Shown here: positions 1-33,704 of the stretch, one piece after another | How positions within the stretch are numbered: the first letter of the stretch is position 1 | Layout: each line of letters opens with the position of its first letter | Assembly (NCBI RefSeq): GCF_000430625.1 | Contig: NZ_AUMJ01000062.1 | Location: 1 to 33,704 of the forward strand | Direction: 5' to 3' | Length of the DNA stretch: 33,704 bases | Source of the DNA: Aneurinibacillus terranovensis DSM 18919 | GTDB lineage: Bacteria; Bacillota; Bacilli; Aneurinibacillales; Aneurinibacillaceae | Notes under the pieces: model-generated | The model's input: the letters and a program-made list of their open reading frames with translations, nothing else | What the model was told of the DNA's origin: nothing | Databases searched by the model: none | Translations under genes and position numbers: made by a program

Positions 1-1
1 A

Positions 2-241
2 CTGGGTCATTATGATCGTGCACAGGTTGACGAGTATGTGGCACGGCATCTTCACTATGCAGGAGTAGACCAACAAATCTTTTCTGACGGTGCATTAGAT
101 GAAATCCACCGCTATTCCGGAGGGGCCGCAAGGCTCATCAACAAGGTATGTACGCACTGTTTACTTTATGGAGCACAGAACGGACATCGAATTATTGATG
201 ATCACATGGTCAAACGGGTGATTGAGGGAGAATTATCATGA
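2..241 (+). CDS. ExeA/TniB-like AAA ATPase, C-terminal part (partial)
   Basis: The frame is open from the left edge, so only the last 79 residues are present. The visible part includes IHRYSGGAARLINKVC, followed by a helical stretch ending VIEGELS. The pattern S-G-G-x-x-R-x-I-N is the sensor-2/lid region of ExeA-type AAA ATPases. Such proteins are often encoded next to DDE transposases and act as target-selection or helper ATPases. That family knowledge, plus the transposon debris nearby, suggests a transposition helper rather than the type II secretion ExeA protein. The Walker motifs lie outside the window, so activity cannot be judged. Nothing beyond the AAA lid assignment is certain. Confidence 0.65.
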   Translation: MGHYDRAQVDEYVARHLHYAGVDQQIFSDGALDEIHRYSGGAARLINKVCTHCLLYGAQNGHRIIDDHMVKRVIEGELS

Positions 242-362
242 TTCTCCCTTTTTTCAAATGACACTTGGACAATAGATTCGTCAATTTGCGGACAACTAAC
301 GCCGTCACCTTCGGGACGATATACTACGTCATTAACACCACGGAAAGTAATGCTACCTGAGG
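242..362. other. Short spacer, possible end of the upstream transposable element
   Basis: Non-coding stretch between the ATPase stop and the convergent reductase stop. It contains two similar blocks, TTGGACAATAGA at about 268 and TTGCGGACAACTAA at about 287. They could be terminal-repeat or transposase-binding motifs of the element carrying the ATPase. The other end of that element is outside the window, so this is only a suggestion. Confidence 0.2.
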
Positions 363-1298
363 TTATGCTTTAAAAATACGATCAATTTTTTCAATCTCTT
401 CATTTGTTAACGTTACATTTAATGTTTTTAGGTTGTTTCTCACTTGTTCCGGTCGCTTAGCACCAGGGATTAACACATCGATTGAGTCACGGGTTAAGTA
501 CCAAGCGAGAACCACATGGGCTACTTCTGCATGTTTAGCACTAGCAATTTCACGTACTTGCTCTACTTTTTCTAAGTTGCGAACAAAAGCTTCTCCTTGA
601 AATAGGGAGTTTTTTGCACGTCCGTCATTAAATTTCGTGTCTTTATTATAGTTTCCACCTAATAATCCTGCTGCAAGCGGGAAATAAGGGATAAATGAAA
701 TGTTATTTTCCGCTGTATATGGTAATAAATCTTTTTCTGCTTCACGTTTAAATAAGTTGTATTCAGATTGCAATACATCTACATAGCCATCTTTATTGGC
801 TTCTTTTAACTGTTCTAAGGAAAAATTAGATACACCAATTGCTCTTATCTTTCCTTCGTCTTTTAATTCTTTTAATGCTCCAACAGCTTCGTCTTTTGGT
901 GTGTTTTCATCCGGAAAATGAATATAAAATAAATCAATATAATCAGTTTGAAGTCGTTTTAAACTACTTTCTACTGCTTCTTTTAAAAAAGCAGGGGAAT
1001 TATCGAATACAATTTTGCCATTAACGAATTTATGTGCCCCTTTTGTAGCAATTACTATATCTTTGCGATTGCCTTTTTCTTTTAATAGTTCGCCGATTAA
1101 TTCTTCTGAGCGCTCAGGGCCATAAATGTAGGCTGTATCTAAAAAGTTAATACCATTGTCTAAAGCGGTACGAACCACTTCCTTTCCAGTCTCTTCACTA
1201 AGATTCGGATAAATATTATGTCCACCCACAGCATTCGTTCCAAGGCCCATTTTATTTACATATAAATCGGTTTTTCCTATCTGCGTTTGTTCAACCAT
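363..1298 (-). CDS. Aldo/keto reductase, IolS-like
   Basis: A 311-residue NAD(P)H-dependent aldo/keto reductase, full length for the family. The catalytic tetrad is visible: D54 and Y59 in LDTAYIYG, K86 in IATK and H127 in YIHFPD. The C-terminal cofactor-binding part has [10 protein letters not shown]. The N-terminal [11 protein letters not shown] and the motif [15 protein letters not shown] closely resemble Bacillus subtilis IolS as remembered. The start ATG (1296-1298) is preceded on the minus strand by AAGGAG at 1312-1317. The gene has its own promoter and is not part of an operon. The substrate is unknown; no inositol genes are nearby. It appears intact among decayed neighbours. Confidence 0.93.
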
Positions 1299-1333
1299 AT
1301 TACACAGTCATCTCCTTTATTTAACTCAGTAAT

Positions 1334-1373
1334 ATTATAGCAAGTACGAAAGGGAAATAGAAATACCTGGTAT
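1334..1373 (-). promoter_or_regulatory. Extended -10 promoter with palindromic operator candidate for the aldo/keto reductase
   Basis: On the minus strand TGCTATAAT (1334-1342) is an extended -10 element upstream of the reductase RBS. The -35 region is weak. An 11-bp perfect palindrome, ATACCTGGTAT (1363-1373), lies just upstream of the expected -35. That placement suits a regulator-binding site. The regulator is not known and no regulator gene is adjacent. Confidence 0.5.
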
Positions 1374-1625
1374 GCCAGTCCGGTGCATTTCTGGTTGTCG
1401 TACCTGTACAACTGCAATATTTCGGTTTGTTATCATGCTTCCATTAACAAATAAAAGCGTGGCAGGAAAGTGAATTTGGAGAAGAAAATATTAAGACATA
1501 CTATATTTTTTCTTGGAATGATTGTTGACCTTTTTTTCCTTCTAAAAAAGTATTGGCTTTGTTTCATATTTATTACGTAGTGTTGCTGTCGTAACAGCCC
1601 ATTGATGGATGAGTTTCTCAATCCT
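1374..1625. other. Intergenic stretch with no recognisable feature
   Basis: No convincing gene, RNA or terminator was seen. Short open frames on both strands lack ribosome-binding sites and resemble no family. The right end runs into an IS4 transposase scrap without a detectable boundary. Confidence 0.5.
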
Positions 1626-1778
1626 CAATTCATTTTAGTCGCTGGCCGTGCCTACTGGGTTAACTTCAGAATTGATAAAATACGAGAGCTTACTTCTGAA
1701 CGTCGCGTATGTGCCTTTATTTTAGATGATTCTGTTTATGATCGTGGCCGCAGTAAGAAAGTTGAACTCCTTAGTTGA
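1626..1778 (+). pseudogene. IS4-family transposase fragment
   Basis: One open stretch of about 50 residues with no start codon, ending in TGA at 1776-1778. It reads YWVNFRIDKIRELTSERR and then CAFILDDSVYDRGRSKKVEL. The VLDDS-like motif with SRSKKVELL is the first catalytic Asp region of IS4-type DDE transposases. A full protein would be roughly 400 residues. No inverted repeats are visible. This is a dead fragment marking past insertion. Confidence 0.7.
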
Positions 1779-1796
1779 GTAAGCAATTTTTTAACT

Positions 1797-2461
1797 TTGA
1801 ATTGGAGGACAGAAGAAGATATAAAAAAATTGGCAATCCTTTTGGCGTCGTTTGTCGCAGTTGCCCTATTAACGTCCGGCGCTTATGCCGAATCAAAAGG
1901 CGATAAGAGGAAAAGCGAAAAGCATGAAATCTCTTCGGGTCGGCCAAACAGCGTAAAATCAGCGAGTGACGAAACGAAAAAAGACAACCTTGACGGTGCG
2001 GATGCAAAGCAAGATGATGCGAATGGCACCGACGAAGCAACAGGGACCGTAAGCGACGAAACGGAAAATCAGGCGAAAGAAGAACAAAAAAATCGAAAGC
2101 CAAGACAGAAATTAAAAAAGCGATCAAGCAATGGAAAGATGAAATGAAAAAGGTAATCTAAGAAGCAAAACAGGCGGCAAAGGATGAAAAGGAATCAACG
2201 GTTACAGGCGATACATACGGGCATAATGGATATATTGGTTTGCAAAAAGTTTGGGAGCGCGTAAAAAATAAACCTGGAGGAAAAGTAATAACGTAATTGC
2301 TGGAAGGAAAGTATGGCATTAACGCTGAGCAACCGGGGCAAGCGATTGCCGCTTTGGCCGATGAACTTGACGCCGAAGGGGAGACGGAAATGGCAATTGA
2401 TCTGCAAAAAGAATTAATAAAAGCTCAAGTGAAAAATCTCGAATTGTACAAAAAGCTGTGA
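1797..2461 (+). pseudogene. Decayed exported protein gene (signal peptide, charged spacer, helical C-terminus)
   Basis: The first frame encodes a signal peptide (KKLAILLASFVAVALLTSGA then YAES) and a long charged Lys/Glu/Asp/Ser region. Near 2080-2095, by a run of A residues, coding shifts from frame 0 to frame 2. It then continues to TGA at 2459-2461 through two in-frame TAA codons (2159-2161 and 2294-2296). The shifted frame reads VTGDTYGHNGYIGLQKVWER and, near the end, AIDLQKELIKAQVKNLELYK. The most natural start, after GGAGG at 1804-1808, is now ATA at 1821-1823, suggesting loss of an ATG. The C-terminal part recalls surface proteins of Bacillales that carry a copper-amine-oxidase-like stalk domain, but that domain is absent here. 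The family assignment is tentative; the decay is clear. Confidence 0.65.
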
Positions 2462-3100
2462 CTTATTTTTATTTTGTGAACTCTCCGGAACAGTTTTAGT
2501 GATAATTCCTGTTATTTCTTGGTCCCTACTTCCATCAAAAAACCTTAGTGTAATGAAACGTTGATTGTGAAGCGACTCAGATACTATTTATGCAATTTTT
2601 TCTGCTTCGTGGAGATTAGTTTTGTTACCTTGCTCATAAACTTTTTCCCCCTCTGAATGCTACCCAATTATAACCGCAAAGGGGGTTGTTTTGTCAATAC
2701 AGACGAGAGACTCGTAACTTCCAAGTTATTTTGGTTCCAAATAGTACTGTGGGAAATGGTTTGCCCCTTTCCTTCGGCGAGACCAGTATCCTTTGTGATT
2801 GAAGCTTGATCGGCAGTGGTACGAGGTGATACGGGGAGTACGATTTGATTTCTCACTCAGGATACGTACAAGGTGGAGATATGTAATTAAGAAAGGAAGC
2901 AAGGTTGATCACCGTTGCTTCCTTCCTAATTTTTGGTCAAAATATCCGTCAACCTGAGTCAGCATACACTGTCATTTCTATTCATTATGCGACGTTAGTA
3001 ACATTGTGAGATTAACTGATGAAGCAGGTTCTTTTTTTAAGTACATACTTATAGCAAAAAGGCCTAATACTCCTCATGCCTTAAATAAATCGTAATAAAG
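2462..3100. other. Long intergenic region, mostly featureless
   Basis: No gene is supported over about 640 bases. A terminator-like hairpin occurs at 2893-2930. A minus-strand open frame at 2668-2856 contains ISHSTIWNQ, which faintly recalls ISLre2/UPF0236-type transposases, but it has no RBS and is too weak to call. A minus-strand stretch near 2470-2560 reads RFFDGSRDQEITGIITKTV and may be a scrap of a lost gene. The region borders the left recombination site at 3101. Confidence 0.45.
2893..2930 (+). terminator. Rho-independent terminator-like hairpin
   Basis: AAGGAAGCAA (2893-2902) pairs with TTGCTTCCTT (2915-2924), followed by CCTAATTTTT. The stem is strong and the T-tract short. No intact gene lies just upstream on this strand, so it may be left over from a lost gene. 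Confidence 0.5.
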
Positions 3101-3120
3101 AACAAAATATCCATTTTGTT
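3101..3120 (+). repeat. Left recombination-site candidate of the inversion switch
   Basis: The sequence aacaaaatatccattttgtt consists of two 8-bp arms (AACAAAAT and ATTTTGTT) around a 4-nt asymmetric centre, ATCC. It is the exact reverse complement of 3924-3943. Inside the segment each site is followed by TTTATGAAAAT (3123-3133 here; mirrored at the right site with a 2-nt offset). Similarity outside the sites is lost. Palindromic arms with an asymmetric centre are the usual design of tyrosine-recombinase core sites. Confidence 0.7.
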
Positions 3121-3166
3121 AGTTTATGAAAATCGGACGATTAATAGTATACCTAATTATAAACCA

Positions 3167-3195
3167 ATAGTACTAAAAAGACACAGTTATTTCAA
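3167..3195 (-). promoter_or_regulatory. Outward sigma-A promoter inside the invertible segment
   Basis: On the minus strand TTGAAA (3190-3195) and TACTAT (3167-3172) are 17 nt apart, one mismatch each from the sigma-A consensus. An A/T-rich stretch lies upstream. The promoter sits past the recombinase stop codon and points left, out through the 3101-3120 site, where no gene is found. In the flipped state it would read into the chemosensory region. Confidence 0.55.
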
Positions 3196-3218
3196 CATAA
3201 TTAGACAAAAAAATTACT

Positions 3219-3782
3219 TTAAAGAGAAAATGACTCCAAGGCTTTATTTACCATATCATCATTAATTCCTATATATCTTAAGGTAACAGATGGGCTGGAA
3301 TGCCCAAAAATATATTGCAGCATCGCTACGTCCTTAAAACGTTGATAAAAATGATATCCGAATGTTTTACGTAATGTATGAGTTCCTATAGACCCTTCAA
3401 CACTACACGCTTTTGCGGCATCATTGATAATTTGCCAAGCCTGCACACGATGTATCGGTTTTCCTCCTTTTCTGGATGGGAATAAATAATCTGAATCAGC
3501 AAAGTTTTTTGTGTATTTTTCGATTTCTTTCCTTAGCGCGTCCGTAATGATGATTTTCCTGGCATTTCCCGTCTTTTTCTCTCTTACCTTCAAATGCTTT
3601 GTGTATTTCACATCCAAAACCCTTAAAGGAAGGATGTCACTTATTCTCAGACCGGAATTAATCCCGAAAACAAAAAGAAAATAATCGCGATAAGATTGTG
3701 CCAGCAAATAATTTTTTATCTCTTGAATTTTGTCCAAATCACGTATGGGCTCAACTGCATTTGCTCCATGTCTTGCTGTCAT
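3219..3782 (-). CDS. Small tyrosine recombinase (catalytic domain only)
   Basis: A 187-residue site-specific recombinase made almost entirely of the catalytic domain. The active-site set is complete: R46 (GLRISD), K69 or K70 (beta-hairpin REKKTGN), H135 and R138 (THTLRKT), H161 (GHSS) and nucleophile Y170 (LRYIG). The N-terminal core-binding domain of classic integrases is nearly absent, as in small phage- or plasmid-encoded recombinases. The start ATG is preceded on its strand by GAGGTG at 3791-3796. Matched inverted 20-bp sites flank it closely, which points to an invertase role on its own locus. An integrase of a minimal mobile element is the alternative, but the sites are not direct repeats. 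Confidence 0.92.
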   Translation of the reverse strand: MTARHGANAVEPIRDLDKIQEIKNYLLAQSYRDYFLFVFGINSGLRISDILPLRVLDVKYTKHLKVREKKTGNARKIIITDALRKEIEKYTKNFADSDYLFPSRKGGKPIHRVQAWQIINDAAKACSVEGSIGTHTLRKTFGYHFYQRFKDVAMLQYIFGHSSPSVTLRYIGINDDMVNKALESFSL

Positions 3783-3923
3783 TATTTAGAACACCTCATT
3801 ATCTAGATTCAATACAATGTATAATTCAATATGTTAGATTAAATTTCCTTTTTTATATGGAGTAATACCTAAAAACCCTTATTATCAAGCCTTTTTTTAT
3901 GCTTTAAAATTTTCATAAAACAT
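3783..3923. other. A/T-rich region upstream of the recombinase
   Basis: It should contain the leftward recombinase promoter; TTGATA at about 3889-3894 on the minus strand is one -35 candidate, with only a weak -10. On the plus strand a TATAAT (3820-3825) has no recognisable -35. No clear rightward promoter was found to feed the gene at 3964. Confidence 0.35.
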
Positions 3924-3943
3924 AACAAAATGGATATTTTGTT
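3924..3943 (-). repeat. Right recombination-site candidate of the inversion switch
   Basis: The sequence aacaaaatggatattttgtt is the exact reverse complement of 3101-3120, with centre GGAT at 3932-3935. Here the palindrome extends to 13-bp arms (AACATAACAAAAT and its complement). It lies 20 bp upstream of the HD-GYP start codon, within what would be the 5' leader. The AT-rich palindrome could also act as an operator. Confidence 0.7.
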
Positions 3944-3951
3944 ATGTTCAA

Positions 3952-3958
3952 GGGGGGG
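3952..3958 (+). promoter_or_regulatory. Run of seven G forming the Shine-Dalgarno of the HD-GYP gene
   Basis: AGGGGGGG precedes the GTG start (3964) by 5 nt and is the only ribosome-binding candidate. Homopolymeric G runs can change length by slippage, which here would alter spacing or pairing with 16S rRNA. No length variation can be seen in one sequence. Confidence 0.45.
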
Positions 3959-3963
3959 TCAAA

Positions 3964-4577
3964 GTGGAGGAGATTCATGTCAAATTTTTAACCCGATTAC
4001 TATCGAAGGATTTGGAAACATACCATCATTCCTTGCGCGTGGGAAATATGGCTAAAACCTTTGCTGATCATCTCAACTTTAGTGACGAACAAAAACAAAA
4101 ATTAATAATCGGATGCTGTCTTCATGACTTCGGAAAAATTTTGATTCCGAACGAAGTGTTAAATAAGGAAGGATCGTTGACCTCGAAGGAATGGGAGGTA
4201 ATAAAACTTCATTCCATCTATGGGAATAAGGTTGTTGGTGGTGGAAGGAGACATCGACGAAGAGATTATCAATGTTGTGCAGTTTCATCATGAGCGGATA
4301 GATGGGTTGGGATATCCGTTTGGATTGAAGGGTGATGAAATCCTGTTTTTGCCAAGATTGCTCAATCATCGACTCTTACGACAGCATGCTATCGAATCGA
4401 GCGTACCGCAAGGGAACCACTCCTTTAAAGGCAAGGGCAGAACTTTTGAAATGGTGTAATACACCATTTGATGAATTTTATGTTCAGGAGTTCTTAAATC
4501 TATCGGAACACTTGCTTGAAACGAGAGACAAAATGGAATGTGGAGTTCCGGAAGCTTTAGCACCTATTGCTATATAA
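3964..4577 (+). pseudogene. HD-GYP c-di-GMP phosphodiesterase-like gene with two frameshifts
   Basis: Three consecutive frames give one HD-GYP domain of about 200 residues. Frame 1 has YHHSLRVGNMA and the HD pair in LHDFGK, up to HSIYGNKVV. Frame 2 (from about 4225) has HHERIDGLGYP, the diagnostic HHExxDGxGYP motif. Frame 0 (from about 4372) has IIDSYDSMLSNRAYRKGTTP to the stop at 4577. The first shift falls in a GGT repeat (GTTGTTGGTGGTGG, near 4230), the second near 4365-4372. A third frame just after, ending at 4642, reads GEGDDLNLIRKRLHNLKH and may be the original tail. HD-GYP proteins hydrolyse cyclic di-GMP; the metal ligands are all still encoded, so decay is recent or the shifts are sequencing errors. 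It stands directly downstream of the inversion switch and upstream of the chemosensory genes. Start GTG chosen by the G-run RBS. Confidence 0.8.
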
Positions 4578-4716
4578 ACACATCAGGGGAGGGCGATGAT
4601 CTTAATCTCATCCGAAAACGTCTACATAATTTAAAACATTAAGGTTAATATTGATAGTCATTCTACGGTACGAAGGTTTTTTCCATAAACCGTAAAATCA
4701 AAAACGAGGACTACAT

Positions 4717-4944
4717 ATGCAACAGATTACTGATGAAGAATTATTAAAGTTATTAAAGAACAGTGAAAGCGAATTGTATACATTAGCCGAAATTCATAAA
4801 ACATTAATCCGAAGCAATATTCAGACGACCATAGATGAAATGCGCAAAAGGGTTTATTCATTATTTCGTGATGGGTATTTGGGAAATGAGCAAACGGGAG
4901 ATGGAGTGAATGTATACTACATCATTTATTGCCCGGAGCAATAA
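4717..4944 (+). CDS. Small protein of unknown function (winged-helix-like)
   Basis: 75 residues with ATG at 4717 and CGAGGA at 4705-4710 as RBS. The order is helix (TDEELLKLLKNS), helix (LYTLAEIHKTLI), helix (TTIDEMRKRVYSLFRDGYL), then beta-type residues (GVNVYYIIY). This order could form a small winged helix, so DNA or protein binding is possible. No family is recognised. It lies between the HD-GYP pseudogene and the receptor gene on the same strand and may be cotranscribed with them. Confidence 0.65.
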   Translation: MQQITDEELLKLLKNSESELYTLAEIHKTLIRSNIQTTIDEMRKRVYSLFRDGYLGNEQTGDGVNVYYIIYCPEQ

Positions 4945-5060
4945 TGTTTGCAAGCGATCCGAAGGCTTAACAAAAGAAACAATTTGAACCGAGTATCAAT
5001 GATTTGTCCAACAAAAGGGCTGGTACAACAGCAAATATAAAACCAGGAGGCTCTATATTT

Positions 5061-7001
5061 ATGGAAAAGAAACTTGCAAAACCGGCTGGCTCTCAAGTTC
5101 ATGGGGGCGCACAACTATCTGTTCAGGCTGATCAGATCGAAAAAAAGAGAGAGTTTGCAAGAAAGCAGGCTCTCGACAAGGTGAAGGCCAGAACATTGGC
5201 GAAACAGCAGCAGTTGGCTGAGAGGATCGCAACCGCGACCGAGCAGCTTGCCGCAGGGATCGAAGAAGCCAGCAGCGCGGCAGAAGAACTCAGCGCAAAC
5301 GCTGGACAAATTGCAAAAGGCGCAAATGAAGCTTCGTCGGCGGCAGAGGAATCAAGGGCTGCCATCAACCAGATCGAAAAGGCATCCGTTGTTGCGGACA
5401 AAAACGCTAAGGAATCGCTCCAGCTTGTGAATGGCGCAAAAGAACTCATAGAGAATACTTCCAACGACATAGAAATCCTGATCAAAGGCATACAGAATGC
5501 TGCAGATACTAACATAGAGTCGGTCAAACTGGTGGGAGAATTGGAAAAGCAGTCGGATGAAATCGGGAATATCGTACAGGCTGTAGTGAGAATAGCCGAT
5601 CAGACCAATCTATTGGCCTTAAATGCCGCGATCGAGGCTGCCAGGGCCGGCGAGCATGGTAGGGGATTTGCCGTGGTTGCCGACGAAGTCAGAAATCTTG
5701 CTGAAATATCGGAGAAATCTGCTAGAAATATCAGAGAATTGGTTGCTGAGATTCAAAACAATGTAAAAATCGTCGTCAGCGATATTGAAAACGCCGGTAA
5801 TGCCGCCAGTGAAGAGGTGGAAAAAGCAAAAAATACGACTGCAAATCTTGTGAAAATCAACGAGGAAATTGTTGTTGTACAGAAAGGAGTTGCCGAAATA
5901 TCCCAAAATGCTGTTGATGCGAACAAGGGGGCCTCTGAATTTCTCACCATTGTCGAACAAGTTGCAGCGGCAGCGGAACAGCAAAGCAGCGCCGCCGAGG
6001 AAGTGGAAAAATCCTTACAGATGCAAAATAAAGCTTTCGATGAGTTGAATGCGGCCGCGTCCGAATTGGCCCAGATGGCTGAAGATCTGAAGGTATCTAC
6101 AGATGCCCAAAAGTCATCCGAGGCCCTTGCCGCCGCAGCTCAGGAATTGGCCGCCAACGTGGAGGAGGCAAATTCCACATCCAGTGAAATTATGAAGGCG
6201 ATGGAGCAGATTGCCACGGGTGCAGAGATGCAAGCGGAACTCGCTGAAAAGTCTTTGCTGGTTGCAGAAAAACTGGTTGTGGCGTCAAAACAAATGAATG
6301 AAAGGGCATCGGTCTCCACAGAAAAAGTGGCGGAGTTGCAAAAAATAATTGAGAGCAATAAGATCTCGGTGGACGATATGATTACCGGAATTTCAGCTTC
6401 GGCTGATGCAAGTTTGGTTGCCGCCAGAAACATCAAAAATCTGGAAGAAACCATTCGTAAAATTGATAAGATTGTCGATACGATTGTCAATGTGACCATT
6501 CAGACCAATATGCTGGCGGTAAACGGGTCTATCGAAGCGGCCAGGGCAGGAGAGTTTGGAAGAGGATTTTCTGTAGTCGCCGGTGACATACGGACCCTTG
6601 CCAATGAATCAGCAGAGAATACGGATAAAATCAAGGACCTGGTAAGAGGAATCCAAAGTCAGATACAGAGAGTTGCGGCGGACATTGATGTTTCCAGCAG
6701 GACTGCGTTTGCCGAAGTGGAGAAGGTTAAGAAGGTGACTCATAACCTGAATGTGGTTATGGAAAGTATGATGGATATTAATGTGGCAACAAAAGAAGTG
6801 GAAAAAGGTTCGGAAGAATCGCTGGTTGCTTTGGAACAGGCAAGAAAAGGCGTGGAACAGATTGCAACCGCCGCCCAAGAGGCCAACAGGGCTACGCAGG
6901 AGGCATCAAATGCAGCAACCGAACAGGCAAAAGGAATGCAGGAACTGGCCGAAGCGATTGAGGAAATATCCGGACTTGCCGATGAACTTCAAAATCTATA
7001 A
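5061..7001 (+). CDS. Cytoplasmic methyl-accepting protein with two signalling tips
   Basis: 646 residues with no membrane segment, HAMP, PAS or other sensor domain; after a basic N-terminus (1-55) it is coiled coil throughout. It has two complete MCP signalling tips: residues 178-215 ([20 protein letters not shown] then [18 protein letters not shown]) and 478-515 ([20 protein letters not shown] then [17 protein letters not shown]). Matching residues, such as R195/R495, are exactly 300 apart. Tip 2 differs at usually fixed places (D to I, NAA to NGS, VAD to VAG). Pairs such as EE in [13 protein letters not shown] look like methylation sites for the CheR and CheB encoded downstream. ATG 5061 was chosen because AGGAGG (5045-5050) precedes it by 10 nt; an upstream in-frame start at 5004 has no RBS. 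It likely scaffolds CheA and the CheW proteins in a cytoplasmic array. The stimulus is unknown. Confidence 0.95.
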
Positions 7002-7019
7002 CGGGTGGGAGGAGATGTT

Positions 7020-8510
7020 GTGGTATCTTCCGAAAAAAATGCAAGTATTAACGAGCGCCAGTTGGTTACCTTCCATCTTGGAGATGATGAATTCGGGGCG
7101 GACATTATGAATGTGAAAGAAATCGTGAGAGTTCCGGAAATCACCAGGGTGCCGAATGCTTTGAATTACATCGAGGGAGCCTGCAATTTGAGAGGCAATG
7201 TCTTGCCCATCATCGATGGAAGAGCCAGATTCAATATGGTAAAGAAAGAAAAGGAGGAGAATAGCAGGGTATTGGTCATTGATGTAAACGGGAAAGCAAC
7301 CGGAGTCATTGTGGACAGAGTGTCCGAAGTCATTCGTGTGAGTACTTCAGACATTGAGGACCCACCGAAGATCGTAAAAAATATGGATGCAGACTATTTG
7401 AACGGGATCGTCAAGCTGGACAACGGGGACCGGTTGATCATGTTTCTGGACATTGTCAAAGTGGTTCATGGCGATGGAGGGGCAGAGCCTCAAACGAGCG
7501 AAAAAGACGCCATGGGCGAATCCTTTTTGAAGAGCAGTGACAATTCATCGCTGGATGCTGCAGGCGATGAGCAACTAGTATCGTTTTTGCTCGGTAAAGA
7601 AGAGTACGCGATCGGGATCATGCAGGTCAAAGAAATTATACGCGTGCCTGAAATTATGAAGGTTCCAAATTGCGAAGCCTATGTGGACGGTGTTGTATCC
7701 ATCAGGAAAAACCTTCTTCCTATCATTAATTTGAGAAGATATTTTGGTATGGAGTCCAAGGGGATCACCGACCATACAAGAATTCTGGTTGTAGATATGG
7801 GAGGCTTTACGGCTGGAATGATCGTGGACAAGGTATCCGAGGTTTTAAGGGTGCCTGCCGGCATGATTCAGTCCCCTCCAAGATTTTCTGCACAAAGAGG
7901 GGAGCAGCTTAAGGGAGTGGCCAAGCTGGACAACGGCAAACGTCTGATCATGATGCTTGAGCCATCAAAAATTATATCTGCCGATGCGTACAGGATGATC
8001 AGCGACCTAAAAGGTGCATCACAGGAGAACGACGACGAGATGAAAAGCATAGAAAGACAGATGATGGAAGAGGAACAGTTGGTTGCCTTCAAAATTGACA
8101 ATGAAGAATACGGGATAAAAATTAAGGAAGTGCAGGAAATCAATCGAATGACCGAAGTAACCAAAATACCCCGGGCTCCCCATTACATTGACGGTATCGT
8201 GAATTTGCGTGGGAACATCATTCCTGTGCTCGATTTAAGAAAGTTTTTCGGACTTTCTGAAAAAGGAATAACTGATGCTGCGAGGATCATCATTGTGGAC
8301 TCGGCCGGCGCAAAAACCGGAATCATTGTGGATTCGGTATCGGAAGTACTGAGATTTGAAAAGGCATTGATTGAGTCGCCGCCGGAACTATTGAGCAACG
8401 GTATTGACAGCAGTTATGTAGAGGGTGTAGGCAAACTCAATGAAGGGAAAAGGATGGTATTGATCCTTCGCCTAAATAAAGTACTGGATTTTGAGAAGAT
8501 TTCAGCGTAA
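7020..8510 (+). CDS. Triple-CheW scaffold protein (first copy)
   Basis: 496 residues holding three CheW domains in series, at about 14-150, 184-320 and 352-492. Each has the CheW pattern of an opening QLVxF strand, a VPxxxxYxxG turn, and a closing LDNGKRLIM-like strand. The receptor/CheA-contact motif is NLRG in domain 1, SIRK in domain 2 (Gly lost) and NLRG in domain 3. A normal CheW has one domain of about 150 residues coupling receptor to CheA; three in one chain could bridge several complexes. GTG at 7020 follows GGAGGA (7008-7013) by 6 nt; an in-frame GTG at 7005 overlaps the RBS and is less likely. It lies 18 nt after the receptor gene, so one operon. Confidence 0.93.
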   Translation: MVSSEKNASINERQLVTFHLGDDEFGADIMNVKEIVRVPEITRVPNALNYIEGACNLRGNVLPIIDGRARFNMVKKEKEENSRVLVIDVNGKATGVIVDRVSEVIRVSTSDIEDPPKIVKNMDADYLNGIVKLDNGDRLIMFLDIVKVVHGDGGAEPQTSEKDAMGESFLKSSDNSSLDAAGDEQLVSFLLGKEEYAIGIMQVKEIIRVPEIMKVPNCEAYVDGVVSIRKNLLPIINLRRYFGMESKGITDHTRILVVDMGGFTAGMIVDKVSEVLRVPAGMIQSPPRFSAQRGEQLKGVAKLDNGKRLIMMLEPSKIISADAYRMISDLKGASQENDDEMKSIERQMMEEEQLVAFKIDNEEYGIKIKEVQEINRMTEVTKIPRAPHYIDGIVNLRGNIIPVLDLRKFFGLSEKGITDAARIIIVDSAGAKTGIIVDSVSEVLRFEKALIESPPELLSNGIDSSYVEGVGKLNEGKRMVLILRLNKVLDFEKISA

Positions 8511-8591
8511 TGTTACTTGTTATGTCTCAGGCAAGTTGTTTTTTGTCTTGGGGTCATTCCTATGTTTCCAGTATTCCTGCAGGTGATTGTT

Positions 8592-9677
8592 ATGAAACAC
8601 AGGATAAAAGTTTTAATTGTAGATGATTCCGCTTTGATGAGAAAAGCATTGCGGGAAATTATCATAACGGATGAGGCACTTGATTTAGTGGGCGTGGCCA
8701 GGGACGGAAAGGATGCAATCGAAAAAGTCAAGGAATTAAAACCGGATGTTATCACCATGGACATCAATATGCCCGAAATGGACGGATTAACGTCCATGCG
8801 GTATATACTGGACGATCACCCCGAAATACCGGTTATCATCATCAGTTCATTGACGCAGGAGGGAGCATTTACCACCTTTGAGGCTTTGGCGCTGGGTGCC
8901 TTTGATTTTGTGGCCAAACCTTCCGGAACAGTGTCTTCGAACATACATGTTGTCGGAAGGGAGATTATCAAAAAGGTAAAACTCGCCTATAAATACGCCA
9001 GTCGAAGGAGTCTTAAGGCAAGGGTCAGAATCAAAAATTCCTTTTCCACAAAAAGGGCATCTGAAACTCTGGAAAAACCCGGCGCGGTTCGGACCAATGA
9101 ATTGTCCAAGGTCGTGGTGATTGGCGTATCCACGGGCGGGCCGGGAACATTGATGGAAGTTTTGCCCATGCTGCCATCTGATCTGAAGGCTGCACTGATC
9201 GTTGTGCAGCATATGCCGCCGACATTTACATCATCTTTTGCCAAAAGACTAGGGAAAGCTTGTCCTTTTCCGTTTAAAGAAGCGGAAGCCGGCGATGTGT
9301 TGGTCGACGGAAGAGGGTATCTGGCCCCCGGAGGATACCAGTTGCTTGTTCATAAGACTGGCCGAATGCTGCGGCTTTCGGCCAGCCCTGTGACGCAGTT
9401 TATGCCCAGTGTGAACGTGACCATGGAATCCGTGCTGAGGGCATATAGCGGAAAAAATGTAATAGGCGTCCTTATGACCGGTATGGGTGATGACGGAGCC
9501 GATTCCATGGTGAAAATTAAAGAGGCCGGAGGAGTAACCATTGCGGAAGATGAATCCACGGCGATTGTTTTTGGGATGCCAAGGGCGGCCATTGAAAGGG
9601 GAGGAGCTGAGATCGTCGTTCCTTCTTACCGGATAGCCGACGAAATCATCAAGGCTGTTTGTCGAATATGCGATTAA
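8592..9677 (+). CDS. cheB: CheB chemoreceptor methylesterase/deamidase
   Basis: 361 residues with the normal CheB layout. The N-terminal receiver has D11/D12 (VDDS), phospho-acceptor D57 (TMDINMP) and K109 (AKPSG). After a basic linker (about 137-172) comes the methylesterase domain with S180 (GVSTGG), H207 (VQHMPP) and D301 (GMGDDGA) as the triad. Phosphorylation by CheA activates CheB to remove methyl groups from receptors, here presumably the double-tip protein. ATG 8592 follows AGGTGA at 8581-8586; an upstream open extension to 8517 has hydrophobic residues foreign to CheB and no RBS. Complete and apparently functional. Confidence 0.95.
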   Translation: MKHRIKVLIVDDSALMRKALREIIITDEALDLVGVARDGKDAIEKVKELKPDVITMDINMPEMDGLTSMRYILDDHPEIPVIIISSLTQEGAFTTFEALALGAFDFVAKPSGTVSSNIHVVGREIIKKVKLAYKYASRRSLKARVRIKNSFSTKRASETLEKPGAVRTNELSKVVVIGVSTGGPGTLMEVLPMLPSDLKAALIVVQHMPPTFTSSFAKRLGKACPFPFKEAEAGDVLVDGRGYLAPGGYQLLVHKTGRMLRLSASPVTQFMPSVNVTMESVLRAYSGKNVIGVLMTGMGDDGADSMVKIKEAGGVTIAEDESTAIVFGMPRAAIERGGAEIVVPSYRIADEIIKAVCRICD

Positions 9678-9735
9678 GGAATACGACGGCATAATCATAA
9701 AACTGCCACTGGCAGCTTCGTGAGGGCGGTAGAAT

Positions 9736-11571
9736 ATGGATCTATTGTATGTTACATATATTGAGGAAACGGAAGAATTGCTTCAGAAAGCTGAAGAATG
9801 CCTGATCAGGTTGGAGGCTGAGTACTCAACTGACGATATTAACGGTTTATTCAGAATGTTCCATTCCATCAAGGGTTCTTCTCAAATGATCGGATATGAG
9901 GACATAGGCAACCTGACGCATAAGATGGAAGATATGCTTGATATTGTCCGAAAGGGTCGAATTGACCTTGACGGTAAAATCCTGCAATTGTGTTTTCGCG
10001 GGTTGGATCATGTCAAAAGATTGTTTGAGTCAAAAAAAAACATGAATGCCTTCGGCGACAACGCAGATTTCATTCAAACTTCCTTGGTATTGGAAAGAGA
10101 AATTGACCAAATTCTGAAAGCCAATTCTGAAACGGGAAGTGACAGGAAGGAAACGTCCCCGGGAGACGGAATAATCACTGCCTTAAAGGAAAGTAAGCAA
10201 ACAGGAAAAAATCGGTACTGCATCTATATTTCTTTCAGCGATGATATTCCAATGATTTCCCCCGTTCTGTTTATGATTTTTAACAATATCAAAGACATTG
10301 GTTCGCTCGTGTATACCAATGTATCTGACGGGGATATCTATGAAGCGTCTGTAGACCTCAATATTTCCGCTCCGTTCATGATCATGGATTCGGATTTAGA
10401 GGCAGCCGAACTGTATACGTATTTTGATCTGATGTATGTGAAAAAGATAGCCATTTCTGACATCTCAGAGCATCAAATGTTGAAGCAAGCTATACCGCAT
10501 GATCGGGACAGCCGCAGGTTTTTTGAAAATTTTTTTCAAGAGTACCCGAAACTGTATCCGGTCCTGTTTCATCATCCCAACTCCTTCGATAAAGCCGTTT
10601 ATACTGAATTTATCCATGAGTGGTATAAAAAAATTTTTGAAGTGGTAAGTCCTATTTTGTTTCATGCAACAGGACAAAGTCTGAAACAGGAAATAGAAAC
10701 ATTTTATGATTGGTGTCTACATGCGATTGGCGGAACATTGGCGCCGGATTTCCCCTGCAAAAAGTACCTTGAACTATTCGAGATGGTTTACGGTTATGTT
10801 CGGGGGCGATTTTTTTATAAAATTTTCAAAGCAAAAAATGACCATTTCATAGACGGTCTTGCCGAATTTATTGAACGAATGGACAAATCAAGCACACGCG
10901 AATTTTTACTTGACTTGAGCGGGCTCGAAATGATCCATGAACATGAATTGAAAAGCTTGATCGAGTTGAAAAGGCGTCTGAGTGACATGGGGATTGTCGT
11001 GAGTGTCATTATTGATAACCCTTCGCGAAGAAGACTTATCAATATATTTGATTCGATTCGAACGATTGAAAAGTTCGAGTGGTTCGAAACGGAAGTGGAC
11101 GCAGCGCTGGGGGAAAACATTACTTCAATGGTAAATTTATTGGAGGATGATGAAATGAGCGGATACCGCATCATGATTTTGGATGATGAAACGGAGATAT
11201 TGGATCTACTTAAAAAAAATTTCCAATCGGCTGGTTATACACAAATCGAGACATACATTGACCCTGCAACTGCTCTGGAAATGTTTAAAAAGAGGAAGTA
11301 TCACATCGTTCTTGCGGATATTAACATGCAGGAGATCGACGGTATAGAATTTCTAAATAAGGTTAAGGATTATGATCCCATGACGCAAGTGATTATCATG
11401 ACAGGCTGTTCGACCATGGACAGGATATTGACTTGCCTGGAGCTTGGCGCGAATGATTATATTTTAAAACCTTTCAAAAGCTACGATTATGTATTGGAAG
11501 TCGTGGATGATTCGATAAAAAAATTGGAAAGATGGAGAGAAGCGATTAAAGGGATGATTGCAACCTCCTGA
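9736..11571 (+). CDS. HPt - middle region - STAS - receiver protein, no kinase domain
   Basis: 611 residues. An HPt domain (about 1-110) has phospho-accepting H43 in MFHSIKGSSQMIG. A middle region (about 158-245) opens with an alpha/beta segment (YCIYISFSDDIPMI) that recalls CheA P2. A helical part (260-385) is unrecognised. A STAS-like domain (about 387-455) starts FLLDLSGLEMIHEHELKSLI; the usual DSSG with its phosphorylatable Ser is IHEHE. A receiver (about 477-600) has D483/D484, acceptor D528 (LADINM), T556 and K578 (LKPF). There is no dimerisation or ATPase domain, so it cannot autophosphorylate. It likely passes phosphate between CheA and a receiver, or is itself the output. It is the only receiver in the cluster besides CheB. 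No described protein with this order is known to me. Confidence 0.88.
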   Translation: MDLLYVTYIEETEELLQKAEECLIRLEAEYSTDDINGLFRMFHSIKGSSQMIGYEDIGNLTHKMEDMLDIVRKGRIDLDGKILQLCFRGLDHVKRLFESKKNMNAFGDNADFIQTSLVLEREIDQILKANSETGSDRKETSPGDGIITALKESKQTGKNRYCIYISFSDDIPMISPVLFMIFNNIKDIGSLVYTNVSDGDIYEASVDLNISAPFMIMDSDLEAAELYTYFDLMYVKKIAISDISEHQMLKQAIPHDRDSRRFFENFFQEYPKLYPVLFHHPNSFDKAVYTEFIHEWYKKIFEVVSPILFHATGQSLKQEIETFYDWCLHAIGGTLAPDFPCKKYLELFEMVYGYVRGRFFYKIFKAKNDHFIDGLAEFIERMDKSSTREFLLDLSGLEMIHEHELKSLIELKRRLSDMGIVVSVIIDNPSRRRLINIFDSIRTIEKFEWFETEVDAALGENITSMVNLLEDDEMSGYRIMILDDETEILDLLKKNFQSAGYTQIETYIDPATALEMFKKRKYHIVLADINMQEIDGIEFLNKVKDYDPMTQVIIMTGCSTMDRILTCLELGANDYILKPFKSYDYVLEVVDDSIKKLERWREAIKGMIATS

Positions 11572-11587
11572 AGAAATCGGTGGTGAA

Positions 11588-12418
11588 ATGGTATTGTCCG
11601 ATGAGTTGTACGATAAATTCGTGAAAATGGTTTATAAAAAAACGGGCATCTTTTATGAACACAATAAAAAGTATTACGTCCAGAAAAGGATAGAAAAACG
11701 GGCGGAAATGATCGGAATGGGCAGTATTAACGATTATTACCGCATGTTGAAGTTTTCCAAAGATTCAACCGAATTTGATAGGTTGATCAATGATCTTACA
11801 ATAAATGAAACTTATTTTTTCCGGGACTATCCGCAGCTCAGGAATTTCGCTGAAAACGTGCTTCCCATTGTTGTAAGAGAAAAGAAAAAGAACAACGACA
11901 GAAATATCAAAATCTGGAGCGCCGCATGTTCCACAGGAGAGGAACCGTATACCTTATCCATCATTCTTCAGGAAATGCTTGATGAACCTGAAAAATGGAA
12001 TTTGCAAATTGTTGCCTCGGATATCAATACGGATGTGATTCACTCTGCAAAGATCGGTTTGTATGAATACAGGTCTGTCAGGGATGTGCCCCCTGAATAT
12101 TTGGAAAAGTACTTTACTAAAAAGCATGAATCGTATCAGGTGAACCCTAACGTTAAAAAGCTGGTCAAATTTATGAAAATCAATCTGGTGGATTTGGTCG
12201 CCGTAAGTGATATTACTGGCTGTGACTTTATATTTTGCAGAAACGTCCTCATCTACTTTGATGACGAATCAAGAAAGGCGGTTTTATCCGATTTTTACAG
12301 AGGCTTAAATCCCGGGGGCATCATTTTTTTGGGTCATTCCGAATCTGTCGGAAGGATCTCCTCGGCATATCACATGCAGAGGATTGGAGACACCATCGTC
12401 TATTTCAAACCGAAATGA
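11588..12418 (+). CDS. cheR: CheR chemoreceptor methyltransferase
   Basis: 276 residues. The N-terminal all-helical domain ends in LTINETYFFRD, the conserved CheR stretch. The SAM-binding site shows WSAACSTGEEPYTL, then ASDINTDVI, and the C-terminal core has FIFCRNVLIYFD and LGHSESV. CheR transfers methyl groups from S-adenosylmethionine to receptor glutamates, opposing CheB. ATG 11588 was chosen because GGTGGTG precedes it; an in-frame TTG at 11558 would overlap the upstream gene without an RBS. The gene lies 16 nt after the upstream stop. The double-tip receptor has no obvious CheR-tethering pentapeptide at its C-terminus. Confidence 0.95.
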   Translation: MVLSDELYDKFVKMVYKKTGIFYEHNKKYYVQKRIEKRAEMIGMGSINDYYRMLKFSKDSTEFDRLINDLTINETYFFRDYPQLRNFAENVLPIVVREKKKNNDRNIKIWSAACSTGEEPYTLSIILQEMLDEPEKWNLQIVASDINTDVIHSAKIGLYEYRSVRDVPPEYLEKYFTKKHESYQVNPNVKKLVKFMKINLVDLVAVSDITGCDFIFCRNVLIYFDDESRKAVLSDFYRGLNPGGIIFLGHSESVGRISSAYHMQRIGDTIVYFKPK

Positions 12419-12535
12419 TCAAACAAACGGGTTGCGTCTGCGTCAAGGATTTGCCATTCCGTTTTTGCTAGTGAAACCGTTGTGGGCATTGATGATGTGT
12501 GAGGCATTTTGGGGCGAATTGGGAGAGTGTGTAAT

Positions 12536-14776
12536 ATGAGCAGCTATACTATTGGTCTCGAGGATATTGAACTATTGAGGATGCTTCTGGATGAGTGGAA
12601 GGCAAGTCAGGAAGGTCTTGAAAAAAGGATTCTCCAGCTCGAGGTTTGCCCTGATGACCTTGAATTGGCAAATGACATATGTAATAGAATTCATAGTATC
12701 AAAAGAGGTTCCTCCTTTGCAGGGGTGGTTTTTTTAACAAAGCTCTGTCATGAAATTGAAACTGTACTGGATGCAATTCGAAAGAAAAACATTGAGGTTG
12801 ATGCCGATCTTATTGACCATGTTCTGACCAGCGTTGATTTATTAAGCAATCATATTTCCCGGTTAATCCAGAAAGTCCATGAGTATGATTCGTCAAATGA
12901 AGGTGCAGAACTGGTTATAGACTTTAATGAAGAAAAAAGAATAGATGAAATTGTTAGGAAAATAAATACACTCTTTGAAAAACACAAGCAGAAAAAAACA
13001 CAATTAATGAAGCGATTGGACGAGGATGAAGCCACAAAAATAGAGATATTGCAGTCCCAGGAGTTTGCAAGAAAATTATCCAAGGATGTAAAGGAACAGT
13101 TCCTGTTTGAGACCTATGAGCATATTGATAGAATCGAAAATCAGTGTTTGATCAAACTGGATAAAGAAGAAAACAATCGTAACGCCATCAACGAACTGTT
13201 CAGGGCTGTTCACAGCATCAAAGGCGGAACGGGCCTGTTTATCGCAACGGAGCCGAAAGAAAGTCCCGATTTTGCGGTCGTCAAGGATTTTTCCAATGTT
13301 GTGCATAGTTTTGAAAACCTGCTTGAACTTATTCGGGATCGGGAAATCCACTTTGATGAGAACATATCGTCCTTATGTTACGAGACCGTTGACTACCTGA
13401 AAGCTTCATTGGAATCGGTGGCGCTGGAAAACGGTGGGTCAATACCTAATGCAGAAATTTTGGGTAAAATTAGTCATTGCATATCATACATCAAGTCCTT
13501 GCCTGATCGGAAAATTGGTTTAGATTCGCAGCCCGAATCCGGAAAACAAGATCAGAGTCAGAATCAAATGCAGAAAGCCGCTTTGACGCAAAGTATGCAG
13601 AGTATAAGAGTAAGCCAGGACAAGCTTGACAAGATGATGAATATGATTTCCGAATTGCTGATAGCGAAAAATGCCTTTATGCATATTGCCTCCAAATTAA
13701 ATGCAGAGTATGAACTTCCGGAGATTTCAAAGGAAGTTAAAGGGGTAGGGTTTTCAATCAGTAGGATATCGGATGAATTACAAAATGCCATCATGTCCAT
13801 GAGAATGGTCGAAGTAAAGACGGTGTTTCAAAAAATGCCCCGAATCATTCGCGATATTTCACAAAGTACCGGCAAGAAGATGGAATTGATGATGGAAGGT
13901 GAAAGTACGGAGATTGACAAAACGATTGTCGAGCAGATCAGTGACCCGATTGTTCATTTGATTCGAAACGCGGCTGACCATGGTATTGAGAATCCGGAAG
14001 GCAGAAGGAGGAAGGGGAAAAGCGAAACAGGAAAGATTGTGTTGAGGGCATACCATAAAAACAAACATGTGTATATTGAGATTGAAGATGACGGAAAGGG
14101 AATGGATGTACAGGTTCTCAAAAAGAAAGCCATTGATAAAGGCTTTATCACCATGGAAGATGCGGAAAAAATGACGAAAGGCCAGTTGACCAATCTGATC
14201 TTTTTGCCTGGATTCAGTACGGCGAGTCAAATTACTGAAGTCTCAGGCCGCGGGGTCGGAATGGATATTGTGAAGAGCAATATCGAGAAAATCAATGGCA
14301 ACATTATGATCGAGAGCGAAGTTGATAAGGGTACAAAGATGGTCATACAGCTTCCGCTTACGCTTGCCGTTTCAAGGGGGCTGACGGTCAACGTTTCAAA
14401 CGAGACTTATATTATTCCGATCGATTACATTTCCGAGACCGTAAAGATCAATACGAGCGATATTCATAAATACAATGAAAAGTATTTTGTACATCTTAGA
14501 GGGAATGTTATTGGAATTGAATGGCTGAGCAAGCTGTTATTGCTGGGCGAAAGAAACATGAATCATGAAGAATTAAATACAGTCATCATTTCCAATGGAT
14601 CGGAAAAATTCGGCATTATCGTGGATAAGCTAAAAAATGAACAGGAATTTGTCATGAAAACGTTGGATGGGCACCTGGCGGGTATACTCGGTATTTCCGG
14701 CTCCACCTTGCTGGGCAACGGACAGGTTGTATTAATAGTGAATCCTGTAGATATTATACAAATGGCGAAAAAATAG
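12536..14776 (+). CDS. cheA: CheA histidine kinase with two HPt domains
   Basis: 746 residues. HPt 1 (about 1-115) has H53 in IHSIKRGSS, where Arg replaces the usual Gly after HSIK. HPt 2 (about 185-325) has H226 in AVHSIKGGTG. The dimerisation domain (about 355-425), ATPase domain (about 430-605; N-box HLIRNAADHGIE, DDGKGMD, GRGVGMD) and CheW-like P5 domain (about 610-746) follow. No P2 domain is visible between HPt 2 and P3, and there is no fused receiver. It should autophosphorylate and pass phosphate to CheB and to the HPt-STAS-receiver protein. ATG 12536 follows GGGAG (12521-12525). A 117-nt gap before it holds no gene. Confidence 0.95.
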   Translation: MSSYTIGLEDIELLRMLLDEWKASQEGLEKRILQLEVCPDDLELANDICNRIHSIKRGSSFAGVVFLTKLCHEIETVLDAIRKKNIEVDADLIDHVLTSVDLLSNHISRLIQKVHEYDSSNEGAELVIDFNEEKRIDEIVRKINTLFEKHKQKKTQLMKRLDEDEATKIEILQSQEFARKLSKDVKEQFLFETYEHIDRIENQCLIKLDKEENNRNAINELFRAVHSIKGGTGLFIATEPKESPDFAVVKDFSNVVHSFENLLELIRDREIHFDENISSLCYETVDYLKASLESVALENGGSIPNAEILGKISHCISYIKSLPDRKIGLDSQPESGKQDQSQNQMQKAALTQSMQSIRVSQDKLDKMMNMISELLIAKNAFMHIASKLNAEYELPEISKEVKGVGFSISRISDELQNAIMSMRMVEVKTVFQKMPRIIRDISQSTGKKMELMMEGESTEIDKTIVEQISDPIVHLIRNAADHGIENPEGRRRKGKSETGKIVLRAYHKNKHVYIEIEDDGKGMDVQVLKKKAIDKGFITMEDAEKMTKGQLTNLIFLPGFSTASQITEVSGRGVGMDIVKSNIEKINGNIMIESEVDKGTKMVIQLPLTLAVSRGLTVNVSNETYIIPIDYISETVKINTSDIHKYNEKYFVHLRGNVIGIEWLSKLLLLGERNMNHEELNTVIISNGSEKFGIIVDKLKNEQEFVMKTLDGHLAGILGISGSTLLGNGQVVLIVNPVDIIQMAKK

Positions 14777-14860
14777 AGTAATGGCGATAGGTAATGTTAG
14801 AAGCGCGTTGGCCCAGAAGAAAAATAAAGCGGATTTGCAATCTTTTTGCGGGAGGGCAAT

Positions 14861-15634
14861 ATGAATGAAAAAATGGTAAAGTATGCCGTTTTTAATAACA
14901 AGGGAGGAGTAGGTAAGAGCACGATTGCTGTACATATTGCTCACGGTCTTGCTCTTGACGGATATAAGGTATTATTGGTTGATATGGACGGGCAGAACGA
15001 TGCAAGTCTTTTTCTTGGTTTTACTTTGCAAGATTATAAAAAAACATTTTACAATCTCATTGACGAAAGAAGAAATACCAAGCTTGAGGAATGCCTTATC
15101 CATGCCAGGGATAATCTGGATTTATTGCCTTCCGGTTCAATTGACCTGATGAATACGGAGTTGTTCAGGGTGTCGAGAATTGACCTGGTCTTGGAAGAAA
15201 AACTGAACGATCTTAAATCTTTTGGCTACGATTTCGTGATTATTGACTGCGGGCCTCAGCGAAGCAAGGTGAATGATGCAGTCTTGTGTTATGTCGATGG
15301 AATCATCATACCCGTCCAGCTGCAAGCTGCATCCGTTAGAGCTGTAGGGAACATTTACGAATATCTTTCGGATATGAGGCTGAATTCCGGTATGATAAAG
15401 CTGATTGTACCCAACATGTTTGATCAGAGAACCAACGACTCGAAAGAAAACTTAAAGTTAATGAAGGAATTTATTGCGGACGATCATCTACTGACCGAAC
15501 CCATACATCGCAGGGTAAAGATTGCAGAGGCCGGAAAACTGGGAAAAACTGTTTTTGAATATGATGATGAATCTGCTCGGCAGTTTCTGAGCATCGTTAA
15601 AAAGGTGATAAGCAGATATGCCCAGGAAGAGTGA
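14861..15634 (+). CDS. ParA/MinD-type ATPase of the chemosensory cluster
   Basis: 257 residues with the deviant Walker A of ParA proteins, NNKGGVGKST (K14 and K19), the switch I region VDMDGQNDAS (D41) and Walker B-like VIIDCGP (D129). The conserved start closely resembles Soj/ParA. Known relatives inside chemotaxis loci (ParC of Vibrio, PpfA of Rhodobacter) position or segregate receptor arrays; PpfA acts on a cytoplasmic array using the nucleoid. That is the best inference here, because the only receptor is cytoplasmic and no ParB or centromere-like repeat is seen. ATG 14861 follows GGAGGG (14851-14856). Its last 17 nt overlap the next gene, implying translational coupling. Confidence 0.92.
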   Translation: MNEKMVKYAVFNNKGGVGKSTIAVHIAHGLALDGYKVLLVDMDGQNDASLFLGFTLQDYKKTFYNLIDERRNTKLEECLIHARDNLDLLPSGSIDLMNTELFRVSRIDLVLEEKLNDLKSFGYDFVIIDCGPQRSKVNDAVLCYVDGIIIPVQLQAASVRAVGNIYEYLSDMRLNSGMIKLIVPNMFDQRTNDSKENLKLMKEFIADDHLLTEPIHRRVKIAEAGKLGKTVFEYDDESARQFLSIVKKVISRYAQEE

Positions 15635-17459
15635 TCGTAAAAAAGACCAAACGAATTTGGAAAAGATGAAAAATGAAATGATACGAAAGAAGGAGAAGGC
15701 GGAAAAAGCATCGGTTGCCGGGCAGCATGACGAGTCAACGGTTATTCTCCAAGGAGAAGTTAGAGAGGGAACACAGTCATCCCGTCTGAAAGAAGCTCTT
15801 TTAGTGCGGCAGGTGCATGCAAGTGAAAACGAGTGGTCGGGTGAAGCAGTCCGAGATGACGCGTTTGATGTTCAAAGTTGCATCCGAGAAGAGGATGGAC
15901 AAAGCAACGATATAAACAAGCCAAACATCGGAGTGATGACGTTAACTGAGGGAGATTTTCGCAACCCGGAAAATGATGAAGTCTTACATAACGATGAGAT
16001 TGATAATCTTGATCTTGTTGTTTTCTGGGTGGGAGCCGAACAGTTTGCGTTTAGGCTGGTGAATGTAAAAGAAATCATAAAGGTTGATAAAATAAAGAGG
16101 GTTCCCCATGCCCCTGCAAATGTCGCAGGGTTGTGCAGCCTAAGGGGCAGCATCCTGCCAGTTGTCGACATTCGCAGGTGTTTACATATGCCGGAGAAGG
16201 AATACAATGATGACAGCAGGATCATCGTTGCCGACATTCATGGCAGGAATGTAGGGATTATAACCGATGGGATTTCAGAAGTGATCAGCATAAAAGCCTC
16301 ATCCATTTTGGAGCCGCCAGCTAATATAAAGCATAATCAAAGCAGGAATATTATCGGTATTGTATTGGGAGACAATGGAAGAAGTATCATTATGGTCTTA
16401 GATGTGGAGAACGTTGTGAAATTTGAGCAGATGGAAAAGGATTTTTTAAGCGACAAGACATCGGATCGTGATGGGTCTTTTTCTCCAGCATCACATCATG
16501 GGGATGAAGCAGAGTTGGTCATTTTCTACATCAACGATGAGCAATATGCCCTTGATGTTAGGAATGTTAAAGAAATCCTGCGATATGTTGAGCTTTTGAA
16601 AGTTCCCAATTCTCCATATTATGTGGAAGGTGTTGTGTCTGTAAGGAACAATCTTCTTGCGGTAATCAATCTGGCAAAACTTTTTGGCGCAGAACATCAC
16701 GGCGTTTATGAAACTACCAGAATTATTGTTGCGGATGCCGGCGATTTCTCCTATGGAGTTATTGTCGATAAAGTGTCGGAAGTGGCACGTGTTCCAAGAA
16801 AACTTTTTTACAAACCTTTCGACATAGTCAAAAATGCTGAAAAGCAGTTTATACGTGAATTTGCCAATTTAAGCAATGGGAAACAGGTTGTTATGATCCT
16901 TGATCCGCGCAAATTAGCATCCCTGAACAATTTACGCGCGATTAACTTCGATCATCTGACATGCGGCGCAAGCGGAAACGTTATGATTAACGAAGAAATG
17001 CCGGAGAATCAATTTTTAGATCAGGAGCAGATTGTAGCTTTTAAAGTTGATAATGAAGAATATGGTATAAGAATCAATTATGTTTGTGAAGTTAATAGAA
17101 TGGATGAAATTTACAGTTTCCCAGGAGCTCCTGATTTCATTGATGGAATGGTAAACCTAAGGGGAGATATCATACCTGTTTTAAATTTGAGAGCATTTTT
17201 TGGAAAATCCTTAACAAACAAGAGTGCCCTTTCCATGCTTTTGGTTGTTGAATACAAAAAACAACGGATAGGTTTAATGATTGATTCTGTTACAGAAGTC
17301 GTCAGGGTGAATAAGGATCTTCTTGAAGAGACTACCCGGGCGTTAGAAGCCGAAAACAAAAAGAAATTTATCCATCATATTGGAAAATTGAACGAAGGGA
17401 AAAGGCCCATTCTGATTATTGATCTGACGGCTGTCCTTGATTTTGTCATCGGACAATAG
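15618..17459 (+). CDS. Triple-CheW protein with charged N-terminal extension (second copy)
   Basis: 613 residues. Residues 1-130 are a charged, probably disordered extension (first 30 strongly basic: PRKSDRKKDQ and RKKEKAEK). Three CheW domains follow at about 131-270, 298-436 and 469-612. The contact motifs are SLRG, SVRN and NLRG, so the middle domain again lacks the Gly as in the first triple-CheW protein. Domain 3 of both proteins shares DNEEYGI and EXNRM, and both end in LNEGKR and VLDF, so the triple unit was duplicated as a whole. The ATG lies inside the end of parA with AAGGTG as RBS. By analogy with ParP, a CheW-like partner of ParC, the extension may link the array to the ATPase. 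That is inference from position and charge only. Confidence 0.92.
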   Translation: MPRKSDRKKDQTNLEKMKNEMIRKKEKAEKASVAGQHDESTVILQGEVREGTQSSRLKEALLVRQVHASENEWSGEAVRDDAFDVQSCIREEDGQSNDINKPNIGVMTLTEGDFRNPENDEVLHNDEIDNLDLVVFWVGAEQFAFRLVNVKEIIKVDKIKRVPHAPANVAGLCSLRGSILPVVDIRRCLHMPEKEYNDDSRIIVADIHGRNVGIITDGISEVISIKASSILEPPANIKHNQSRNIIGIVLGDNGRSIIMVLDVENVVKFEQMEKDFLSDKTSDRDGSFSPASHHGDEAELVIFYINDEQYALDVRNVKEILRYVELLKVPNSPYYVEGVVSVRNNLLAVINLAKLFGAEHHGVYETTRIIVADAGDFSYGVIVDKVSEVARVPRKLFYKPFDIVKNAEKQFIREFANLSNGKQVVMILDPRKLASLNNLRAINFDHLTCGASGNVMINEEMPENQFLDQEQIVAFKVDNEEYGIRINYVCEVNRMDEIYSFPGAPDFIDGMVNLRGDIIPVLNLRAFFGKSLTNKSALSMLLVVEYKKQRIGLMIDSVTEVVRVNKDLLEETTRALEAENKKKFIHHIGKLNEGKRPILIIDLTAVLDFVIGQ

Positions 17460-17537
17460 CAAGGGAAATTGCTTATTTTAAAATGAAGCCTAACTGAGAC
17501 TGGATAGCAATTGCGGGGAAAGATTCAAAGCGGTTTC

Positions 17538-17594
17538 TGCCATAGAAGAGATGATGGCATCGTAGCAATCACTTGCTTAATTGGTAATGATTGC
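17538..17594 (+). promoter_or_regulatory. Two hairpins in the leader of the 42-residue ORF
   Basis: TGCCAT (17538-17543) pairs with ATGGCA (17554-17559), and GCAATCA (17565-17571) pairs with TGATTGC (17588-17594). They lie between the second triple-CheW gene and the small ORF. No known riboswitch consensus was matched. No T-tract follows, so termination is unlikely. Confidence 0.3.
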
Positions 17595-17641
17595 AAGTAA
17601 CGTGTGTATGTTTATGATTTGATAGCAAGGAGGCTCTAAAT

Positions 17642-17770
17642 ATGGGAGAGGAAAAGGAAATTCTCACACCGGAGGAAATCGAGGAAATCATCCGCCAATT
17701 GGAAGTTGATTGTCCAGAGTTAGTAAATCCCAGACAAACCGAAAAATCAGATAAGGCGGGAGCAGAGTAA
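17642..17770 (+). CDS. Acidic 42-residue protein of unknown function
   Basis: ATG at 17642 with a strong AAGGAGG RBS 8 nt upstream. The product is very acidic and helical at first (MGEEKEILTPEEIEEIIRQL), then EVDCPELVNP and a polar tail. Its RBS context (AGGAGGCTCTAAAT then ATGG) closely resembles that of the double-tip receptor gene (AGGAGGCTCTATATTT then ATGG). The gene closes the chemosensory cluster on the same strand. No family is recognised; it may be a small adaptor or may be unrelated. Confidence 0.6.
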   Translation: MGEEKEILTPEEIEEIIRQLEVDCPELVNPRQTEKSDKAGAE

Positions 17771-17790
17771 TTGAACTGTAAAACATTCAC

Positions 17791-17830
17791 CAAACCGCTT
17801 GAAGCTATGGATACAAAAGGTTTGTCTTTT
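17791..17830 (+). terminator. Weak terminator candidate after the chemosensory cluster
   Basis: CAAACC (17791-17796) pairs with GGTTTG (17819-17824), followed by TCTTTT. The 6-bp stem with a 22-nt loop is marginal, but it is the only candidate just after the last cluster gene. Confidence 0.25.
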
Positions 17831-17926
17831 GAATAACACCACGTTTGAACAATAATAAGTCAATATGAGCAGTATGTATGATTTGTGGATAGTATGTATT
17901 GAAACGGCGCAAAGATTTTATCGTAA

Positions 17927-18443
17927 TGGCGAGCACAAAAAAGGGGCAGATCCATCGAGGAGTACCTGTCAGGATTAGCTCGTCAGGATCAAGACGAAAT
18001 GCCTATGGGCCAGAAAAAGGATGATTCAGATCCGCCTCCGTCGCCATCCACAGGATCCGCTTCAAAGACGACACGACGACAAGAAGAGGCGGTCCATGAA
18101 GACTTTCACGGCAAGAAGTTTTCTAATGCGACACACCGAAGTGTAACAGATGCGGACGCCCGGTTATATAAGAAGAGCAAAGGACAGGAAGCCTATTTAT
18201 GTTATTTGGTACACAACGTCATCGATGTGACTTCCGGTGTCATTTTGTCGACGCAGGTCAGTATGGCTTCGGGGTACGGCGGAACGGGAAATCAGCCTTC
18301 AGCAACAACTATTGAATTCAAAGATGATGTTGAGATGCAACGTTTCAAACTATGCAACGAGCAAAAAGAAGACTGATAATGAAAAACTGGATAGAGTTAG
18401 GGAAGGAAGAAGAAAGCACAAACGTGCTGAAGAAATGAACTAG
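17927..18443 (+). pseudogene. IS1182-family transposase remnant
   Basis: Open stretches without a proper start read SIEEYLSGLARQDQDEM, FSNATHRSVTDADARLYKKS and AYLCYLVHNVIDVTS, typical of the middle of IS1182-type DDE transposases. A frameshift near 18265-18280 changes frame inside ASGTAEREISLQQ. After a large internal deletion, the C-terminal RVREGRRKHKRAEEMN ends at 18441-18443. The catalytic core is incomplete, so the element is dead. Confidence 0.75.
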
Positions 18444-18480
18444 ATAACGGAGAGAGAATATGTTGCGATTTCAGTATTTA

Positions 18481-18505
18481 AAAGCGCTGATTAAGTGCTT
18501 TTTTT
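18481..18505 (+). terminator. Rho-independent terminator
   Basis: AAAGCGC (18481-18487) pairs with GTGCTTT (18495-18501, one G-T pair), running into a T-tract of seven. It follows the IS1182 remnant, and the 260-bp repeat begins 3 nt later. Confidence 0.6.
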
Positions 18506-18507
18506 AA

Positions 18508-18767
18508 CGTTAAAGAAAGTATATGTTGCTTTACAGTGTTAAAGCAACATATACTTTCCTCCATGGGTCACCTGAGAAAAACTCGCGGGAGTGTGCCGAA
18601 CGTTGCTTTTTCGATGTGGAGCGTGTGGCCGGAAGGTCGATCAGACCGACAATTGTCTCCATCCTTGAGGTACCCGGATGTTTTGTCGGTCCGACCTTCC
18701 GGTCACTAAGCGGCCGTTTCGCTTCCCTGCAGAAAAAGGACGAGCGGCAACGCCCGCGAGTTTTTCT
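18508..18767 (+). repeat. 260-bp structured repeat, copy A
   Basis: It matches 20774-21033 over 260 nt without gaps, with about 13 substitutions (about 95 percent identity). It contains a perfect 19-bp hairpin (18515-18533 with 18540-18558, loop CAGTGT). A closing stem pairs AGAAAAACTCGCGGG (18575-18589) with CCCGCGAGTTTTTCT (18753-18767). Inside is a CCGGAAGGTCG...GACCGACAA arm pairing with TTGTCGGTCCGACCTTCCGG. Between copies the closing stem shows a paired change (G-C to A-T), as expected if the fold is kept. It may be a non-autonomous mobile element (MITE-like) or a structured RNA. No coding capacity. Confidence 0.85.
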
Positions 18768-18821
18768 TATTTTGGTGTATACGATAAATAATGTTCTCCA
18801 CCAAGAGAAATAAAGACCCCT

Positions 18822-18917
18822 TTAAGAAAGTATAGCCAAGTAGACGTTGATGGTACTACCTATCAATATGCAGGTCTAGCCCCGAATTTAGGGGAGCTGT
18901 CCATTTTTCTAAAGTAA
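18822..18917 (+). pseudogene. Unidentified C-terminal coding scrap after repeat A
   Basis: A frame reading SQVDVDGTTYQYAGLAPNLG then ELSIFLK and TAA (18915-18917) looks like the end of a real protein rather than random sequence. It has no start or RBS. It may be the tail of a gene cut by events at repeat A. The family is not recognised. Confidence 0.3.
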
Positions 18918-18970
18918 GGTGAATATAATATAACAAGGAGAGATGGTGCAGGTTCTCTTTTTTTACAGAA

Positions 18971-19025
18971 TTTACGCCCGATTAACATTTTAACAGCAGA
19001 ATTTTAACAATCTTTCTCTATGCTA
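18971..19025 (+). promoter_or_regulatory. PhoP-type promoter of the phospholipase C gene
   Basis: TTTACG (18971), TTAACA (18982) and TTAACA (19004) fall at 0, 11 and 33 nt, on the 11-bp period of Bacillus PhoP boxes (TTAACA-like). An extra off-phase TTAACA lies at 18990. A -10 candidate TATGCT (19020-19025) lies 10 nt beyond the last box with no good -35, as in PhoP-activated promoters. This predicts induction by phosphate starvation, which suits a secreted phosphoesterase. Confidence 0.55.
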
Positions 19026-19069
19026 AAACTAATCACTACATTGTAATACAGGTACGAGAGGAGATAGTC

Positions 19070-20617
19070 ATGAAGAAAAAGTTATTGAACGTAGTAACCA
19101 CAGCTGCCATTTGTTCCGTATTTGGATTTTCCTCTATGGCTGATGCTGCAGCACCGGCGGCGAAAAACCCATCAATTGACACCACAACACCTATAAAACA
19201 TGTTGTTGTTATTTTTGGGGAAAACGTTTCTTTCGACCACTACTTCGGTACATATCCACGCGCCGCTAATCCAAAAGGCGAGCCGGTATTTACAGCTAAA
19301 CCTCACACTCCTGCTGTTAACGGATTAACAAAGGAATTGTTGAGCAAGAACCCAAATGCATTTAACCCTAAACGCCTGGATCGTTCGCAGGCTGTAACCG
19401 ATGACATGGACCACGAGTATACGGCTGAGCAAAAAGCGTTTAATGGCGGGAAAATGGACAAATTCGTTGAAAATACTTCGGGCGGTAAGGATAAATCCAT
19501 GGTTATGAATTACTATGATGGAAATACCGTTACTGGTCTCTGGAATTATGCGCAAAACTATGCAATGAGCGATAACTCCTTTAACACAACGTTCGGACCT
19601 TCCACACCAGGTGCCCTAAACCTTATCTCCGGACAAACCCACGGAGCTACAGGTTATCTAAAAGGAGAAAAGAAAGGCGATATCAAAGATAATGTGGTGA
19701 ATGGTACCGTAATCGGTGACCCGGATCCGTTTTACGACAAAGCTTCAAATGCTACCCGCGCCCAGGTTGCTATGGACGGAAAAAACGTTGGTGACCTGTT
19801 AAACGCAAAGAACATTACCTGGGGCTGGTTCCAGGGCGGATTCCGTGATACATCTGCTAAACACAACAATATCGCCGGAGGCTCATCAATCGACTACAAT
19901 CCGCACCACGAGCCGTTCCAGTATTATAAATCAACATCCAATCCGAACCATCTGCCGCCTACTTCAACGGCTATGATTGGACATACTGATCAGGCTAACC
20001 ATCAGTATGATATGCAGGATTTCTGGAGTGCAGCTGATTCCCATAACCTGCCGGCAGTGAGCTATCTAAAAGCTCCGAATTACCAGGATGGCCATGCAGG
20101 GTATTCGGATCCGCTCGATGAACAGCACTTTATTGTTGACACGATTAACCACCTGCAGAAGCTCCCTGAGTGGAAAGATACCGCTGTTATCTTGGCTTAT
20201 GATGACTCTGACGGCTGGTATGACCATGTGATGCATACCCCGCTGGTTAACGGTTCAAATGACCCGGAAACCGATGCATTATATGGTCAGGGCAATGCCG
20301 GTGAACCGAAACTTGGCAGCTATTTAAACCGTGCCGGTTACGGCCCGCGCCTTCCGCTGCTGGTTGTATCTCCGTATGCAAAAACCAATTTTGTAGACCA
20401 TACGCTAACCGACCAGTCCTCTATTCTTCGCTTCATCGAAGATAACTGGAACCTGGGACGTATCGGTGACCACTCTTTTGATGCGGTTGCGGGCAGTATC
20501 GAGAATATGTTTGACTTTAAACACCCGTCTGCTAAAAAGCTGTTCCTTGATCCGATAACAGGGCAGCCTGTTCAGCCAAGCAAAAAACTAGTTCAAGACA
20601 AGAAGAACGAAAACTAG
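19070..20617 (+). CDS. Secreted phospholipase C / acid phosphatase (AcpA-PlcC family)
   Basis: 515 residues. A Sec signal peptide (basic MKKK, hydrophobic core, likely cleavage after ADA at residue 26) exports it. Family motifs are E51 in ENVSFDHYFG, the FGPSTPGALN segment (about 176-184) near the catalytic residue, HHEPFQYY, LDEQHF and DDSDGWYDHV. These belong to the alkaline-phosphatase-like superfamily group of phosphatidylcholine-hydrolysing enzymes and AcpA acid phosphatases. It probably releases phosphate from phospholipids or other esters outside the cell. RBS GAGGAG lies 7-12 nt before the ATG. It stands alone between two 260-bp repeats with its own promoter and terminator. A frameshifted 3' tail follows. 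The substrate is not decided by sequence. Confidence 0.92.
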   Translation: MKKKLLNVVTTAAICSVFGFSSMADAAAPAAKNPSIDTTTPIKHVVVIFGENVSFDHYFGTYPRAANPKGEPVFTAKPHTPAVNGLTKELLSKNPNAFNPKRLDRSQAVTDDMDHEYTAEQKAFNGGKMDKFVENTSGGKDKSMVMNYYDGNTVTGLWNYAQNYAMSDNSFNTTFGPSTPGALNLISGQTHGATGYLKGEKKGDIKDNVVNGTVIGDPDPFYDKASNATRAQVAMDGKNVGDLLNAKNITWGWFQGGFRDTSAKHNNIAGGSSIDYNPHHEPFQYYKSTSNPNHLPPTSTAMIGHTDQANHQYDMQDFWSAADSHNLPAVSYLKAPNYQDGHAGYSDPLDEQHFIVDTINHLQKLPEWKDTAVILAYDDSDGWYDHVMHTPLVNGSNDPETDALYGQGNAGEPKLGSYLNRAGYGPRLPLLVVSPYAKTNFVDHTLTDQSSILRFIEDNWNLGRIGDHSFDAVAGSIENMFDFKHPSAKKLFLDPITGQPVQPSKKLVQDKKNEN

Positions 20618-20706
20618 ATTGGCAATTTGTCAATCATCAAAACGGACACCAGGATGGAAATCATCAAGATCAAAACGGTAGAAAAGAAAGCAAATCCGAC
20701 AAGTAA
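20618..20706 (+). pseudogene. Out-of-frame former C-terminal tail of the phospholipase
   Basis: In a different frame from the gene, the sequence after its stop reads LDWQFVNHQNGHQDGNHQDQ then NGRKESKSDK and TAA (20704-20706). The Asn/His/Gln/Asp-rich repeat looks like a secreted-protein tail. A single indel near 20610 would fuse it to the enzyme, so the present stop may be secondary. Confidence 0.4.
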
Positions 20707-20734
20707 AACCGATAATCAAATAGCAAGTTAATGA

Positions 20735-20771
20735 AAGAACGGCTACCCAATTGGGAGGGCCGTTCTTTTTT
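20735..20771 (+). terminator. Terminator of the phospholipase gene
   Basis: AAGAACGGC (20735-20743) pairs with GCCGTTCTT (20759-20767), with further pairing of ACCC and GGG inside, followed by a T-tract. Strong rho-independent terminator. Repeat B starts 3 nt after it. Confidence 0.85.
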
Positions 20772-20773
20772 AT

Positions 20774-21033
20774 CGTTAAGGAAAGTATATGTTGCTTTAC
20801 AGTGTTAAAGCAACATATGCTTTCTTCCATTGGTCACCTGAGAAAAACTCACGGGGGTGTGCCGAACGTTTCTTTTTCGATGTGGAGCGTGTGGCCGGAA
20901 GGTCGATCAGACCGACAATTGTCTCCATCCTTGAGATACCCGAATGTTTTGTCGGTCCGACCTTCCGGTCACTAAGCGGCCGTTTCGCTACCCAGCAGAA
21001 AAAGGCCGAGCGGCAACGCCCGTGAGTTTTTCT
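20774..21033 (+). repeat. 260-bp structured repeat, copy B
   Basis: Same orientation and length as copy A (18508-18767). The closing stem pairs AGAAAAACTCACGGG with CCCGTGAGTTTTTCT (21019-21033); both partners of one base pair differ from copy A. In the 5' hairpin one A-to-G change makes a tolerated G-U pair. It begins just after the T-tract of the phospholipase terminator. Similarity stops sharply at both ends, and no target-site duplication is evident. Confidence 0.85.
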
Positions 21034-21252
21034 CATGAACTCTTTAATCTTATCAACCTCTTTTACATTCTTTGAATACTTATTGATTGGAGCAGCTAGT
21101 GATTTGTTTTCAAACAGTCTTTTAAACGAAGAAGGAGTAAACAGAAAATGAAACGGCTGTATCATTCCTTGTGGAGCAAAGAAAATTTGGGATAAGAAAC
21201 CCGATGCAGGGCCTACAAAAGCTAAGGAAGTGTATATAGGAACTTTCGGCAA
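21034..21252 (-). pseudogene. Minus-strand coding scrap cut by repeat B
   Basis: About 73 codons read VPIYTSLAFVGPASGFLSQI, then FFAPQGMIQPFHFLF and NKYSKNVKEVDKIKEF, before running into the repeat. It is protein-like with hydrophobic stretches but has only a TTG start and no RBS. Coding-like sequence in another frame lies just upstream (EKYMPDTFA), so it is probably frameshifted as well. Family unknown. Confidence 0.3.
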
Positions 21253-21470
21253 ACGTGTCAGGCATATACTTCTCGATTTTTTGATGACTGGGTCATATTA
21301 TCTACCAAACATGGTTTTCTTTATCCTACAGACATTATTTATCAGAACATAGTAAACATCTAGAAAAAGTGAACATACTCAAAAGGAGACAAAACAAGAC
21401 ACCAGTCTCATTTTGTCTCCTTTTGTTGTCTTATAAATGGCTAAATCCGGTTTTTTACGCCTTTCTCATT
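21253..21470. other. Region upstream of the aco promoter
   Basis: It should hold the enhancer sites for AcoR, which in related systems lie 80-200 bp upstream of the sigma-54 promoter. No half-site could be identified with confidence. It contains the 14-bp hairpin at 21381-21424. Confidence 0.35.
21381..21424 (+). terminator. Long hairpin, terminator or insulator before the aco operon
   Basis: AAAAGGAGACAAAA (21381-21394) pairs perfectly with TTTTGTCTCCTTTT (21411-21424), with extra GAC/GTC pairing in the loop. The T-tract is part of the 3' arm and is followed by GTTGTC. It can block readthrough from the left. A regulator-binding role is also possible. Confidence 0.6.
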
Positions 21471-21471
21471 T

Positions 21472-21486
21472 TGGTATGATACTTGC
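21472..21486 (+). promoter_or_regulatory. Sigma-54 (SigL) promoter of acoABCL
   Basis: TGGTATGATACTTGC has GG at 21473-21474 and GC at 21485-21486, exactly 10 nt apart, matching the -24/-12 pattern (TGGCAC-N5-TTGC). The predicted start is about 30 nt before acoA. In Bacillus subtilis the aco operon is transcribed by SigL with AcoR, and AcoR is encoded here at 27587. Confidence 0.85.
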
Positions 21487-21528
21487 TTTAGTATAAAGTG
21501 ATCCAAAATTACGATAGGAGGCTAGAAA

Positions 21529-22521
21529 ATGGAAACGATGCAAAGCAAAGAGACGTTATTATCTCAGGAAAAAGCGCATTGGATGTATAAAAAAATGCTA
21601 GAAATCCGTAAATTTGAAGACAAGGTACATGAATTGTTTGCGCAGGGAATCCTGCCAGGCTTTGTTCATTTATATGCCGGAGAGGAAGCAGTTGCAGTTG
21701 GGGTTTGTGCTCACCTAACTGATCAAGACAGTATTACCAGTACCCATCGGGGGCATGGACATTGTATTGCTAAAGGCTGCGAATTAAATGGAATGATGGC
21801 TGAAATTTATGGAAAGGCGACAGGATTGTGTAAAGGCAAAGGCGGGTCTATGCATATTGCGGATTTAGACAAAGGAATGTTAGGAGCTAATGGAATTGTT
21901 GGAGGAGGCTTCCCGTTGGCCTGTGGTGCCGCTTTAACCGCAAAATACAAGAAAACCAAAAATGTAAGCGTTTGCTTTTTTGGAGATGGGGCTAACAATC
22001 ATGGTACGTTTCATGAAGGTATTAATCTGGCTGCCATATGGAATCTTCCTGTTGTCTTCGTTGCGGAGAATAACGGCTATGCTGAGGCTACCCCATTTAC
22101 CTATGCCTCCAGTTGTAAATCCATTGTTGATCGTGCCATTGGTTACAATATTCCTGGCATTCGAGTGGATGGAAAAGATGTAGTAGCAGTTTACCAGGCT
22201 GCAGAAGAAGCGGTCCAAAGAGCCCGCAGGGGAGAAGGACCAACATTGATAGAGTGTGTGACCTATCGTAATTATGGACACTTTGAGGGAGATGCCCAGA
22301 AATATAAAACCGAACAAGAAAAGAAAGAACATTTGCTAGAGAAAGATGCCATTGTTCAATTTAGACAATACTTGCTGAAACAGCAGCTGTTGACCGAACA
22401 GGAGCTGGCTTTACTAGAATCTTCAGTTGAAGAGTCCGTTAAAGAAGCGGTCAAATTTAGTGAGGAGAGTCCATATCCAAACGCTTCCGAATTGTTAACG
22501 GACGTATATGTATCTTATTAA
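21529..22521 (+). CDS. acoA: Acetoin dehydrogenase E1 alpha subunit
   Basis: 330 residues, full length. This is the thiamine-diphosphate-dependent E1 alpha of the acetoin dehydrogenase complex, which cleaves acetoin to acetaldehyde and an acetyl group. The TPP motif runs from FGDGANNHGT (151-160) to the VAENNGYAEA segment; GKGGSMHI and STHRGHGHCI are also characteristic. It pairs with AcoB. RBS AGGAGG precedes the ATG by 8 nt. It is the first gene of a tight cytoplasmic operon behind the sigma-54 promoter. A pyruvate dehydrogenase alpha subunit is excluded by the aco context. Confidence 0.95.
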   Translation: METMQSKETLLSQEKAHWMYKKMLEIRKFEDKVHELFAQGILPGFVHLYAGEEAVAVGVCAHLTDQDSITSTHRGHGHCIAKGCELNGMMAEIYGKATGLCKGKGGSMHIADLDKGMLGANGIVGGGFPLACGAALTAKYKKTKNVSVCFFGDGANNHGTFHEGINLAAIWNLPVVFVAENNGYAEATPFTYASSCKSIVDRAIGYNIPGIRVDGKDVVAVYQAAEEAVQRARRGEGPTLIECVTYRNYGHFEGDAQKYKTEQEKKEHLLEKDAIVQFRQYLLKQQLLTEQELALLESSVEESVKEAVKFSEESPYPNASELLTDVYVSY

Positions 22522-22543
22522 TAAAAAAAGGGAGGAATTCATA

Positions 22544-23578
22544 ATGACTAGAACATTGAGTATGTCAGCTGCAATTAATGAAGCGATAAAGCTTGCAATG
22601 AGAAAAGATGAAAACGTCATTTTGATGGGGGAGGATGTAGCAGGTGGAGCAGAAGTTGATCACCTGCAGGATGAAGAGGCTTGGGGAGGCGTATTAGGTG
22701 TTACAAAAGGATTAGTTCAAGAATTTGGCCGCGATCGGATTTTAGATACACCCATTGCGGAAGCAGGTTATATGGGAGCAGCCATGGCAGCTGCTTCAAC
22801 AGGCTTGCGACCGATTGCTGAGTTAATGTTTAATGATTTTATCGGAAGCTGTTTGGACGAGGTGATGAATCAAGGGGCAAAGTTCCGTTATATGTTTGGA
22901 GGAAAAGCTCAGGTCCCTATTACCATTCGCACGATGCATGGAGCGGGTTTTCGAGCTGCCGCTCAGCATTCTCAAAGTTTATATGCTCTGTTTACAGCGA
23001 TTCCGGGACTAAAAGTGGTCGTTCCATCCACCCCTTTTGATGCAAAGGGTTTGCTGCTTGCGGCAATTGAAGATAATGATCCGGTCGTATTTTTTGAGGA
23101 TAAAACACTTTATAACATGACTGGAGAAGTGCCAGAAGGATATTATACGCTTCCAATCGGAAAAGCAGAAATTAAGAGGGAAGGTACAGATTTAACGATT
23201 GTAGCCATCGGCAAACAAGTTCATACGGCTTTGCAGGCGGCTGAACAGCTTGCAGCAAAAGGAATCCGGATTGAGGTCGTAGATCCGCGAAGCTTATCAC
23301 CACTTGATGAAGAAACGATCCTTTCCTCTGTTGCCAAAACCAATCGGCTCATCGTCATTGATGAGGCAAATCCAAGATGCAGCATTGCCACTGATATTTC
23401 AGCTCTAGTTGCAGACAAAGGTTTCGATTCGCTTGATGCGCCAATTAAACGGATTACAGCACCGCATACTCCTGTACCATTTTCACCAACGCTAGAAGAT
23501 ATCTATCTTCCTTCACCGGAAAAAGTAATCAAAGTAGTGTCAGAGTTATTAGGGGAATCCTTTCCTCTCGGCGTATAA
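22544..23578 (+). CDS. acoB: Acetoin dehydrogenase E1 beta subunit
   Basis: 344 residues. Transketolase-like pyrimidine-binding domain at the N-terminus (SMSAAINEAIKLAMRKDENV, then ILMGEDVAGG) and the C-terminal transketolase domain (EVVDPRSLSPLDEETI). It forms the alpha2-beta2 E1 with AcoA. ATG 22544 follows GGGAGGA; an upstream in-frame ATG at 22508 would overlap acoA and has no RBS. Located 22 nt after acoA. Confidence 0.95.
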   Translation: MTRTLSMSAAINEAIKLAMRKDENVILMGEDVAGGAEVDHLQDEEAWGGVLGVTKGLVQEFGRDRILDTPIAEAGYMGAAMAAASTGLRPIAELMFNDFIGSCLDEVMNQGAKFRYMFGGKAQVPITIRTMHGAGFRAAAQHSQSLYALFTAIPGLKVVVPSTPFDAKGLLLAAIEDNDPVVFFEDKTLYNMTGEVPEGYYTLPIGKAEIKREGTDLTIVAIGKQVHTALQAAEQLAAKGIRIEVVDPRSLSPLDEETILSSVAKTNRLIVIDEANPRCSIATDISALVADKGFDSLDAPIKRITAPHTPVPFSPTLEDIYLPSPEKVIKVVSELLGESFPLGV

Positions 23579-23608
23579 GAGAACAAAGATAGAAGGGAGA
23601 GAAAGCGG

Positions 23609-24847
23609 ATGGCTGTAGAAGTGGTCATGCCGAAACTAGGAATGGCGATGAAGGAAGGCACAGTGGCGTTCTGGAATAAGAAAGTTGGGGATTCGGTAGA
23701 AAAGGGAGAAACGATCGCGAGTGTCAATTCAGAGAAAATTGAAATTGACGTTGAATCTCCGGTAGAAGGAACCGTGGTAAAAATCACCGTACCAGAGGGA
23801 CAGGGTGTCCCTCCTGGTACAGTGATATGTTATATCGGGAACCCAGGTGAAGAAGTGATAACGAACGAGGTCAACGTACAAGAAAACAAGTCAAAAATTG
23901 AAATTAAAGAAGCTGTCAAGACACATGAGACCTCAACTCTGTCGACTAGCAATGACGATGTAAGAGTTAAAATTTCTCCTGTTGCCCGAAAAATGGCACA
24001 GACAGCTAACCTCAAGCTTGAGAATATTCAAGGAACAGGACCAGGCGGAAGAATTACAAAGGAAGATGTTGAGGAAGCAATTAGGAGATCCCGTTCATTG
24101 GAATCAACACCTGAGAAAAAAGCAGGCAATATTGTTTCTCCTGCGCAATTGGAAGAGAAAGGAAAGCAGGTCCCGGTAAGCGGTATGCGAAAAGTAATTG
24201 CAGCCCGGATGCAGGATAGCTTACGAAATAGCGCGCAATTAACAATCACAATGAAAGCAGATGTAACGGATTTAATAACACTACAAAAACAAGCAGCCTC
24301 AGTCATTCAAAGGCGTACCGAAGTTAAATTGACAGTGACAGATTTTGTTGCCCGTGCGGTGGTTCTTTCATTAAAAGAGCATCCGCAAATGAATAGTGCT
24401 TATATAGGAGATACTATCCATTTTTTTGAGCATATCCATCTAGGTATCGCTGTAGCTGTAGAGAAAGGATTAGTAGTTCCGGTAATCCGGCATGCTGAAA
24501 CCTGCACAGTACTAGAATTATCCAAAAATAGTAAAGAGCTTGCCGAACGAGCCAGAGAAGGACAACTTACAAGTGAAGAAATGCAAGGTTCGACTTTTAC
24601 CATTAGTAATCTTGGCAGCTATGGAGTGGAACACTTCACCCCAATCTTAAACCCTCCAGAAGCAGGAATTCTAGGGGTCGGTGCTGCCTTTGATAGTCCA
24701 CTATATATTCATGAAGAATTGAAGATAAGACGTATTCTGCCGCTTAGTTTAACTTTTGATCATCGTGTTCTTGATGGAGTCCCTGCTTCAGTCTTTTTGA
24801 AAACAATTAAACAATACTTAGAAGAGCCGTTGACCATGCTTTTATAG
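23609..24847 (+). CDS. acoC: Acetoin dehydrogenase E2 (dihydrolipoyl acetyltransferase)
   Basis: 412 residues. The lipoyl domain (1-77) has K43 in NSEKIEIDVES as the lipoylation site. A flexible linker leads to a peripheral subunit-binding domain (about 112-152; SPVARKMAQ and GTGPGGRITKEDV). The catalytic domain (about 180-412) ends with FDHRVLDGVPAS, holding the active-site His. It transfers the acetyl group to CoA. RBS GGGAGAG; 30 nt after acoB. Confidence 0.95.
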   Translation: MAVEVVMPKLGMAMKEGTVAFWNKKVGDSVEKGETIASVNSEKIEIDVESPVEGTVVKITVPEGQGVPPGTVICYIGNPGEEVITNEVNVQENKSKIEIKEAVKTHETSTLSTSNDDVRVKISPVARKMAQTANLKLENIQGTGPGGRITKEDVEEAIRRSRSLESTPEKKAGNIVSPAQLEEKGKQVPVSGMRKVIAARMQDSLRNSAQLTITMKADVTDLITLQKQAASVIQRRTEVKLTVTDFVARAVVLSLKEHPQMNSAYIGDTIHFFEHIHLGIAVAVEKGLVVPVIRHAETCTVLELSKNSKELAERAREGQLTSEEMQGSTFTISNLGSYGVEHFTPILNPPEAGILGVGAAFDSPLYIHEELKIRRILPLSLTFDHRVLDGVPASVFLKTIKQYLEEPLTMLL

Positions 24848-24862
24848 AAGGGAGGAAACCCT

Positions 24863-26242
24863 TTGCCATCCATAGCGATTATCGGAGGCGGTCCTGCTGG
24901 GTATGTAGCGGCTATTACCGCTGTCCGCCAAGGAAACAAAGTGACTCTTATTGATCAGGGACCATTAGGAGGAACGTGCTTAAATGAAGGCTGCATACCA
25001 ACTAAATCTTTATTGCAAAGTGCTGACATCTATGAACTCGTAAAAAATGCAACAGAGTTTGGTGTCAACTTGCAATCTGAAACCATCGGAATAAATTGGG
25101 ATGTGATACAACAGCGTAAAAACGGAATTGTCGCTACACTCGTTCAAGGTATTCAGTATTTAATGAGGAAAAATAAGATTCAAGTGATACGAGGGGAAGC
25201 TTCCTTTTTAACAAGTCATCGATTAAGTGTAAAGACCGACAACTCTCTGGAAGAGGTTGAAGCCAGTCAAATCATTATTGCTTCAGGGTCAGAACCCATT
25301 CCCCTTTCATTTTCACCTTTTGATGGAAAGTGGATTATCCATAGCGGCCAGGCGATGTCGCTTCCGTCCATTCCTTCTTCTCTTCTGATTATAGGTGGTG
25401 GAGTGATTGGATGCGAGTTTGCAAGCCTCTATAGCCGAATGGGAACGAACGTAACCATTGTCGAGATGGCGGAACAACTCCTGCCGGGGGAGGATAAGGA
25501 CATCGTTTCTGTGTTACATAAGGAATTGGAAAGTCACGGTGTCAACGTTCATACTTCCACTTCTGTAAGAGATTTGAATGCGGGAAAGAAGAAGGCATTG
25601 TTGGAAAACGACGAAGGTATTTATGAAATGGAAGCAGATTATGTACTCGTGTCCATTGGCAGAAAACCAAGAGTAGCCGATCTAGGTTTAGAGAATATTG
25701 GGATTGATTTTTCCAGACAAGGAATTAACGTAAATGAACGAATGCAAACGAGCATTCCTTCTATCTATGCGTGTGGTGATGTGATTGGAGGAATCCAGCT
25801 TGCTCATGTTGCTTTTCATGAGGGAACCGTTGCTGCGTTGAATGCATCTAACCATGATGTAAAAGTAGATTACCGGGCTGTTCCTCGATGCATTTATACC
25901 TCTCCTGAGATAGCCAGCGTAGGCATGACTGAAACACAGGCAAGACAACAGTACGGTGATATTAAAATAGGTGAGTTTCCGTTTTCAGCAAATGGAAAAG
26001 CTTTAATTTCCAACGAACGGATTGGAAAAGTAAAAGTAATCGTAGAACCTCAATATAATGAAATCCTTGGTTTTTCGATCATAGGTCCCCATGCTACGGA
26101 ATTAATTGGCCAGGGGGCCGTCATGATGCACGCGGAGATGACAACAGATTTTACCGAAGGGATGATAACAGCACATCCAACATTATCCGAGTCCATTCAT
26201 GAAGCATTACTAAGTGCCGCAGGGCAAGCAGTACATGTTTGA
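24863..26242 (+). CDS. acoL: Acetoin dehydrogenase E3 (dihydrolipoamide dehydrogenase)
   Basis: 459 residues, starting with TTG after GGGAGG. FAD-binding IIGGGPAGYVAA at the N-terminus, redox disulfide C39/C44 in GGTCLNEGCIPTK, NAD-binding IIGGGVIGCEFA, second FAD motif ACGDVIGG, and C-terminal ITAHPTLSE with the catalytic His. It reoxidises the lipoyl group of AcoC with NAD. 15 nt after acoC. Confidence 0.95.
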   Translation: MPSIAIIGGGPAGYVAAITAVRQGNKVTLIDQGPLGGTCLNEGCIPTKSLLQSADIYELVKNATEFGVNLQSETIGINWDVIQQRKNGIVATLVQGIQYLMRKNKIQVIRGEASFLTSHRLSVKTDNSLEEVEASQIIIASGSEPIPLSFSPFDGKWIIHSGQAMSLPSIPSSLLIIGGGVIGCEFASLYSRMGTNVTIVEMAEQLLPGEDKDIVSVLHKELESHGVNVHTSTSVRDLNAGKKKALLENDEGIYEMEADYVLVSIGRKPRVADLGLENIGIDFSRQGINVNERMQTSIPSIYACGDVIGGIQLAHVAFHEGTVAALNASNHDVKVDYRAVPRCIYTSPEIASVGMTETQARQQYGDIKIGEFPFSANGKALISNERIGKVKVIVEPQYNEILGFSIIGPHATELIGQGAVMMHAEMTTDFTEGMITAHPTLSESIHEALLSAAGQAVHV

Positions 26243-26263
26243 AAACAAGAAAGGAGAGAAAGA

Positions 26264-27322
26264 ATGAAAGCTGCATTTTGGTATGGGTTAAGAGATATCC
26301 GTGTAGAAGATATAGCGGAACCTTCAGTCGGAAAGAACGACGTTAAAATTAAAGTTTCCTATTGTGGAATTTGCGGTTCTGATCTCCATGAATATTTGGC
26401 GGGTCCTATCTTTGTTCCTGTTGAGGAACCACATCCAATCTCCAAAGATAAAGCTCCCATCATAATGGGGCATGAGTTTTCCGGTGAGGTAGTAGAAGTA
26501 GGTGAATCTGTCACAAGCGTCAAAGTAGGGGAAAGAGTTTGTGTAGAGCCTATTTTAAGCTGCGGTAAATGTGCATCCTGCCTTAAAGGGCATTATAATG
26601 TTTGTGAACAGTTGGGATTTGTTGGGCTATCCGGTGGTTTTGGTGGATTTGCAGAATACAGTGTGGTGCCGGCCAGTATGGTCCATAAAATTCCGGACCA
26701 TATGACCTGGGAACAAGCCGCTTTGGTGGAACCTACTGCCGTCGCGGTTCATGCCGTTCGTCAGAGTGGATTGAAAATTGGAGATTCAGTGGCTGTGTTT
26801 GGTACGGGTCCGATTGGGCTATTGGTCATTCAAGCAGCTAAGGCGGCGGGAGCCAGCCAAATTATTGCTGTTGAAGTATCCCCGGAACGAAGGAAGATTG
26901 CGAAGAAAATCGGAGCTCATATGGTTGTCAACCCATTAGAAGTGGATGTTGTTCAAATCATTAAAGAGCATACAAATGGTCTGGGTGTGGATGTAGCCTT
27001 TGAAGTGGCGGGAATTGAATCTACTATTAATGCGGCTATCGAATCAACACGTTCAGAAGGCAATGTAGTTAATATTAGTATATGGGAACGGCCAGCCGCG
27101 ATCCCGATGAACAATTTTATTTTAACCGAACGAAAGATGACTAGTATCATTGCTTATCGAAACATTTTTCCTCAAGTTATTCAACTTATTGCCAACGGTC
27201 AAATTCAGGCATCAGAATTAGTTACCAAAAAAATCAACCTGCAACATATTGTTTCTCAAGGTTTCGAAGCATTAACTCAAAGCAAGAACCAAATTAAAAT
27301 ACTGGTAAATCCATCCTCATAA
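26264..27322 (+). CDS. bdhA: (R,R)-butanediol dehydrogenase, zinc alcohol dehydrogenase family
   Basis: 352 residues, medium-chain zinc dehydrogenase. Catalytic zinc ligands C37 (GICGSDLHEY) and H70/E71 (GHEF), structural zinc cysteines C100, C103, C106 and C114, and a Rossmann motif GTGPIGLL. The HEYLAGPIFVPVEEPHPIS segment is typical of butanediol dehydrogenases, which interconvert 2,3-butanediol and acetoin. Its place 21 nt after acoL lets butanediol feed the acetoin pathway. RBS AAAGGAG. The symbol is given by family and context. Confidence 0.9.
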   Translation: MKAAFWYGLRDIRVEDIAEPSVGKNDVKIKVSYCGICGSDLHEYLAGPIFVPVEEPHPISKDKAPIIMGHEFSGEVVEVGESVTSVKVGERVCVEPILSCGKCASCLKGHYNVCEQLGFVGLSGGFGGFAEYSVVPASMVHKIPDHMTWEQAALVEPTAVAVHAVRQSGLKIGDSVAVFGTGPIGLLVIQAAKAAGASQIIAVEVSPERRKIAKKIGAHMVVNPLEVDVVQIIKEHTNGLGVDVAFEVAGIESTINAAIESTRSEGNVVNISIWERPAAIPMNNFILTERKMTSIIAYRNIFPQVIQLIANGQIQASELVTKKINLQHIVSQGFEALTQSKNQIKILVNPSS

Positions 27323-27357
27323 AAACTACTATTCATCTTAAAATTAGGGAATTCGAT

Positions 27358-27393
27358 AAAGCTTTGCGTAAAATTTACGCGAAGCTATTTTTT
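27358..27393 (+). terminator. Terminator of the aco-bdhA operon
   Basis: AGCTTTGCGTAAA (27360-27372) pairs with TTTACGCGAAGCT (27374-27386, one G-T pair) and is followed by a seven-T tract. It separates the operon from acoR. Confidence 0.85.
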
Positions 27394-27422
27394 TAATTTT
27401 AACAGAAATAAGAAAAACTATA

Positions 27423-27452
27423 TTGAAAGCGAATACAAAAGTTTACTATAAT
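27423..27452 (+). promoter_or_regulatory. Sigma-A promoter of acoR overlapped by a cre site
   Basis: TTGAAA (27423-27428) and TATAAT (27447-27452) are 18 nt apart. TTGAAAGCGAATACA (27423-27437) fits the full cre consensus WTGNAANCGNWNNCW and covers the -35. CcpA bound there would block RNA polymerase, so acoR and through it the aco operon would be repressed by glucose. This agrees with what is known for Bacillus subtilis. Confidence 0.8.
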
Positions 27453-27586
27453 AATGAAATGAACCCCCAATTAAAGACCCGTTTTAAGAACCGTCCAGCA
27501 TCACTCTCACTAGCGTATAATCAACAAGTAGTATTTCTCAAATCAATGTGGATAGTGTTTAAGCCTAATGATTAGAGGAGGATTCC

Positions 27587-29470
27587 ATGTCCACAACTAT
27601 TTGTTATTTAAATACCTGGAAGCGATTTGTAAACGAAGGAGTTCTTGATTCGGCCCGTTTAAACAAACGAATTATGGAATCATGGTATCGCTGCAAAAAA
27701 GAACAGGTAAATCCCTATTTAAACAAAGGTCAGCTTGTATTATCGGGCGACTTATTAAACATTCAGAGAGAAAAGAATGCACAGCTTATGGATGTAGCAA
27801 CGCCCCATTTAGCTCGAATGAACCCGGCAATTAGAGAAGCAGGAATGATGGCCCTCTTAGTCGATGCAGATGGATATGTATTGTCCTTGTCAGGAAATGA
27901 CCAAACACTTCATGAAGCATGCAAAATAAATTTTGTTGAGGGTGTACGTTGGACTGAGACTGAGGTCGGTACAAACGCGATTGGAACGGCTTTACAGACT
28001 GGAGAAGGTATTATGATTAACGGTACTGAACATTATTCCATTGCTTCTCATAATTGGAGTTGTGCAGCCATGCCCATTTTTAATGAAGATGGACAAATCC
28101 TCGGGGTAATTGATGTTTCGTGCCCAGTGGATCGTTCACATCCCTTTATGCTTGGGATGGTTGCCTCTATTTCTTATACGATCGAGCGTGAACTAAGTAA
28201 GCGCTCCTCTAAAAAGGAACTGGCGCTCATTCAACAATCCATTGAATTAGCAGAAACCTATCACAATCAATCCTTTGTCGTTTGTAACCAAAAAGAAGTT
28301 GTTATTTCCGCAAGCAAACCAATTCGTAGTAAAGTTCCCCAATCGATTGGTATGAGCCTCAATGAGCTTTTACTAAACGGCTATCAAATTGAAGCAGAAA
28401 CCCTTTTACCTTTCAATGAAGATAACACCGTGATGGGAAAATGTTTATTTTTGTCAGAAAAAACACAGGTTAACCCAAATAGATTTTTTACAGCTTCATC
28501 ATCTAAACCATTTTATTTTAATGGAGAAGTAGGGGTGAGTAAGTCTTTTCAGGATACTTTAAAAAGAATAAAGCTGGTTGCACCTACAGATTCAAGTGTT
28601 TGTATAACAGGTGAAACAGGTTCAGGGAAAGAACTGGTTGCCCGGGCCATTCATGAAAATAGCCCTCGCAAAAACGGACCGTTTATCGCTCTTAATTGCG
28701 GATCATTACCGAAAGATTTAATGGAGAGTGAATTGTTTGGTTATGTTGAAGGGGCTTTTACCGGGGCAAAACGACAGGGATATAAGGGGAAATTTGAACA
28801 AGCTAACCACGGAACGATTTTTCTTGATGAAATTGGTGAAATGCCATCGTCCATGCAGGTAGCACTTTTACGTGTGCTACAGGAACGGAAGGTTGTCCCG
28901 ATTGGGGGTACAAAAGAAATCCCCTTAGATATACGTATTATTACGGCGACTCACCGAAATCTTGCCGATCTAGTATATGAAGGGATCTTTCGGAAGGACT
29001 TATTTTATCGTCTTAATGTGTACCCGATATCAGTACCTCCTCTGCGTGAAAGAAAGGAGGATCTTCCGTATCTTGTTCGTTATTTTTGTCAAAAAAATAA
29101 CTGGAACATTCCTTTTGCTGACGAACTATTGAATCGATTGAAAAATTATTATTGGCCCGGAAATATAAGAGAATTAGTAAATACTATGGAACGAATGTAT
29201 ATTTTGCTGTCGGACGAACAAGTAGACATAGACGAATTATTAAATTTACTATTTCCATCTGAAACCATTCAGAATTCAGGCCGCCAATCCATAGGACAAT
29301 TTAACGAGGTAGACGATACAGCCCCCGAACTTAACATACGAGAAAAAATTCAAAGGGATCTAATGTTAGAGGCGTTACAAAAGACAAAAGGAAATGTTAC
29401 GGCTGCAGCAAAATTTTTAAATATACCAAGGAGTACTTTTTACAAACGGCTTCAGAAATTCGGGTTATAA
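27587..29470 (+). CDS. acoR: AcoR, sigma-54-dependent activator of acetoin catabolism
   Basis: 627 residues. The N-terminal sensory region (about 60-205) is GAF-like (VGTNAIGTAL, CAAMPIF). The AAA+ domain (about 312-545) has Walker A GETGSGKE (342-349), the sigma-54 contact loop GAFTGA (389-394) and Walker B IFLDEIGEM. A Fis-type helix-turn-helix (about 590-625; KGNVTAAAKFLNIPRSTFYK) ends the protein. It senses acetoin and opens the sigma-54 promoter at 21472. RBS GAGGAGG; own promoter with cre site. Complete. Confidence 0.95.
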   Translation: MSTTICYLNTWKRFVNEGVLDSARLNKRIMESWYRCKKEQVNPYLNKGQLVLSGDLLNIQREKNAQLMDVATPHLARMNPAIREAGMMALLVDADGYVLSLSGNDQTLHEACKINFVEGVRWTETEVGTNAIGTALQTGEGIMINGTEHYSIASHNWSCAAMPIFNEDGQILGVIDVSCPVDRSHPFMLGMVASISYTIERELSKRSSKKELALIQQSIELAETYHNQSFVVCNQKEVVISASKPIRSKVPQSIGMSLNELLLNGYQIEAETLLPFNEDNTVMGKCLFLSEKTQVNPNRFFTASSSKPFYFNGEVGVSKSFQDTLKRIKLVAPTDSSVCITGETGSGKELVARAIHENSPRKNGPFIALNCGSLPKDLMESELFGYVEGAFTGAKRQGYKGKFEQANHGTIFLDEIGEMPSSMQVALLRVLQERKVVPIGGTKEIPLDIRIITATHRNLADLVYEGIFRKDLFYRLNVYPISVPPLRERKEDLPYLVRYFCQKNNWNIPFADELLNRLKNYYWPGNIRELVNTMERMYILLSDEQVDIDELLNLLFPSETIQNSGRQSIGQFNEVDDTAPELNIREKIQRDLMLEALQKTKGNVTAAAKFLNIPRSTFYKRLQKFGL

Positions 29471-29521
29471 TATCGATTTGGATGGCTTCAAAACAGTGAG
29501 TTTATATACATCTTTTTTATA

Positions 29522-29558
29522 CGAAGGACGCTCCTGGAATAATGGGAACGTTCTTTTT
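29522..29558 (+). terminator. Terminator of acoR
   Basis: AAGGACG (29524-29530) pairs with CGTTCTT (29549-29555, one G-T pair), plus a few inner pairs, and continues into T residues. Confidence 0.65.
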
Positions 29559-29689
29559 ATTAAAAGTTATTACATTAGTGCAAATACAAAACATAACAAA
29601 CAACTTGCTCATGATTGTGGTGCACATAATCATAAAATGACTTCTTCTGATTCTATTGTTACAAAAGATATCCTCTGTGAGGAAAGAAA

Positions 29690-29878
29690 TACATATACAG
29701 AAAATCAAGAAACAAGGGTGCATAAGACCTCTTCTCCAGAAAAGAAAATTGCGTTGTTTTGCAGCATTTTTCAAGGTCGAACGGACGAACGTCTAAAGGC
29801 TACGCTGCGATGGGCTATAGAGTAGAAGGTGAAGACGAAAAAGAAGAAAAATATGCACAAGTAAAAATGAACTTATAG
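29690..29878 (+). pseudogene. Coding scraps, one resembling a TOTE-type primase segment
   Basis: HKTSSPEKKIALFCSIFQGR (ending near 29780) recalls the SSPEEKIALFRSLFxGREDV motif found before primase-like domains of TOTE conflict systems, as remembered. Another frame then reads GYAAMGYRVEGEDEKEEKYA and stops near 29878. Neither has a start with RBS. The assignment is weak. Confidence 0.3.
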
Positions 29879-29896
29879 ATTTATAGGAAACATTGT

Positions 29897-30046
29897 TCAA
29901 TTAAAGTTTGTGTTTTCTCCAATAGATTCCTCTAGCCATTCATCGACAGTTTCTTTTTCCTCAGCATTAAGGGGAACTTTTAATGAAAGCAGCTGAAACA
30001 AACCTACAATCAATTTGTCTGGAATGTCCGGGTAAAAATGAATCCG
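29897..30046 (-). pseudogene. C-terminal scrap, possibly of an Rpn-type nuclease
   Basis: The minus strand reads RIHFYPDIPDKLIVGLFQLL, then SLKVPLNAEEKETVDEWLEE and a TGA at 29897-29899. Composition and pattern are protein-like and vaguely like the tails of Rpn/PD-(D/E)XK transposase-like nucleases. The 5' part is missing. Confidence 0.3.
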
Positions 30047-30056
30047 CAATAAGGAC

Positions 30057-30091
30057 AAGCCAGCGAACGTAAAACTTCGTTGGCTTTTTTG
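30057..30091 (+). terminator. Rho-independent terminator
   Basis: GCCAGCGAA (30059-30067) pairs with TTCGTTGGC (30076-30084, one G-T pair) followed by six T. No intact gene lies directly upstream on this strand; it belongs to the decayed region. Confidence 0.7.
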
Positions 30092-30162
30092 TTTGTATGT
30101 TTCCGGATATAATGAACTATAACAAAAAAAGATCGCTTATTGATAACGAATGGAGGATTATA

Positions 30163-30359
30163 ATGAATGCGGCATTATTAAAGAAGATTGATAAAAAGAA
30201 AAAGGAACTCGATCAGAAAAGACCGTTTTCAACTCATATGGTAAAAACGTTGCGTGAACATCTAATTGTAGAGTGGACATATCACTCCAATGCGATCGAG
30301 GAAAATACTCTTACACTTTCTGAAACAAAAGTTGTACTGGAAGGGATTACGGTCGGGGG
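30163..30359 (+). pseudogene. Fic-family gene, 5' fragment cut by IS21-like element
   Basis: About 66 residues from ATG 30163 (RBS GGAGG at 30152) match the N-terminus of Fic-domain proteins: REHLIVEWTYHSNAIEENTL, then TLSETKVVLEGITVGG. SNAIEEN resembles the inhibitory helix motif S/TxxxE(G/N). The HPFxxGNGR catalytic core is missing. After GITVGG the sequence switches to IS DNA at about 30360. Full-length relatives transfer AMP or similar groups to target proteins; this fragment cannot. Confidence 0.8.
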
Positions 30360-30824
30360 TGTCAACGGCCACCGGAAAATCATCACTTACGGCCAAGAAA
30401 AATCTCCTCAGTTTGCTTCCCTTTTACCTTTTAGACGATAACTATCGCCGTTAAATACAAGGCGGTGACTATGATGAAGAAGTCGATCTAGAGTTGCCAC
30501 TGCAATCGCTTCCGATGAAAAGGCCGTTGGCCATTCTCGAAAGGACAAGTTGCTTGTTACAATCATTGATTTCTGTTCATATAGATGGGAAACAACCTGG
30601 AAAAAGTGGTTAGAGGCCGTTTCATCCATAGGAAGATAGCCAAATTCATCAATAATCAACAGATCGTTCCGCAGATAACTTTGAATTCTCTTGGCCACCG
30701 TACCATCTGCCAGGGAGGCATACAGCTCCTCTACGAGTTGCTGTGCCGTTCTAAACAAGACAGCGTAACCGCCGGTTACGGCCTCACGACCTAATGCAAT
30801 GGCGAGATGTGTCTTTCCTTTATA
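30360..30824 (-). mobile_element. IS21-family element, one end with truncated istB
   Basis: Left boundary placed at 30360, where TGTCAACGGCCACCGG, an IS21-like TG-starting terminus, follows the broken fic frame. It carries the 3' end of istB and is interrupted at about 30819-30830 by the recombinase trio element. istA and the other end are not in the window. Confidence 0.65.
30408..30824 (-). pseudogene. istB: IstB transposition helper ATPase, 5'-truncated
   Basis: About 139 residues: GKTHLAIALGREAVTGGYAV, LLIIDEFGYLPMD (Walker B) and DRLLHHSHRLVFNGDSYRLK, clear IstB motifs. IstB is about 250 residues and helps the IS21 transposase IstA choose targets. The reading frame begins inside the Walker A motif: its GxxGxG part is replaced by foreign DNA directly before GKTH (30813-30818). 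Confidence 0.85.
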
Positions 30825-30830
30825 GAAAAA

Positions 30831-30926
30831 TTTCCATAATGGGAATTATCGAAAGAATTTAGTTATGGAAAGATTTTCGGTAGCGCCTTAGAATCATCGT
30901 TAGGCATTTCCGAAATCTTTCCATAA
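30831..30926. repeat. Terminal inverted repeats of the RIT element
   Basis: TTATGGAAAGATTTTCGG (30863-30880) is inverted at CCGAAATCTTTCCATAA (30910-30926), with one extra T. A third, outer copy of the core, TTTCCATAAT, lies at 30831-30840. Such repeated sites are expected where tyrosine recombinases act. Confidence 0.65.
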
Positions 30927-30929
30927 TAA

Positions 30930-31961
30930 TTATGAATGGCAAAGGTTGTGCAACCACTGAAGGATATCTGTGTTTTCCTCCCATGCGGGAGCATCCTGGC
31001 TGTTTACTTGAGGATATGCCGCTTCCAAAGCCTTTCTTTTGATCTCCGTATCAAACCTCAAATATATCTCAGTTGTAGTCACACTAACATGACCCAACAA
31101 ATCGCGGATATAAATAAGATTCACACCGGATTCCAACAGATGTAGAGCTTTTGAGTGCCTCAGCCTATGCGGATGCAGCTTATTAGGAAATATTTCTCTA
31201 AGGTTTCTAAGCTTTGCTTGCTTGAAATACTTATCGAGGATGTACGTAATACCAGGTCTTGTAAACGGTTGGTATCTGCTGTTGTGGAACAAGGGGCTTT
31301 GCTGTCGTCCGTTTTCAAGGAGATGGTTTTCAGTCATGTAATTTTCAAGAATGCTTTTAGTCTTAGCCATAATCGGAATGTTCCTTTTCTTGTTACCTTT
31401 TCCAGTCAAAGTGATCGTTGCGGGCTGGGCCAATCTTACGTCACAGACCTTTAAATCGATCAATTCCTGTACTCTCGCACCGGCATCGTAGAGAACGACC
31501 ATTAAAGCCAAGTCACGGCGTCCTCTTTTCGTGGATGTATCAGGTTGTTCGAACAAATATGACAACTGATCCATAGAGAGATGCGCTATCGTCTGTTGTT
31601 GTTTTTTCTTAAATGGAATGGCGAGAATCTTTTGGCTCTCAAACAGGATTTCTGGGTTTTCGCTTTGAGCGTATCTGAAAAAACTGTGAATGGCGGCTAA
31701 CCGTTGGTTCCGGGTGCTAGTACTTACATTTTTGGAAGATTCGAGCCAGTACAAGAAATCCTTAATACTCTGCGTGGTCACAGAAGCAAACGAAATCTTT
31801 TCCGGCCTGTTCTGCTTTTCCTCTTGCATAAACTTAAGATATTGCTTGAAGGTGTCACGATAGGATTTAATCGTATTGGGACTGACGTTTCTCTGTCCGG
31901 GCAGAAAATCTGTCAGATACCGAGCAAGTGTCTTCGCAAAGTCAGTCTGCTTCAACTTCAT
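30930..31961 (-). CDS. Tyrosine recombinase, third gene of the RIT trio
   Basis: 343 residues, a complete XerD-like integrase with an N-terminal core-binding SAM-like domain (about 8-105) and a catalytic domain. The active site is complete: R163 (GARVQELI), K188 (TGKGNKKR), H265/R268 (HRLRHS), H291 (LLGHVS) and Y300 (EIYLR). Its 5' end overlaps the preceding gene by 20 nt, so translation is probably coupled. The element's terminal repeats lie immediately beyond its stop. Confidence 0.93.
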   Translation of the reverse strand: MKLKQTDFAKTLARYLTDFLPGQRNVSPNTIKSYRDTFKQYLKFMQEEKQNRPEKISFASVTTQSIKDFLYWLESSKNVSTSTRNQRLAAIHSFFRYAQSENPEILFESQKILAIPFKKKQQQTIAHLSMDQLSYLFEQPDTSTKRGRRDLALMVVLYDAGARVQELIDLKVCDVRLAQPATITLTGKGNKKRNIPIMAKTKSILENYMTENHLLENGRQQSPLFHNSRYQPFTRPGITYILDKYFKQAKLRNLREIFPNKLHPHRLRHSKALHLLESGVNLIYIRDLLGHVSVTTTEIYLRFDTEIKRKALEAAYPQVNSQDAPAWEENTDILQWLHNLCHS

Positions 31962-32934
31962 ACTGCTTCACCTCCGGAATGATGTATGAGCAGCTTTCTT
32001 CGATCTTACTTGTTATGTCAGGATATAAATCAGAAGTCAGTCGCAAATATCTTTGACTGCCACGCATGTCTTCATGACCGAGATAGGCCGAAAGATAAGG
32101 AAGACTGTTGTTAAGATCCCTTCCGTCTAAGACCCACTTCTTTAAGCAATTTACAGCGAAGGTATGCCGAAAATCGTGAATGCGTGGACCTTTTCCCCTC
32201 CCTAGATGTGAAATTCCCGCTTTCCGAAGCACATCTCTAAAGAGCTTGTACAGGGTTGCCTCAGAATAATGTCCGCCATATGGAGAAGGAAAGAAGTACG
32301 GGTTTCCTAACTTTCCAATGTCGACAGTTTTACAGTATTCCCGGCATCGCTGTATGAGACTTTCTGACATAGGTAATATCCGCTCTTTGTTGAACTTAGC
32401 ATTGTGAATGTATAAGGAACCATTGTTCAGATCAACATCTGGGATTGTCAATTGCACCGCCTCTGAAATTCGGAGACCACATCCGTAAAGCATACGAATT
32501 AATAGTGGCAATACCAAATGCCGGTTAGGTGCGCAGCTGTTTGGCGGATACTGATCGCACACCTCAAATATTCGTTTCACTTCGCTATTCGAAAATATGT
32601 AAGGCATGTAAGTATATCTGTCTACAGTGTTCATTGCTTTGGGATATACATATGCTGAATACCCTACGCGATTCATGTACTCTGCTAACCCTCGCAGCAA
32701 TGAAATCCTGCCACATTGGGTGGATATGGTCTCATTGGGCTTCCGAGCAGTCCACTCCATCACCAGTTGCTTACTTAGAATGGTCTCAGTCGGGTAGTGG
32801 CTATGAACGTAAGAATTAAAGCTCTTCAGCAAAGCGGCACCTTTCTTAAATGCATACCCAAGAGCCTGCTTCTCAGCGATGTAGCCTTCAATAGGGACGG
32901 AAAGTGCACTCTTGTACCTGCAAGATTCAGACAT
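31942..32934 (-). CDS. Tyrosine recombinase, second gene of the RIT trio
   Basis: 330 residues. Core-binding domain (about 15-95) and catalytic domain with R155 (GCGLRISEA), K180 or K183, H253/R256 (HDFRHTF), H287 (LGHED) and Y296 (SQRYLRL). It is complete and overlaps both neighbours (8 nt upstream, 20 nt downstream). In RIT elements all three recombinases are kept intact, which suggests they act together. Confidence 0.93.
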   Translation of the reverse strand: MSESCRYKSALSVPIEGYIAEKQALGYAFKKGAALLKSFNSYVHSHYPTETILSKQLVMEWTARKPNETISTQCGRISLLRGLAEYMNRVGYSAYVYPKAMNTVDRYTYMPYIFSNSEVKRIFEVCDQYPPNSCAPNRHLVLPLLIRMLYGCGLRISEAVQLTIPDVDLNNGSLYIHNAKFNKERILPMSESLIQRCREYCKTVDIGKLGNPYFFPSPYGGHYSEATLYKLFRDVLRKAGISHLGRGKGPRIHDFRHTFAVNCLKKWVLDGRDLNNSLPYLSAYLGHEDMRGSQRYLRLTSDLYPDITSKIEESCSYIIPEVKQYEVEAD

Positions 32935-33703
32935 GGAGCATTACCTCCTCCGGGTCAAGCGCACAGGCTGTCAGCCCTTTCATATCCGTGTGCAGATACA
33001 CTGAAGTAGACTTTGAGTCTACGTGACCTAGGATTTCAGAGATAACGGCAAGGGATGCTCCCTGCTCCAATAGCGTACTTGCAAGCGAGTGTCTTAACGA
33101 ATGAAGACCGTGCCGTTTCCCGCGAGGAACAGTAATTCCGGCCAAGCGTGTGTATTTTGTAATAATGTTATGAAGATTGGCGTTTTCACCGAAAGCTTCA
33201 AAAGGGGCATTTAGCCGCACAAACAAATATGGTGTATCGCAGACAGGACGGGCATGTTTGAGATAATCGATTAATGCCCAGCCCACGTCATGCAAAATTG
33301 GATAAGTAACTTCGACTTTTGTTTTTTCCTGCGTGATGGTAATGGTTTTGGAAGTCCAATTTAAGTCCGAAAGTTTCAACGCCTTAATATCGCCAGCCCG
33401 TATTCCAAGCTTTGCAACAAGTAGAAGAATGGCATAGTCTCGTTTTCCGAGAGGGCTTGCCCGATCAATAGCACCAAGCATCCGTTTTACCTCGTCCGGC
33501 TCCCAGGTAGACGGAACGGAAGGGTATCTATATTTATTCTGCTTTGGCACGCTAAGCGACAGGTCTTCTTTGATGTATCCATGTAGATAGAGGAACCTCA
33601 GAAACACTCTCAACGTAGTCAGTATGGACGCTATACTTTTTTCATGATTAGGACAAACGCTAATGACATAATCCGAGATGATTTCAAGCGTGATTTCACT
33701 AAT
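32927..33703 (-). CDS. Tyrosine recombinase, first gene of the RIT trio (5' end outside window)
   Basis: The frame is open to the right edge, so the N-terminus is missing; 258 residues are visible. The core-binding domain includes EKSIASILTTLRVFLRFLYL. The catalytic domain has Arg in KLGIRAGDI, Lys in TQEKTKVEV, His and Arg in HSLRHS, His in LGHVDS and the Tyr nucleophile in SVYLHTD. A TTG at 33611-33613 is not the start, because conserved domain sequence continues upstream. It overlaps the next gene by 8 nt. Confidence 0.9.
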   Translation of the reverse strand: MSEITLEIISDYVISVCPNHEKSIASILTTLRVFLRFLYLHGYIKEDLSLSVPKQNKYRYPSVPSTWEPDEVKRMLGAIDRASPLGKRDYAILLLVAKLGIRAGDIKALKLSDLNWTSKTITITQEKTKVEVTYPILHDVGWALIDYLKHARPVCDTPYLFVRLNAPFEAFGENANLHNIITKYTRLAGITVPRGKRHGLHSLRHSLASTLLEQGASLAVISEILGHVDSKSTSVYLHTDMKGLTACALDPEEVMLHV

Positions 33704-33704
33704 G

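Follow-up and report, generated by a model that had tools for sequence, protein, structure and literature searches.

A predicted invertible DNA segment of about 820 bp that contains its own recombinase gene probably acts as a phase-variation switch in front of a chemosensory cluster of Aneurinibacillus terranovensis DSM 18919: the recombinase would invert the segment and so aim an outward promoter at the cluster or away from it. Comparison with related loci supports its membership in a family of invertons in Bacilli that have locus-specific site centres and targets in cis and, probably, in trans. The window, by which we mean the whole stretch of DNA analyzed, comprises 33,704 nt (positions 1 to 33,704 of contig NZ_AUMJ01000062.1, forward strand, assembly GCF_000430625.1). 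Its features are listed in Table 1.

Table 1. Coordinates of the candidate switch, the neighboring gene cluster, and two homologous segments (window positions unless a locus is named)
Feature	Position	Strand	Remarks
Left recombination site, AACAAAAT-ATCC-ATTTTGTT(A)	3101..3121	.	At recombinase 3' end
Right recombination site, (T)AACAAAAT-GGAT-ATTTTGTT	3923..3943	.	Exact inverted copy of left site
Segment predicted to invert	3113..3931	.	From site anatomy; between site centres 3109-3112 and 3932-3935
Putative -10 box TATAAT of outward promoter	3156..3161 (3161-3156)	-	35 bp inside left site; conserved in relatives
TTGAAA-17-TACTAT match of first-pass annotation	3167..3195 (3195-3167)	-	9/12 match; same direction as outward promoter
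Tyrosine recombinase, 187 aa, catalytic domain only	3219..3782	-	Intact ORF; dN well below dS against relatives
AT-rich stretch with half-site-like words (AACATATTG...)	3796..3835	-	Upstream of recombinase start; also in paired-site and single-site relatives
HD-GYP phosphodiesterase remnant	3964..4577	+	Split into three frames
Conserved small ORF of cluster, 75 aa	4717..4941	+	No Pfam match
MCP, two signalling stretches	5004..7001	+	Without sensor, HAMP, or other Pfam domain
Triple CheW	7005..8510	+	Domain assignment
CheB	8517..9677	+	Domain assignment
Hpt/response-regulator protein	9736..11571	+	Domain assignment
CheR	11558..12418	+	Domain assignment
CheA	12509..14776	+	Domain assignment
ParA-like ATPase	14846..15634	+	Domain assignment
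Second triple CheW	15618..17459	+	Domain assignment
Opposite-orientation recombinase-less segments, two Aneurinibacillus genomes	L075 6546-6909 and L110 5831-6189		Upstream of Cache MCP

Sites, recombinase, and gene cluster in the window

A first-pass annotation of this DNA had described two inverted 20-bp sites (3101-3120 and 3924-3943) with palindromic arms and an asymmetric 4-nt centre, ATCC on the left and GGAT on the right. Both are as described, and the perfect inverted repeat even extends to 21 nt; the right site lies within an outer palindrome (3919-3948). Inverted pairs of at least 16 nt spaced 100-1500 bp apart were absent from 20 dinucleotide shuffles of the window, and the 4.25-Mb genome holds only four perfect matches to the site, namely, the window pair and one other inverted pair. 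The locus has one of the features of an inverton, two inverted sites with a matching asymmetric core.

The same annotation had placed a small tyrosine recombinase with a complete active site between the sites, and our analysis bears this out. The intact reading frame matches the Pfam family Phage_integrase (PF00589; 3.3e-25, residues 18-174), which makes its product a member of the tyrosine recombinases, and the protein aligns to XerC/XerA-type structures across the catalytic region. Its translation and an alignment to 4a8e place the catalytic residues R (INSGLR), K, HxxR (HTLRK), H (GHSS), and Y (LRYIG). XerA/XerD are the nearest NCBIfam models, followed more weakly by FimE/FimB, all of them under cut-off; FimB/FimE (PRK09870/PRK09871) score 41 and 51.8 bits against curated cut-offs of 221 and 222, and the recombinase is not filed there. 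Judged from a dN of 0.04-0.05 against a dS of 0.5-1.7 in comparisons with relatives, the gene is under purifying selection. A phage origin was rejected, since no relative was found among viral contigs.

The AT-rich stretch upstream of the recombinase start may serve autoregulatory binding. The half-site-like words there would also suit a protein that merely resembles a recombinase and regulates transcription without recombination, the sites being operators only. We give this explanation hardly any credence: operators would not need the locus-specific matching centres described below, the catalytic residues are kept, and inverted interiors exist. If the segment is a switch, the recombinase that it encodes would bind both palindromic sites, and strand exchange at their asymmetric centres would leave the DNA between them inverted.

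The annotation had also named an HD-GYP gene starting 20 bp past the right site as the target. The start position stands, but the gene is a multiply frameshifted remnant spread over three frames, so that the MCP/CheW/CheA/ParA cluster is the first target that is both long and intact; an intact 247-aa HD-GYP form exists in Gordonibacillus (L115). With an MCP that has no sensor or HAMP domains, the gene content is consistent with a cytoplasmic array. The cluster appears to be rare: among 399 sampled Bacilli, a close match to the Hpt/receiver protein was present in the window's own genome only. None of these 399 genomes has a chemosensory cluster of this kind without the switch, the cluster itself occurring only in the window's own genome. 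Farther downstream, a 271-nt direct repeat (94%; 18500-18770 and 20766-21036) flanks a phosphoesterase gene (19070-20617), and three consecutive tyrosine recombinase ORFs occupy the minus strand at 30930-33613, an arrangement that we take to be like a Tn554-type transposition module.

Related loci across the Bacilli

We compared the window locus with 13 relatives that have close recombinases, giving 14 loci from several Bacilli families. The relatives of the recombinase (about 74-91% identical) come from Cohnella, Paenibacillus, Gordonibacillus, Aneurinibacillus, and other Bacilli, and the loci share a common anatomy: a site, about 110-160 nt, the recombinase, 50-150 nt, and the inverted site, with the sites spaced 777-839 bp apart. 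According to the first-pass annotation, loss of the sites where the recombinase is kept would speak against a switch; inverted sites are present in all 13 relatives. The site arms are nearly invariant over the 14 loci, while the 4-nt centre takes eight forms. Paired centres agree as an inverted pair at every locus (14/14) and as a direct pair at none (0/14). When partners were shuffled 100,000 times, the mean number of matching loci was 2.4 and the maximum 10, against the 14 observed. Strand exchange at the centre would impose just such agreement within a locus. Two or more such loci occur in four genomes (G000, G002, G003, and G047), and there each locus has a distinct centre, an arrangement that would keep the loci apart, and this may be its purpose. 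The Cohnella laeviribosi, P. naphthalenovorans, P. oceani, and Gordonibacillus genomes yielded no such pair besides the one at the recombinase locus.

All 14 recombinase loci lie next to c-di-GMP or chemotaxis genes. A chemosensory cluster, with or without HD-GYP, lies beside five of them (the window, L010, L011, L015, and L018). The neighbors are HD-GYP/MCP/CheW at L012; GGDEF and/or EAL at L013, L039, L040, and L041; PilZ at L051; CheW/MCP/EAL at L052; EAL opposite a histidine kinase at L053; and EAL and MCPs at L055. We rejected a cyclase on the recombinase-3' side of L053, as that gene encodes a 5TM histidine kinase. Recombinase-less sites also occur upstream of EAL+MCP (G003 contig 162), CheW+MCP (G003 contig 117; one remnant site), and MCP genes (G002 and G004). 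Since the loci were found via the recombinase or the site rather than via their targets, the association with targets is not built into the search. Transposon ends were rejected as an account of the sites: the segment and the same target cluster are kept together across genera at the five chemosensory loci, and transposition leaves the matching centres unexplained. In A. danicus, a recombinase-less site pair, 243 bp apart, precedes EAL+MCP (L076 6121-6383), and a single remnant site precedes CheW+MCP, again without a recombinase (L077 6279).

The outward promoter proposed by the first-pass annotation keeps its direction but not its core. The TTGAAA-17-TACTAT match is at chance level, with 8 matches of this grade against 9.0 expected, and was dropped in favor of a conserved TATAAT. 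In 12 of the 14 loci, this box points out and is located 28-38 bp inward of the site that adjoins the recombinase 3' end; about 14% of shuffled regions have a TATAAT in their last 60 nt. The box is missing from two loci, one of them L041, which is flipped (see below). In the window, TACTAT lies a few bases upstream of the TATAAT at 3161-3156, which is probably the true -10 box. As sequenced, the putative promoter points left into non-coding DNA, away from the chemosensory genes, and firing in that direction would correspond to the OFF state for the cluster, as the annotation had read it. Its further claim, that flipping would aim the promoter at these genes, is supported: with the promoter near the recombinase 3' end, transcription from the inverted form would run rightward through the HD-GYP remnant and on to the MCP-CheW-CheB-CheR-CheA-ParA cluster, the ON state.

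A TGTCGA-19-TATAAT motif, which to us resembles a Spo0A box, occurs in Aneurinibacillus recombinase segments and, more generally, in the recombinase 3' region of L013, L039, L051, L052, and others. It is nearly identical to the TGTAGA-19-TATAAT of the recombinase-less segments in G002 and G003, of which the G004 counterpart has one base changed. Inspection by eye showed clear hairpins near the recombinase-5' site at L010, L015, L039, and L040 and also in several single-site relatives. In the window, no terminator hairpin was detected at this position, so a terminator as a general insulator is not claimed there.

Inversion between homologous segments

Inversion is visible by comparison at switches homologous to the window locus. 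In G002 (contig 171), a small ORF and a Cache MCP gene are preceded by a recombinase-less pair of sites, 344 bp apart, that has a homologue in G004. The flanks of the two run in the same direction (88% and 87%), while the interior, which has its breakpoints at the sites, is opposite (81% over 374 bp). The promoter accordingly faces the MCP gene in G002 and away from it in G004, where one site is damaged. As neither segment has a recombinase gene, we presume that the recombinase encoded at the same genome's EAL locus acts on it in trans.

Orientation also differs among the Aneurinibacillus segments that do contain the recombinase. At L013, L039, and L041, the segment lies between GGDEF and EAL genes that are both transcribed away from it; next to L040, a search for a GGDEF gene was negative. 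Three species (L013, L039, and L040) have the recombinase 3' end toward EAL, and a fourth (L041), which has lost the TATAAT promoter region, has it toward GGDEF. The placement at L013, L039, and L041 possibly makes the segment a two-way c-di-GMP toggle.

The search for a flipped form in related genomes, which the first-pass annotation had suggested, was thus positive at these homologous switches and negative at the chemosensory locus. There, the segment has the same orientation, away from the cluster (OFF), in 5/5 genomes, and the window locus was never seen flipped. Each of the four other chemosensory genomes likewise has the cluster genes after the switch, and DNA similarity among these loci stops near the recombinase-3' site. 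A uniform orientation is what a relic would give, that is, a once-inverting segment now fixed OFF at the window locus, the cluster being silent or under another promoter. Frameshifts in the recombinase as read in P. cisolokensis and Gordonibacillus, a damaged site in P. cisolokensis, and the broken HD-GYP gene in the window point the same way. We nevertheless consider a relic unlikely, because the window has perfect sites and an intact recombinase, with dN far below dS, and because a one-sided equilibrium would give the same picture in single genomes. From the intact recombinase, the perfect sites, and the homologous switches, we infer that the window segment still inverts; its predicted promoter would then control the cluster.

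The second perfect inverted pair in the window's own genome (contig 26, 31453-31472 and 32188-32207; L074 7454-8208) has the centre AGTC and encloses a run of exactly 715 N that reaches from the arm of one site to that of the other; a stretch of 416 kb showed six other N-runs. A segment present in mixed orientation would leave a gap of this shape in a short-read assembly, which is a hint of inversion, although masking by the operators may also account for it. The same reading frame runs on from the site into both outer flanks, where it encodes a hydrophobic stretch with a basic end before a stop, so that inversion here may swap protein C-termini.

Origin of the recombinase family and known switches

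In a sister clade from small plasmids and Bacillaceae contigs, the recombinase start is preceded at about 150-360 nt by a single palindromic site, which usually adjoins a terminator-like hairpin; a second, inverted site was not found. Among the nearest known counterparts of the window system are the small-plasmid "site-specific integrases" of Bacillus badius pPM8 and Pseudalkalibacillus plasmids: the recombinase is about 71% identical and the arm words are similar, with the site about 185-360 nt upstream of the gene, but no second inverted site was found. Such relatives, some on small plasmids and often with a hairpin beside their single site, would fit a plasmid-type multimer resolvase or a mobile cassette whose second site is incidental. 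This seems very improbable for the window locus. Resolution is not expected of inverted sites, an interior is found inverted between species, and a branch with 88/80 support (86% of bootstrap trees) sets the paired-site recombinases apart, a clustering reached by 0 of 500 label shuffles. The simplest reading is that a plasmid-type recombinase was co-opted as an inverter.

We give about even chances to a broader model, in which a Bacilli-wide recombinase family derived from single-site plasmid-type ancestors would run invertible c-di-GMP and chemotaxis promoters in cis and in trans, a centre of its own at each locus would prevent cross-recombination, and the flip in Aneurinibacillus would swap expression of a diguanylate cyclase and a phosphodiesterase. 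If true, the switch would make second-messenger and chemosensory signalling in spore-forming Bacilli heterogeneous in a heritable and reversible way, and with the cyclase/phosphodiesterase version, opposite c-di-GMP states would exclude each other within a single cell. The locus-specific centres would offer a testable rule for how one recombinase family can serve several invertible loci per genome without rearranging the chromosome.

Invertible switches near such genes have precedents. Invertible sites in Clostridia are reported to lie most often close to genes of signalling and chemotaxis, one of which encodes an HD-type phosphodiesterase (Sekulovic 2018, PMC5903667); a phase-variable chemosensory array, which the first-pass annotation had thought new, is therefore not wholly new as an idea. 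Like the present family, which is from Bacilli, the Clostridia sites show signatures of inversion next to genes for MCPs, chemotaxis, and HD-type phosphodiesterases; they were found from reads, and the part of that report considered here does not work out the recombinase family, sites, or promoter (PMC5903667). In C. difficile, invertible promoters upstream of the c-di-GMP phosphodiesterase genes pdcB and pdcC are established, and there too a promoter segment bounded by inverted repeats is placed to control c-di-GMP turnover (PMC9286219). The pdcB segment measures 174 bp and has 19-bp imperfect repeats and an unidentified recombinase (PMC9286219), whereas most segments of the Bacilli family contain their recombinase, each site is a palindrome around a locus-specific centre, and one form has a GGDEF gene on one side and an EAL gene on the other. 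The differences from known switches lie in the recombinase family in Bacilli, such sites, the probable trans targets, and the cyclase/phosphodiesterase placement. Our literature searches found no such switch described for Paenibacillus or Aneurinibacillus, nor one in spore-forming Bacilli.

The fim-type switches with their FimB/FimE-like invertases also combine a small single-domain tyrosine recombinase, inverted repeats, and an invertible promoter. Unlike these, the window recombinase has an NCBIfam match under cut-off (52 of 222 bits), the targets in Bacilli are signalling genes, and the recombinase lies inside the segment. A large fimbrial segment that contains its recombinase is known from Providencia (PMC5903667).

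Follow-up and report, generated by a model that had tools for sequence, protein, structure and literature searches.

Genes at the locus

The window analysed here, a 33,704-nucleotide stretch of the Aneurinibacillus terranovensis DSM 18919 genome (contig NZ_AUMJ01000062.1), carries a block of chemosensory genes between positions 4717 and 17770. ORF and Pfam analysis of the window found every ORF named in the first-pass annotation open, on the plus strand, and with the stated domains, which confirms its gene list. The block begins with a 75-aa ORF (4717–4944) encoding a predicted small winged-helix protein; Foldseek matched its AlphaFold2 model (pLDDT 81) weakly to winged helices of the Fur/Zur kind, and its identity in loci L021–L023 is 59%–91%. 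This ORF is followed by the genes of a soluble receptor, a triple-CheW adaptor (CheW3a), the REC-methylesterase CheB (8592–9677, identified by Pfam and catalytic motifs), an HPt-(P2-like)-STAS-REC protein, the methyltransferase CheR (11588–12418; Pfam CheR E = 7e-58), CheA, a ParA-type ATPase, and a second triple-CheW adaptor (CheW3b). A 42-aa acidic ORF (17642–17770), which has its own ribosome-binding site and is 70%–74% identical in L021 and L022, ends the block. Catalytic motifs are intact in CheA (HPt residues H62 and H235, and the N-box), the STAS-REC protein (HPt H43), CheB, and CheR. Rfam and tRNA searches found nothing, scans for promoters and terminators yielded no more hits than expected by chance, and a search for att-like direct repeats at the block ends found none that was convincing.

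Two genes lie immediately upstream. A 187-aa tyrosine recombinase composed of the catalytic domain only (3219–3782, minus strand; Pfam Phage_integrase E = 3e-25) is a conserved neighbour of the module, found at the same upstream place in L021 and L022 (82%–87% DNA identity) and, by a protein-level match, in L023. An HD-GYP-type gene (3964–4577, plus strand) is decayed and split over three frames in the window; its counterpart in L022 is an intact 247-aa ORF with an HHE..DG.GYP motif. The first-pass annotation had missed these two genes and the 75-aa ORF of the same conserved block, as well as the double signalling tip of the receptor.

Paenibacillus naphthalenovorans and Gordoniibacillus kamchatkensis have the genes in this order too, the 75-aa and 42-aa ORFs included, and most of the order is kept in a P. 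cisolokensis fragment and in one Eubacteriales MAG. Therefore, the arrangement is not a chance one. The best reading of this gene set is a horizontally moved F9-class chemosensory system. The frame-broken HD-GYP gene and a transposase remnant flanking the module, together with the failure to find triple-CheW proteins in the other genomes examined of the host's order, might instead indicate a decaying, horizontally acquired island with no present function. This is very improbable, however, because all 10 cluster ORFs are open, no enzyme has lost its catalytic motifs, and identity to L021 is 79%–88% for most core proteins. Among the related loci, G206 (a draft assembly) has ParA and CheW3b, and DosM was not found there; the HPt-STAS gene shows apparent breaks in L022 and L024, which are either a real split or an assembly error.

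Receptor, adaptor, and kinase of the array

The receptor (5061–7001) is of the DosM type, with two tandem signalling domains (two MCPsignal stretches) whose tips are located at residues 211 and 511 (numbered in the 665-aa ORF beginning at 5004). No transmembrane helix or hydrophobic segment was seen in it, and its identity in relatives is 80%–88%. Both CheW3a (7005–8510) and CheW3b comprise three concatenated CheW domains according to Pfam, and in about 30 further Bacillota loci, too, the CheW3a gene adjoins DosM. The order dosM-cheW3-cheB-cheR-cheA is the canonical order of class F9, for which the combination of a double-tip receptor and a triple-CheW protein is a published hallmark (PMC9321776, PMC7534058).

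CheA (12536–14776) contains two HPt domains, a kinase region, and a CheW domain, and Pfam detected no P2 domain. The first-pass annotation had called for its phylogenetic classification. In the tree, which classes CheA against CheAs beside DosM-CheW3 loci and two named plasmid loci rather than against a full class reference set, the window CheA groups with F9-locus CheAs and apart from the CheA of the host's own flagellar cluster, so that it falls outside the standard Bacillus flagellar class (F1) in this tree. The CheA and CheW3a trees agree in placing the window with F9 loci, and its five-member CheA group is supported at 100/100. Judged from these sequences, the core is the known F9-class, purely cytoplasmic array type, as in Vibrio cholerae. 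This array, cluster I of V. cholerae, has DosM and CheW3 as its published signature, so there is nothing new in the core. The earlier view that each architecture is unusual and the combination new is thus not upheld, the more so as ParA genes are common in che operons (77 of 206 species; PMC2829493). The unusual part is an add-on shared with few other loci, namely a ParA whose gene overlaps that of the second triple-CheW protein, CheW3b.

The likely output of the module is the HPt-(P2-like)-STAS-REC protein (9736–11571). Its HPt and REC domains were assigned by Pfam (E = 7e-15 and 1e-24, respectively), whereas the P2 match fell below the Pfam cut-off and STAS was assigned by pattern and a low-confidence fold model. 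The model (pLDDT 58) showed a helical HPt, a ferredoxin-like region (residues 159–242), and a STAS-like region (residues 361–450); owing to its low confidence, the P2 assignment is tentative. The absence of a standalone CheY holds at the window locus, but not in relatives, in which a gene of its own encodes the receiver that is fused here (L021–L024). That the module is self-contained is doubtful: DosM of V. cholerae seems to depend on a second receptor (PMC7534058), and a gene for a soluble globin-type receptor lies elsewhere in the host genome.

The non-motility role proposed in the first-pass annotation is no more than a possible one, since the host genome also has flagellar genes, two other che clusters, and a CheY-like receiver that stands alone. 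Flagella are present in 97% of F9 species (PMC9321776). These features would suit an ordinary F9 array that uses the host CheY pool to act on flagellar motility or chemotaxis, in which ParA and CheW3b merely stabilise the array; ParP and ParC are known to promote array formation as well (PMC5706961, PMC10241942). We regard this explanation as unlikely: the module has a receiver protein of its own, and none of its proteins was recognised as motor-interacting; under standard conditions, a V. cholerae strain deleted for the F9 cheA has no phenotype (PMC7534058), and chemotaxis is not a proven role of System I (PMC11940527).

ParA and the basic tail of CheW3b

The ParA (14861–15634) has a deviant Walker A motif with the signature lysine (KGGVGKST) and Walker A' and B motifs (VDMDGQ and VIIDCGPQ). 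Nucleoid-binding ParA proteins carry basic residues at the Soj-like MxDxRT and IxRxVxxxEA..GK positions. Alignment to Thermus thermophilus Soj (1WCV) revealed that these basic residues are conserved in the window ParA (MFDQR and RRVKIAEAGKLGK), and the arginines at Soj-like positions are kept in six of six relatives. The window ParA thus appears by alignment to have the residues of a nucleoid-binding ParA. In the ParA tree, the chemosensory ParAs fall within the ParAs of mobile elements, forming a clade (97/99) with those of a Rep3 plasmid contig (L118) and two mobile contigs; the support of the chemosensory clade itself is only 85/81. The closest non-chemosensory ParA, 62% identical, is encoded on L118. 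Among named plasmids, we found neither a close ParA of the window type nor a match to the isolated tail peptide described below.

CheW3b (15618–17459), whose gene is overlapped by parA by 17 nt, belongs to a 100/100 clade formed by CheW3 duplication. Its conserved basic N-terminal peptide (15618–15722; net charge +6 over 35 aa), a proposed ParA-stimulating tail, is followed by an acidic linker (−15). This peptide is present in all 5 CheW3 proteins beside the window ParA type and in none of 35 other CheW3 proteins (Fisher p about 1e-6, computed on related sequences, all five examples being related). On L118, the partner encoded directly downstream of ParA has the same N-terminal peptide in front of a ribbon-helix-helix-like end. 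Its mean score against the tails is 53.8, which was reached by 0 of 3000 shuffles and 0 of 675 real N-termini (best 31.4). The partners on L119 and L121 scored no higher than shuffles, so the shared peptide is supported by L118 only. Pfam, PHROGs, and PDB comparisons of the L118 partner's C-terminal domain returned weak hints, among them a CopG-like repressor family, and no firm identification; its ribbon-helix-helix is hence assigned by pattern only.

ParA/MinD partners have been shown or suggested to act by way of an N-terminus that is disordered and positively charged (PMC10241942), and the array components TlpT (PMC3964821) and ParP (PMC5706961) link their arrays to an ATPase through their N-termini. 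CheW3b may by analogy work like ParP. Its three full CheW domains and its origin by F9 CheW3 duplication, as opposed to the single C-terminal CheW-like AIF domain of ParP, nevertheless preclude filing it in the ParP family. Alternatively, the lysine-rich tails (net +6 to +9) could bind DNA themselves and tether the array to the nucleoid, with ParA secondary or unrelated, as is described for FrzCD, whose positively charged tail attaches directly to the nucleoid (PMC5716589). Such a tether seems improbable, given that the tail is found only with the window ParA type, that parA overlaps cheW3b, and that in the plasmid partner that goes with the closest ParA, this peptide stands in front of a separate DNA-binding-like domain, which would make the peptide superfluous for DNA binding.

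The first-pass proposal of a cytoplasmic array with a dedicated control of its position is supported by the nucleoid-binding residues of ParA, the partner-type tail of CheW3b, and the placement of CheA outside the flagellar class.

Proposed mechanism and comparison with known systems

The explanation that we consider probable is that an array adaptor acquired a ParA-partner peptide of plasmid type, and that ParA distributes the F9 array over the nucleoid by the logic of PpfA/TlpT and ParC/ParP. Its support lies at the level of sequence: the components, intact motifs, conserved synteny, the association of tail and ParA, the kinship of ParA with mobile-element ParAs, and the tail common to one plasmid partner. 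By extension from V. cholerae F9, a two-layer cytoplasmic array would form from CheA, CheW3a, and DosM, the last a rod with tips at both ends. Its CheW domains would insert CheW3b into the base-plates, leaving its basic N-terminal peptide exposed on the long acidic linker, where the peptide could bind and stimulate the nucleoid-bound ParA encoded by the adjoining gene. The resulting cycle of binding, ATP hydrolysis, and release is predicted to space the arrays along the nucleoid and share them between daughter cells. CheA would pass phosphate to CheB for adaptation; it would also supply the receiver of the STAS-REC protein, the probable output, either directly or by way of the HPt. Both ParA and peptide presumably came from a plasmid-type partition system in which an array-binding part replaced the DNA-binding part.

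A second, unrelated ParA lies in the F9 loci L049, L050, and L052 beside a small TPR protein that starts with a ParB-like LGMGLxLLLSS motif. There is an even chance, in our judgement, that a plasmid-segregation pair was domain-swapped into a segregation system for soluble arrays, that array, positioning machine, STAS-REC output, and recombinase move as one cassette, and that F9 recruited a ParA on two or more occasions, the second together with a TPR/Hsp70-type set. A separate second recruitment would make ParA a repeated solution for free-floating arrays. The structure of F9 arrays is known; for their inheritance by daughter cells, the window variant supplies a candidate machine and a 35-residue peptide. 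The L118 ParA, with the same partner peptide before a DNA-binding-like domain, offers a sequence-level picture of ParA cargo change and suggests a DNA-segregation machine re-purposed to distribute a protein array.

Compared with V. cholerae cluster I (DosM, triple CheW, CheA, CheB, CheR, and CheYs), the window has the same soluble double-signalling-domain receptor, triple CheW, CheB, CheR, and CheA in the same order, and shares the sporadic distribution and horizontal transfer of the F9 class. It differs in that (i) it adds ParA, the tailed second triple-CheW protein, the HPt-P2-like-STAS-REC protein, and the winged-helix ORF; and (ii) its CheA has two HPt domains and the cluster lacks a second receptor and a separate CheY. 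The PpfA/TlpT system of the Rhodobacter sphaeroides cytoplasmic cluster likewise combines a che-operon ParA-like ATPase and a cytoplasmic array, with an array-component partner that acts via its N-terminus, as is proposed for CheW3b; in the window, by contrast, the putative partner is a CheW-type adaptor rather than a receptor, the ParA belongs to the plasmid/phage-type branch, and the array is of another class. The layout of Vibrio ParP, in which an N-terminal ParC-binding part and a long linker precede a CheW-like array-integrating domain, is that of CheW3b, although ParP has one CheW-like domain and serves polar membrane arrays, whereas CheW3b has three CheW domains and would serve a soluble array; the likeness that was seen is one of layout. 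The L118 pair resembles the window pair in its 62% identical ParA and its small ribbon-helix-helix-like downstream partner with the same N-terminal peptide, but the C-terminal part of that partner is DNA-binding-like, with DNA as the presumed cargo, in place of the three CheW domains and the proposed protein-array cargo of the window.

The F9 core of the cluster

The window is the entire contig C44 of the 4.25-Mb host genome (G000). The ORFs listed in the first-pass annotation, which proposed a self-contained non-motility chemosensory module with its own ParA (4717–17770), were all present with the domains stated. The likely starts of the receptor (5061), CheB (8592), CheR (11588), CheA (12536), and ParA (14861) lie downstream of their longest-ORF starts. 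The CheA, CheB, CheR, and HPt domains have intact motifs, and parA overlaps the next gene, cheW3b (second triple-CheW; 15618–17459, forward strand), by 17 nt.

The receptor has 2 signalling tips and no membrane segment, and the CheW has 3 CheW domains. According to a Campylobacterota study, a double-tip soluble receptor (DosM) plus a triple-domain CheW is the signature of the cytoplasmic class F9, complete sets of which occur in ~2% of the 2781 species examined and have been transferred horizontally many times (PMC9321776). The Vibrio cholerae F9 array consists of 2 CheA/triple-CheW layers bridged by DosM (PMC7534058). Triple-CheW matches were found in 41 of the 398 genomes of the phylum sample; the recurrent order near them, dosM-cheW3-cheB-(short gene)-cheR-REC-cheA, is also found on named Sphaerotilus and Azospirillum plasmids, with a HEAT-repeat protein encoded by the short gene. 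In a tree comparing CheAs of neighbouring loci rather than a full reference set of classes, the window CheA fell in a five-member group (support 100/100) within the F9-locus CheAs, and the host C2 and C7 CheAs and those of the host's family were placed away from it; thus, the window CheA was not placed in the Bacillus flagellar class. As to whether the gene set had already been characterised, the core matches the known F9 signature, whereas the additions are not covered by it.

The host also encodes a soluble globin-type (HemAT-like) receptor (L108, G000:C29:48957–49433). Apart from the window receptor, it is the sole full-length receptor that was clearly soluble among those of the host that could be judged (2 loci could not), and it is a candidate for a second receptor of the F9 array.

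Additions to the core and the flanks of the block

The F9 sub-family with ParA and CheW3b comprises the window and loci of P. naphthalenovorans (L021), G. kamchatkensis (L022), a Eubacteriales MAG (L023), and genome G206 (L053); L024 is a fragment of the same sub-family, with the ParA/CheW3b part missing from its contig. L053 has both ParA and CheW3b, and DosM was not found in the G206 draft genome by a search that detects it in controls. A 75-aa ORF, a 42-aa ORF, and an HPt-STAS(-REC) gene are common to the window, L021, and L022; the receiver is a gene of its own in L021–L024 and is fused in the window. The L023 region also encodes a separate STAS protein, an RsbW-like ATPase, a sensor kinase, a HEAT-repeat protein, a CheX-like protein, and extra receivers, so the window version looks like a reduced set. 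As judged by sequence, CheW3b is a diverged duplicate, as it forms a 100/100 clade with longer branches adjoining the group of CheW3a, the adaptor beside DosM (7005–8510, forward strand). Another F9 locus (L048, genome G339) contains STAS, 2 RsbW-like ATPase, sensor kinase, HPt, and HEAT-repeat genes, which is a partner-switching type of output beside DosM.

The conserved DNA of the block extends from ~3189 to 17786, and the flanks differ between loci. At its left end lies a gene for a 187-aa tyrosine recombinase, which L021 and L022 share; L023 has a match at the protein level. Between the recombinase and the cluster, an HD-GYP-type (c-di-GMP phosphodiesterase-like) gene (3964–4577) is frame-broken; it is intact in L022 and was not seen in L021. 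The other genomes of the host's order that were examined contained no triple-CheW. A search for att-like repeats found none, and therefore movement of the block by the recombinase is only a guess. Immediately right of the block lies an IS5/IS1182-type transposase fragment (17999–18376), preceded by a short piece (17899–17955) common to the window and L022. Farther right are ordinary neighbours (a phosphoesterase gene and an acetoin/2-oxoacid dehydrogenase operon, then a sigma-54 activator; 19070–29470) and 3 tyrosine recombinase genes in a row (30930–33613, reverse strand), which resemble recombinase-in-trio elements.

ParA types in F9 loci

The presence of ParA in che operons is by itself already known, since it was reported in 77 of 206 species (PMC2829493). 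With E up to 1e-50, the ParA branch of the window was found in 3 of the 398 phylum genomes and, apart from the host, in none of the 398 class genomes. In one of the 3 (G373), the ParA is located on an 8.7-kb contig carrying a Rep3 initiator (L118); the ParAs of further mobile contigs (L119/L120 and L121) are 51–54% identical. The five chemosensory ParAs form one group (85/81), which nests together with these mobile ParAs in a clade supported at 97/99, and the host's nearest other ParA has an identity of only 31%. Soj-type DNA-binding positions are retained in the window ParA.

In three other F9 loci (L049, L050, and L052), the genes lying between cheA and dosM encode a ParA of a different type, a small TPR protein whose sequence opens with the ParB-like motif LGMGLxLLLSS, and a protein resembling Hsp70 (L049:12102–14962; L052:4148–6818). 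These loci show a second ParA recruitment in F9, an independent positioning set.

The CheW3b tail and its proposed role in array positioning

The N-terminus of CheW3b is a basic tail, MPRKSDRKKDQTNLEKMKNEMIRKKEKAEK, followed by an acidic linker. The tail motif is present in all 5 CheW3 proteins adjoining the ParA type of the window; in the other CheW3 proteins (n = 35), the first domain begins ≤17 residues from the start. Directly downstream of the L118 ParA is a 194-aa protein whose N-terminus reads MAKKQNNINSNFEKLKKQMMQKREIAEKN and whose end is ribbon-helix-helix-like. The similarity of this partner to the five tails was above 3000/3000 shuffles and 675/675 real N-termini tested, the homology to a plasmid partner being known from this one contig. 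In L119/L120 and L121, small proteins likewise follow the ParAs. These proteins have a similar end and a charged front, but their N-termini did not match the CheW3b tails.

For partners of ParA/MinD proteins, it has been shown or suggested that a disordered N-terminus with positive charge mediates their action (PMC10241942), and TlpT of a cytoplasmic array acts through its N-terminus on PpfA (PMC3964821). By analogy with the layout of ParP and such partner proteins, from which we infer the functional steps, CheW3b probably acts as the tether between the F9 array and ParA bound to the nucleoid. ParP is composed of an N-terminal ParC-binding part, a linker, and a CheW-like array domain (PMC5706961), and CheW3b matches this layout of N-terminal part, linker, and array domain.
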